Below, in pieces: positions 1 through 64,000 of a stretch of DNA of 64,000 bases (position 1 is its first letter; each line of letters starts with the position of its first letter). The stretch covers positions 38,858,200 to 38,922,199 of the forward strand of contig OX246744.1 in NCBI GenBank assembly GCA_945910005.1. The letters run 5' to 3'. The notes beneath the pieces are model-generated. The model saw only the letters and a list, made by a program, of their open reading frames with translations, made no database searches and had not been told where the DNA came from. A program made the position numbers and the translations under genes. Source of the stretch: Isoperla grammatica. Lineage: Eukaryota; Arthropoda; Insecta; Plecoptera; Perlodidae.

Positions 1-3000
1 TGTTGACCGTCATGTGAATCCACTGCCCCGCGACGGCCTCCACGGGACTCTCGCCCTCCGAGTGGAAGTCAGACAACATGACCTCCGTGTACTCACCCTG
101 AGCTCCCTGCCCCTGTTGACCGTCATGTGAATCCACTGCCCCGCGACGGCCTCCACGGGACTCTCGACCTCCGAGTGGATGTCAGACAACATGACCTCCG
201 TGTACTCACCCTGAGCTCCCCGCCCCTGTTGACCGTCATGTGTATCCACTGCCCCGCGACGGCCTCCAGGGGACTCTCGACTTCCGAGTGGAAGTCAGAC
301 AACATGACCTCCGTGTACTCACCTTGAGCTGCCCGCCCCTGTTGACTGCCACGAGTATCCACTGCCCCGCGACGGCCTCCACGGGACTCTCGACCTCCAA
401 GTGGAGGTCAGACAACATGACCTCCGTGTACTCACCCTGAGCTCCCCGCCCCTGTTGACCGCCACGTGTATCTACTGCCCCGCGACGGCCTCCACGGGAC
501 TCTCGACTTCCGAGTGGAAGTCAGACAACATGACCTCCGTGTACTCACCTTGAGCTGCCCGCCCCTGTTGACTGCCACGAGTATCCACTGCCCCGCGACG
601 GCCTCCACGGGACTCTCGACCTCCAAGTGGAGGTCAGACAACATGACCTCCGTGTACTCACCCTGAGCTCCCCGCCCCTGTTGACCGCCACGTGGATCCA
701 TTGCCCTGCGACGGCCTCCACGGGACTCTCGACCTCCGAGTGGAGGTCAGACAACATGACCTCCGTGTACCTACCATGAGCTCCCCGCCCCTGTTGACCG
801 CCACGTGTATCCATTGCCCTGCGACGGCCTCCACGGGACTCTCGACCTCCGAGTGGAGGTCAGAGGTCATGACCTCCGTGTACTCACCCTGAGCTCCCCG
901 CCCCTGTTGACCGCCACGTGTAGGCTATCCACTGCCCCGCGACGGCCTCCAGGGGACTTTTGACCTCCGAGTGGAGGTCAGACAACATGGCCTCCGTGTA
1001 CTCACCCTGAGCTCCACGCCCCTGTTGACCGCCACGTGTATCCACTGCCCCGCGACGTCCTCCAGGGGACTCTCGACCTCCGAGTGGAGGTCAGACAACA
1101 TGGCCTCCGTGTACTCGCCCTGAGCTCCCCGCCCCTGTTGACCGCCACGTGTAGGCTATCCACTGCCCTGCGACGGCCTCCAGGGGACTCTCGACCTCCG
1201 AGTGGAGGTCAGACAACATGGCCTCCGTGTACTCACCCTGAGCTCCCCGCCCCTGTTGACCGCCACGTGGATCCACTGCCCCGCGACGGACTCTACGGGA
1301 CTCTCGACCTCCGAGTGGAAGTCAGACAACATGGCCTCCGTGTACTCACCCTGAGCTCCCCGCCCCTGTTGACCGCCACGTGTATCCACTGCCCCGCGAC
1401 GGCCTCCAGGGGACTCTCGACTTCCGAGTGGAGGTCAGACAACATGGCCTCCGTGTACTGAGCTCCCCGCCGCTGTTGACCGCCACGTGTATCCATTGCC
1501 CCGCGACGGCCTCCACGGGACTCTCGACCTCCGAGTGGAGGTCAGGAAACATGACCTCCGTGTACTCACCCTGAGCTCCCCGCCCCTGTTGACCGCCACG
1601 TGTATCCACTGCCCCGCGACGGCCTCCAGGGGACTCTCGACCTCCGAGTGGAGGTCAGACAACATGACCTCCGTGTACTCACCCTGAGCTCCCCGCCCCT
1701 GTTGACCGCCACGTGTATCCATTGCCCTGCGAGTGCCTCCAGGGGACACTCGACCTCCGAGTGGAGGTCAGACAACATGACCTCCGTGTACTCACCCTGA
1801 GCTCCCCGCCCCTGTTGACCGCCACGTGTATCCACTGCCCCGCGACGGCCTCCAGGGGACTCTCGACCTCCGAGTGGAGGTCAGACAACATGACCTCCGT
1901 GTACTCACCCTGAGCTCCCCGCCCCTGTTGACCGCCACGAGTATCCACTGCCCCACGACGGCCTCGACGGGACTCTCGACCTCCGAGTGGAGGTCAGACA
2001 ACATGACCTCCGTGTACTCACCCTGAGCTCCTCGCCCCTGTTGACCGCCACGTGTATCCACTGCCGCGCGACGGCCTCCAGGGGACTCTCGCCCTCCGAG
2101 TGGAGGTCAGACAACATGACCTCCGTGTACTCACCCTGAGCTCCTCGCCCCTGTTGACCGCCACGTGTATCCACTGCCCCGCGACGGCCTCCAGGGGACT
2201 CTCGACCTCCGAGTGGAGGTCAGACAACATGGCCTCCGTGTACTCACCCTGAGCTACCCGCCCCTGTTGACCGCCACGTGTATCCACTGCCCCGCGACGG
2301 CCTCCAGGGGACTCTCAACCTCCGAGTGGAGGTCAGACAACATGGCCTCCGTGTACTCACCCTGAGCTCCTCGCCCCTGTTGACCGCCACGTGTATCCAC
2401 TGCCCCGCGACGGCCTCCACGGGACTCTCGACCTCCGAGTGGAGGTCAGACAACATGGCCTCCGTGTACTGAGCTCCCCGCCCCTGTTGACCGCCACGTG
2501 TATCTACTGCCCCGCGACGGCCTCCACGGGACTCTCGACCTCCGAGTGGAGTTCAGACAACATGACCTCCGTGTACTCACCCTGAGCTCCCCGCCCCTGT
2601 TGACCGCCACGTGTATCCATGGCCCCGCGACGGCCTCCACGGGACTCTCGACCTCCGAGTGGAGGTCAGACAACATGACCTCCGTGTACTCACCCTGAGC
2701 TCCTCGCCCCTGTTGACCGCCACGTGTATCCACTGCCCCACGACGTCCTCCAGGGGACTCTCGACCTCCGAGTGGAGTTCAGACAACATGACCTCTGTGT
2801 ACTCACCCTGAGCTCCCCGCCCCTGTTAAACGCCACGTGGATCCACTGCCCCGCGACGGCCTCCAGATGACTCTCGACCTCCAAGTGGAGGTCATACAAC
2901 ATGGCCTCCGTGTACTGAGCTCCCCGCCCCTGTTGACCGCCACGTGTATCCACTGCCTTGCGACGGCCTCCTGGGGACTCTCGACCTCCAAGTGGAGGTC

Positions 3001-6000
3001 AGACAACATGGCCTCCGTGTACTCACCCTGAGCTACCCGCCCCTGTTGACCGCCACGTGTATCCACTGCCCCGCGACGGCCTCCATGGGACTCTCGCCCT
3101 CCGAGTGGAGGTCAGACAACATGGCCTCCGTGTACTCACCCTGAGCTCCCCGCCCCTGTTGACCGCCACGTGTATCCACTGCCCCACGACGGCCTCCAGG
3201 GGCCTCTCGACCTCCGAGTGGAGGTCAGACAACATGACCTCCGTGTACTCACCCTGAGCTCCCCGCCCCTGTTGACCGCCACGTGTATCCACTGCCCCGC
3301 GACGGCCTCCACGGGACTCTCGCCCTCCGCGTGGAGGTCAGACAACATGGCCTCCGTGTACTCACCCTGAGCTCCCTGCCCCTGTTGACCGCCACGTGAT
3401 TCCACTGCCCCGCGACGGCCCCCAGGGGACTCTCGACCTCCGAGTGGAAGTCAGAACACCAAGGCCTCCGTGTACTCACCCTGAGCTCCCTGCCCCTGTT
3501 GACCGCCACGTGTATCCACTGCCCCGCGACGGCCTCCAGGGGACTCTCGACCTCCGAGTGGAAGTCAGAACACCAAGGCCTCCGTGTACTCACCCTAAGC
3601 TCCCCGCCCCTGTTGACCGCCACGTGTATCCACTGCCCCGCGACGGCCTCCAGGGGACTCTTGACCTCCGTGTGGATGTCAGACAACATGGCCTCCGTGT
3701 ACTCACCCTGAGCTCCCCGCCCCTGATGACCGCCACGTGTATCCACTGCCCCGCGACGGCCTCCACGGGACTCTTGACCTCCGTGTGGATGTCAGACAAC
3801 ATGGCCTCCGTGTACTCACCCTGAGCTCCCTGCCCCTGTTGACTGCCACGTGTATCCACTGCCCCGCGACGGCCTCCAGGGGACTCTTGACCTCCGTGTG
3901 GATGTCAGACAACATGGCCTCCGTGTACTCACCCTGAGCTCCCTGCCCCTGTTGACTGCCACGTGTATCCACTGCCCCGCGACGGCCTCCACGGGACTCT
4001 TGACCTCCGTGTGGATGTCAGACAACATGGCCTCCGTGTACTCACCCTGAGCTCCCTGCCCCTGTTGACCGCCACGTGTATCCACTGCCCCGCGACGGCC
4101 TCCACGGGACTCTTGCCCTCCGAGTGGAAGTCAGACAACATGACCTCCGTGTACTCACCCTGAGCTCCCTGCCCCTGTTGACTGCCACGTGTATCCACTG
4201 CCCCGCGACGGCCTCCACGGGACTCTTGCCCTCCGAGTGGAAGTCAGACAACATGGCCTCCGTGTACTCACCCTGAGCTCCCTGCCCCTGTTGACCGCCA
4301 CGTGTATCCACTGCCACGTGACGGCCTCCAGGGGACTCTCGACCTCCGAGTGGAAGTCAGAACACCAAGGCCTCCGTGTACTCACCCTGAGCTCCCTGCC
4401 CCTGTTGACCGCCACGTGTATCCACTGCCCCGCGACGGCCTCCAGGGGACTCTTGCCCTCCGAGTGGAGGTCAGACAACATGACCTCCGTGTACTCACCC
4501 TGAGCTACCCGCCCCTGTTGACCGCCACGTGTATCCACTGCCCCGCGACAGCCTCCACGGGACTCTCAACCTCCAAGTGGAGGTCAGACAACATGGCCTC
4601 CGTGTACTCACCCTGAGCTCCCCGCCCCTGTTGACCGCCACGTGTATCCACTGCCTTGCGAGAGCCTCCACGGGACTCTCAACCTCCGAGTGGAGGTCAG
4701 ACAACATGGCCTCCGTGTACTCACCCTGAGCTCCTCGCCCCTGTTGACCGCCACGTATATCCACTGCCCCGCGACGGCCTCCACGGGACTCTCGCCCTCC
4801 GAGTGGAGGTCAGACAACATGGCCTCCGTGTACTCACCCTGAGCTCCCCGCCCCTGTTGACCGCCACGTGTATCCACTGCCCCGCGACGGCCTCCAGGGG
4901 ACTCTCGACCTCCGAGTGGAGGTCAGGCAACATGGCCTCCATGTACTCACCCTGAGCTCCCCGCCCCTGTTGACCGCCACGTGTATCAACTGCCCCGCGA
5001 CGGCCTCCAGGGGACTCTCGCCCTCCGAGTGGAGGTCAGACAACATGACCTCCGTGTACTCACCCTGAGCTCCCCGCCCCTGTTGACCGCCACGTGTATC
5101 CACTGCCCCGCGACGGCCTCCAGGGGACTCTCAACCTCCGAGTGGAGGTCAGACAACATGGCCTCCGTGTACTCACCCTGAGCTTTCGCCCCTGTTGACC
5201 GCCACGTGTATCCACTGCCCCGCGACGGCCTCCAGGGGACTCTCGACCTCCGAGTGGAGGTCAGACAACATGGCCTCCGTGTACTCACCCTGAGCTCCTC
5301 GCCCCTGTTGACCGCCACGTGTATCCACTGCCCCGCGACGGCCTCCACGGGACTCTCGAACTTCAAGTGGAGGTCAGACCACATGACCTCCATGTACTCA
5401 CCCTGAGCCTCCCGCCCCTGTTGACCGCCACGTGTATCCACTGCCCCGCGACGGCCTCCACGGGACTCTCGCCCTCCGAGTGGAGGTCAGACATCATGGC
5501 CTCCGTGTACTCACCCTGAGCTCCTCGCCCCTGATGACGGCCACGTGTATCCAATGTTCCGCGACGGCCTCCACGGGACTCTCGAACTCCAAGTGGAGGT
5601 CAGACCACATGACCTCCATGTACTCACCCTGAGCCTCCCGCCCCTGTTGACCGCCACGTGTATCCACTGCCCCGCGACGGCCTCCACGGGACTCTCGCCC
5701 TCCGAGTGGAGGTCAGACAACATGACCTCCGTGTACTCACCCTGAGCTCCCCGCCCCTGTTGACCGCCACGTGTATCCACTGCCCCGCGACGGCCTCCAG
5801 GGGACTCTTGCCCTCCGAGTAGAGGTCAGACAACATGACCTCCGTGTACTCACCCTGAGCTCCCCGCCCCTGTTGACCGCCACGTGTATCCACTGCCCCG
5901 CGACGGCCTCCACGGGACTCTCGCCCTCCGAGTCAAGGTCAGACAACATGGCCTCCGTGTACTCACCCTGAGCTCCCTGCCCCTGTTGACCGCCACGTGT

Positions 6001-9000
6001 ATCCACTGCCCCGCGACGGCCTCCACGGGACTCTCGACCTCCGAGTGGAGGTCAGACAACATGGCCTCCGTGTACTCACCCTGAGCCTCCCGCCCCTGTT
6101 GACCGCCACGTGTATCCACTGCCCCGCGACGGCCTCCACGAGACTCTCGCCCTCCGAGTGGAGGTCAGACAACATGGCCTCCGTGTACTCACCCTGAGCT
6201 CCCCGCCCCTGTTGACCGCCATGTATTTCCACTGCCCCGCGACGGCCTCCACGGGACTCTCGCCCTCCGAGTGGAGGTCAGACAACATGGTCTCCGTGTA
6301 CTCACCCTGAGCTCCCCGCCCCTGTTGACCGCCACGTGTATCCACTGCCCCGCGACGGCCTCCAGGGGACTCTTGCCCTCCGAGTGGATGTCAGACAACA
6401 TGGTCTCCGTGTACTCACCCTGAGCTCCTCGCCCCTGTTGACCGCCATGTATATCCACTGCCCCGCGACGGCCTCCACGGGACTCTCGCCCTCCGAGTGG
6501 AGGTCAGACAACATGGCCTCCATGTACTCACCCTGAGCCTCCCGCCCCTGTTGACCGCCACGTGCATCCACTGCCCCGCGACGGCCTCCACGGGACTCTC
6601 GACCTCCGAGTGGAGGTCAGACCACATGACCTCCATGTACTCACCCTGAGCCTCCCGCCCCTGTTGACCGCCACGTGCATCCACTGCCCCGCGACGGCCT
6701 CCACGGGACTCTCGAACTCCAAGTGGAGGTCAGACCACATGACCTCCATGTACTCACCCTGAGCCTCCCGCCCCTGTTGACCGCCACGTGCATCCACTGC
6801 CCCGCGACGGCCTCCACGGGACTCTCGACCTCCGAGTGGAGGTCAGACAACATGGCCTCCGTGTACTCACCCTGAGCTCCTCGCCCCTGTTGACCGCCAC
6901 GTGTATCCACTACCCCGCAACGGCCTCCACGGGACTCTCGACCTCCGAGTGGAGGTCAGACAACATGGCCTCCGTGTACCTGCCCTGAGCTCCCCGCCCC
7001 TGTTGACCGCCACAAGTATCCACTGCCCCGCAACAGCCTCCAGGGGACTCTCGACCTCCGAGTGGAGGTCGGACAACATGACCTCCGTGTACTCACCCTG
7101 AGCTCCCCGCTCCTGTTGACCGCCACGTGTATCCACTGCCCCGCGACGGCCTCCACGGGACTCTCCACCTCCGAGTGGAGGTCAGACAACATGACCTCCG
7201 TGTACTCACCCTGAGCTCCCCGCCCCTGTTGACCGCCACGTGTATCCACTGCCCCGCGACGGCCTCCAGGGGACTCTCGACCTCCAAGTGGAAGTAAGAC
7301 AACATGACCTCCGTGTACTCACCCTGAGCTGCCCGCCCCTGTTGACCGCCACGTGTATCCACTGCCCCGCGACGGCCTCCAGGGGACTCTCGACCTCCAA
7401 GTGGAAGTAAGACAACATGACCTCCATGTACTCACCCTGAGCTTCCCGCCCCTTTTGACTGCCACGTGTATCAACTGCCCCGCGACGTCCTCTACGGGAC
7501 TCTCGCCCTCTGAGTGGAGGTCAGACAACATGACCTCCATGTACTCACCCTGAGCTCCCCGCCCCTGTTGACCGCCACGTGTATCAACTGCCCTGCGACG
7601 TCCTCTACGCGACTCTCGCCCTCCGAGTGGAGGTCAGACAACATGACCTCCGTGTACTCACCCTGAGCTCCCCGCCCCTGTTGACCGCCACGTGTATCCA
7701 CTGCCCCGCGACGGCCTCTACGGGACTCTCGACCTCCGAGTGGTAGTAAGACAACATGACCTCCGTGTACTCACCCTGAGCTCCCCGCCCCTGTTGACCG
7801 CCACGTGTATCCACTGCCCCGCGACAGCCTCCATGGGACTCTCGCCCTCCCGAGTGGAGGTCAGACAACATGACCTCCGTGTACTCACCCTGAGCTCCCC
7901 GCCTCTGTTGACCGCCACGTGTATCCACTGCCTCGCGACGGCCTCCTGGGGACTCTCGACCTCCAAGTGGAGGTCAGACAACATGGCCTCTGTGTACTCA
8001 CCCTGAGCTACCCGCCACTGTTGACCGCCACGTGTATCCACTGCCCCGCGACGGCCTCCATGGGACTCTCGCCCTCCGAGTGGAGGTCAGACATCATGGC
8101 CTCCGTGTACTCACCCTGAGCTCCCCGCCCCTGTTGACCGCCACGTGAATCCACTGCCCCACGACGGCCTCCAGGGGACTCTCGACCTCCGAGTGGAGGT
8201 CAGACAACATGACCTCCGTGTACTCACCCTGAGCTCCCCACCCCTGTTGACCGCCACGTGTATCCACTGCCCCGCGACGGCCTCCACGGGACTCTCGCCC
8301 TCCGAGTGGAGGTCAGACAACATGACCTCCGTGTACTCACCCTGAGCTCCCCCCCCTGTTGAGCGCCACGTTTATCCACTGCCCCGCGACGGCCTCCAGG
8401 GGACTCTCGCCCTCCGAGTGGAGGTCAGACAACATGGCCTCCGTGTACTCACCCTGAGCTCCCTGCCCCTGTTGACCGCCACGTGTATCCACTGCCCCGC
8501 GACGGCCTCCACGGGACTCTCGACCTCCGAGTGGAGGTCAGACAACATGGCCTCCGTGTACTCACCCTGAGCCTCCCGCCCCTGTTGACCGCCACGTGTA
8601 TCCACTGCCCCGCGACGGCCTCCACGAGACTCTCGCCCTCCGAGTGGAGGTCAGACAACATGGCCTCCGTGTACTCACCCTGAGCTCCCCGCCCCTGAAC
8701 ACCGCCATGTATTTCCACTGCCCCGCAACGGCCTCCACGGGACTCTCGACCTCCGAGTGGAGGTCAGACAACATGGCCTCCGTGTACTCACCCTGAGCTC
8801 CCCGCCCCTGTTGACCGCCACGTGTATCCACTGCCCCGCGACGGCCTCCAGGGGACTCTCAACCTCCGAGTGGAGGTCGGCAAACATGACCTCCGTGTAC
8901 TCACCCTGAGCTCCCCGCTCCTGTTGACCGCCACGTGTATGCACTGCCCCGCGACGGCCTCCACGGGACTCTCCACCTCCGAGTGGAGGTCAGACAACAT

Positions 9001-10373
9001 GACCTCCGTGTTCTCACCCTGAGCTCCCCGCCCCTGTTGACCGCCACGTGGATCCACTGCCCCGCGACGGCCTCACCGGGACTCTCAACCTCCGAGTGGA
9101 GGTCAGACAACATGGCCTCCGTGTACTCACCCTGAGCTCCCCGCCCCTGTTGACCGCCACGTGTATCCACTGCCCCGCGACGGCCTCCAGGGGACGCTCG
9201 CCCTCCGAGTGGAGGTCAGACAACATGACCTTCGTGTACTCACCCGGAGCTCCCCGCCCCTGTTGACCGCCACTTGTATTCACTGCCCCGCGACGGCCTC
9301 CACGGGACTCTCGACCTCCGTGTGGAGGTCAGACAACATGACCTCCGTGTACTCACCCTGAGATCCCCACCCCTGTTGACCGCCACGTGTATCCACTGCC
9401 CCGCGACGGCCTCCAGGGGACTCTCGCCCTCCGAGTGGAGGTCAGACAACATGACCTCCGTGTACTCACCCTGAGCTCCCCGCCCCTGTTGACCGCCACG
9501 TGTATCCACTGCCGCTCCACGGCCTCCAGGGGACTCTCGCCCTCCGAGTGGAGGTCAGACAACATGGCCTCCGTGTACTCACCCTGAGCTCCTCGCCCCT
9601 GTTGACCGCCACGTGTATCCACTCCCCCGCGACGGCCTCCACGGGACTCTCAACCTCCGAGTGGAGGTCAGACAACATGGCCTCTGTGTACTCACCCTGA
9701 GCTCCCCGCCCCTGTTGACCGCCACGTGTATCCACTGCCCCGCGACGGCCTCCAGGGGACTCTCAACCTCCGAGTGGAGGTCAGACAACATGACCTCCGT
9801 GTACTTACCCTGAGCTCCTCGCCCCTGTTGACCGCCACGTGTATCCACTCCCCCGCGACGGCCTCCACGGGACTCTCAACCTCCGAGTGGAGGTCAGACA
9901 ACATGGCCTCCGTGTACTCACCCTGAGCTCCTCGCCCCTGTTGACCGCCACGTGTATCCACTCCCCCGCGACGGCCTCCACGGGACTCTCAACCTCCGAG
10001 TGGAGGTCAGACAACATGGCCTCCGTGTACTCACCCTGAGCTCCTCGCCCCTGTTGACCGCCACGTGTATCCACTGCCCCGCGACGGCCTCTACGGGACT
10101 CTCGACCTCCGAGTGGAGGTCAGACAACATGACCTCCGTGTACTTACCCCGAGCTCCCCGCCTCTGTTGACCGCCACGTGTATCCACTGCCCCGCGACGG
10201 CCTCCACGGGACTCTCGACCTCCGAGTGGAGGTCAGACAACATGATCTCCGTGTACTCACCCTGAGCTCCCCGCCCCTGTTGACCGCCACGTGTATCCAC
10301 TGCCCCGCGACGGCCTCCACGGGACTCTCGACCTCCGAGTGGAGGTCAGACAACATGATCTCCGTGTACTCAC
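1..10373 (-). repeat. 113-bp minisatellite made of LamG exon 3' half plus its 5' splice site (~92 copies)
   Basis: Read on the minus strand, each unit starts GTGAGTACACGGAGG, continues with LamG exon sequence (...GGCAGTGGATACACGTGG...) and ends CTCAGG before the next GTGAG. Arithmetic fits exactly: 141 exon bases from the Tyr of EYTEV to the exon end, minus 34 deleted, plus 1, plus 5 intron bases gives 113. Most copies keep the donor AGG|GTGAGT; a few have GTAAGT, GTAGGT or GC. Three units (near 1459, 2469, 2915) lost 6 bp and with it the donor. The unit is not a multiple of 3, so it cannot be one continuous coding region. The array runs off the left edge. The overlapping 66- and 89-codon open frames here are products of the repeat. 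Confidence 0.95.
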
Positions 10374-10586
10374 CCTGAGCTCCCCGCCCCTGTTGACCGC
10401 CACGTGGATCCACTGCCCCGCGACGGCCTCCAGGGGACTCTCGACCTCCGAGTGGAGGTCAGCGCGGTAGGTCCGCAGCTTGATGCGACCTCGCTCCAAC
10501 ATCACCTCCGTGTATTCGTCGGAGTTTTCCCCCGGCATCAGAAGCAACACACCGTCGATCGTGTCCAATCTCACAGCCACCTCTAC
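10374..10586 (-). CDS. Exon 11: second LamG core (intact source exon of the 113-bp array)
   Basis: 213 bp, phase 0-0, 71 codons: VEVAVRLDTIDGVLLLMPGE, then EYTEVMLERGRIKLRTYRAD, then PLEAVAGQWIHVAVNRGGEL. The D-G-V-L-L and W-I-H-V-A-V motifs are LamG hallmarks. Acceptor GTTGCATCTCCAG|GTA, donor AGG|GTGAGT. Codons 25-71 minus 34 internal bases (the ERGRIKLRTYR part), plus the first 5 intron bases, form the array filling 1-10373. The next exon lies outside the window. Confidence 0.9.
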
Positions 10587-13500
10587 CTGGAGATGCAACG
10601 TATACGAATCATGTAGTCCCTATGTTTCACTCCGGACGTGATGCTTTCCGGCAACATTACATTTAGATTTGTTTTTTTTTAACTATATTTCATAGAAAAA
10701 TGAGCTTTATAAAAACATAAAATCCCTCATAAAGTGTACAATTCAAAAAAGAATCCCCAAAAGTGTAAACAGAAATTTAAAAAAGGCTAGAACGTCAAGA
10801 AAAAATCAGGGAAAAATGTTTCCTAAAATAAATTTAAAATTGTATTTTTATACGAATTTGGGTTCTATCACAAATCTGCAATTTGGTAAATATGGGACAC
10901 CTCAAAATTTTACAAATTGTACAAAACATGGCAGTGGGTTAATTATTTTATTTAGGGCAGTATTTCTATTAGTTGAGTATCAGTGTTTACGTATGACCGT
11001 ACCAGCCAGTGGTCCTCGTTGACGGGGCACGAGGCCTCAATGAAAGCTCCGTCAGCAAAGTGTCGGAAACCCTCCTCGACATTCCTGTCTGTCGTCTCGT
11101 AGTGGACATTGGAGGCGTCATACGGTGCCACTCCAGCGTTGTTGGCCTTCTAAACACAGAAGAGTCTCATATTACGGAAATACTTCTATCTACCTACCTA
11201 TCTATCTAAAACCACTTCCAGTCGGATCGCAAGACTGCTACAAGACATTGAAACATGAAGACAGCGAGACGTGGTTTTGTAAAGACTACAGACTATAATG
11301 ACGGGTGATGGGGATCACCAAAGCGTGCTCCAATAAAGCTACCCTTCATTTTGATGTCTCCCTTGCCGCTTGTGCAGTTCTGGTGTCGGTAAAGAAAACT
11401 GTGAAACATTTCCAATATTTTAGTGAGTAGGGTTATAATAGTATTCTCTCGGAATGCACCCCTACTGTATAAAATATTAGACACATTTATCACTGAGTCT
11501 ATAATTCTTACAAAATCATTGTGCGTTTTCGAGACATCATTTAAACCGTTTAACTGGAACCAGCGTTTCGTCTTCTAGAGAAGATAATCACAAATATTAT
11601 TACTATTTGGTGGTAAACGACGTACTCAACAAGGCCATATGACGTCGGGGAGTTATTGGAGGAAAAAGGAGTTCCATCTTCTAACTAGGGCCTACATCGA
11701 ATAATCGGAAACCGGTTACGTAGGAAACCGGTTTTCATTTCGTAAACCGGTTTTTCGAAAATAAAAAAATCACGTTTTTTAAATACGCCGCGCTTTCCCG
11801 TGGAACACTAGGCGCATTCGGTATGCAGGTCCGGGTGTCGTGTGTCGAGTGTCGAGTGCCGACTCGACACTCGACACTTGCTCAACGCAGCGCTTTTCAT
11901 CTCGCTTTTCACTCACCAGTCACTTTGTTCGGCAGCCGCGTCTCCCCCCCCTCCAACCGCTCCCAACCCACAGCGCAACACGCCTGGCCAGTACTCAACT
12001 TCCCGAATACGCGCGGACATCATAATGTGTGTTTGTCGTGAGAGCTGTTTAGTGCAGCGTCGGCGGGGCGGGGGGGGGGGGGGGGGGGGAATAATACACA
12101 CACAAAATCAGTTTTTTTTGTTTTTTTTGCATTTTTTGGAATATAGGCCTACACAACTTTTTTTTTTGCGTTTTTTTTTTTAACCGGTTTTTAACCGTTT
12201 TTTTAAACGATTATCCGCTTCGTAAAAATACTATTCGGTGTAGGCCCTACTTCTAACGCACCTGGTTGTCTCGCTTGTGGCTCAGGACAAGCCTGTTGAA
12301 GTTGACCGCGAGGCTCTCGATGTGACCTTGGAACTTCTCCCCGACCTTCATGGACATGTCCATCTCGGAGGCGGGGGGGACACAGCTCAACTTTGTCTCA
12401 AACTGGTCGGTGCCATCGTCGATCCTCATCGTTATCTTCGTGCCCGTCACCGTCAGCAGCGCTTCGTGCCACACGTCCATCTGTTGACGTATTCATGTTT
12501 ATAGTCCCACCCCCTTATACACTTCTTAAATTTCTATTTATTTCATATTTTCACTTGGTAAAAGCTTTCCTCAGGTTCTAAAGTTACCGACTCTGTTGCA
12601 ACGAGATTCAACATATTCATGGAGTCCTTTAATTTACATTCGTAAAGGTGGTCTTTTGTTTATATGAGCAGGCCAGAAAAGGAAGCAGTTTTATATTGGA
12701 TAGTAAGACAAAAGAATGGCTGAAAAAGCCATCTTGGCACAAGAAGGAAAAAAAAAAAAAGAGTGCACAAGCTTTATTTGTCACGCCCCCTGTGTTCGGA
12801 ATTTCCCGGTAAACAATACACGTTCGTAAATTAACCCTAGTAGATCTGTTTCATGTAGACGTAGAAACCAGAGAAGTAGAAGATTAAGTTGGTACTTATT
12901 GGAGTCTGATATTTTGTCAGTACATATGAGACTAGCTTAATCGAGACAAATTTAATTTACTTTTGTTTCAACCTTTTACTATTGTCTTGCGCTTGATGTT
13001 CATACTGTGTCTGTGTGTTTATTGGCATTCTGTGGAAATCAGTCCTTGTCAGGTGGTCATCGCTTACTTTACGCGTGAGCCAAGTAACTTACGTCTAGTT
13101 TACTTCCACTGACGGCCGTGGCGACGCAGCCCTGAACGTTAACGTGCCAAACGAGGTAGGAAGACTCGAGGTGTAGCTGCATAACATCACACTTGGACCC
13201 CTTGCAACCCTCACTGTGACGTGTCACGAGCTGACCCCAGGGGTAGACGGGCATGAACCTTATGTAGAGGTGCAGCAGGCGCGAAGGCTGGCCCAGCGGC
13301 ATGTAAGACAACACACTGTCTCCGTGGAACACTGCGACCTCGTGTACCTTGCCTGAAACACAGCACCGTTGTTTCAAGTTGTCCCAACGAGACCCTTATC
13401 TACCACACTGTTGTGTTCAACTAAACTCAACAGATGCCCGACGTTCTTCACACAGTCGGGAAGTAGAGTACACGAGCCTTATTAATCACGCACATTAATC

Positions 13501-16500
13501 ATCATCAGTGTAAGACTAGTTATGTTTGGACAACTTTATGTAGCAAGACAGATTCATTATCAGATGAGAATATAATTTTAAAACTATATTAGGCTATTAT
13601 GCTATAACTAGGGACACCGAAATTTCGCGAATGGGTTTTAAGCGAAATTTTCCCAAATGTAGAAAAACACATTTTTGTGGACAAGACAACCCCTTGGGAC
13701 CCTAAAAACGTCAAAAAACATTCGCGAAATGGAGCGAAATAAGACTGTTTTGACATTTATTGGCAAAATACAAGCAATTATATAGTTTTCCGCTAAATTT
13801 GAGCGAAATCGGTAAGTTTACCCGATTTTCCGTGTCATTTTGATGTGTCTCGTGCGAAAATGCGTAATTTGACAGCTCGGCTAGAATTTTGTTTTTTCCG
13901 TAGTTGGTACACCGCCGAAAATGGTAAGTTCCCGACGACTAATCGAATTTTTGTCTGTTGGTTACACTGGTGCAATAATTCTTTTCGACCTAATCGAATG
14001 TATTTTCGCTTCGACTTTCGACTTCCGTTCATGATCGATCGATCGATCATTTATCGTTCCGTGTTGTCTTAAAGAATTTCGTCATGCCGAAGGTGGTTGA
14101 CCGTCAGCGTGAGTTTGAAAATGAAGGTTTTTACGTTTTTGATTAAAAAATTCAAATAATGATGTGCAAGTTTTGCAACGCGCGAAAATTCGAAACTAGG
14201 CCTAGGCCAAGGTAGGCTATGTAACTTAAATACAGGCTAGGCCTCACTATTTCACTGTGAAGTATGTGCATATACAAGGTTATGCCTTGCAAACTACTAT
14301 TGTTTGTTGAACAGACTTGTTTTCTTGTCTTACTTGTGCAAGGCCCCAAGTAGCACTGCTGCATCTCCAAGGGGGGGCCCACACAAGGGGCGGGGGAGCG
14401 TTGCAAGATGGTGACTAACTACTTGGAATGAACAGACTTGTGTTCTTGTCTTACATGTGCAAGGCCCCAAGTAGCAGTGCTGCATCTCCAAGGGGGGGCC
14501 CACACAAGGGGCGGGGGAGCGTTGCAAGATGGTGACTAACTACTTGGAATGAACAGACTTGTGTTCTTGTCTTACTTGTGCAAGGCTTCAAGTAGCACTG
14601 CTGCATCTCCAAGGGGGGGCCCACACAAGGGGCGGGGGAGCGTTGCAAGATGGTGACTAACTACTTGGAATGAACAGACTTGTGTTCTTGTCTTACTTGT
14701 GCAAGGCCCCAAGTAGCACTGCTGCATCTCCAAGGGGGGGCCCACACAAGGGGCGGGGGAGCGTTGCAAGATGGTGACTAACTACTTGGAATGAACAGAC
14801 TTGTGTTCTTGTCTTACTTGTGCAAGGCCCCAAGTAGCACTGCTGCATCTCCAAGGGGGGGCCCACACAAGGGGCGGGGGAGCGTTGCAAGATGGTGACT
14901 AACTACTTGGAATGAACAGACTTGTGTTCTTGTCTTACATGTGCAAGGCCCCAAGTAGCAGTGCTGCATCTCCAAGGGGGGCCCACACAAGGGGCGGGGG
15001 AGCGTTGCAAGATGGTGACTAACTACTTGGAATGAACAGACGTGTGTTCTTGTCTTACTTGTGCAAGGCCCCAAGTAGCACTGCTGCATCTCCAAGGGGG
15101 GGCCCACACAAGGGGCGGGGGAGCGTTGCAAGATGGTGACTAACTACTTGGAATGAACAGACGTGTGTTCTTGTCTTACTTGTGCAAGGCCCCAAGTAGC
15201 ACTGCTGCATCTCCAAGGGGGGGCCCACACAAGGGGCGGGGGGGCGTTGCAAGATGGTGACTAACTACTTGGAATGAACAGACGTGTGTTCTTGTCTTAC
15301 TTGTGCAAGGCCCCAAGTAGCACTGCTGCATCTCCAAGGGGGGGCCCACACAAGGGGCGGGGGAGCGTTGCAAGATGGTGACTAACTACTTGGAATGAAC
15401 AGACTTGTGTTCTTGTCTTACTTGTGCAAGGCCCCAAGTAGCAGTGCTGCATCTCCAAGGGGGGGCCCACACAAGGGAAGCCCCTGCCGTATCGCGGAGG
15501 AGCGTTGCAAGATCGGGCTCTGTACTGGACGCCGAAGCCACAGGTAACCGAACACGCGGACCACTTCTCCCACGCCGACCAACCGCCATCCACTGCAACC
15601 AACCCGACACATTTCACAACACTACAAGCCTACATTAATTATCATCCTTATAGCAAAACCAGCTTTAATATGCTCATGTGTAAATAAGAGACTGCCAAAA
15701 AACTTGGGCAACAAAGTTTTGTGAGAGAAAAGATGCCAACAGCTTACCTGAGTAGATGGTCAGATGTTGGCAAACTATCTCTCACACAACTTAAATGTAC
15801 ATATGTGGTAATGTCGCATAATGTGGTGAACTAGTATTTTCTTGCACCGTGTTCTACAAACATACTATCACCACTCTAGTGCTGCGTGTGAAGTCTATTG
15901 TGATCATCAACGTCTATATTGCACAATCTAAGTGTGGCAACAAAGCAAATCTTCCGTCATTTCTGTTGTTTACATTTCATACTTGTGGTTACAATGTGAC
16001 AATACACTCATGGATTTTGATGTTCACAGACAAACAAATCTGTTCTAGATACGCCTCTTTTCTGATGTAACGCATCAACGTAAGGTGTAAACGTACGGTC
16101 ACAATCCCTAAGGTTGCATTCCTCAAACTCTTCGCTGGGCCCGGAGCAGCTGTTTCCCGCATCAACCGTCTTCACCAGTTGTGTGGCGATCTGGCGCGGT
16201 GTCAAGTTGCGTCTATCTGCAAACAGTACGCGTTCATTTAGTTACTAAGTAAAACCATAACCTCATTTTTAAATGTGCCATTATTTCATATCTACCTAGT
16301 TTCTATTCAATTATGATTTAAATTCTATATAAAATTTGTTGTTTCTTTCTAAGACAAAATGACCCCCCCCCCCCCCTCCCCCACCAATTTTGAATTTTTA
16401 AGCTGCTGTGGCAACCACTGTATTGAGTGTTTAACATGTTCACTTCGTGTGCACATTTTTGTATAATTGAAATATGTTTTCTTCCTTGCCAAAGACAGCA

Positions 16501-19500
16501 ACTAATTGTTCCCCGACTGTGTTCTAACACGTGTGATGTAGTGAGTGAGTACCAACCGCCAGAGATGGCCGGCAATGTCGCCTCTTTCTTCTTGCGACTC
16601 CCGGTACAGACTCGCTCCCGTCTCCTGTATCCTGAGCCGCACTCTTTGCTGCATCCAGACCACTCAGACCACTGACTCCAGCTGCCGTCTAGAACAGTGA
16701 CAAGTATCTGTACTGCATCCTGACCACTCAGACCACTGACTCTAGAACAGTGACAAGTATCTGTACTGCATCCTGACCACTCAGACCACTGACTCCAGCT
16801 GCCGTCTAGAACAGTGACAAGTATCTGTACTGCATCCTGACCACTCAGACCACTGACTCCAGCTGCCGTCTAGAACAGTGACAAGTATCTGTACTGCATC
16901 CTGACCACTCAGACCACTGACTCTAGAACAGTGACAAGTATCTGTACTGCATCCAGACCACTCAGACCACTGACTCTAGAACAGTGACAAGTATCTGTAC
17001 TGCATCCTGACCACTCAGACCACTGACTCCAGCTGCCGTCTAAAACAGTGACAAGTATCTGTACTGCATCCTGACCACTCAGACCACTGACTCTAGAACA
17101 GTGACAAGTATCTGTACTGCATCCAGACCACTCAGACCACTGACTCTAGAACAGTGACAAGTATCTGTACTGCATCCTGACCACTCAGACCACTGACTCT
17201 AGAACAGTGACAAGTATCTGTACTGCATCCTGACCACTCAGACCACTGACTCTAGAACAGTGACAAGTATCTGTACTGCATCCTGACCACTCAGACCACT
17301 GACTCCAGCTGCCGTCTAGAACAGTGACAAGTATCTGTACTGCATCCTGACCACTCAGACCACTGACTCTAGAACAGTGACAAGTATCTGTACTGCATCC
17401 TGACCACTCAGACCACTGACTCTAGAACAGTGACAAGTATCTGTACTGCATCCTGACCACTCAGACCACTGACTCTAGAACAGTGACAAGTATCTGTACT
17501 GCATCCTGACCACTCAGACCACTGACTCTAGAACAGTGACAAGTATCTGTACTGCATCCTGACCACTCAGACCACTGACTCCAGCTGCCGTCTAGAACAG
17601 TGACAAGTATCTGTACTGCATCCTGACCACTCAGACCACTGACTCCAGCTGCCGTCTAAAACAGTGACAAGTATCTGTACTGCATCCTGACCACTCAGAC
17701 CACTGACTCTAGAACAGTGACAAGTATCTGTACTGCATCCTGACCACTCAGACCACTGACTCTAGAACAGTGACAAGTATCTGTACTGCATCCAGACCAC
17801 TCAGACCACTGACTCTAGAACAGTGACAAGTATCTGTACTGCATCCTGACCACTCAGACCACTGACTCTAGAACAGTGACAAGTATCTGTACTGCATCCT
17901 GACCACTCAGACCACTGACTCCAGCTGCCGTCTAGAACAGTGACATGTATCTGTACTGCATCCTGACCACTCAGACCACTGACTCCAGCTGCCGTCTAAA
18001 ACAGTGACAAGTATCTGTACTGCATCCTGACCACTCAGACCACTGACTCTAGAACAGTGACAAGTATCTGTACTGCATCCTGACCACTCAGACCACTGAC
18101 TCTAGAACAGTGACAAGTATCTGTACTGCATCCAGACCACTCAGACCACTGACTCTAGAACAGTGACAAGTATCTGTACTGCATCCTGACCACTCAGACC
18201 ACTGACTCTAAAACAGTGACAAGTATCTGTACTGCATCCTGACCACTCAGACCACTGACTCTAGAACAGTGACAAGTATCTGTACTGCATCCAGACCACT
18301 CAGACCACTGACTCTAGAACAGTGACAAGTATCTGTACTGCATCCTGACCACTCAGACCACTGACTCTAGAACAGTGACAAGTATCTGTACTGCATCCTG
18401 ACCACTCAGACCACTGACTCTAGAACAGTGACAAGTATCTGTACTGCATCCTGACCACTCAGACCACTGACTCCAGCTGCCGTCTAGAACAGTGACAAGT
18501 ATCTGTACTGCATCCTGACCACTCAGACCACTGACTCTAGAACAGTGACAAGTATCTGTACTGCATCCTGACCACTCAGACCACTGACTCTAGAACAGTG
18601 ACAAGTATCTGTACTGCATCCTGACCACTCAGACCACTGACTCTAGAACAGTGACAAGTATCTGTACTGCATCCTGACCACTCAGACCACTGACTCTAGA
18701 ACAGTGACAAGTATCTGTACTGCATCCTGACCACTCAGACCACTGACTCCAGCTGCCGTCTAGAACAGTGACAAGTATCTGTACTGCATCCTGACCACTC
18801 AGACCACTGACTCCAGCTGCCGTCTAGAACAGTGACAAGTATCTGTACTGCATCCTGACCACTCAGACCACTGACTCTAGAACAGTGACAAGTATCTGTA
18901 CTGCATCCTGACCACTCAGACCACTGACTCTAGCTGCCGTCTAGAACAGTGACAAGTATCTGTACTGCATCCTGACCACTCAGACCACTGACTCTAGAAC
19001 AGTGACAAGTATCTGTACTGCATCCTGACCACTCAGACCACTGACTCCAGCTGCCGTCTAGAACAGTGACAAGTATCTGTACTGCATCCTGACCACTCAG
19101 ACCACTGACTCTAGAACAGTGACAAGTATCTGTACTGCATCCTGACCACTCAGACCACTGACTCTAGCTGCCGTCTAGAACAGTGACAAGTATCTGTACT
19201 GCATCCTGACCACTCAGACCACTGACTCCAGCTGCCGTCTAGAACAGTGACAAGTATCTGTACTGCATCCTGACCACTCAGACCACTGACTCCAGCTGCC
19301 GTCTAGAACAGTGACAAGTATCTGTACTGCATCCTGACCACTCAGACCACTGACTCTAGAACAGTGACAAGTATCTGTACTGCATCCTGACCACTCAGAC
19401 CACTGACTCCAGCTGCCGTCTAGAACAGTGACAAGTATCTGTACTGCATCCTGACCACTCAGACCACTGACTCTAGAACAGTGACAAGTATCTGTACTGC

Positions 19501-22500
19501 ATCCTGACCACTCAGACCACTGACTCTAGAACAGTGACAAGTATCTGTACTGCATCCTGACCACTCAGACCACTGACTCCAGCTGCCGTCTAGAACAGTG
19601 ACAAGTATCTGTACTGCATCCTGACCACTCAGACCACTGACTCTAGAACAGTGACAAGTATCTGTACTGCATCCTGACCACTCAGACCACTGACTCCAGC
19701 TGCCGTCTAGAACAGTGACAAGTATCTGTACTGCATCCTGACCACTCAGACCACTGACTCTAGAACAGTGACAAGTATCTGTACTGCATCCTGACCACTC
19801 AGACCACTGACTCTAGAACAGTGACAAGTATCTGTACTGCATCCTGACCACTCAGACCACTGACTCCAGCTGCCGTCTAGAACAGTGACAAGTATCTGTA
19901 CTGCATCCTGACCACTCAGACCACTGACTCTAGAACAGTGACAAGTATCTGTACTGCATCCTGACCACTCACACCACTGACTCCAGCTGCCGTCTAGAAC
20001 AGTGACAAGTATCTGTACTGCATCCTGACCACTCAGACCACTGACTCCAGCTGCCGTCTAGTACAGTGACAAGTATCTGTACTGCATCCTGACCACTCAG
20101 ACCACTGACTCTAGAACAGTGACAAGTATCTGTACTGCATCCTGACCACTCAGACCACTGACTCTAGAACAGTGACAAGTATCTGTACTGCATCCTGACC
20201 ACTCAGACCACTGACTCTAGAACAGTGACAAGTATCTGTACTGCATCCTGACCACTCAGACCACTGACTCTAGAACAGTGACAAGTATCTGTACTGCATC
20301 CTGACCACTCAGACCACTGACTCCAGCTGCCGTCTAGAACAGTGACAAGTATCTGTACTGCATCCTGACCACTCAGACCACTGACTCTAGAACAGTGACA
20401 AGTATCTGTACTGCATCCTGACCACTCAGACCACTGACTCCAGCTGCCGTCTAGAACAGTGACAAGTATCTGTACTGCATCCTGACCACTCAGACCACTG
20501 ACTCTAGAACAGTGACAAGTATCTGTACTGCATCCTGACCACTCAGACCACTGACTCTAGAACAGTGACAAGTATCTGTACTGCATCCTGACCACTCAGA
20601 CCACTGACTCTAGAACAGTGACAAGTATCTGTACTGCATCCTGACCACTCAGACCACTGACTCTAGAACAGTGACAAGTATCTGTACTGCATCCTGACCA
20701 CTCAGACCACTGACTCTAGAACAGTGACAAGTATCTGTACTGCATCCTGACCACTCAGACCACTGACTCTAGAACAGTGACAAGTATCTGTACTGTAGAC
20801 TGAGAAATAAGCTAATCATTCTAACCTTACAAGTAAAACCTAGGAACCTTCGGCTTGACAGGTTGTTGTCGGTCATTCTCTCCTTGCCCGAGCTAAACTT
20901 AAGGGTCTGATACTGAATGAAGCAAAACCAAACAGTAGTTGGTTGCTTGGCAAAGTTATCTCATATTGACTCGTACATCATTCAAACCAAGCTGTGACTG
21001 TGTGACAACCACTACTTGTGAAAATACTACTTAAGTGTGTGTCAAGATTTAAAGTGTCGAGGTCCGTTAATCCCCTAATGGAGGTTCAGTAACTGAGTTT
21101 GACGAGCCTACGCCAGGGGATTTATCGACCTTGCTTAAGTATCCACCAATAACAATCACGTTCTGCATATATCATTTACACTCATTTTTACGTGAACACA
21201 CATTTACAAAAATAATTGCAAATTTTCAAGTTTGGCTGCTGCAATCTTAAAAAGGAATCAATCCAAATTAAATTATTACTCCCTGCCCAATGATATGAGC
21301 AGGCCAGAAAAGGAAGCAGTTTTATATTGGATAGTAAGTCAAAAGAATGGCTGAAAAAGCCATCTTGGCACAAGAAGGAAAAAAAAAAAAAAAATTATTT
21401 CTCAGGCGTACCAATAATGATGTAATTAATATTACCATCCTCGTCGGCGCACGCTAGGCCCGTACACGCTTGAGAGTCTAAACCCTTTCCTTGGCAGTCA
21501 ACGTCTGGGGTGGACGGTCGCGGGTTGGTACAACTGCGCGTGCGGTATTGCAAGCCGGGGCCACATTTGGCTGAGCAGGCAGTCCAAGTAGCCCAGTTGG
21601 TCCAACCTCCTCGTACTGGCGGAACAAGACAAACGCAACATTGCCTTGTTTCAAACATTTTCTCAACCTTATAAGATAACTTGGTTCATAAATCATAATT
21701 TATAATTTTTTTTTAAACTTCACCTATATTTCATCGCTCTCTCTGTCTCTAGATGAGTCCTATACTTTGTATCGATCAAACGAATCAAAATGCCAACGCA
21801 TTTAATAGTTTCAATATCATACTTTAACGTACTTAAAACGATAACACAAAGTATTAATTAATGTGTCAAAGACGTTTTTTGAACGGAATCGTTTTAACAT
21901 TTTTGGCTATATCATTTATCTTCTGCGAGAACCAGAGTTCCTTGCTTTTTCAGAGTCCTCGACTATTATCTCCAACCCGAGTAATTTCTGCTGAATCTCG
22001 GTAAAACTAAAACCTAACGAGCTGTCTGTGTTTGAGTATAATACGAAGAAGCTTACCAGGGCACCCAACATTCTGCTTCACACAAAGCAGGGAGATCCAA
22101 TAGTCCATCTAGAACAGAAGACAGAAGACACGCTCTCTTGTGATGGATTCTGGTCATAATAAATAAATACATTCGTATTTATAGAGTAATAATAGTTTGT
22201 ATACTGCGCTACATTAGCTACCCGCTTAGGTAGAGATGATTTACAGTGAAATTAACAATAACACATGATTATGCAAGAAGGCATACAAGTCAAACTAACA
22301 TAGGCCTACATTGGCTAAGAACAAAGATTGTTGAGAGTACTAAACAACTGAACGTTTAAATAAATTAGGTGGCTCATAAGTAGGCTAGTTTTGCAATGAC
22401 TTGGATATCTTTGCTATTTTTGAGGATTGTATTACCAAAAGTTATAAATGAAAACTTTAACTTTATAACTAGACCATTCTTTAATTTTAATAGCTGTACT

Positions 22501-23932
22501 AGCTGTATATTGTAATCCTTGGCTAGATTAGTGTGGTAATATTGTAGATTAGTTTAGTTTCAGAACAGTTAGATTAGTATCAGACTACCTTCAATAGTCC
22601 CCTGTACAATTTCTATGCATATGAGTTTACGTAGTGTGAGACTGAGAGTAAGATCAGGGTAACAGGATAGACAGGATGTCACCTACGGCTCCTTCCTGCA
22701 AGACGCTCTCGACCGTCTCGTAGCCGCAAGTGTTGGTCAGACATCGGTCGGCAAGGGCGGGAAACCGTTCGTGGACGACTTTGATTAATTCGTACTGTGA
22801 GCTGCGTAGTGGATCTCCCAACACCATCGTTTCGTATTCCTCGGGGGAGCAGCCTCAACACGGCAACAAGAGAGAACAGTACTTTGTTTTCTTCACTGTT
22901 TTTCCTATATCTCATTGTATTTGTAGTTTTATTTATTGACCAACTTTGTAAATCAATTTAATAGGACAGACATTAAATACAAAGGAAAATGCTACAGTTT
23001 TTGTTATTTCCTTTAGTTCTTTGAGGAGCAGGAAACATTATTGTTATTACTAGGATTAGTTTGTGTAAATGTGATCTATTTCGTCTGTGGAAAATGGTCA
23101 AAGGTTTTATAAGTTTGCTTTTTTTTAATCTTGAGAGCTACAGGTAGGCTAAATGTCTCGTTTCCATCCAAACATATTAATTAAAATGTCTTCTGGTTTG
23201 TATGGGTACATACGTAATGACACCACACAATACTGTGTCTCGGTTGTTGTGCAATGGTTTCTTATGTAGGTGCACAGGATATATTGTATACTAGTCCCAA
23301 CAAAAGTATTCGCATACCGATCTCAGGTCATAGTCTACCCTCTTTCAACCGAGCCAATTGAAAGAAAATCAACAGATAACTGGCATTCTTTCACACATTC
23401 GTAAATGCATGGTTCGGCTTAGTCGAGTGCACAGGCGGTTTGGCCACACCCATCGTTACAGGTAACCAACGGAAGGTTTTAAATTATCCCCAATGGACTT
23501 GTTTACATCAGATGATAGGAATTTTCGAAGTAGAAAATTAAGTTGTCACCTTGAACTCGGCAGTGTCTTAAGCATCAGAATACTTTTGTTGGGACAACTA
23601 TATGAATATTGTGTAAAGTATGTGTATTATTATGAGGTAATATGGGCACCTATCATGCCATGCGGTATAGCTATGACCCCTGGACGTGGCGCTACCTGGT
23701 AACTGGCAGGACCTCGTCTCACTCGCTGGCCCCCGGCAGTAGGAGCCCCCCAGCTGGGGCTCGGGGTTGTCGCAGGTCCGATATCGTATCTGCAACCCCG
23801 TCTGACCACACTCCCCGTGACACTTCTCCCAGGGTTGCCATGGCGACCAACTCCCGTCCACCGGACAGTCTTGGTCTGTTCGCATCTTCAGGGCGCATTC
23901 CAGACGCTTGATGGCGTCGCCCTGTACCACAG
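10374..23932 (-). CDS. TSP1 / laminin-G multidomain extracellular protein gene (11 exons, partial at both ends)
   Basis: Eleven minus-strand exons were assembled by hand from GT-AG borders: 23696-23932, 22687-22853, 22057-22108, 21436-21615, 16557-16688, 16097-16216, 15422-15592, 13093-13352, 12262-12480, 11003-11149 and 10374-10586. They total 1898 bases, enter in phase 1 and stay open for 632 codons with matching phases at every junction. Domain order is TSP1, Cys-rich linker, TSP1, TSP1, TSP1, LamG, LamG. TSP1 repeats show the W-x-x-W-x-x-W/C start and six cysteines. TSP1 and LamG are extracellular adhesion modules, so a secreted or membrane-anchored matrix or receptor protein is likely; ligand and orthologue are unknown. 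The N-terminal exons, signal peptide and C terminus are not seen. Three introns carry minisatellites built from the adjoining exon borders. Known: module families. Inferred: the joined transcript. Confidence 0.85.
10587..11002 (-). other. Intron between exons 10 and 11
   Basis: A/T-rich single-copy sequence with poly-A and poly-T runs. No other feature seen. Confidence 0.6.
11003..11149 (-). CDS. Exon 10: inter-LamG linker and start of second LamG
   Basis: 147 bp, phase 0-0, 49 codons starting KANNAGVAPYDASNVHYETT and ending FADGAFIEASCPVNEDHWL. Acceptor CTTCTGTGTTTAG, donor CTG|GTACGG. The FADGAFIEAS strand is a plausible first beta strand of a second LamG domain continued in exon 11. Confidence 0.8.
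11686..12249. mobile_element. hAT-like non-autonomous element (564 bp) with perfect 8-bp TSD
   Basis: Terminal inverted repeats TAGGGCCTAC...GTAGGCCCTA extend further with similar TCGAATAAT / CGAATAGTA ends. The flanks carry an identical 8-bp duplication, CTTCTAAC, at 11678-11685 and 12250-12257, the length typical of hAT insertions. Subterminal AACCGGTT repeats, a perfect 16-bp-stem hairpin near 11835-11870 and a G20 run (12070-12089) lie inside. No transposase frame. It lies in the exon 9-10 intron; the TSD supplies bases +5 to +12 after the exon 9 donor. Confidence 0.85.
12262..12480 (-). CDS. Exon 9: first LamG domain, C-terminal part
   Basis: 219 bp, phase 0-0. Acceptor GACGTCAACAG, donor CAG|GTGCGT. 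It encodes MDVWHEALLTVTGTKITMRI then DDGTDQFETKL, the W-H-x-(hydrophobic)-V and D-G motifs typical of LamG, and ends in a G-x-IESLAVNFNRLVL strand. The M is internal. A hAT-like element lies 12 bases downstream of its donor. Confidence 0.85.
12662..12760 (+). repeat. ~100-bp dispersed retroposon-like repeat with poly-A, copy 1
   Basis: Begins ATATGAGCAGGCCAGAAAAG, contains the small hairpin GGCTGAAAAAGCC and ends in a 13-A tail. Almost identical to 21293-21394. Both lie in introns of the TSP1/LamG gene. The A-tail suggests a SINE or retroposon 3' end; family unknown. Confidence 0.7.
12775..12980. mobile_element. Degraded copy of the mariner-like MITE
   Basis: Shares diverged blocks (a GTGCACAAGC...CACGCCC stretch, CGTTCGTAAAT, AAGTAGAAGATTAAGTTG) with the complete MITE at 23294-23595 and the copy at 29830-30095. 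Termini are not clear. Confidence 0.45.
13093..13352 (-). CDS. Exon 8: first LamG domain, N-terminal part
   Basis: 260 bp, phase 1 in, phase 0 out. Acceptor TTGTTTCAG|GC and a near-perfect donor GAC|GTAAGT. It encodes VHEVAVFHGDSVLSYMPLGQ, an LLHLYIRFMPVYPWGQLV strand pair, and MQLHLESSYLVWHVNV. This follows the LamG pattern: hydrophobic strand, R-F, G-x-L, then a short hydrophobic beta hairpin. Confidence 0.85.
13353..14308 (-). other. Intron 7-8, right of exon 8: no gene seen
   Basis: A/T-rich single-copy sequence with repeated GCGAAAT / CGAAATT motifs around 13620-13810 and a short (GATC)n tract at 14035-14048. No supported exon. Confidence 0.5.
14309..15421 (-). repeat. 121-bp minisatellite made of TSP1 exon 7 3' part plus its 5' splice site (9 copies)
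   Basis: On the minus strand each unit holds ATCTTGCAACGCTCC, a shortened join to CTTGTGTGGGCCCC, then CAGCAGTGCTACTTGGGGCC, TTGCACAA and the donor GTAAGAC, followed by about 45 intron bases. Nine units at 120-121 bp spacing lie downstream of the intact exon 15422-15592. Every copy lacks about 16 bases of the exon, so it would read CNAPPAPCVGPP instead of the exon's longer loop. All nine keep the donor GTAAGAC. Confidence 0.95.
15422..15592 (-). CDS. Exon 7: TSP1 repeat (intact source exon of the 121-bp array)
   Basis: 171 bp, phase 1-1. Acceptor GGGTTGGTTGCAG|TG, donor ACAA|GTAAGAC. It encodes DGGWSAWEKWSACSVTCGFG, then YRARSCNAPPRYGRGFPC and VGPPLEMQHCYLGPC, with six cysteines. The repeats downstream carry its 3' part but lack about 16 bases coding for the PRYGRGF region, so this is the only complete copy. 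Confidence 0.9.
15593..16096 (-). other. Intron 6-7: no other feature
   Basis: Single-copy A/T-rich sequence; nothing recognised. Confidence 0.5.
16097..16216 (-). CDS. Exon 6: C-terminal half of the split TSP1 repeat
   Basis: 120 bp, phase 1-1. Acceptor ACTGTTTGCAG|AT, donor ACC|GTACGT. It encodes RRNLTPRQIATQLVKTVDAG, then NSCSGPSEEFEECNLRDC, which supplies the last three cysteines of the TSP1 fold begun in exon 5. Confidence 0.85.
16217..16556 (-). other. Intron 5-6 with a C14 run
   Basis: Contains a C14 homopolymer at 16363-16376. Otherwise nothing recognised. Confidence 0.5.
16557..16688 (-). CDS. Exon 5: N-terminal half of a split TSP1 repeat
   Basis: 132 bp, phase 1-1. The acceptor is CACTGTTCTAG|AC. 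It encodes DGSWSQWSEWSGCSKECGSG followed by YRRRERVC and a basic stretch. The donor GCG|GTTGGT is weak; I chose it because only this position keeps phase with exon 6. A nearby TTG|GTACTC would create a stop. The first 40 bases plus the 24 preceding intron bases are the unit of the 16689-20796 array, so this exon sits directly downstream of about 70 decoy acceptors. Confidence 0.8.
16689..20796 (-). repeat. 64/53-bp minisatellite made of 3' splice site plus 5' end of TSP1 exon 5 (~70 copies)
   Basis: On the minus strand a long unit is 24 intron bases ending CACTGTTCTAG, then 40 exon bases starting ACGGCAGCTGGAGTCAGTGG and ending GGATGCAG. A short unit lacks exactly the 11 bases ACGGCAGCTGG. 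Both types are mixed through the array. The intact exon 5 follows at the downstream end (16557-16688). Essentially every unit keeps a pyrimidine tract and TAG acceptor. The upstream border (20796) is intronic. Confidence 0.95.
20797..21435. other. Intron 4-5, part upstream of the acceptor array
   Basis: Single-copy sequence apart from the retroposon copy at 21293-21394. No exon seen. Confidence 0.5.
21293..21394 (+). repeat. ~100-bp dispersed retroposon-like repeat with poly-A, copy 2
   Basis: Near-identical to 12662-12760 (AAGTC for AAGAC is the visible difference) with a longer A-tail. The close match suggests a recent copying event or a shared young source. Confidence 0.7.
21436..21615 (-). 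CDS. Exon 4: TSP1 repeat
   Basis: 180 bp, phase 1-1 symmetric, so it is one shuffling-competent domain exon. Acceptor CTTGTTCCGCCAG; donor GATG|GTAATA. It encodes GGWTNWATWTACSAKCGPG, then QYRTRSC and a CQGKGLDSQAC...LAC ending, with six cysteines. It splices directly to the next TSP1 exon: the shared G plus AC makes the Asp of DGSWSQW. Confidence 0.9.
21616..22056 (-). other. Intron 3-4: no other feature
   Basis: A/T-rich, nothing recognised. Confidence 0.5.
22057..22108 (-). CDS. Exon 3: 52-nt small exon completing the linker
   Basis: Phase 0 in, phase 1 out. It has a strong acceptor (TTCTGTTCTAG) and donor (CTG|GTAAGC). It encodes MDYWISLLCVKQNVGCP; the M is internal, not a start. With the next exon it gives Cys-Pro-Val-Arg-Gly-Gly-Trp, parallel to Cys-Pro-Val-Asp-Gly-Ser-Trp in exon 1, which supports the reading frame. 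Confidence 0.75.
22109..22686 (-). other. Intron 2-3: no other feature
   Basis: A/T-rich, with repeated TTAGATTAG-type motifs near 22520-22580. No gene. Confidence 0.5.
22687..22853 (-). CDS. Exon 2: cysteine-containing helical linker module
   Basis: 167 bp, phase 1 in, phase 0 out. Acceptor GTGTTGAG|GC; donor chosen as GCC|GTAGGT because it keeps the next exon in frame (the alternative GTAG|GTGACA would not). The 55 codons begin CSPEEYETMVLGDPLRSSQY and continue with a helix-like ELIKVVHERFPALADRC stretch and two more cysteines. I do not recognise a named domain. It joins exon 3 to form a module of about 70 residues placed between TSP1 repeats. Confidence 0.7.
23294..23595. mobile_element. 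Mariner-like MITE with both terminal inverted repeats
   Basis: The left end AGTCCCAACAAAAGTATTCG is mirrored by AGAATACTTTTGTTGGGAC at the right end, with TA dinucleotides just outside both. It is about 300 bp with no coding capacity. It lies in the intron between exons 1 and 2. Its internal sequence matches degraded copies at 12775-12980 and 29830-30095. The short size and TA flanks suggest a Tc1/mariner-type non-autonomous element. Confidence 0.75.
23696..23932 (-). CDS. Exon 1 in window: linker end plus TSP1 repeat
   Basis: 237 bp, phase 1 in and phase 1 out. The acceptor is a pyrimidine-rich tract ending TTGCAG and the donor is CAG|GTAGCG. The first ~24 residues (VVQGDAIKRLECALKM...) resemble the end of the linker module in exons 2-3, including the Cys-Pro-Val before the TSP1 domain. 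The TSP1 starts DGSWSPWQPWEKC and continues with ECG, a Q-x-RYRTC strand and a GGSYC...ETRSC ending. Earlier coding exons must exist but were not identified. Confidence 0.85.
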
Positions 23933-24386
23933 CTGCAAGCACAACAAACACTCTTAATCTACGTCTTGACACTCCTGCTCAACAAGTGGACAGAATGACA
24001 AACATTGGGCTCACCTGCTTTTCCATATCTGTTTAAAAACAATATGTAGAGAAAGAGTTTTAGAAAAAACATCTTCTTAATAATTCCACACATTTTGTAT
24101 GCGGTTGTTACCATGGATATAGTGTGTCCACGCACAAATTATGTGTTGCTTGTATACAACAAAGTTTTGTAATAATTAAAAATGAAATCTCAACAATAGT
24201 ATGTTCAAAAATCAAATTATGTTTGGATTGAATGTTTTTATTAAGACAAATATGTGGCCTCTGCCTATGTACTGCCAATTTGCTAAATTAAAACCAGCCC
24301 CTCACAATTTCAGTTGATCAGCTGCAAAAAAAATTAAGTCTTATCTTAATTGAGTAAAACTATTTGCAATGTGTATTTATCTAGGA

Positions 24387-24502
24387 TGTCCAGTTAAAGT
24401 GTCAAGTAAATTTAACTGTCAGGTAAGCCCAGTTTGGTGTATTTCTATTGGCCGTTGTCATGGTGAAAACAATTTAACTGAGAAGTAGATTTTAACTGGA
24501 CA
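24387..24502. mobile_element. Short MITE with TGTCCAGTTAAA inverted ends
   Basis: A 116-bp element bounded by TGTCCAGTTAAA and TTTAACTGGACA. A related end with the same CTGGACATGGAAATACCGGCC context occurs near 57012-57043, showing a dispersed family. Confidence 0.6.
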
Positions 24503-27060
24503 TTGAAATACCGGCCCTAAGTGATTTAAAAATTTCTCAACATTGAAAGCATAGCCAGACTACAAAGGATTGCAGAATCAAATCATGGTTCAAGCCAAAT
24601 AAAAATATTAGAAGATATGCTGCCACTTACGATACATTTTATATGTTTATGTAGGCCGGAATCAATCGACCTTTTGAAAGGCATAATATCTGGAATTAAA
24701 ATCAGATAGGAGTCCAACCTCAATTGTCAGCATCGGAATTGGGATCAAATCGTACATTTGCTCATGCTAAATCATTACGACATTATGATGTTATTGTGAA
24801 CAACGCCATAAAAACAATTAAGTTAACTTTTTTCACGGTTTCTGGATGGCAATGGCAATGCCGACAATAATGTGGTTGGGGCTTTGTGGCTACAGTTACG
24901 AACGATCTGAAGTTATATACGTAGAATCAAGTTGAAAATAAACTCTCTAGTGGCAAGAGAAAAATGAACAATCACAAAAATCAACAAAGTAGAATAGGCA
25001 ACTTCTTGACTAATTCATATAAAAGTAAAGCACTTGCCAAAACATTCGTAAAAATTTGCAGTTCAGTGAAACTTTGATTTTACGTACCTTGAAACAACGA
25101 ATTCTTTGATGTTAAGTATTTTTTCCTGATCCCAGAAAGTAAAGTTAGTTTCTCATAACAATGTTGTTTGATTTTACAAATTCCTTGAATTAACAAATTT
25201 TTTGGTATACCCCATTACGTTCGTAAAATCAAAGTTTCATTGTATTCAAAATTTAAAAAAAAAATACTTTTCAAAATGTTTGTGAATCACTCTAACTTGG
25301 TAATTCCTAGTCACTCATTTGTCTATGGCAATACTGTACATTATATAAAGTGGTGTTACTTCAAAACCAGAAATAGTATTACGAGTGATATATAGATGCA
25401 GTTCATGTTTGAGCCTTGTTTTATTCTCGAAAACTTATTTGAGTAACTGCCAATAATAAATAATTGTAATAGTGCAGGAATTTGCCTCGCATTAAAAATG
25501 GTAAGTAGTTATAGAGCATGACTTTCAGCAAGATTAGTTTTATGGATATAAATCCACAATATTGCCTCTACACTACCAGCAGTGTCTTCGATGCATTTTG
25601 AAGTACCACTGCCCTTTTCAACAGGTGGCAGAGAGTCTCTATATTTCTGTTTAATGTTCCTTTTTAAATTTATTAAGTTGTTGCTTCATCAATCAATCAA
25701 TTAATCAATCAATAGTCGATTTGCTACTATAGGCCTACATGTTTAAAAATCATATAGGGTCAAACTTTATTTTCAAAACATCCTATTTAGTATTTACCTG
25801 TTACTGTAATATGACTATAGTACTGTCTAAAACAATTATTCTAACAGTGTAAATTGTTCATTCACTCCAATGATTATATTAAAGAAAAGTTATGTCAACT
25901 GAGTAGACCCACACTTTAAAATCAAATCTACCTCAATAGCTCAAGCCTCGATTTAGACACGGGATATTGTTGCACCTTTTGACAGCTCGAAGAACTAACG
26001 GCCATCCAGCGTGAGGTGTGACGGCCGGTTACCAACGGTTTTGTTATAAAACTTGAATGAGAACAATAAGCCCACGGGTAAACTGGCTTCTTCCCAAATA
26101 GGACATCCCAACAATTCAGGTGGCTGCAATGTAAAGGATTGGCATACACTGATGTGTGGGGATACCTTGTTTGTAAGATACAGATCCGTCCTTGAGTTTA
26201 CTTTCACTTGACGTCCTGTCGCAACTGCCCCTTCCACACGGCTCATACATATTTTAGTTTTGAATTTTGACTCTCCACTGTTGGAAACCTAACGAATAAC
26301 ACTCCAAACATGTATTTGTTTTTATTAAAAGGTCTCTATGATTAAGTCTCTTATCAACAGTGCTTACAGTAGCCGACATTTTGACGGACTAAAGCCACAA
26401 TCTGTTGAATGTACGTAAATCAGCATTTGATTTACATCCAGTGGAACGCTAGTATTTCCGTTTCCAACCAAAGGTAGCATCACAGTCTGGGTCCGAGGTA
26501 GAATTTGTTCAGGGTGACTCTGCCAATCATAAGAGCCAACCATTCCTTCCCTTAATCCCTGTGAATGTTAAGTCTTCCTCCCAATTGTTCCTTTACTTCA
26601 ATCACTCTCCGACATGACCTAGCTGACCACAAATAAGAACAAAACGTTGACCATAAATCTATTTTTAGAATTGAGGCTGGTGCTCGAGGATGTATTATTA
26701 CTTAGTAGACATACTTCTAACAGAATAGATTGCAAGTTCACTTAACTCGCAAGTCGGAGTAAATAAATGTTAGCGTAAATGCAACTTTGATAGTGTACAA
26801 CTACGTACACATAATGTGTAACTACTGACTATGCGATAAGACTTCACATAAACACTATGAACCTCGTAGACATTTGGCATGAAAATCAGAATCTTAATTT
26901 AAATAGACCTACTTAAATTTAACCAATTACTAATCCTTTTCGTGGGTCATTTAACAAACAGCCTTGTGAAAAGCGCTGGTGTGTGTGTGCACGTAAAGCA
27001 CTAGATAAGAACCAACTCGAGTAGAGCGTTGAATGTACATCGTGTGTTTACCCACCTGGG
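24503..27060. other. No supported gene
   Basis: A/T-rich sequence. At 25925-26250 (minus) there is a TTTACATTGCAG acceptor-like site followed by an open stretch (HLNCWDVLFGKKPVYPWAYC in one frame), but no domain match or phase support, so I do not call an exon. A short (AATC)n tract lies near 25688-25710. Confidence 0.4.
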
Positions 27061-27139
27061 GGCAGGTTGCCGGTACCGCCTTCACTTGATTCTCTTGACC
27101 AACGCACGCAGTTTGCACAGTTTGCTAGCTATCCTTGAG

Positions 27140-27470
27140 ATCAAGTGGTGACTAGCCGCCACATTCAAATGCATAGTTTGGTTCTCTCTGTTCTCTCTGT
27201 GCTACGAGGTCTGTGGTACCTACTGCGGTTGAAAAGGTCGGCGAAGGTCAAGCCGCCAGCCGTGCATGTCGCAGTGACGACAGCTGATCCAGTCGCTCCG
27301 GCAGACGAGCGAGCGGCTACGTCACAGGTCGGGTTGGACAACCTGGCGATGACTGTCGATGAGCCGGAAAGCTGCACGCTGCATCTAGCGCAGCCCGCTC
27401 CCCGGGTGTTGTACCGCCGGCCGGCATGTCAGCTCGTTGGACAATAACTTGTCCCCCCCCCCCCTTAACC
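27140..27470. other. GC-rich, coding-like island, unassigned
   Basis: Open on both strands for about 70-100 codons, in contrast to A/T-rich flanks. The minus frame reads GAGCARCSVQLSGSSTVIAR then LSNPTCDVAARSSAG, with several cysteines. The plus frame has a hydrophobic start (HSLVLSVLSVLRGLWYLL). No family recognised. It could be an upstream exon of the TSP1/LamG gene or a CpG-rich promoter. A C12 run follows at 27453-27464. Confidence 0.3.
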
Positions 27471-28960
27471 TGATGGAAGAAAACAACAAAATCAGACCAG
27501 AAGAGCAATGATATATGTACAACATGATACAATTCAATTGGGCTCATGACTAGATTAGGCCTACCATACGATACCACTGGGCATTGAAATTTAAATACAG
27601 AGTAATGATAGTTAGTAAACTAAATTATTGAATATTAAGAATAATAATCTTTATTTCACATGAGACTCTAAGTCAGTAAAGTAAAACACAGCCAAACGTG
27701 GAGAACTATGGAAATCTGTCATGGCATGCCTACTTCTGAGAAATAATGTTATAAAAACATGTTTAATGTAATTAAGATAAATTTGAAATAATTTATCATA
27801 GTAGGCCCTAGTTAGAATTCAAATGAACACCTTAAGTAGGCCTAGGTAGCCTAAAAGCAAGCATTTATAATTTTGTAGACCCTAGGCCTAATGCTGATTC
27901 GACATAAAATGTCAGGCTTTGATTGAAACATAGGTTCTAGCCAACTAGGTCTAATGAGAATGTTTTGCAACTCTGAACAGGGCCCAAGCCACAATAACTA
28001 AGGTAGGCCTAGGCCTACTAGGCCTAGGACTAAGATAAATGCTAGTGGCAAGGAAAATCATGTACGAAGCCTGGGGCCAGGTTCAAGATTTCAAGTATAC
28101 ATATGCGAATCAGTAAGCAATATTCAAAATATTACGAAAATGTATAAAAGTAAACACTTAGGCCTTACTCTTATAGGCCTAGGTTAGGCTACATGATTGT
28201 ACACCATAGATGAGGGCTTAGTACAAAGAAGATTCACGGACACTCTCACCAAGCTAGATAATGACTGTGTCACCGCTAAGTTTACCGAAAACCGTGTTTC
28301 ACACGCAAGAAGTGAGGTTAGAAACGATGTAAACAAACCCATTTCGGTAGGCCTACGCTGTTCACAGAAAGTTAACTCTAGTTTCACGAGCACTTATTTG
28401 GTATATTTTGGAGTAAATTGAGCTTATAACGCACACGTCTATTCGTGAAGGAAGTCAGCTTAGAATGAACGAGAAGAGACGCGTCCAGAGCAACCGTTTA
28501 GACAACTACGCGCGTTCCTTGTTGTCTGGCTGAAATGAATAGGCCCACAATCTACCACTATCAACCCTGGTGGGCCGAGAAATGCAGGCGAACACTTGAT
28601 AAGGTGCATTGAGTACTGCCTACAGAGCTAGCAGACAGTAGGTTTCTAACGACATCTTCTGTACGCAAAGCCGTAAGACACAAACTCGGAATGAATAAAG
28701 TGGGAAAATACCCAAACAACGCCGAAGTTGGCTGGAACAGCTGATGTCATTGGTGTGAACATAGCGTCGTGGTTTTGGTCTGTGGACTAGGGAGGCAATC
28801 ATGTCGGTACAGTAGTAGTACTATCAATATTGAGCTGACTTTCACTGGCGGTGGCGCGCAGATCGACAGATCTTGGAACTTTTTTCGACCTATCGAATTT
28901 ACTCTATGCAATCGACTGTTGCTACGATCCGCGAGATTTGAAAGAAGGGAAGTTGCTTGG
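27471..28960. other. No supported gene; TAGGCCTA-rich
   Basis: Dense with TAGGCCTA and AGGCCTAGGC motifs around 27800-28180. No exon or RNA gene recognised. Confidence 0.4.
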
Positions 28961-29100
28961 AGAGATAGATAGTTATTTGCGTCTCATATTTTTGCAACTT
29001 GGCTAATCTAGACGATGAGTGGGTAAAACGTGAGATTGAAATAGAGGGCTGTTTGGAGGAAAGGGGCAAGTGCATAGGGTGCCGGCGGCACGTACTTTTG
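28960..29100 (-). repeat. SINE/LINE-like dispersed repeat fragment
   Basis: CGTCTCATATTTTTGCAACT followed by TGGCTAATCTAGACGATGAG matches, in reverse, the 3' part of the elements at 56085-56405 and 56655-56965 (CTCGTTGCAAAAATACGAGA...). The adjoining GATAGATAGTTATTT looks like a simple-repeat tail. Confidence 0.5.
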
Positions 29101-29205
29101 TCCCGCTTTTTATTCAAAATTAGAGATTTTGTGTTTTTCAAACTTTACGCGTACTATTTCACATCCCTTTCTTTATTAACGTATGGGGTGTAATAACTTC
29201 ATCAA

Positions 29206-29494
29206 GACGGGTGCACACGACTAAACTGAGTTGGCCAACTCATTAGCCCAACTTCGTCAAAAACAACATTACTTGTGGAGTATTACTTTGAGTTTTATTG
29301 ATTTTCATATTCCTTAAATAATAACACTTCTTAAATTATGTAATTAAGATAATTATAATTGCAGGTGTAGGTTAATGTAACGAAACCAATCAAGTTGACC
29401 ACAAAGTTGGTGGGGTTTTACTTTTTAGAAATCCTATCTTGCAATGCTATTTGGAAATAAGTTGGCCAACTTAGATCAGACGTGTGCACCCGTC
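29206..29494. mobile_element. MITE with GACGGGTGCACACG inverted ends
   Basis: 289 bp bounded by GACGGGTGCACACG and CGTGTGCACCCGTC, with a second pair of mirrored GAGTTGGCCAACT / AGTTGGCCAACTT motifs just inside. No coding capacity. Superfamily not assigned. Confidence 0.65.
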
Positions 29495-29829
29495 CATAGG
29501 TTATATATCTTGTGTGGAAACATAAAATAAGTTGTTAAATTTTGACTCGCTTTGTATGGAACGGATGCGACCGTCGAGCGTGTTTTCCGTTATGTGGAGT
29601 GACGAGAAAAATCGGCAAGATCAATCCACAATGAAACAATAAAATCTATGATGATTAAAAACACCCACATGTTGACGATTACTGGCCACCCATGTCTTAA
29701 AAAATATCTAGTAGTATTAAGATCATAGAAGAGTAGCTGTATATTTACATGTAAATGCTATTTTGCATGACAAGATAAAATATTCAAGCCTTAAAAACGG
29801 AAACTGTTTCCCTTCCTTGCTTCTATGGA

Positions 29830-30095
29830 CCGCACGCAATTGATTCTCAGTACCAACTTAATGTACTAGTTCTACTGCTCTAGTTCCTACCAGCTAATTG
29901 AACAGGTGCATAAGGCATAATCTACGACCTTCCATTGGATACCTGGAACAGTGGGCGTGGCTAATAAGGCTTGTGCACTTTTCAAAATGACGCGTGAAAA
30001 ACCACCAGAAATCTGTCGAAGTTCTTTGAATTAGCGTGCATGAAAGTGGCATTAGATAAGGATGTGCGGTCAGTATGCGAATACTTACGTTGAGG
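29830..30095. mobile_element. Truncated mariner-like MITE, founder of the 65-bp array
   Basis: Resembles the reverse complement of 23294-23595 block by block (CTTCCATTGGATACCTGG, GTGGGCGTGGC, TTGTGCAC) and ends CAGTATGCGAATACTTACGT, the counterpart of CGGTATGCGAATACTTTTGT in the intact element. The left end is not visible. Confidence 0.6.
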
Positions 30096-33000
30096 CTAGA
30101 ATATAGGCCTACAACATTAGATAAGGATGTGCGGTCAGTATGCGAATACTTACGTTGAGGCTAGAATATAGGCCTACAACATTAGATAAGGATGTGCGGT
30201 CAGTATGCGAATACTTACGTTGAGGCTAGAATATAGGCCTACAACATTAGATAAGGATGTGCGGTCAGTATGCGAATACTTACGTTGAGGCTAGAATATA
30301 GGCCTACAACATTAGATAAGGATGTGCGGTCAGTATGCGAATACTTACGTTGAGGCTAGAACATAGGCCTACAACATTAGATAAGGATGTGCGGTCAGTA
30401 TGCGAATACTTACGTTGAGGCTAGAATATAGGACTACAACATTAGATAAGGATGTGCGGTCAGTATGCGAATACTTACGTTGAGGCTACATTATAGGCCT
30501 ACAACATTAGATAAGGATGTGCGGTCAGTATGCGAATACTAACGTTGAGGCTAGAATATAGGCCTACAACATTAGATAAGGATGTGCGGTCAGTATGCGA
30601 ATACTTACGTTGAGGCTAGAATATAGGCCTACAACATTAGATAAGGATGTGCGGTCAGTATGCGAATACTTACGTTGAGGCTAGAATATAGGCCTACAAC
30701 ATGAGATAAGGATGTGCGGTCAGTATGCGAATACTTACGTTGAGGCTAGAATATAGGCCTACAACATTAGATAAGGATGTGCGGTCAGTATGCGAATACT
30801 TACGTTGAGGCTAGAATATATGCCTACAACATTAGATAAGGATGTGCGGTCAGTATGCGAATACTTACGTTGAGGCTAGAATATAGGCCTACAACATTAG
30901 ATAAGGATGTGCGGTCAGTATGCGAATACTTACGTTGAGGCTAAAATATAGGCCTACAACATGAGATAAGGATGTGCGGTCAGTATGCGAATACTTACGT
31001 TGAGGCTAGAATATAGGCCTACAACATTAGATAAGGATGTGCGGTCAGTATGCGAATACTTACGTTGAGGCTAGAATATAGGCCTGCAACATTAGATAAG
31101 GATGTGCGGTCAGTATGCGAATACTTACGTTGAGGCTAGAATATAGGCCTACAACATTAGATAAGGATGTGCGGTCAGTATGCGAATACTTACGTTGAGG
31201 CTAGAATATAGGCCTACAACATTAGATAAGGATGTGCGGTCAGTATGCGAATACTTACGTTGAGGCTAGAATATAGGCCTACAACATTAGATAAGGATGT
31301 GTGGTCAGTATGCGAATACTTACGTTGAGGCTAGAATATAGGCCTACAACATGAGATAAGGATGTGCGGTCAGTATGCGAATACTTACGTTGAGGCTAGA
31401 ATATAGGCCTACAACATTAGATAAGGATGTGTGGTCAGTATGCGAATACTTACGTTGAGGCTAGAATATAGGCCTACAACATTAGATAAGGATGTGCGGT
31501 CAGTATGCGAATACTTACGTTGAGGCTAGAATATAGGCCTACAACATTAGATAAGGATGTGTGGTCAGTATGCGAATACTTACGTTGAGGCTAGAATATA
31601 GGCCTACAACATTAGATAAGGATGTGTGGTCAGTATGCGAATACTTACGTTGAGGCTAGAATATAGGCCTACAACATTAGATAAGGATGTGTGGTCAGTA
31701 TGCGAATACTTACGTTGAGGCTAAAATATAGGCCTACAACATGAGATAAGGATGTGCGGTCAGTATGCGAATACTTACGTTGAGGCTAGAATATAGGCCT
31801 ACAACATTAGATAAGGATGTGCGGTCAGTATGCGAATACTTACGTTGAGGCTAGAATATAGGCCTACAACATTAGATAAGGATGTGTGGTCAGTATGCGA
31901 ATACTTACGTTGAGGCTAGAATATAGGCCTACAACATTAGATAAGGATGTGCGGTCAGTATGCGAATACTTACGTTGAGGCTAGAATATAGGCCTACAAC
32001 ATGAGATAAGGATGTGCGGTCAGTATGCGAATACTTACGTTGAGGATAGAATATAGGCCTACAACATGAGATAAGGATGTGCGGTCAGTATGCGAATACT
32101 TACGTTGAGGATAGAATATAGGCCTACAACATGAGATAAGGATGTGCGGTCAGTATGCGAATACTTACGTTGAGGCTAGAATATAGGCCTACAACATTAG
32201 ATAAGGATGTGCGGTCAGTATGCGAATACTTACGTTGAGGCTAGAATATAGGCCTACAACATCAGATAAGGATGTGCGGTCAGTATGCGAATACTTACGT
32301 TGAGGATAGAATATAGGCCTACAACATTAGATAAGGATGTGCGGTCAGTATGCGAATACTTACGTTGAGGCTAGAATATAGGCCTACAACATTAGATAAG
32401 GATGTGCGGTCAGTATGCGAATACTTACGTTGAGGCTAGAATATAGGCCTACAACATTAGATAAGGATGTGCGGTCAGTATGCGAATACTTACGTTGAGG
32501 CTAGAATATAGGCCTACAACATGAGATAAGGATGTGCGGTCAGTATGCGAATACTTACGTTGAGGATAGAATATAGGCCTACAACATTAGATAAGGATAT
32601 GCGGTCAGTATGCGAATACTTACGTTGAGGCTAGAATATAGGCCTACAACATTAGATAAGGATGTGCGGTCAGTATGCGAATACTTACGTTGAGGCTTGA
32701 ATATAGGCCTACAACATTAGATAAGGATGTGTGGTCAGTATGCGAATACTTACGTTGAGGCTAGAATATAGGCCTACAACATTAGATAAGGATGTGCGGT
32801 CAGTATGCGAATACTTACGTTGAGGCTAGAATATAGGCCTACAACATTAGATAAGGATGTGCGGTCAGTATGCGAATACTTACGTTGAGGCTAGAATATA
32901 GGCCTACAACATTAGATAAGGATGTGCGGTCAGTATGCGAATACTTACGTTGAGGCTAGAATATAGGCCTACAACATTAGATAAGGATGTGCGGTCAGTA

Positions 33001-33495
33001 TGCGAATACTTACGTTGAGGCTAGAATATAGGCCTACAACATTAGATAAGGATGTGCGGTCAGTATGCGAATACTTACGTTGGGGCTAGAATATAGGCCT
33101 ACAACATTAGATAAGGATGTGCGGTCAGTATGCGAATACTTACGTTGAGGCTAGAATATAGGCCTACAACATTAGATAAGGATGTGCGGTCAGTATGCGA
33201 ATACTTACGTTGAGGCTAGAATATAGGCCTACAACATTAGATAAGGATGTGCGGTCAGTATGCGAATACTTACGTTGAGGCTAGAATATAGGCCTACAAC
33301 ATTAGATAAGGATGTGCGGTCAGTATGCGAATACTTACGTTGAGGCTAGAATATAGGCCTACAACATTAGATAAGGATGTGCGGTCAGTATGCGAATACT
33401 TACGTTGAGGCTAGAATATAGGCCTACAACATTAGATAAGGATGTGCGGTCAGTATGCGAATACTTACGTTGAGGCTAGAATATAGGCCTACAAC
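30051..33495. repeat. 65-bp minisatellite grown from a MITE terminus (~53 copies)
   Basis: Highly homogeneous unit: ATTAGATAAGGATGTGCGG, TCAGTATGCGAATACTTACG, TTGAGGCTAGAATATAGGCC, TACAAC. The first ~47 bases are the right end of the mariner-like MITE at 29830-30095 and the last ~18 are flank, so the unit spans the element/flank border. Point variants (TTAG/TGAG, GCGG/GTGG, GGCT/GGAT) are clustered, as expected for local unit spreading. On the minus strand it contains GTAAGTAT, derived from the MITE end. Confidence 0.9.
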
Positions 33496-33732
33496 ATAAG
33501 AGCTCTATTCATTTAATTCCTTTATGAATTTTGCAGCATACCCCTCAAGCAAATCAGCAACTTCTATATTAATTATTTATCTTCAAGTCTAGCTCATTTA
33601 TGTTTTCAAATCACTTAGAAGTAATTAGTAGTGTGATGTGGACAGGATAGCCTTTCAATCAATATCCATTGATTGATTGGTAAAATTATAGTTTGGTAAT
33701 CATGAACATGATTAGATAACTGTTCAGGACAA
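33496..33732. other. No feature seen
   Basis: Short A/T-rich spacer between two arrays. Confidence 0.5.
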
Positions 33733-34060
33733 TTTGTAGACTTATTGCTCAGCCACAACCAGGCCAGCTAACTAGCTTGCAAACTGCAGGCCTCGGTCAC
33801 TGGATCACCGCTACCCGAGATCGCTGAGTAGACAGTACAAGCCTCTCCAAATGTTTGTAGACTTATTGCTGACTAGCTTGCAAACTGCAGGCCTCGGTCA
33901 CTGGGTCACTGCTACCCGAGATCGCTGAGTAGACAGTACAAGCCTCTCCACATGTTTGTAGACTTATTGCTGACTAGCTTGCAAACTGCAGGCCTCGGTC
34001 ACTGGATCACTGCTACCCGAGATCGCTGAGTAGACAGTACAAGCCTCTCCAAATGTTTGT
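33733..34060. repeat. Three-copy ~102-bp tandem repeat
   Basis: Unit starts TTTGTAGACTTATTGCTGAC and contains CAGGCCTCGGTCACTGG and CTACCCGAGATCGCTGAG. The first copy has about 20 extra bases after TTATTGCT. Function unknown. Confidence 0.85.
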
Positions 34061-34233
34061 TGACTGACAAGCAGCATATGGGGATTTGAGGCGGATCACT
34101 GTTCAATAATTACATATGACTGTACTCCATAAGCTAACATTATGGGAACCAGGAGTGGATGAGGTAACACCCTCTCCCCCACTCCTGGCTGCAGGAGCTT
34201 GCAATCGCTCTCTTATAATCTGGCAGCCTAGAT

Positions 34234-34946
34234 CAGGGGTGCCCAACATACGGCCCGCCAAGCCATTTCATCTGGCCCACAACATTTACATTCTAGTCTG
34301 ACAACTGAACCCACGAAGAAAATTCAATTTTATTTCAAAGCACATTGTTTTGAAATCTATTTAATGGATATGTGTTTAACTATATTCTAGACTTTGCAGC
34401 GAAAAATTATCACAATTCTTTTGTTTCTACTTCTAGTTTTGTTCTCGTTCAAGCCTAGTTTCTTGGAAGCCGATGAGGGGGGGGGGGGTATTATTGTTTT
34501 CTGTGGCAACATCCGAATTACTAACTGGCGAGGACTCTACTGGCACAGATAACAAATGCTACTGATTGTAATAGTGTCCCCGCAAATATGTTTCACCCTT
34601 TTAGTTGTGATCTTGCAAAGGCATCATGACTCGAAGCACAAAAACGAGTGTAATCAAATGAAGGATTAATTTGAATTGAAAAAGTAAATCTTGTTTTGCA
34701 ACAAAGTATGTTTAAAAAGAAGGTAAATGAGTCCGCCTGTCCACGCTAGTTTTCGTGTTGCACAGTGCACACTCACTAGCAGCGGGGGAACACCATTTGC
34801 TGACGGGGAATTTGATATAGATAGATATAGAATAACCAGACTATATACGTGTGTGTTTATATAATATATAGTTAAGTTGATGTGGCCCGCCAACATGGAA
34901 TAATTATGTTATGTGGCCCACTTCTAAATTAAGATGGGCACCCCTG
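34234..34946. mobile_element. hAT-like non-autonomous element, 713 bp
   Basis: Ends CAGGGGTGCCCAAC and TGGGCACCCCTG are inverted repeats of the hAT CAGGGG type, with mirrored GGCCCGCCAA / GTGGCCC subterminal motifs. The 8-bp flanks (GCCTAGAT and CACTAAAC) match only partly, so the target duplication is degraded. No transposase. Contains a G12 run (34477-34488). Confidence 0.75.
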
Positions 34947-35012
34947 CACTAAACTACTTTTATATATTTCTTTATAGTTTATTTTATTTATTTCCTACAA
35001 TTTTGTCTACAT

Positions 35013-35255
35013 GTCATATTTGGTGTAGGCTGCCGGATCCAATTTGTCTTATGACAAATTAGTTTAATACATAACATATTTGGAGGTGGCTGCCGGAACC
35101 TATTCGTTTTATGACAAATAAATAGGTTCCTAACATAACATATTTAATGTATGCTGCCTGAACTAATTTGTTTCATGACAAATTGGTTTAATACATCATA
35201 ACATATTTGGTGGAGGCTGCCGGAAACAATTCGTTTCTGTGACAATTTGTTCTCT
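35013..35255. repeat. Diverged ~70-bp tandem repeat with internal palindrome (4 copies)
   Basis: Each unit has ACATATTTGG, then GGCTGCCGGA, then a near-palindrome such as AATTTGTCTTATGACAAATT. Copies differ considerably, but the palindrome arms appear to change together. Confidence 0.7.
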
Positions 35256-36055
35256 GATTACTTAATCGAGTCGCTAGTTTTGCTCAAGGCACGCTAGGAT
35301 CTGGATACTCTCTTATCTTGTTGGATTACTTCCAACAAGTTTGTGTTTTTCATAATATTATTATTATTTCGTTTTGATTTCATTTATCACTCTACTGTGT
35401 TTTGGCTTTGATGAACCTACTTTTAAACGACAGTCATTTCAGCATCGCTTAATGACGCTGTTATCTCCAGCCGCAGATGCCTCGCCACACTGTTTATGTT
35501 ATCTCCTCGGCCGAGCGGCCATCATCCATTCGTTGACTGTATGTGCGGGACACTGAAGCTTCCTGCTCGCTTCTCTGATGTCTTGATGGTTTCGTAGCTT
35601 CATGCTACGTCGAGGTTTGCTGCTTTAGGACCCATTCCATCTAGCAGAGCCCCGTTCGGGGCGAGCGGCTCACACACCGCTTTCCTTATTGTAAATTAGT
35701 TACACATTAACTTTCGACTGACTACTGAGTACTAGTTATTGCGTCACCTTGGCGCTTGGTTTATTGTTCTGAAGTTTAAGTTCAGCTATCGTGATTACCC
35801 TCGTTACGTAGGATGCGCTACCTTGTTTCCACGTTGAGGGGGGGGGGGGGGGGGGGGGCGACGCCTTCCCCTCATCTGAAACCACGGCGAGGGCATTCTA
35901 TGTAAATCCATCATCAGAGCATCGATGAACCCTTATTTGTGTTTCATGTTGTTTCTGGTCTTTCACGCTACCCAGCGATCTTGGGTTCGAACCCCATTCG
36001 TTTCGTTTTAGTCTTGGTGATCAATACGTGCATTACTTCAAGTTCGTTGTCACGT
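35256..36055. other. No supported gene; possible tRNA-derived SINE remnant
   Basis: A G21 homopolymer at 35838-35858. At 35975-35995 CTTGGGTTCGAACCCCA matches a tRNA B-box, but no complete cloverleaf can be folded by eye; it may be a SINE remnant. Confidence 0.35.
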
Positions 36056-37469
36056 GTGTTGCACGTGGGTGTATATCACTTGCAGGGTTGCGCTCGCGTC
36101 ATGGCTTTCATGCACTAGAGACATTGCAGCTGTTTCAATGTCATCCCGTCTCATGATAACAGCTCTCAATGTGTTGCACGTGGTTGTATATCACTTGCAG
36201 GGTTGCGCTCGCGTCATGGCTTTCATGCACTAGGGACATTGCAGCTGTTTCAATGTCATCCCGTCTCATGATAACAGCTCTCAATGTGTTGCACGTGGGT
36301 GTATATCACTTGCAGGGTTGCGCTCGCGTCATCGCTTTCATGCACTAGGGACATTGCAGCTGTTTCAATGTCATCCCGTCTCATGATAACAGCTCTCAAT
36401 GTGTTGCACGTGGGTGTATATCACTTGCAGGGTTGCGCTCGCGTCATGGCTTTCATGCACTAGAGACATTGCAGCTGTTTCAATGTCATCCCGTCTCATA
36501 ATAACAGCTCTCAATGTGTTGCACGTGGGTGTATATCACTTGCAGGGTTGCGCTCGCGTCATCGCTTTCATGCACTAGAGACATTGCAGCTGTTTCAATG
36601 TCATCCCGTCTCATGATAACAGCTCTCAATGTGTTGCACGTGGGTGTATATCACTTGCAGGGTTGCGCTCGCGTCATCGCTTTCATGCACTGGAGACATT
36701 GCAGCTGTTTCAATGTCATCCCGTCTCATGATAACAGCTCTCAATGTGTTGCACGTGGGTGTATATCACTTGCAGGGTTGCGCTCGCGTCATGGCTTTCA
36801 TGCACTAGAGACATTGCAGCTGTTTCAATGTCATCCCGTCTCATGATAACAGCTCTCAATGTGTTGCACGTGGGTGTATATCACTTGCAGGGTTGCGCTC
36901 GCGTCATCGCTTTCATGCACTAGAGACATTGCAGCTGTTTCAATGTCATCCCGTCTCATGATAACAGCTCTCAATGTGTTGCACGTGGGTGTATATCACT
37001 TGCAGGGTTGCGCTCGCGTCATGGCTTTCATGCACTAGAGACATTGCAGCTGTTTCAATGTCATCCCGTCTCATGATAACAGCTCTCAATGTGTTGCACG
37101 TGGGTGTATATCACTTGCAGGGTTGCGCTCGCGTCATGGCTTTCATGCACTAGAGACATTGCAGCTGTTTCAATGTCATCCCGTCTCATGATAACAGCTC
37201 TCAATGTGTTGCACGTGGGTGTATATCACTTGCAGGGTTGCGCTCGCGTCATGGCTTTCATGCACTAGAGACATTACAGCTGTTTCAATGTCATCCCGTC
37301 TCATGATAACAGCTCTCAATGTGTTGCACGTGGGTGTATATCACTTGCAGGGTTGCGCTCGCGTCATTGCTTTCATGCACTAGCGCCATTGCAGCTGTTT
37401 CAATGTCATCCCGTCTCATGATAACAGCTCTCAATGTGTTGCACGTGGGTGTATATCACTTGCAGTTTG
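36056..37469. repeat. 115-bp minisatellite (~12 copies)
   Basis: Unit begins GTGTTGCACGTGGGTGTATA, then TCACTTGCAGGGTTGCGCTC, then GCGTCATGGCTTTCATGCAC; very homogeneous. The last copy ends exactly after the plus-strand acceptor-like TATATCACTTGCAG, where a different sequence (TTTGTACAACATTTGC) starts. No coding potential; the ~110-codon open frame is a repeat by-product. Confidence 0.9.
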
Positions 37470-38539
37470 TACAACATTTGCAAAGATCATTCTATTATCG
37501 TGTGTAACATAGAGATCTTCATTTACCAGGAATATGTATCCAAGTATTTTGCTAACCGAGGAGAAAGATACTCCACAACAGCAATTTTTTGAACATCTGT
37601 ATTTTTCAAGAGATTTCAATGCGTTTTAGAAGAAGCCACTATAGTAGAAACGTTCAACAAAAGAAGTACCTTCTTATGTATCATTATAAAAAGAAAACGC
37701 TCTGAGTGACGCGTTGATAAGCGAGCGGGTTCATATCTACGACCTCTTAGGCGAAAAACTAATAAAAACAACGTTTAACAACAATATAATAATGCGCATA
37801 GGAAATATTTTTCTATGGCTTTTATACTTCTCATCATTATTGGATGCTGTGCATTGTACGTTGCTAAGAATTTTCGTTGTCATTTTTTCAAGTGTTTTCT
37901 ACGCGGTCCGCCACAGTTACTGACACTTTTTGACATTAATACAAATGTAATTTCTGCCTCTAATACGTATCAGATCGCGGTTAAATTAGTACATTCGTAA
38001 CCGGACAAAAATTTATTATACCTCACATTTTGCCGTCACTGTGTTTTTTGTGTAAATTTGCCAATATCCATACGATCGCCATAAAATGAACATATTGGTT
38101 TCGGAAAAATCTTTATAAAAATATGGCTATCTCCCATTTGGCCGCCACTTTGTTTCAGAATAATATTAATATTTTACAGTAACTATGGGGAAACTTAGTA
38201 ACTTTTCGAACGATGTTGTCACAAAACTACACACCTTCAATTTGCATCGTGGCTTGTGGATGTTCCAAATTTCAACTTAATCAGACTTCCCGTTCGACCG
38301 CTATCGACAGAGAATAAAACAAAAAAACAATCAAACAGAAGGTGTGTCATAAAAGTCTATTGGAGACGCTCGCTTCGCTCGGTTTATTTAAGTCATAGAG
38401 TGGAATATGGAATACAGATAATGTTTTTAGTTTCTTCAGTTATTGCGCCTTGGCCGAAGCTTTGAGCGCAGATAACGGAATCCGCTGTCTCTGCTTTGAG
38501 TATAAAACCACTAACCTTGGGTAGAGCTACAACGCCAGT
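37470..38539. other. No supported gene
   Basis: A/T-rich. Short open frames only; nothing recognised on either strand. Confidence 0.45.
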
Positions 38540-40310
38540 ACCAGTTTGTCTACCGCCTCGTACAGCCTCACTTACGCTTGTTGGCTAGTAGAAGATCACC
38601 GCGCACGCTTGGCGAGATTATACTACACGACTACCATACGTTGACCGGTATGACGTGGCAGTTTGTCCACCGCCTCGTACAGCCTCACTTACTCTTGTTG
38701 GCTAGTAGAAGATCACCGCGCATGCTTGGCGAGATTATACTACACGACTACCATACGTTGACCGGTATGACGTGGCAGTTTGTCCACCGCCTCGTACAGC
38801 CTCACGTACGCTTGTTGGCTAGTAGACGATCACCGCGCATGCTTGGCGAGATTATACTACCCGACTACCAAACGTTGACCGGTATGACGTAGCAGTTTGT
38901 CCACCGCCTCGTACAGCCTCACTTACGCTTGTTGGCTAGTAGAAGATCACCGCGCATGCTTAGTGAGATTATACTACCCGACTACCATACGTTGACCGGT
39001 ATGACGTGGCAGTTTGTCCACCGCCTCGTACAACCTCACTTACGCTTGTTGGCTAGTAGAAGATCACCGCGCATGCTTGGCGAGATTATACTACCCGACT
39101 ACCATACGTTGACCGGTATGACGTGGCAGTTTGTCCACCGCCTCGTACAACCTCACTTACGCTTGTTGGCTAGTAGAAGATCACCGCGCATGCTTGGCGA
39201 GATTATACTACCCGACTACCATACGTTGACCGGTATGACGTGGCAGTTTGTCCACCGCCTCGTACAGCCTCACTTACACTTGTTGGCTAGTAGAAGATTT
39301 CCGCGCATGCTTGGCGAGATTATACTACCCGACTACCATACGTTGACCGGTATGACGTGGTAGTTTGTCCACCGCCTCGTACAGCCTCACTTACGCTTGT
39401 TGGCTAGTAGAAGATCACCGCGCACGCTTGGCGAGATTATACTACCCAACTACCATACGTTGACCGGTATGACGTGGTAGTTTGTCCACCGCCTCGTACA
39501 GCCTCACTTACGCTTGTTGGCTAGTAGAAGATCACCGCGCATGCCTGGCGAGATTATACTACCCGACTACCATACGTTGACCGGTATGACGTGGCAGTTT
39601 GTCCACCGCCTCGTACAGCCCTACTTACGCTTGTTGGCTAGTAGAAGATCACCGCGCATGCTTAGCGAGATTATACTACCCGACTACCATACGTTGACCG
39701 GTATGACGTGGCAGTTTGTCTACCGCCTCGTACAGTCTCACTTACGCTTGTTGGATAGTAGAAGATCACCGCGCATGCTTGGCGAGATTATACTACCCGA
39801 CTTCCATACGTTGACTGGTATGACGTAGCAGTTGGTCCACCGCCTCGTACAGCCTCACTTACGCTTGTTGGCTAGTAGAAGATCACCGCGCATGCTTGGC
39901 GAGATTATACTACCCGACTACCATACGTTGACCGGTATGACGTGGCAGTTTGTCTACCGCCTCGTACAGTCTCACTTACGCTTGTTGGCTTGTAGAAGAT
40001 CACCGCGCATGCCTGGCGAGATTATACTACCCGACTACCATACGTTGACCGGTATGACGTGGCAGTTTGTCCACCGCCTCGTACAGCCTCACTTACGCTT
40101 GTTGGCTAGTAGAAGATCACCGCGCATGCTTGGCGAGATTATACTACCCGACTACCATACGTTGACCGGTATGACGTGGCAGTTTGTCCACCGCCTCGTA
40201 CAGCCCTACTTACTCTTGTTGGCTAGTAGAAGATCACCGCGCACGCTTGGCGAGATTATACTACCCGACTACCATACGTTGACCCGGTACGACGTGGTAG
40301 CCAAACAACC
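38540..40310. repeat. 117-bp minisatellite (~15 copies)
   Basis: Unit includes CTTGTTGGCTAGTAGAAGAT, CACCGCGCATGCTTGGCGAG and TATGACGTGGCAGTTTGTCC. Because 117 is 39 codons, plus-strand frames stay open for stretches (LASRRSPRMLGEIILPDYHT...), but several units have in-frame TAG (GACGTAGCAG, GACGTGGTAG), arguing against coding. A diverged relative (CAGTTTGTCTACCGCC...GTAGTAGAAG) lies at 40997-41050. Confidence 0.9.
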
Positions 40311-40469
40311 CCTAACGTTGGTTCTCTGCACTGAGTTTATACTACTTCGGTCGATCGTCTCGAGATGAAAAAAGTTGTTATTCTCGAACGCAAATATTGA
40401 TGGAGGCAAATAACGCTATCAATGTCATAGGTCAATGATGTACATCATTTTTTTATTTATTTTTTTATA

Positions 40470-40750
40470 ATTAAGCACAGTGTAGGGCACAAGGCCCTCT
40501 TTAGCTTGATGAGGGATAATTGATGAATAATAATGTGGAAGGGAGGAGGGGATGCCTGGTGCCGGCACGTAACCTACTCCTGTCGATTAGTACAAAGGAG
40601 ACCATCGGCTTTACGTCCCATTCGAAAGGACGGCGTAGCTTTGACCAGTCATATAGGTTCCACCACTAACCTGGTCTGCAGAGCAGTTGACGAGAAGAAC
40701 GAAGCTGTTACACAAGCTTTTGAACCCTCCAATACGCTCTAACCAACGGC
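40470..40750 (+). repeat. Dispersed SINE-like element
   Basis: CAGTGTAGGGCACAA...GGAAGGGAGGAGGGGA...GGCACGTAACCTACTCCTGTCG is shared with 52130-52262. The second half, ACCTGGTCTGCAGAGCAGTT then GACGAGAAGAACGAAGCTG, is found inverted at 52990-53075. Family not identified. Confidence 0.6.
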
Positions 40751-41048
40751 AACTAGAGTTTTAGAGGAGAGTGGTCATCCATCCACCTTCTGACCTAGCC
40801 CGAGGTTGCTTAACTTCGGTGTTCATTACCCTATGGGAACCGGCTAAATAACAGACTGTCAATGGAAAGAAATAAATCATAACAAAATCTCATTATGTTA
40901 TAGTATGAAGTAGAAACGATATTTCATTTGGAACGTACGTTAGCAGTAGCACCGTTGAGTGAGTAATATAGGGTAGAGATTCGCAACGCAATCAGCAGTT
41001 TGTCTACCGCCTTTTACTGCCCAACATGGTTTAGCTGAGTAGTAGAAG

Positions 41049-41372
41049 TGTGCGTATGCGTGTGCGTGTGCGTGTGCGTGTGCGTGTGCGTGTGCGTGTG
41101 CGTGTGCGTGTGCGTGTGCGTGTGCGTGTGCGTGTGCGTGTGCGTGTGCGTGTGCGTGTGCGTGTGCGTGTGCGTGTGCGTGTGCGTGTGCGTGTGCGTG
41201 TGCGTGTGCGTGTGCGTGTGCGTGTGCGTGTGCGTGTGCGTGTGCGTGTGCGTGTGCGTGTGCGTGTGCGTGTGCGTGTGCGTGTGCGTGTGCGTGTGCG
41301 TGTGCGTGTGCGTGTGCGTGTGCGTGTGCGTGTGCGTGTGCGTGTGCGTGTGTGCGTGTGTGCGTGTGCTCG
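41049..41372. repeat. (GTGTGC)n hexanucleotide microsatellite, ~320 bp
   Basis: Almost perfect alternation of purine and pyrimidine over more than 300 bases. Four overlapping open frames encode only dipeptide repeats (VR, CV, AH, RT) and are not genes. CpG occurs in every unit. Confidence 0.98.
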
Positions 41373-42920
41373 TGTGTAGTCACGCCAGTGATACACAGTT
41401 CTAGTCGGTGGGCACATATTGGCAATATAATCTGTGTTTATTCATATAGGCGGGTCTGAAGGCCGTGAAAGACGAATAAAGGTCATTGCCACTGATAAGA
41501 GATAAGCGACGGAGATGCAGTACTACACAGTGTACAGTGTACACCCGGACTATGACAATTCAGATTTATGGTAGGCCTAGACACAAACAGATAATTGCTT
41601 GGCGTAGGTTAGCTCCCTGGCAATAGTCCTATGCCTACACCTTTGCCATTTTAATTATTATTATCGTATTTAATTCAAGCTTCATGGCCTAAACGTATGC
41701 AGGATTTTCATGTCTTGCTACCATACGCAATTTTAAAACGTGGCAAATGAATGTCAAATCCTTTGCGCGCAGGGCCAGGTTTAGGATATTTTCTTGTGTT
41801 CGCGAGCAGTGAAAATGCCGCCTGTATGAACTTTCCACTTGTATGTACTTGCGTTGGCCACAAGGGGTCTGGGGCAAAGCCCCAGCCGCCGGAGGCGGAA
41901 ATATGTCTAAGCTTTTTTCCCTTCAAGATAGCCTGTAGTGAGTGAGATCTGAGACAGGATGGGTTTGATTAAAGTGAGTAACAATATAAGCAATTTTGTT
42001 TGATAAATAAACAATAGTTAAAAATAGAAACATAACTAGTGATGAGTGAATTAAATTCAATGCTATTCGTACTATTATGTATACAATTTTTTTTATTATC
42101 TAATATAAAAAACAACTTACGTAGCGTTAGTGATGTACGGGCGGGAATATTCCCGGGAATATTTCCCGATCCCATATAAATTCCCAAAAGTAGGAAATTT
42201 ATGTTTTTCTTTTATTAAAATCAATTCCCAAATGAATGTATTCATCCCAGGTCATTATACATAAGAAGTAGGCTTAGGCCTACAACAAACCCGCTAGATA
42301 TTGTTGTCAGTGGAGGGGGGTGGAGGGGTAGGTGCTGTGTGATTGTGATTATACCTGCAGGTGAGTGATGTGTGTTTTGCAGTTCATGGGTGTCGCGATT
42401 GTCGTCGTTGGGTGAGGTGACGGCTAGTGTGTCTTCATTGATATCGCGTCGTCACGCTTAGCCTCCTTGCGCAGTAAGGCGGTTTTCTCATGGCTGTAAG
42501 GTTGCATGTGTTTCTTGTATGTATGGTTTATTTTTGCTTGTTTGTCTATTTGTTTCCTTATAGTTGTTTCGTTTTCTTATTGCTGATACGTGGATTTGGC
42601 TCTGTGCCCAATCACGTGGCGTTATTGTAACATGTGTTGTGTTATGTGGAATGAGTGCTTCGTAGCAGAATAGTGTTGTTACGCAAGTATGTTGTTCATT
42701 GCTGTCAGTGATTACGGATTGCCGAGTTGCTGATAGTGAAGCCCCTTTTCGTAATGGGAAAAGCGAGGTTCAATGTTTTGACTGCCCTGGTAGCTCAGAT
42801 TTCGTGAGCTTGGGCGGGTTGGTCGCTACAGCGGCCAGCAGGAGGCTTTACCTCTTTATTGAGGTCATTTGATGTGGCAGGCGGGACCACAAGGGGTTCA
42901 TTTTAACCTCGTGGGGTGTT
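41373..42920. other. No supported gene
   Basis: Mostly A/T-rich. GCCCTGGTAGCTCAGATT at 42784-42801 resembles a tRNA A-box, possibly the head of a tRNA-derived SINE; no B-box is clear. Confidence 0.35.
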
Positions 42921-43729
42921 GTTGTCGCTTTGGGGGTGGCTAGTGCTCGGTAGGGACTGTGTTACATTGTCTTTGGTTCGAGGCCCGACGCGAGCTTAGT
43001 CGTACCGCGCGCGGACGCTGTCCAGCCGGCTGATGTTCCGTCGGTTGCGATAGTCGAGTTCGTGCGTAGTCAGCATCCATGCCGACTCGGAAGCTGTATA
43101 CCCTGTGCACGGTTAGATCAGGCACTGCTGTCTGTTGTGGTTGGCATTGGTTTTCGTTTTGACTCGACTCTCGTAAGTGTGGTTTATTACTGTCGAAATG
43201 TCCATAGTGGGTTTAGTATACCTAGGTTATGTTAGCGTTATAGCCTTCAACTACATTGTTGGGCATGCAGTCGTTTTGTTGAAAAGCTAGGTTTATTTTT
43301 ACACTTTGTATTGACATAAGGTTCAAGTTTAGGCTAATTTAGCTTTAGGTTTGTTGGACATTTCGGAGTTTGCCAGACTTGATCGTTGACGCGCGTCGAT
43401 CAGATGCGGTGGAATTGATTGGATTCCGACGTTGACGCAATAAGATAATTGAAATGTGCAGTTTTCTCGATGGTTCTTTTTGAGCATGTGAGTTTCGGTG
43501 CTGTCAGTCGTGCATTGGTTGTTGCGTTGCTAACTATACCCGTACGTCATGGACAGTTGGTCGTTTGTCGAGAACTGCAGAATTGGGCAGGTTCCGAGAT
43601 GGGAGGCGTTGGTGTGCGGCCCGGGTTATGAGCCAGGCGACACCTGCGCAGTCGGAACGTGTGAGGGTGTGGACCAAGGCCCAGGGCGCCCTGTTGGGCA
43701 CCGAGGTGTTGATTGCGGTACGGGGTTTG
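42921..43729 (+). other. CpG-rich stretch preceding the G-rich array
   Basis: GC-rich with many CpGs (for example CGCGCGCGGACGCTG near 43007). A plus-strand frame opens at 43549 (MDSWSFVENCRIGQVPRWEA) with several cysteines (CGPGYEPGDTCAVGTCEG) and runs into the array. No family is recognised. It could be a promoter island, the start of a repeat-containing gene, or neither. Confidence 0.3.
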
Positions 43730-46700
43730 TTGGGAGGGGCAAGGGGGCTCCTTCCAGTCAGGAGGCGCAGTGGGCAGCGAGATACCGGTATTGTTGGGAG
43801 GGGGCAAGGGGGCTCCTTCCAGTCAGGAGGCGCAGTGGGCAGCGAGATACCGGTATTGTTGGGAGGGGCAAGGGGGCTCCTTCCAGTCAGGAGGCGCAGT
43901 GGGCAGCAAAATACTGGTATTGTTGGGAGGGGGCAAGGGGGCTCCTTCCAGTCAGGAGGCGCAGTGGGCTGCGAGATACCGGTATTGTTGGGAGGGGGCA
44001 AGGGGGCTCCTTACAGTCAGGAGGCGCAGTGGGCAGCAAAATACTGGTATTGTTGGGAGGGGGCAAGGGGGCTCCTTCCAGTCAGGAGGCGCAGTGGGCT
44101 GCGAGATACCGGTATTGTTGGGAGGGGGCAAGGGGGCTCCTTACAGTCAGGAGGCGCAGTGGGCAGCGAGATACTGGAATTGTTGGGTGGGGGCAAGGGG
44201 GCTCCTTCCAGTCAGGAGGCGCAGTGGGCAGCAAAATACTGGTATTGTTGGGCGGGGGCAAGGGGGCTCCTTCCAGTCAGGAGGCGCAGTGGGCAGCGAG
44301 ATACTGGAATTGTTGGGTGGGGGCAAGGGGGCTCCTTCCAGTCAGGAGGCGCAGTGGGCAGCGAGATACTGGAATTGTTGGGAGGGGGCAAGGGGGCTCC
44401 TTCCAGTCAGGAGGCGCAGTGGGCAGCGAGATACCGGTATTGTTGGGAGGGGGCAAGGGGGCTCCTTCCAGTCAGGAGGCGCAGTGTGCAGCGAGATACC
44501 GGTATTGTTGGGAGGGGGCAAGGGGGCTTCTTCCAGTCAGGAGCCGCAGTGGGCAGCGAGATACCGGTATTGTTGGGAGGGGGCAAGCAGGCTCCTTCCA
44601 GTCAGGAGGCGCAGTGGGCAGCGAGATACCGGTATTGTTGGGAGGGGGCAAGGGGGCTTCTTCCAGTCAGGAGCTGCAGTGGGCAGCGAGATACCGGTAT
44701 TGTTGGGAGGGGGCAAGCAGGCTCCTTCCAGTCAGGAGGCGCAGTGGGCAGCGAGATACCGGTATTGTTGGGAGGGGGCAAAGGGCTTCTGCCAGTCAGG
44801 AGGCGGAGTGGGCAGCGAGATATTGGTATTGTTGGGAGGGGCAAGGGGGCTCCTTCCAGTCAGGAGGCGCCGTGGGCAGCGAGATACTGGTATTGTTGGG
44901 AGGGGGGAAAGGGGGCTCCTTCCAGTCAGGAGGCGCCGTGGGCAGCGAGATACTGGAATTGTTGGGAGGGGGCAAGGGGGCTCCTTCCAGTCAGGAGGCG
45001 CCGTGGGCAGCGAGATACTGGTATTGTTGGGAGGGGGCAAGGGGGCTCCTTCCAGTCAGGAGGCGCAGTGGGCAGCGAGATACCGGTATTGTTGGGAGGG
45101 GGCAAGGGGGCTCCTTCCAGTCAGGAGGCGCAGTGGGCAGCGAGATACCGGTATTGTTGGGAGGGGGCAAGGGGGCTCCTTCAGTCAGGAGGCGCCGTGG
45201 GCAGCGAGATACCGGTATTGTTGGGAGGGGGCAAGGGGGCTCCTTCCAGTCAGGAGGCGCAGTGGGCAGCGAGATTCCGGTATTGTTGGGAGGGGGCAAG
45301 GGGGCTCCTTCCAGTCAGGAGGCGCAGTGGGCAGCGAGATATTGGTATTGTTGGGAGGGGGCAAGGGGGCTCCTTCCAGTCAGGAGGCGCAGTGGGCAGC
45401 GAGATACCGGTATTGTTGGGAGGGGGCAAGGGAGCTCCTTCCAATCAGGAGGCGCAGTGGGCAGCGAGATACCGGTATTGTTGGGAGGGGCAAGGGGGCT
45501 CCTTCCAGTCAGGAGGTGCAGTGGGCAGCGAGATACCGGTATTGTTGGGAGGGGCAAGGGGGCTCCTTCCATTCAGGAGGCGCAGTGGGCAGCGAGATAC
45601 CGGTATTGTTGGGAGGGGGCAAAGGGGCTCCTTCCAGTCAGGAGGCGCAGTGGGCAGCGAGATACCGGTATTGTTGGGAGGGGCAAGGGGGCTCCTTCCA
45701 GTCAGGAGGCGCAGTGGGCAGCAAAATACTGGTATTGTTGGGAGGGGGCAAGGGGGCTCCTTCCAGTCAGGAGGCGCAGTGGGCAGCGAGATACCGGTAT
45801 TGTTGGGAGGGGGCAAGGGGGCTCCTTCCAGTCAGGAGGCGCAGTGGGCAGCGAGATACCGGTATTGTTGGGAGGGGGCAAGGGGGCTCCTTCCAGTCAG
45901 GAGGCGCAGTGGGCAGCGAGATACCGATATTGTTAAGAGGGGGCAAGGGGGCTCCTTCCAGTCAGGAGGCGCAGTAGGCAGCGAGATACTGGTATTGTTG
46001 GGAGGGGGCAAGGGGGCTCCTTCCAGTCAGGAGGCGCAGTGGGCAGCGAGATACTGGTATTGTTGGGAGGGGCAAGCAGGCTCCTTCCAGTCAGGAGGCG
46101 CAGTGGGCAGCGAGATACCGGTATTGTTGGGAGGGGGCAAGAGGGCTCCTTCCAGTCAGGAGGCGCAGTGGGCAGCGAGATACTGGTATTGTTGGGAGGG
46201 GGCAAGGGGGCTCCTTCCAGTCAGGAGGCGCAGTGGGCAGCGAGATACCGGTATTGTTGGGAGGGGGCAAGGGGGCTCCTTCCAGTCAGGAGGCGCCCTG
46301 GGCAGCGAGATACTGGTATTGTTGGGAGGGGGCAAGGGGGCTCCTTCCATTTAAGGAGGCGCAGTGGGCAGCGAGATACCGGTATTGTTTGGAGGGGGCA
46401 AGGGGGCTTTTTCCAGTCAGGAGGCGCAGTGGGCAGCCAGTTACCGGTATTGTTGGGAGGGGGCAAGGGGGCTCCTTCCAGTCAGAAGGTGCAGTGGGCA
46501 GCGAGATACCGGTATTGTTGGGAGGGGGCAAGGGGGCTCCTACCAGTCAGGAGGCGCAGTGGGCAGCGAGATACCGGTATTGTTGGGAGGGGGCAAGGGG
46601 GCTCCTTCCAGTCAGGAGGCGCAGTGGGCAGCGAGATACCGGTATTGTTTGGAGGGGGCAAGGGGGCTTTTTCCAGTCAGGAGGCGCAGGGGGCAGCCAG

Positions 46701-47950
46701 ATACCGGTATTGTTGGGAGGGGGCAAGGGGGCTCCGTCCAGTCAGGAGGCGCAGTGGGCAGCGAGATACTGGTATTGTTGGGAGGGGGCAAGGGGGCTGC
46801 TTCCAGTCAGGAGGCGCAGTGGGCAGCGAGATACCGGTATTGTTGGGAGGGGGCAAGGGGGCTCCTTCCAGTCAGGAGGCGCAGTGGGCTGCGAGATACC
46901 GGTATTGTTGGGAGGCGGCAAGGGGGCTCCTTCCAGTCAGGAGGCGCAGTGGGCAGCGAGATACCGGTATTGTTGGGAGGGGGCAAGGGGGCTCCTTCCA
47001 GTCAGGAGGCGCAGTGGGCAGCGAGATACCGGTATTGTTGGGAGGGGGCAAGGGGGCTCCGTCCAGTCAGGAGGTGCAGTGGGCAGCGAGATACCGGTAT
47101 TGTTGGGAGGGGGCAAGGGGGCTCCTTCCAGTCAGGAGGTGCAGTGGGCAGCGAGATACCGGCATTGTTGGGAGGGGGCAAGGGGGCTCCGTCCAGTCAG
47201 GAGGCGCAGTGGGCAGCGAGATACCGGTATTGTTGGGAGGGGGCAAGGGGGCTCCTTCCAGTCAGGAGGCGCAGTGGGCAGCGAGATACTGGTATTGTTG
47301 GGAGGGGGCAAGGGGGCTCCTTCCAGTCAGGAGGCGCAGTGGGCAGCGAGATGCCGGTATTGTTGGGAGGGGGAAAGGGGGATCCTTCCAGTCAGGAGGC
47401 GCAGTGGGCAGCGAGATACCGGTATTGTTGGGAGGGGGCAAGGGGGCTCCTTCCAGTCAGGAGCCGCAGTGGGCAGCGAGATACCGGTATTGTTGGGAGG
47501 GGGCAAGGGGGCTCCTACCAGTCAGGAGGCGCAGTGGGCAGCGAGATACCGGTATTGTTGGGAGGGGGCAAGAGGGCTCCTTCCAGTCAGGAGGCGCAGT
47601 GGGCAGCGAGATACCGGTATTGTTGGGAGGGGGCAAGGGGGCTCCTTCCAGTCAGGAGCCGCAGTGGGCAGCGAGATACCGGTATTGTTGGGAGGGGGCA
47701 AGGGGGCTCCTACCAGTCAGGAGGCGCAGTGGGCAGCGAGATACCGGTATTGTTGGGAGGGGCAAGGGGGCTCCTTCCAGTCAGGAGGCGCAGTGGGCAG
47801 CGAGATACCGGTATTGTTGGGAGGGGGCAAGGGGGCTCCTTCCAGTCAGGAGGCGCAGTGGGCAGCGAGATACCGGTATTGTTGGGAGGGGGCAAGGGGG
47901 CTCCTTCCAGTCAGGAGGCGCAGTGGGCAGCGAGATACCGGTATTGTTGA
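43730..47950. repeat. G-rich 65-bp minisatellite (~65 copies)
   Basis: Unit: TTGGGAGGGGGCAAGGGGGC, TCCTTCCAGTCAGGAGGCGC, AGTGGGCAGCGAGATACCGG, TATTG. It has no stop in any plus frame, so three overlapping frames of about 530-930 codons exist, all encoding the same 65-residue cycle in different phase (for example GKGAPSSQEAQWAARYRYCW). One-base indels in the G runs shift frames without consequence, which argues against coding. The G runs could support quadruplexes. The right end dissolves into a poly-G and GT run. Confidence 0.9.
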
Positions 47951-48638
47951 GAGGGGGGGGGGGGGGGTGTGTGTGTATATTTTAGAAATTGCTGTGGGGA
48001 AGATGTTAGTTGTTAATGTCTTGTGGTTCACCTAACGCGTGGAATCTGTTCCTGTATGTTGAAACAGCGTGCTCGGTGGATAAGCATCTGAGGTCGGCAT
48101 GAGACTAGCTACGTTGGGACTCACACATTCGAAACCTACCTAGAAGAACTAACTTGAACCTGTAACACATGGTCGGTAACCATTGCAATGAAAGCGTTTG
48201 CTCCAAGCCGACAACAACATCTAGAGAAGTGTAGCCGCGATAACCCGTAATGTGATCTCCACACGAGCCAGTTCGACAGAGTTGCAAAGATTATCTCGCG
48301 GTTTGAAAGTCCACATGTGGCGTGATGAGAGGAGCGCAAAGTCCCGAGTCTCGATCATGACCCCTGGAGGTCGGCAATGACCCAACACGAAGCAACGGTC
48401 AACATAACATGATGAACCAACGTTTCAGATCAAGGAGATCCAAGTCTTGTACCATAAAAATCATCCTTTTGTCGATTTAATGCTAAATTTTTTTATACAA
48501 CTATACTATCACTAAAGTAGGTATTCCCATGCCGGCCTGAAATCCTTATCTTCTGCCCATTTCACAGGCGATAATTCATCGAAATTCACCGGATTTCTGC
48601 AATCATTCACACATTCGTAAGTGCAATGTTCAGTTTCC

Positions 48639-48640
<2 letters not shown>
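47951..48640. other. No supported gene; possible tRNA-derived SINE
   Basis: CTCGGTGGATAAGCATCTGA at 48071-48090 and ACATTCGAAACC at 48126-48137 are spaced roughly like tRNA A and B boxes. Suggestive of a SINE only. Confidence 0.35.

Positions 48641-48724
<84 letters not shown>
48641..48724. repeat. (GT)42 microsatellite
   Basis: Uninterrupted 84-bp GT tract. Confidence 0.98.
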
Positions 48725-48727
<3 letters not shown>

Positions 48728-49060
48728 CTACTTAAACCGAGGACCTCAACCGTGAAACACACCGGAAAACGAGGACCTACATGAAACCGAGGACGTCCTC
48801 GGTTTCATGTGAGATTGCCATTCGCTTTGGCATGCTGTGATTGGCTTATATTTGAAATTTCACTTTCATTGGAGCGGGTCCTCGTTTTGGTGTATTCAGT
48901 GGGTTTGTGTTAGTGTTTCCAAAAGTTAGTTCCAAGTGTGTTTCCTAGGGCTGCGCCACATCCGCTCTAAACACACCGTTCCAACGCAAGAGCCGAAGGC
49001 GAGGACTTCGGGGTATTTAAATTGGAAACCGAGGACTCACAATAAGTGAGGCTGAAGGCC
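48725..49060. repeat. Region of scattered CGAGGAC motifs with a perfect 32-bp palindrome
   Basis: The palindrome at 48779-48810 has arms ACATGAAACCGAGGAC / GTCCTCGGTTTCATGT with no spacer. ACCGAGGAC, AACGAGGAC or its complement recurs at about 48737, 48770, 48888, 48990 and 49026. Confidence 0.7.
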
Positions 49061-50444
49061 ACTGTTTTCACACGACCCCATCGTGAGTGTGCGTCTGTAT
49101 TCTCATGATGTCGTTATAGCGAAAGATTAGAAGATTCGTGACACGCATCATTGTGCGAATCATGTTCTTATGTTTCAATTATAAATAACGCATTGATTTC
49201 TCTCAGGAACACGTGTTTCCATCAGTTGATGGTTATTATAATTTGTATTGATTAATTTCTTGCCTCTATCATGTGTAGCAAAGCCAACAATTAGTCTGAA
49301 ATTCATCCCCTAACCCTAAGGGCGTCCATGTGGCAGACGCTCATGCATAATCGTTAAAATGGACCAAAATAGTAATGCTCAATATGTTGTAAGCAGGGTC
49401 AGGGAGAATGTTCACGCATGCCATTATAAATTCGAAACGCTAATTTATTCATACATTGGTGGGTAAGTATACATTAACATTTAATCTTTTCATGTAATTA
49501 ATGATTTTATGTATTTTCAACGCGTTTTGTTGATTAATAATTGGGATTATGCTATTCGAGACTATGAGTAGTGATGGATAAGTATGAAGGACAGTTACCG
49601 AAGAAACCATGCAATATGTGGGATTCGCACCCACGTCTCTTTGTTGTCATACGACCGAGGACGGCTATTTTCAACATATAATTCTTCATATAGTCATGGT
49701 CCCTGGTCACGTATGAAATGTACTCATAACCAGGGCCGTTTTAACTGTTAATGACAACGTAGGCACTACTTTTAATGTCGCCCCCCCCCCCCCCTCGGTA
49801 CTTTCGAATCCAAAATATCGTTATGATTATTGTGTACGGTACCGATATGTTAATAAAATATAATATTGTATTTTTTTTGCAAATAATGTTTAGGTTTCCT
49901 AGTTTTAGGGCCTACATACAAATATGGAATTCAATAATAGGTAATCAATTAATCAATTTTGTCATCTGCCAGTCATTAATTCATATATATATATATTTTC
50001 AATTTGTTTATATACCGCGGGCTGTGCGCTCTATAGGGCCTACCAAATGCGCTCATGGCGCCCTAGGCAAGTGCCTAGTCCGCCTATTGGGTAATATGGC
50101 CCTGCTCATAACGTATTTGTTATTCATTTATTATGATACTATGATATCTTTATATTAATGCCCTCAAAGATGTAATTTATTACTAGCGTAGTTTATTATT
50201 TATAAATGAATTACTCAATCCCTATAAAAAATAAAGTGGTTTAATCGTAACCATGCACGATATTTACCACAGCTTAACAAGATCGTTCACGCGCCGGTGG
50301 TTCAAGTCCCATCGAAATCGTTCCACAGACGGCCGAGATACGTTCGTATGAAGGCTTGGGTGATGGTTTGAATTTTCCGAAGAATCGCGCGCTACCACTC
50401 GTTGCACGCAAGCATTTTCAATTCGATACCTGCTCAAGGACTGC
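49061..50444. other. No supported gene
   Basis: A/T-rich, with a C14 run at 49781-49794. On the minus strand GGGTGCGAATCCCAC at 49620-49634 is B-box-like and could be a SINE remnant. Confidence 0.4.
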
Positions 50445-50730
50445 TATAGTAGCCGTCATTTCTGTGGAGCGCTTTCTCGAGCTCTATTCACGAAGGGTTA
50501 CATGCCCGTTTAACTTAGCACAATGAGCTTCTCCACGGGCGGGCGCACTGTCAAAGATGCTACTATTGTCACCAAAAGGGGCAAAAACACAAATTTACAA
50601 AACAAATTCTTGACCGGTGTCAAAGCAATCGTCTGCCTTATTGTAGCTGTGACGAGTACATGACAGCGAGCTCTATTCAAGAAGAACTGAAAGGAACCGC
50701 TAGCGCTCTACGAAAATGAGGGCTACTATA
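50445..50730. mobile_element. MITE with TATAGTAGCC inverted ends
   Basis: 286 bp. The left end TATAGTAGCCGTCATTTCTG...GAGCGCT is mirrored by AGCGCTCTACGAAAATGAGG and GCTACTATA at the right. No coding capacity. A SINE-like element begins immediately after it. Confidence 0.65.
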
Positions 50731-50735
50731 CCTTA

Positions 50736-50945
50736 TTGTGGTGGGCAGGTTTGTATGCTCCGGTGATCCCGAGAGCTATGCCGGCGGAAGCGCATGCTTC
50801 TAGTAGGGCGTTCCTAGCCGGACAGGTCGAGGGGGAGAAGTCAGACGAAATTCAGTTCACATCCCTCCTTTCCCTTTACCTCCACTTTCACTTTTCCTCC
50901 CCACCCTCCTAATGTCCCTTTTCCTCCAAACACCCCCGACGTCAT
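50736..50945 (+). repeat. SINE/LINE-5'-like dispersed repeat, copy 1
   Basis: GTGGTGGGCAGGTTTGTATG, then GATCCCGAGAGCTATGCCGG, then GAGAAGTCAGACGAA. Shared with 56085-56405 and 56655-56965. The pyrimidine-rich 3' part is typical of these copies. No open reading frame. Confidence 0.65.
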
Positions 50946-52129
50946 ATGTTCATAGTTGTCGAGTACGTCGTTAAACTCAAATAAAAAATAAATTTATAAA
51001 TGAGGTAAACAATCGCTTTGAATAGGCCACTCTTTGATTGTATTATTTTATCTATAAGAAATGTAGCCTTAGCAACGCTATTATAGCGTTCTTGTTCTTC
51101 CGTTTTGATAGTCCTCATTGCACATGTCATGTTGCACAAATATTTAATTTTCGATGTTAACATAATACGGACAAAACACGCACACACAAACTTGGTAAAA
51201 AGTCAGTGCCAATTGTCAAGGTAAAAAGTCAATGGAAGACACAAACTTCTACGATCCCTCGTTCTTATCCACCGAAATTACTGTGTAGTGTTTTGATTGA
51301 AACAGTGAACACATCTTTATGACTCCTAATTTTGTCCCAAACCAGGGCCTTTTTTGGCGAAAATATACATAGGGGTACCCCTTCCCCCCCCCCCCCACCC
51401 CGCTCCCACCCCAGTGTGCCAAGTTTGACGGGAATCGCACCACTTTTGTGTTTGCCATTTATGTAACAGCTGTAAAAATAAGAAACCATGTAGGTCAGTT
51501 ATTCTCAATCTTATGAACTTCTCGGCTCAGGCGGCCCATCTTTAGGTGGAACAAGATCTTGTTTGCGCGCTTGTGTGTGTTTGTTTAAATAGAGATCATG
51601 GATGAATCGACAACGGCCGGGGCTTCAGATAATTTTCATTCATCAATTGTTGCATGTAAATAAACCGTATAAGAGTTGTCCAACAGAGTTAAAAATATAC
51701 AAAACCATACAGATTATGTCAGAATTACGTCCGCCATAATTTGGAAGACTGGTCTCGGTAGCTCCCACGGTGCTCGCTAAATATTAATATTTAGACCGGG
51801 GCTAACTTGTTTTTACCATGGCCATCACGAATCAAAAGCGTTGTTTTCACGGAGAAAACAACCCCGGACTAAATATATATTTAAGGGAATTTAAAGCTTG
51901 TTTATAATAATAATATCTAAACATGTCCTCGCTAAATAAGCTGGGAGCCTATTTACCATTCCCTTTGTGCTGGGGTCGTTTGCCTGATACGGGGTAGGCT
52001 ACATTCTCATCCAACAACTTGGCGCCACAACATATAACATGCCATGGTCGTCATTATATCATATATTCTGATGAAAGTCACTGACTGCGACTCACGCCAA
52101 GCACAAAATCTTCCTCACACTTTACTTTA
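50946..52129. other. No supported gene
   Basis: A/T-rich, with a C13 run at 51384-51396. Nothing recognised. Confidence 0.45.
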
Positions 52130-52262
52130 CTTTATTATAATTAAGGCCAGTGTAGGGCACAATGCCCTTGTTAGCCTGATGAGTGATGAGGGATGAATGA
52201 TAATAAGGAAGGGAGGAGGGGAAGCCTGGTACCGGCACGTAGCCTACTCCTGTCGAAGACAA
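52130..52262 (+). repeat. Dispersed SINE-like element, second copy
   Basis: ATTATAATTAAGGCCAGTGT, AGGGCACAATGCCC and CGGCACGTAGCCTACTCCTG match 40470-40600. Confidence 0.65.
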
Positions 52263-53334
52263 ATTATAAATATTATATATCACACTACAAATATTAAGAA
52301 CTGTCATGAAAACACTACGAAATTAATCTATATCCACATCATTTGCTTACTACTACCATTGCGATAACATTAGCAATTAATACACACATGGTTCGAGGAT
52401 GAAACACATTTTACAAATAAATACACTATACATTACTCCCCCGTTCTTTGACTATACTCGATTTATACAGAATAAATGTTATAATTATTACATCCACAAG
52501 CTGATGTTAAAGTGAGAGAGTAGAATTAAAACATCCTTACATATTTATTATTTTGAAAAACAATAATGTTTTGGTAATTTTTAACTTTTGTATGCTTTAA
52601 ATAAAAGAAGACGATTTTGATCAGTTCATACGCTCAGTTGGGAGTTCTTTGTCCGAAGGCTTTTATTCCTGGATCATATTTTATCCTTGTATTGTTAATT
52701 ATCTATTTTCGTCTTACAATGCATGCTTGCAGATTTAAAACATTATTAACAGTGTGGTGTCAAACTTTGGGGATTAAGGTTACTGTTACATTTTCTGTTA
52801 ATTTGTGTCGTGTCGCGTGAATAAATGATGGTGCATTGTATACAACGTCGAGCGAGTCGCGATTAATTTGTATTCACAATCACATTTTTGCATTCCGATT
52901 TGTGGTTCTTGGGTTCTTGGCGTAAGAATAAATAGTTGTACTGTTATTATTTAAACCCACACTCAACAGGGTGTTTGCGTCTTGCCGCCTTGTGTAAATT
53001 GGAGGGTTCGAAAGCTTGTGTAACAGCTTCGTTCTTCTCGTCAACTGCTCGGCAGTCCAGGTTAGTGGAGGAATTATTGATAGTAACGTTTTGAACTAAA
53101 ACGGAACAATTTTCGTTTAAATTTTAACTCATGATGTCAAATTATCTGTGACCATTAAAGCGCAACCCAGCTTTATGAATCATGTATGAAGATTATAGCA
53201 ATTGGTATAAAAGTTCGCCCCTACTGAGGATCAAAACCAGATCCTACAGATAACACAGATAAAACCAGGCTCTACAGATAGTAATAACTGGGAATGATCG
53301 AATTTCTATTTGTTAAAATTTGACATTATTTCGA
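52263..53334. other. No supported gene; inverted SINE-like fragment at 52990-53075
   Basis: The fragment AAGCTTGTGTAACAGCTTCG then TTCTTCTCGTCAACTGCTC is the reverse complement of 40655-40735. The rest is A/T-rich. Confidence 0.5.
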
Positions 53335-54450
53335 TAAACATTTCCCTTAGTCTCACCTCATTTAAACGCGTGCATATTATTATCGAACTAGAAATCCTTG
53401 TTCTAAATCGAATGAAACAAGTTTAACTAATAACTATGCAGCTCTAAAACTCATTGAGATAGCGCCCATAATATGGTCGACCAATTAGGAGTCAGTGTGG
53501 CTGCACGCGTCGCGCTGGCTCTCGTTGTATGTACGGATACAATAACCCTTACTAATACAAATCGAATGCGACCTTCCGTTTAACTCCTGATAAATCGCTG
53601 GTTGAGTTATGATCGATTTCTTACACGTAAATTCTACAGACGAGAATAATTTATTTTGTGGTTTGAAAACACGGCTGAAGTGTTGGGGTAGGCAACTAAT
53701 ACGTTGGCTGGCTTCTTACGGCAATATCATTCCAACACATACGGCTGTATCTTCCGATTGGGTGCACGGATTGGACTGATTTTGCAAAACCGTACAGAGT
53801 AAGTGATTACGGTTAAAGGTATGTTTCGCATTTTTCTCTAAGAACAACAACATTTATACAATTAATTGTTACAAATGGGTACATTTTCTGCTCGTTGACG
53901 GACGTACCAAGAGGGTGAGATCAAAATGTTTCAAATAAAACCATTCCCAATTAAGTCCAGCACTAGGTGTATTTAGCTTTCACAACGCCAAAAACGACGC
54001 CTTGATCCCTGGCGTCGTGAGGGACGTGACCATTCTATTAGACATCATTTTATTTTAATTCAATAACATCGGCGATTGTGTGTAGATACTAGATAACGAG
54101 TGTGAAAACCGTTTTAAAATCGGGCTTACCGTTGCACTATAATGAAAATAAACAAGTTTAGAATTGAGAAATTCTAGCAACTCGTTGACGAACGTACCGA
54201 GAGGACTAGAGAAAAATGTTTCAAACAAAACCATTCCCAATTAAGTACATCACTAGGTATAGTTGGTTTTCGCAACGCCAGAAACGACGCGTCGACCCCG
54301 AGCGTCGTGTACGTCCCGTCAATTCTACGGAAATCATTTTATTTTACTTTTATTACATCGGCGATGGTACGTAGAAAACGAATGTGAAAACCGTTTTTAA
54401 ATCGGACGACCCGTTGCACTATAATGAAAATAACCATTTATGAAATTGAG
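53335..54450. repeat. Left arm of a large inverted repeat, with an internal ~290-bp tandem duplication
   Basis: Pairs in reverse complement with 58800-60280: for example GGTCGACCAATTAGGAGTCA (53475) with TGACTCCTAATTGGTCGACC (60112), and AAAACCATTCCCAATTAAG with CTTGGGAATGGTTTTATTTG. Inside, a unit beginning CTCGTTGACGGACGTACC is repeated once about 290 bp later (54181). No protein frame is seen; probably transposon-derived. Confidence 0.75.
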
Positions 54451-55574
54451 AAATTGTAGCTAACGTAACATTGTATCAGACATGGACGCCTGATGTTTGT
54501 TCTTGTTACATCCACATGGATTGTTGTACAATATTCAATGTTGATTTTATTCAAACTACATGCCTAAATTAAGTACTAGAAAGTGAGAAATCGATTCTGG
54601 TAGTCTTGGTTTGTTTACAATTGTAATCTCAAATACGCTGATATTTTAGAATAGAAAATCGTTTTTTGAATAGTTCGTAAAATCTTTAGTTTAGCTTACA
54701 CAATTACCAAAGATAAAAAGCAATCCCGGGACTTGATACTTCATTATTTGATGACTTCATTGACTTGATATTTTTCTTGTTTTGTAGATAAACGTTTTCT
54801 TGCTGATCCATTTTTGTCGATAAATGGATTTTTAACCCATTTGTAATTTTCTACACAAATATTATATAAATTGCTGGCAAATATTGAATACATTCACTTA
54901 GATTGTATTTGCAATTGTGGCACACATCGTGGAACTGTCCATATTGTTTATAACATTGTTAAACAGTGGAAAAGCAGTAACATTTCTTTAGTCACTATTT
55001 CGAACCCAAACATTAATTTTTATAATGAAAGTATCAATATTTTCACTCAAAGATGTTATGTTCGTTTCTCCCTTGCATTTTCATATTCAGTTAGTTTAAT
55101 TTGCCGAAGATATCAACCAGATAAGTCACCAAGCATTGTTTTTCACTAATTAAAAAATTAACGCATTCTTTCTTTTTTTTACTGGCAAATAGACGACATT
55201 TCTTAATTTTAATTTTTTTTTTTCTTTTCTTACTCCCTTGCTGCTCCCCTCCATCGATATGTGACCACCCCTTACCCCTGTGAAAACCCGACAATCATAT
55301 CATATTTATTAATTTCATATTATATTATTTAATTTATTTATAATCAGTCATATTTGGTATGCTGGGCGGTGGTCACATAACTAGGGGGCGGAGCTTTCAA
55401 ACTATGTCACACTTAAAGTGTCTGCACTCTAACTATTTCATCTTTTGATGCAGGAGTAAGGGAGTTTTCCGCTGAGCCTCTTTTGTAACTTTTCTATATA
55501 CATCTTTTCATACAGTTTCTCTAAAAAGTTCAATTCTATATACACCTTAACTTCCACTTTTCATATGCTCACGA
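54451..55574. other. No supported gene
   Basis: A/T-rich; nothing recognised apart from short open frames. Confidence 0.45.
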
Positions 55575-55730
55575 CCCTATTTTGATTCCTCGCGAACCCG
55601 CGTGGGCCGCGACCCATAGTTTGAGAACTCCTGAGTCATCGTGGCTCCCTGTCTATGTCGCGAGAGCAAAGCTTGTTGTTGAAGCACTTGGCTGGGGTGT
55701 GTTGGGGGGGGGGGGGGGGGGGGTTATGCG
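55575..55730. repeat. hAT-type terminus plus flank, inverted relative to 58630-58800
   Basis: CCGCGACCCATAGTTTGAGAA is the reverse complement of TTCTCAAACTATGGGTCGCGA at 58742. The GGTTCTCAAACT end is common in hAT elements. The match continues outside it (CTGTCTATGTCGCGAGAGCA with TCTCGCTACATAGACAG), so the duplication is larger than one terminus. A G20 run lies at 55704-55723. Confidence 0.65.
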
Positions 55731-55837
55731 TGCTGGTAGGCATAAGACCGTCCAGGTTTCCCACGCTCGCGCTGTTCCCAAAATAGCGTACAGTTAGTAG
55801 GGAAATAAGTAAACAAGTAAAAACAAATCGCTCTGGC

Positions 55838-55920
55838 ACCAACAATGGCTTAGCTTGTGGGTTTATTCCAGCTTCCAAATTCCAATGCAGAAGGTGCAGG
55901 GTTTGATTCCCGGTTCACGT
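55838..55920 (+). repeat. tRNA-derived SINE head (A-box and B-box-like)
   Basis: CAATGGCTTAGCTTGTGGG resembles an A-box and GGGTTTGATTCCCGGTTCAC a B-box, at tRNA-like spacing. A full cloverleaf with a paired acceptor stem is not visible, so this is likely a SINE rather than a tRNA gene. Confidence 0.45.
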
Positions 55921-56084
55921 TAAATTTTTCTTTAAATTTCTTTAATTCGTATATTTTGTTCACATGTAGACGGTGACTTGGGAGCCGTCATAGGAACGAA
56001 GCCCATAATCAATTGTATTTATTTTATTTATGTTACAAGGTATTTACTAATCTATTTATTTATTTATTTATCTATCCAACTTTA

Positions 56085-56358
56085 TCGTGGTGGGCAGGTT
56101 TGTGTGCTTTGTTGATCCCGAGAGCTATCCCGGCGCAAGCATATAATTATGCTTCTGGTAGGGCCGCCCTTGCCGGACAAGTCGAGTAGGAGAAGTCAGA
56201 CAAATTGCAGTCCACATCCTCCTCTCTCTCGTTTCATCCCCTTTCCACTTTTACTCCCAGCCCTCCTACTTGCCCCTTTCCTCCAAACACCTTCATATTT
56301 CACCCACTCACCGTCTCGATCAGTCAAGTTGCAAAAATATGGCACGTAAAGTCCAAAT

Positions 56359-56392
<34 letters not shown>

Positions 56393-56405
56393 TAATTAAT
56401 TAACA
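56085..56405 (+). repeat. SINE/LINE-5'-like dispersed repeat with (CAAT)n tail, copy 2
   Basis: CGTGGTGGGCAGGTTTGTGT then GATCCCGAGAGCTAT, a pyrimidine-rich middle, a TTGCAAAAATATGGCACG motif and a (CAAT)n tail at about 56360-56400. The tail suggests retroposition. Confidence 0.65.
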
Positions 56406-56654
56406 AAATTGCACCCAAGGGATTACAAAAATATATTCAATATGATGATAATATTTGGGCTTTACGTCTCATATTTTTGCAATGTGGCTAATCGAGGCGA
56501 TAAGATATATATTCAACCTTGCGTCTGTAGTGCGTACGAAACCGAAAGTGCTGCAGTCCTACTTATTCGATGTGGTGTACCATATAGCATTCTCTGAGAT
56601 TCGAAAAAAAAAAAATAGGTTTTGCGTGCAATTGTAATACAGTGTGCCTGCCCA

Positions 56655-56965
56655 TGGACTGCTACCTTATCGCGGTGGGCAGGTTTGCGTGCTTTAATGA
56701 TTCCTAGAGCTATGCCGGCGGAAGCGTATGCTTCTGGTAGGGCCACCCTAGCCGGACTGGTCGAGGAGGAGAAGTCAGACGAAGTGCAGTCCACACCCCA
56801 ATCCCCTTTCCTCCCTTTTCCCCTATCCTCACGCTCCTTCCTACTTGCCCCTTTCCCCCAAACAGCCCCATATTTCATCTTCATATATCACCCACTCATT
56901 GTCTCGATTAGCCTCGTTGCAAAAATACGAGACGTTAAGCCCAAATATCAATCACTCTAATACAG
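56655..56965 (+). repeat. SINE/LINE-5'-like dispersed repeat, copy 3
   Basis: GGACTGCTACCTTATCGCGG, GGGCAGGTTTGCGTGC, and a 3' end GTTGCAAAAATACGAGACGT ending AAATATCAATCAC. Most complete 5' end of the family in this window. Confidence 0.65.
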
Positions 56966-57068
56966 AGTGGATCTTGTTGGTGAATGAAAATGAAAATGAA
57001 CTGAACAGAAAATATCTAACTGGACATGGAAATACCGGCCAGTAACAAGCTTTCTCGCTAGCTTCTTA

Positions 57069-57215
57069 GGTTGGAATTCATAGTCGGCCCCTACACCTAG
57101 GGGCGCCCATTGTTACCAAGGTAACAATTGTTTGCATGTTATTTCCCATAAACAAAACAAATCCATAGCAACAATGGGTGCCCCTAGGTGTAGGGGCCGA
57201 CTATGAATTCCAACC
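57069..57215. mobile_element. Harbinger-like MITE (147 bp) with long TIRs and TTA duplication
   Basis: Arms of about 45 bp beginning GGTTGGAATTCATAGTCGGC are mirrored almost perfectly at the right end (GCCGACTATGAATTCCAACC). TTA flanks both sides. GG-starting TIRs with a 3-bp TWA target fit PIF/Harbinger. No coding capacity. Confidence 0.8.
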
Positions 57216-57439
57216 TTAGTGTTTTCTTTCTTTTTTATAATATAATTATATTACTCAAGCAGTATTTTGTCAATAAACATTACATTAATAATAATTGTGT
57301 AAAGTTTCAACATCAACATAAGCACTTCCGTTTCTGGGGTATTTGAAATACACAAGTTCTTGAACGACGGTAAAGTAAGCACAAATTTAAATGTATAAGA
57401 TACATTTTATATTTAGTGCATAACGCGGTCGTGATGGCG

Positions 57440-57690
57440 TTCCTTATAAGCACTGTTGCAGGAACACTCCGGCTATATAATACCAATTATGGCAGAATGT
57501 ACTCGTTGGTAGTTGTAATGTGACCATGCTTCCCTTAATAATGTCAATGGAAAATAAATAGAGTGAATGGGATGGATGAATGAGACGTTGATTTTTGAGA
57601 GTGTATAAGTAGGTTGGATGTAAGAGAAGGCCCAACTGGCCTTAATCCCGCCTTCAATAAAGACCATTATCTATCTATCTATCTATTTTC
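57440..57690 (+). mobile_element. LINE-like 3' end with (TATC)n tail
   Basis: CCCGCCTTCAATAAAGACC followed by ATTATCTATCTATCTATC resembles the 3' end of a non-LTR retrotransposon: polyadenylation-like signal then simple-repeat tail. No reverse transcriptase frame upstream. Confidence 0.45.
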
Positions 57691-57699
57691 AGTTCCGTA

Positions 57700-58629
57700 T
57701 GGTCGTCTAGCGACATTTCGACAGTTAGCGTTACGATAAAATGGGTTGATAGGCTAACTAAACTAACTTCATGACGCAAGTGTGCCGTTTAAAAGGAAAG
57801 GAGTGAGTCTCGAATCGCACCGGACGTGCATATAAGGTGCAGTCAAGGTGGGCCCCTTATTGTGGTGACCGGTGTCCACTCTTGTGCATATGTTTGGTAT
57901 ATTCTTTATTCATCTCATATATCTTTCATCATCTTTCCTCTTCCAACTTTTACATTCTGCACATATTTTTCCTGGGTAACTTTGTGACCTGAACCGAAGC
58001 CGTCGCCTGAACGCCCACCAATCTCCCTCGGTATTCTCATATTCTGGTCTTACACAAATGATTTTATGCTTACGTCGCCCGCCTCCAAGCCCGTGGCCGC
58101 GATGCCCTGCTGGACCAGCTATACCCCCCCGGCGACGGCCGTCGTCGGCTGCGGTTCCAGTACCCTCAACATGCTGACTGACTATACTTGACCGGGGTTG
58201 CCGGGCCGCGGTGACCTCGACCGCGGGGGCCACCCTGACATCCGGCCACGGAGTGCGGGGTGCTGTGCTGACTGTTCGTGTGTTCGTGTGTCGTGCGCCC
58301 GACTTGGACATGTCCATCTGGACATGTGTTTATTTAAATTTATTTTTTTCGTTCTATTAATTTATATCTGGACATGTATTTGTGTTGGTTTTGCGTGAAT
58401 TTACCTGGACTTGTCTTTGGGATTATATCTTAATTTCCGTTTAGAGTTTTATTTGTATTTACTCTGTGTGTATGTATTCGTTTTTGTTTGCATTTGTCCT
58501 GTATCTGTTTGTATTCTGCCCTTGAATTAGTATCTGTATCTGTCTTTGTATTCGTCCTGTATTTGTGTATTAGGCTGCCGAGGGCCCTCTCGTCTCTGGG
58601 CGAGACAATCTCAATAAAATCAAATTCTA
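57700..58629 (+). mobile_element. Possible LINE 3' fragment, GC-rich
   Basis: Ends CGAGACAATCTCAATAAAAT followed by CAAATT, a typical non-LTR retrotransposon 3' end. A GC-rich block at 58060-58260 has open frames on both strands with no recognisable domain. Confidence 0.35.
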
Positions 58630-60280
58630 TACTCTCCCTCCCCCACCACCGCCAGCCAAGCACTTCCACGCCAAGCTTCGCTCTCGCTACATAGACAGGA
58701 GCAAATATATTATAATATTCCTTATGAGCTAGGACTCAAGGGTTCTCAAACTATGGGTCGCGACCCAGGCGGGGTACCGAGGAAGCAAAATAGGGTCAAC
58801 GCCGCTCACGACCAGGGGTCGAGAGGCGTCGTTTTTGGCGTTGTGAAAACTAAATACACGTAGTGATTTACATAATTAGGAATGTTTTTTTTAGAAATAT
58901 TTTTCTCTCACCCTTATGGTACGTACGTCCACGAGTTGCTAGAGTTATAGTGCAACGGTAAGTCCGATTGAAAACGGTTTTCAAATTCGTTACCTACACA
59001 CCATTGCCGATGTTATTTCAGTAAAATAAAATAATTTTAGTACGAAATGGTCGCGACGCCCACGACGCCTGGGGTCGAGCCGTCGTTTTTGGCGTAGCAA
59101 AAACTAAATACACATAGAATAGAATAGAATAGAATAGAATAGAATAGAATAGTTTTTATTTTTCTTCTTCTTCATAGTACATAGTACATCTTACATTCAT
59201 TACATCTTAGGTATACATCTAGATTTATTTATCTATAAAATAAAAAATATAAAAGGTAGAAAAGAAAAGAAAAGGAAAGAAGAGCTCGCTTAAGCAAACT
59301 TGTGTGCGAGCATAATACATAAATTAATTAATCAAATGTGAAGTTGCGGTCAAGACGGAAGATGAAGGATAGAAAATTTTACTTTGTGTGGTAGGCAAAA
59401 TAGGTAGGCTAGGCTAAGGTAGGTATTATGGTAGCAAATGAATGAATGAATTTACATTAGGTCCTTTATACAGTAAAAAGGCCATTCTAGAATAATATGA
59501 GATAAATAAGATATAATTATTGTATATTTATATTTATATTTATATTAGTATTAGTATATATATAGTATTAGTATACATAGTATTAGTATAGTATTAGTAT
59601 ATATATTTATATTTATATTAGTATATTTATATTCATAATAGTAATGTACTTGGGAATGGTTTTATTTGAAACATTTTGATCTCACCTTCTTGGTACGTAC
59701 GCTAATGAGCAGATAATGTACCCATTTTTAATAATTAATTGTATACAAATTATTGTTGCTAGGGAACAAATGAAAACATACCTGTAAATGTAACTGTACT
59801 TACTCCGTATGGTTTTGCAAAATCAGTCCAATCCGTGCGTCAAATCGGAAGATACAGCCGTGTGTTTTGGAATAATACTGTCATAAAAAGCCTGTCAACT
59901 TATTAGTTGCCTACCCCGACACTTTAGCCGTGTTTTAAACCATGCACAATGTAATTATTCTCGTCTGTAGAATTTACGTGCGTGTTAGAAATCGATCATA
60001 ACTCAACCAGCGATTCATCAGGAGTTAAACGGAAGGTTGCATTCGATTTGTAAAAGTAAGGGTTATTGTATCCGTACATACAACGAGAGCCAGCGCGACG
60101 CGTGCAGCCACACTGACTCCTAATTGGTCGACCATATTATGGGCGCTATCTCAATGAGTTTTAGAGCTGCATAGTTATTAGTTAAACTTGTTTCATTCGA
60201 TTTAGAATAAGGATTTCTAATTAGATAATAATGTGCACGCGTTTCAATGGGGTGAGCCGTGAGACTGAGGGAAATGTTAA
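58630..60280. repeat. Right arm of the large inverted repeat
   Basis: Reverse-complement counterpart of 55575-55730 and 53335-54450. Carries the hAT-type end at 58738 and two diverged copies of the GTCGTTTTTGGCGT...CTAAATACAC subrepeat (58825, 59080). It is interrupted by an (AGAAT)n tract at 59113-59152 and A/T-rich low-complexity sequence at 59155-59640. Confidence 0.75.
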
Positions 60281-61141
60281 GCGAATTGATAAACAAATAT
60301 GTATTCGATCACTTCTTGGCCAATTGTAGGTCGGGAGATCGGGAGCTGCACCTATGTGGAGGCCACCCCCCTCGTGACAGGGAAGATACTATGGGGTTGA
60401 CTTCGTTACAAGAAAGACCCCCCCTTATCTCCCTTCCCCCCGAATTATATTTATGACTCACAGTTACTGATTGGAAGCAGCGAGACCCAGTACCTGCTAT
60501 GCGATATATTTATTATTAATTTGTCTATGAAACACGGATGAAATATTTGAATGTGCCTTTTAGCGTCTACGTGTCGACTGAAGAGCTTGACGCTCGTAAT
60601 AAGACGATTAACCACCTAATACTCCAAACAAACAAAGTAATTTGGACATTTATATACTTAAATTTAGTTAAACTAAAAATTTGAAATCTATGCAACGAGC
60701 TGAACGAAAAATCCCCGTGTAATAAGGGCAAACCGTCTCAGCAAATAGCAGCACACGCAGAAGTCTCACTCTCAGACACTGAAAGAAGACTGTAGGCTAA
60801 GTAGCTTGATTAAGAAGTCACCGAATGAGGTTACACAACATCACACATTTTTTTTGGTTTTTTAATTACTCATTGATTTCATTGAAATGTCAAGCTTGAC
60901 CGTTTTTTAATATTGTTATTCAAAAGTAAATAATGAAGCCTCAGAGTGTAAGATCGTGAAGGGCTATAGCTATTTCATTGCCTTCAATAATAAAACAAAC
61001 ACATCAACAATAGAATGAAAACTGCACAAACACTCAGCCAATAATTAATTTGATATGTGTATTGTATTTGTGCACATTGCGTAATATTGGTATGACTATT
61101 GTGACTAAACGGATTTATACACTATTCTATTATCCATACCA
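60281..61141. other. No supported gene
   Basis: A/T-rich. A 66-codon frame at 60259-60456 shows no domain. Confidence 0.45.
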
Positions 61142-63733
61142 CCCAAGTAGCACGAAATGTTGGCCACTTATGGGCCATTAGTGGCAAACAGCTACAAATG
61201 CGATCCATAGAATGGCCCGCATGTGGGCCATAAGCACAAAACCAACAGATGGTGATATGCATTTGGGCCACTTGTTGGCCATAAGGACTAAATCGGCATG
61301 TTGGCTATGTGCATGTGGGCCACTAGCTAGCCACAAGCACACATACAGGTGATGGCAAAGTGTATGTGGGCCACTTGCGAGCCACAAGCACACATTCAGC
61401 TGATGGGAAAGTACATGTGGGCCACTTGTGTGCCACAAGCACACATTCAGCTGATGGGAAAGTACATGTGGGCCACTAGCTAGCCACAAGCACACATCCA
61501 GGTGATGGCAAAGTGTGTGTGGGCCACTTGCGAGCCACAAGCATACATTCAGCTGATGGGAAAGTACATGTGGGCCACTTGTGTGCCACAAGCACACATT
61601 CAGCTGATGCGAAAGTACATGTGGGCCACTAGCTAGCCACAAGCACACATCCAGGTGATGGCAAAGTGTGTGTGGGCCTTTGTGAGCCACAAGCACACAT
61701 TCAGCTGATGGGAAAGTACATGTGGGCCACTTGTGTGCCACAAGCACACATTCAGCTGATGGGAAAGTACATGTGGGTCACTTGCGAGCCACAAGAACAC
61801 ATTCAGCTGATGGGAAAGTACATGTGGGCCACTTGTGTGCCACAAGCATACATTCAGCTGATGGGAAAGTACATGTGGGCCACTTGTGAGCCACAAGCAC
61901 ACATACAGCTGGTGGCAAAGTGCATATGGGCCATTCGTCGGCCATAAACACAAATCCAGTAGACGGGCATTGACATGGTGCAATAAAATAAAAGCAAAAT
62001 GTATAAAAATGTGTATTATTCATCTGTCTTCTCACTCATATTGTCGCGCCCGCCCTCTACGGGCCTTGGGCGACGGTGAAGAGGACACTGGGGGGTAGGG
62101 ATGGACGGACAGGCCAGTGTGAGTTTGGGACGCGAGGGACGGACAGGCCAGTGTGAGTTTGGGACGCGAGCGCGTAGTGCACAGCTAATTCGTAGGTCTG
62201 CGATCTGCACCGTTAGTTAGTATTAGTAATAGTGTTGGTAATTGTCCGACTGCGCACTGTGTTCCTGTAACGTTGCGTGTGTTATTTAAGTTATATGTGT
62301 TAAGTGATCGGCGAACTGTTCCCGTGAAACTATAAGTTAAAGTCTAGTGTAAGTGATCGGTGAACTGTTCCCGCGTACTATAAGTTAAGTCTAGTGTTTT
62401 AGAATTGATTCCTCAATATTGATTTTTTGTGTTTTTAACCTTTTGTTTTGTTTAATGTTTATTCGTGTGTAATTTTTCTTTATGAAGTTTAATACGGGTA
62501 GTATTGGCTACAGAACTGGTATAACTGTTCCAGTGTGAAGTGTATTATTTAATATTTGCTCTTGAGTGTATACTTTTATTGAGTGAAATAAATAAAAATG
62601 AACAATAATATGCCGTTGACTTTTTGTGTTGTTAAATGTTTGTGTGTGAAGACTTATTTGTTTTCTTCGTTTTATGTTAGGTACCTTATAATGGTGTATT
62701 TACAAGATGCTATAGGTACCTACATTTCCCATACTCTCTAAATGTGATAGTGGTTGAAAAAGAGCCCAGTTCTAATGTCCAATATGAAAATAATGGTTTA
62801 CTTCCGTGTTCAAAGAAGAGAATTAAATCGCATTTACCTTCATTTTATATGCTAGAAAGTAGAGATTACGATGGCAATTTTTCATATATTAAGTGCATTC
62901 CCACTGAGGTACTAAGAAAATAATGGGATTATTTTGCATTTTATAATGCTTGGAAGTAACGGGGAAACGTTGAATTAATGAAATATTTTAAGAGGCTAAT
63001 AATGACCTATTCAATCACAATATCATTGATACAATGGGCACCTACCATGGTTTAAAAGTCGTTCCGGATGGTACATGTGGTAGGGGCCCAGGTTTTTAGC
63101 GCATGCCACCAAGCGACGTGGTTTCGTATCACGCATAAGGCATCGTTATTTTTTTGTAATTGTTCTATTTTCGACGTATCACAACTTATCATACCGAATA
63201 GCACGATTGCAATAATGGAGACTTAAAGCAACAAAGTATATATGATCATCAAAAGTTTAAAATTACCAAGTTCATGACGCTGGCGTAAAGCAACGGAAAA
63301 ACACAGCTAACACTAGGAAATACACGTTTTGAATAATGTTATTTGTTGGTGAGATAACTATTCGTAAAATGGCAAACTGCTGGATAACTTCACTTTTCTA
63401 GCGGAATTTGTATAAAAGACGCTTATGGTAAACGAATGGCCCAGTGTAGGTAGATAGGCATGTACAAATTACAGACCTTATGGCTAAGATACAGTGGGCC
63501 ACTCGTTTGCCACTGCGGTAAAACCTTCAGTATGTTTCCCCTCCAAAACTGCTGGATTTGCAACAGTCTGCCGCTTGTGGCCCATAAGCACCTGGCAGCT
63601 TGTGGCCAGCTTTTGGTAACTGTGCCAAAGCCAAAAGCGGGCCACGTGCGCAAAAACATCACATGGCCACAAGCTCAACTGATGGCTTTACAACAGTTTG
63701 CCATTCGATTGCCATTCGATTTTGCTACTTGGG
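61142..63733. mobile_element. 2.6-kb element with CCCAAGTAGCA inverted ends
   Basis: CCCAAGTAGCA at the left and TGCTACTTGGG at the right are exact inverted repeats. Both subterminal regions carry GGGCCA / TGGCCACAAGC motifs in mirror orientation. The left third is the 51-bp array below. No transposase seen; superfamily not assigned. Internal short duplications lie at 62103-62170 (34 bp x 2) and about 62302-62400 (two ~50-bp copies of GTGATCGGYGAACTGTTCCC). Confidence 0.55.
61255..61940. repeat. 51-bp tandem repeat inside the CCCAAGTAGCA element (~13 copies)
   Basis: Unit: TGGGCCACTTGTGTGCCACA, AGCACACATTCAGCTGATGG, GAAAGTACATG. 51 bases is 17 codons, so a minus frame stays open for 189 codons (LNVCLWHTSGPHVLSHQ cycle). 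Probably not a gene, since the array is internal to a TIR element and related TGGCCACAAGC motifs occur at its other end. Confidence 0.85.
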
Positions 63734-64000
63734 CATTTTATTATTTATTTAGTATTTAATAACTAAACAAAAAATTACTGCAAAGAACATCAATCAATGA
63801 GCATTGTTGAACGATATTTTGATACAAAGTTCCTCCACGCACCGAAACATACGGATGGACGTACGGCCAGCTGAACATTTTGCGCTCCAATCGACGTACA
63901 ATGCTTAACGGTAAGCTTCCCGTACTATGGTCTAAGCATCCACACACGTTAGTTATGGCGTTTTGCATTGGCTATACTGGACCGATTGATTGATATTTGG
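63734..64000. other. No feature seen
   Basis: A/T-rich single-copy sequence to the window edge. Confidence 0.4.

Follow-up and report, generated by a model that had tools for sequence, protein, structure and literature searches.

In lancelets, the name mirages has been given to 5' or 3' exon-intron boundaries that are tandemly duplicated in the manner of minisatellites, and the accessible parts of these reports list Adh3, the globins BflGb6 and BflGb9, troponin C and PGBD5 among the genes that harbor them (PMC3087553, PMC3902484). As described there, the units range from 10 to about 160 bp, the arrays are unstable in length, and the AG/GT dinucleotides are kept in many, not all, units (PMC3087553, PMC3902484). 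Splicing of the lancelet genes is reported to be normal by RT-PCR, and mirages have been proposed as a route to new introns through tandem duplication of proto-splice sites (PMC3087553, accessible part). In human segmental duplications, the available text describes internal tandem repeats at exon-intron boundaries, with on average 30-bp units and four copies, half of them coding (PMC2812944), and the excerpt on earthworm metallothionein describes intronic minisatellites together with exon-4 duplications that are missing from the transcript (PMC12783039). No report of mirages in insects was found in the literature searched, which covered few subscription journals; this is weak evidence of absence.

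The window, i.e. the whole analysed stretch of 64,000 nucleotides, carries on its minus strand a TSP1/laminin G gene whose joined exons, from the window and the flanking stretch L029, number 18 and code for 1009 aa with zero stops. The first model (616 aa) joined in frame ten exons recognised by reading the sequence. The end of E2 was fixed and E3 was gained by tblastn with insect orthologues, a comparison on which an E2 ending at 22683 and a model without E3 were dropped, and E12 to E18 come from L029, beyond the window. On the 616-aa model, Pfam gave four TSP_1 stretches and Laminin_G_2 above the cut-off, and Laminin_G_1 just below it. Among the 120 listed of 143 homologues, the closest protein is that of Anabrus simplex (44% on an alignment covering 99% of the query), and lower-ranked homologues with TSP1 and laminin G among the matches listed belong to a stick insect, a cockroach and a moth. 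Another protein of the genome, a KSR kinase, shares 94% identity over 77% with a protein of the cockroach Diploptera punctata. On these protein similarities we regard the host as an insect. The exons of the gene have a GC content of 57% and the introns of 39%. The exons lying in the window are:

23696..23932, minus strand: E1, TSP1 exon; AG/GT edges, in frame, orthologue match
22687..22853, minus strand: E2; 5' splice site single here, with a 65/72-bp array in some sister copies
22057..22108, minus strand: E3 (MDYWISLLCVKQNVGCP); 76% match to the Anabrus and Bacillus rossius proteins
21436..21615, minus strand: E4, TSP1 exon; exon model and orthologue comparison
16557..16688, minus strand: E5, TSP1 exon; whole, terminates one side of the 53/64-bp array
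16097..16216, minus strand: E6; in-frame exon model
15422..15592, minus strand: E7, TSP1 exon; whole, terminates one side of the 121-bp array
13093..13352, minus strand: E8, laminin G; 3' splice site single here, but arrayed in 157-bp units in 20 of the 22 copies seen
12262..12480, minus strand: E9, laminin G; in-frame exon model
11003..11149, minus strand: E10; in-frame exon model
10374..10586, minus strand: E11, laminin G; whole, terminates one side of the 113-bp array

An earlier, sequence-only reading of the window had reported that three arrays span junctions of this one gene, at two 5' splice sites and one 3' splice site. Their positions and canonical sites were confirmed:

1..10462, minus strand: array 1, 113-bp units, at the 5' splice site of E11; extends 742 bp past the window (L029)
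14308..15477, minus strand: array 2, 121-bp units, over the E7 5' splice site, with 10 donor sites
16688..20795, minus strand: array 3, 53/64-bp units, over the E5 3' splice site, with 73 acceptor sites

The same reading had placed an intact in-frame exon at one end of each array and internal deletions in the repeated copies, and both hold: the exons are whole and the 18-exon reading runs without a stop, and the deletions, counted by eye, amount to about 33 nt net (34 in the original reading), 16 nt and 11 nt. The 113-bp unit contains the E11 donor CTCAGG/GTGAGT (minus strand) and, read by eye against the exon, has 35 nt exchanged for 2 nt. The 121-bp unit, with the E7 donor CACAA/GTAAGA (minus strand), is by eye composed of the final 92 nt of E7 minus 16, plus 45 nt of intron. 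The 64-bp unit likewise appears to join 25 nt of intron to 39 nt of E5 around the acceptor TTCTAG/ACGGCAG, and the 53-bp unit is the form lacking the initial 11 exon bases of E5, which reads TTCTAG/AGTC. None of the unit lengths (113, 121, 53 and 64 bp) is divisible by three, and within the interval read (10400-30000) the reading frames across arrays 2 and 3 meet stops. Array 1, the longest with about 99 units, measures about 11.2 kb, since 742 bp more lie outside the window. At its distal end stands a single-copy donor, GAGG/GTGAGTTCAACTC, which we take to be ancestral, and the founder duplication therefore probably joined intron position +6 to the exon.

A search of the same genome for TSP1 exons placed E7 at no fewer than 28 sites (scaffold C14 carries 16, C17 carries 10, and C44 and C108 have a single one each), a lower bound as 150 of 242 candidates were scored. 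Twenty-five of the 28 copies were read, whole or in part, those at 26709773, 27368092 and 30333725 of C17 being omitted; the stretches L004, L007 and L008 are the same places as L027, L025 and L009 and stay outside the counts, and L017, with a gap in array 2, was excluded from the unit statistics. The exons of the copies are 92-100% identical to those of the window. Array 2 is present in all 24 gap-free copies and array 3 in all 24 that have E5. Counts of splice sites per array take in the exon's own site and several are lower bounds. Instability of length is seen between paralogous copies, array 2 having from 2 (L024) to 46 donor sites (L019, cut by the end of the stretch).

All three reported cases are thus real, but three was too low a count: at least seven junction arrays occur in the gene, at four 5' splice sites (E2, E7, E11, E18) and three 3' splice sites (E5, E8, E17), i.e. 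at 7 of 35 exon borders. At the 3' splice site of E8, 20 of the 22 copies, with 2-17 sites each, harbor an array whose 157-bp unit is made of 17 nt of intron and 140 nt of E8; the window has one site, and so has L006, where the stretch ends. Four stretches have 5-8 sites in the E11 array, against one in L025 (cut off) and 89 + 7 in the window copy. At the 5' splice site of E2, units of 65/72 bp are found in L011, L015 and L021; the window, L013 and L027 (cut nearby) have a single donor site, L021 has two, with only two units, L011 at least two and L015 seven, and this is the same array caught at different stages across copies. Two arrays, with units of 82 bp over the E17 3' splice site and of 112 bp over the E18 5' splice site, were read in the flank of the window copy alone. 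The units of E2 and E17 are mostly intronic, with about 20 of 72 nt and 21 of 82 nt of exon, respectively. In intron 7 of L024 the middle has been lost, and the E7 and E8 arrays make up the whole intron. No array lying off a junction was found in the gene among those whose units measure at least 50 bp and occur three or more times in some copy, a criterion chosen after the arrays had been seen. Smaller repeats below this criterion are present in L012 (intron 4) and L009, and L017 has a 344-bp array past its scaffold gap.

The copies retain mostly intact exons. All 133 exons that were recovered across the 25 copies have AG/GT edges, and a single stop was found, in E8 of L023. In L027, other sequence breaks E9 after 41 nt; this is the one real break among 13 exon matches dropped by a coverage filter, the other 12 being array units or run-offs. 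As at least these two copies are damaged, not every copy need be functional. The pooled pN/pS for E5-E7 over 24 copies is 0.37, and values by exon or exon pair range from 0.19 to 0.60, the pairs of copies not being independent in either case; these ratios suggest constraint on some copies.

Structurally, each of these arrays is a mirage, in an insect lineage for which no earlier report was found and at an unusual density. The likeness to what is described of the lancelet cases lies in a unit spanning the boundary, the occurrence at both boundary types, an authentic exon at one end and the instability of length. The authentic exon is intact here as it is there, the stop in E8 of L023 being the exception. 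The lancelets are cephalochordates whereas the host here is an insect, but the taxon is a place of description and not a structural criterion. Differences are found in scale: the accessible account of BflGb6 gives haplotypes with 3 and 6 units, against about 99 in the longest array here, and, unlike in the lancelet genes, seven junctions of one gene are concerned, at least 28 gene copies can be compared, and both ends of one intron are arrayed. The human repeats, as far as described in the available text, are similar in being minisatellites that alter exon edges in recently duplicated genes (PMC2812944), but they are shorter, and the exons here are unchanged in length.

The sequence-only reading had also argued for a mechanism or tolerance peculiar to this locus, a view that did not survive, since three other genes on other scaffolds show junction arrays (L001, L032 and L042) and such arrays are known from lancelets. 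In L001 (C7, the best TSP1 match), which looks by eye like an ADAMTS-like gene, a 137-bp array lies across a 5' splice site, and in L032 (C2, a TSP1 gene) a 97-bp array lies across a 3' splice site, both sites being assigned by eye. Three arrays in L030/L031 (C2, another TSP1-gene region) have no visible exon under them. These stretches were picked via TSP1 matches and so do not constitute a fair sample. A fairer sample is that of 24 kinase exons out of 139 matches, with 450-bp flanks and predicted exon borders; the matches were picked by hand down the ranking, without internal stops and with their DNA unseen beforehand, the few eligible ones skipped being a pair whose open frames span 292-294 aa, some further down the ranking and one look-alike, and L046 and L047 resemble paralogues. 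In this sample, a 58-bp, 7-unit array crosses a predicted 5' splice site in L042, by eye a CDK-like gene, and the 24 stretches contain no further array with three or more units of 20 bp or longer. A 16-bp, 4-unit repeat in L038 begins exactly at the predicted donor. The other arrays of the window were considered as hidden junctions and rejected: only the 65-bp array at 30050 is unusual, with a donor-like site on the minus strand reached in 7 of 500 shuffles, and no gene is shown there.

Whether the placement departs from chance, as had been claimed, depends on the null model. When seven founder-length segments are placed uniformly in the 13.9 kb taken for the test, 2.0 are expected on a border and 7 of 7 are observed (p ~1e-4; p = 0.02 for the three arrays of the window alone), but p rises to ~0.02 for 7 of 7 when the GC content of the segment is matched within 0.04 of that of the founder (the E11 founder was set at 147 bp in these tests, its true length being 146). 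Much of the excess would accordingly be explained if GC-rich DNA seeds the duplications and selection clears exonic copies. A mutational process tied to junctions, for example breakage by transcription or R-loops at exon edges, could instead produce duplications throughout the species. All seven arrays of the gene, and the only one in the 24 kinase exons, fall on junctions, as such a process would predict. It is however weakened by the GC-matched test, by the L030/L031 arrays off any visible exon and by the founder breakpoints, which, read by eye, lie at no common distance from the splice site, and we regard it as doubtful. A junction-specific process is not required for the excess, even if the GC-matched p leaves room for one. 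Where readable by eye, the founder breakpoints show microhomology of 0-3 nt. The motif AGTAC is present at three unit joints, which we treat as a coincidence.

That the repeated sites function in splicing, as decoys, spare sites or length-dependent regulators, would fit the nearly complete retention of their dinucleotides (784/788 in E5, 386/391 in E7, 164/165 in E8 and 118/120 in E11, authentic exon sites included). In most units, however, these dinucleotides are kept no better than many other positions, ranking 25th of 113 in E11, 79th of 121 in E7, 104th of 157 in E8, 102nd of 112 in E18 and 47th of 53 in the 53-bp E5 unit; the 64-bp E5 unit alone stands out (7th of 64, with the AG broken in 0 of 374). 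Moreover, besides the exon's own, the GCAG acceptor persists in only 2 of 12 E17 units, and copies whose exon edges are intact differ widely in array length. The splice-site sinks or reservoirs of the earlier reading find no backing in these data, and a splicing function is very unlikely. Still less credible is that the arrays mark a stage on the way to new introns via tandem-duplicated proto-splice sites, as was proposed for the lancelet mirages (PMC3087553, accessible part). Intron gain by tandem genomic duplication, as partially accessible accounts present it, resembles the present case in that the duplication bears splice signals, but no novel intron was found between exon pieces here: the flanking exons join in frame as in the orthologues, with nothing extra. 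An artefact of assembly, by collapsed or mis-joined repeats, is suggested by the scaffold gap within array 2 of L017, but is equally improbable given that arrays on C14, C17, C44 and C108 differ in length and unit variants and continue cleanly into their flanks where read.

We consider it probable that these arrays are mirage-type minisatellites that began as ordinary tandem duplications in the GC-rich ends of exons and are tolerated through exon-proximal splicing, and we infer the following order of events. A short tandem duplication would arise at a GC-rich exon end, reaching about 6-61 nt into the intron as measured by eye. Use of the exon-proximal splice site would yield a normal mRNA. The additional copies would then lose pieces, and expand and contract by unequal exchange. 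Selection would clear duplications lying wholly in exons. The proposal that duplications across junctions are tolerated with the extra copies on the intron side agrees with the AG/GT edges of all recovered exons, against one stop and one interrupted exon: as the copies lie on the intron side of a whole exon, exon-proximal splicing can yield a normal mRNA. Surviving arrays would be left on junctions because exons are GC-rich and purely exonic duplications would be selected away. The L030/L031 arrays without a visible exon and the mostly intronic units of E2 and E17 count against seeding in exon ends.

Exchange between exons and arrays, in either direction, seems likelier than a reservoir role. 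Among the exonic variants found in at least three copies at sites shared with units, 7 of 8 occur also as array variants. In E7, diversity is sixfold higher in the array-side part (0.030) than in the remainder (0.005), but 3 of 5 common variants sit in the 16 nt absent from the units, so that this excess is a weaker hint of exchange; no array-side excess of diversity was found in E5, E8 and E11. A bolder reading, to which we grant a small chance, is that a genome-wide process of this lineage favors splice junctions (at least 7 of 35 borders) and that arrays exchange with their source exons, feeding coding variation into a young multi-copy family.

Lancelet mirages have been described gene by gene, while this insect family of at least 28 copies displays stages from one unit to about 99. 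With several mirages in one insect genome, their birth, growth and cost become measurable. The arrays could mislead gene predictors, because every unit resembles an exon edge, and they amount to natural constructs that set one real exon edge beside dozens of near-identical splice sites.

The TSP1/laminin-G gene is amplified, a search of the species' own genome having recovered it at no fewer than 28 places. Intron 7 of the copy in L024 consists only of two fused junction arrays. In L017 the 121-bp array, which spans the 5' splice site of E7, holds an assembly gap, beyond which lies an unrelated 344-bp tandem repeat. In L027, E9 runs for 41 nt and then gives way to unrelated sequence. The partial copy in L009 contains E7 and the array across the 3' splice site of E8; neither E5 nor E6 was found in the 4.3 kb upstream, a part that harbors two units of a 112-bp repeat.

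Gene copies, both orientations: scaffolds C14, 26.9-41.1 Mb; C17, 24.0-30.7 Mb; C44; C108
L024, 4334-5408: reduced intron 7
L017, ~4515-4714, gene orientation: assembly gap
L027, 8232-8272, gene orientation: broken E9
L009, C14:26934618-26944617: partial gene copy
L029, 4560-4720, reverse complement: doubled E15 acceptor

In L029, which flanks the window's own copy, a further copy of the E15 acceptor and the start of its exon (TTGCAG|GGCAGCCAACT) lies about 130 bp upstream of the original and may be a nascent junction duplication.

Six further minisatellite arrays, none of them assigned to a gene, are present in the window, and the 65-bp unit of the one at 30050 carries a donor-like CAAC|GTAAGTAT on its minus strand.

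Window 30050-33501: minisatellite array
Window 33767-34065: minisatellite array
Window 36055-37465: minisatellite array
Window 38542-40297: minisatellite array
Window 43727-47957: minisatellite array
Window 61312-61933: minisatellite array

By eye, a short element with an A run at its end was also noticed as two near-identical copies, each in a separate intron (window 12668-12760 and 21295-21385).

Finally, the flanking segment at window 28900-29900 is found again close to several copies of the gene and at numerous further sites on C14 between 26 and 41 Mb, with at least 80 matches (40 of 870 candidates scored), and represents either a repeat block limited to this scaffold or an ampliconic region.
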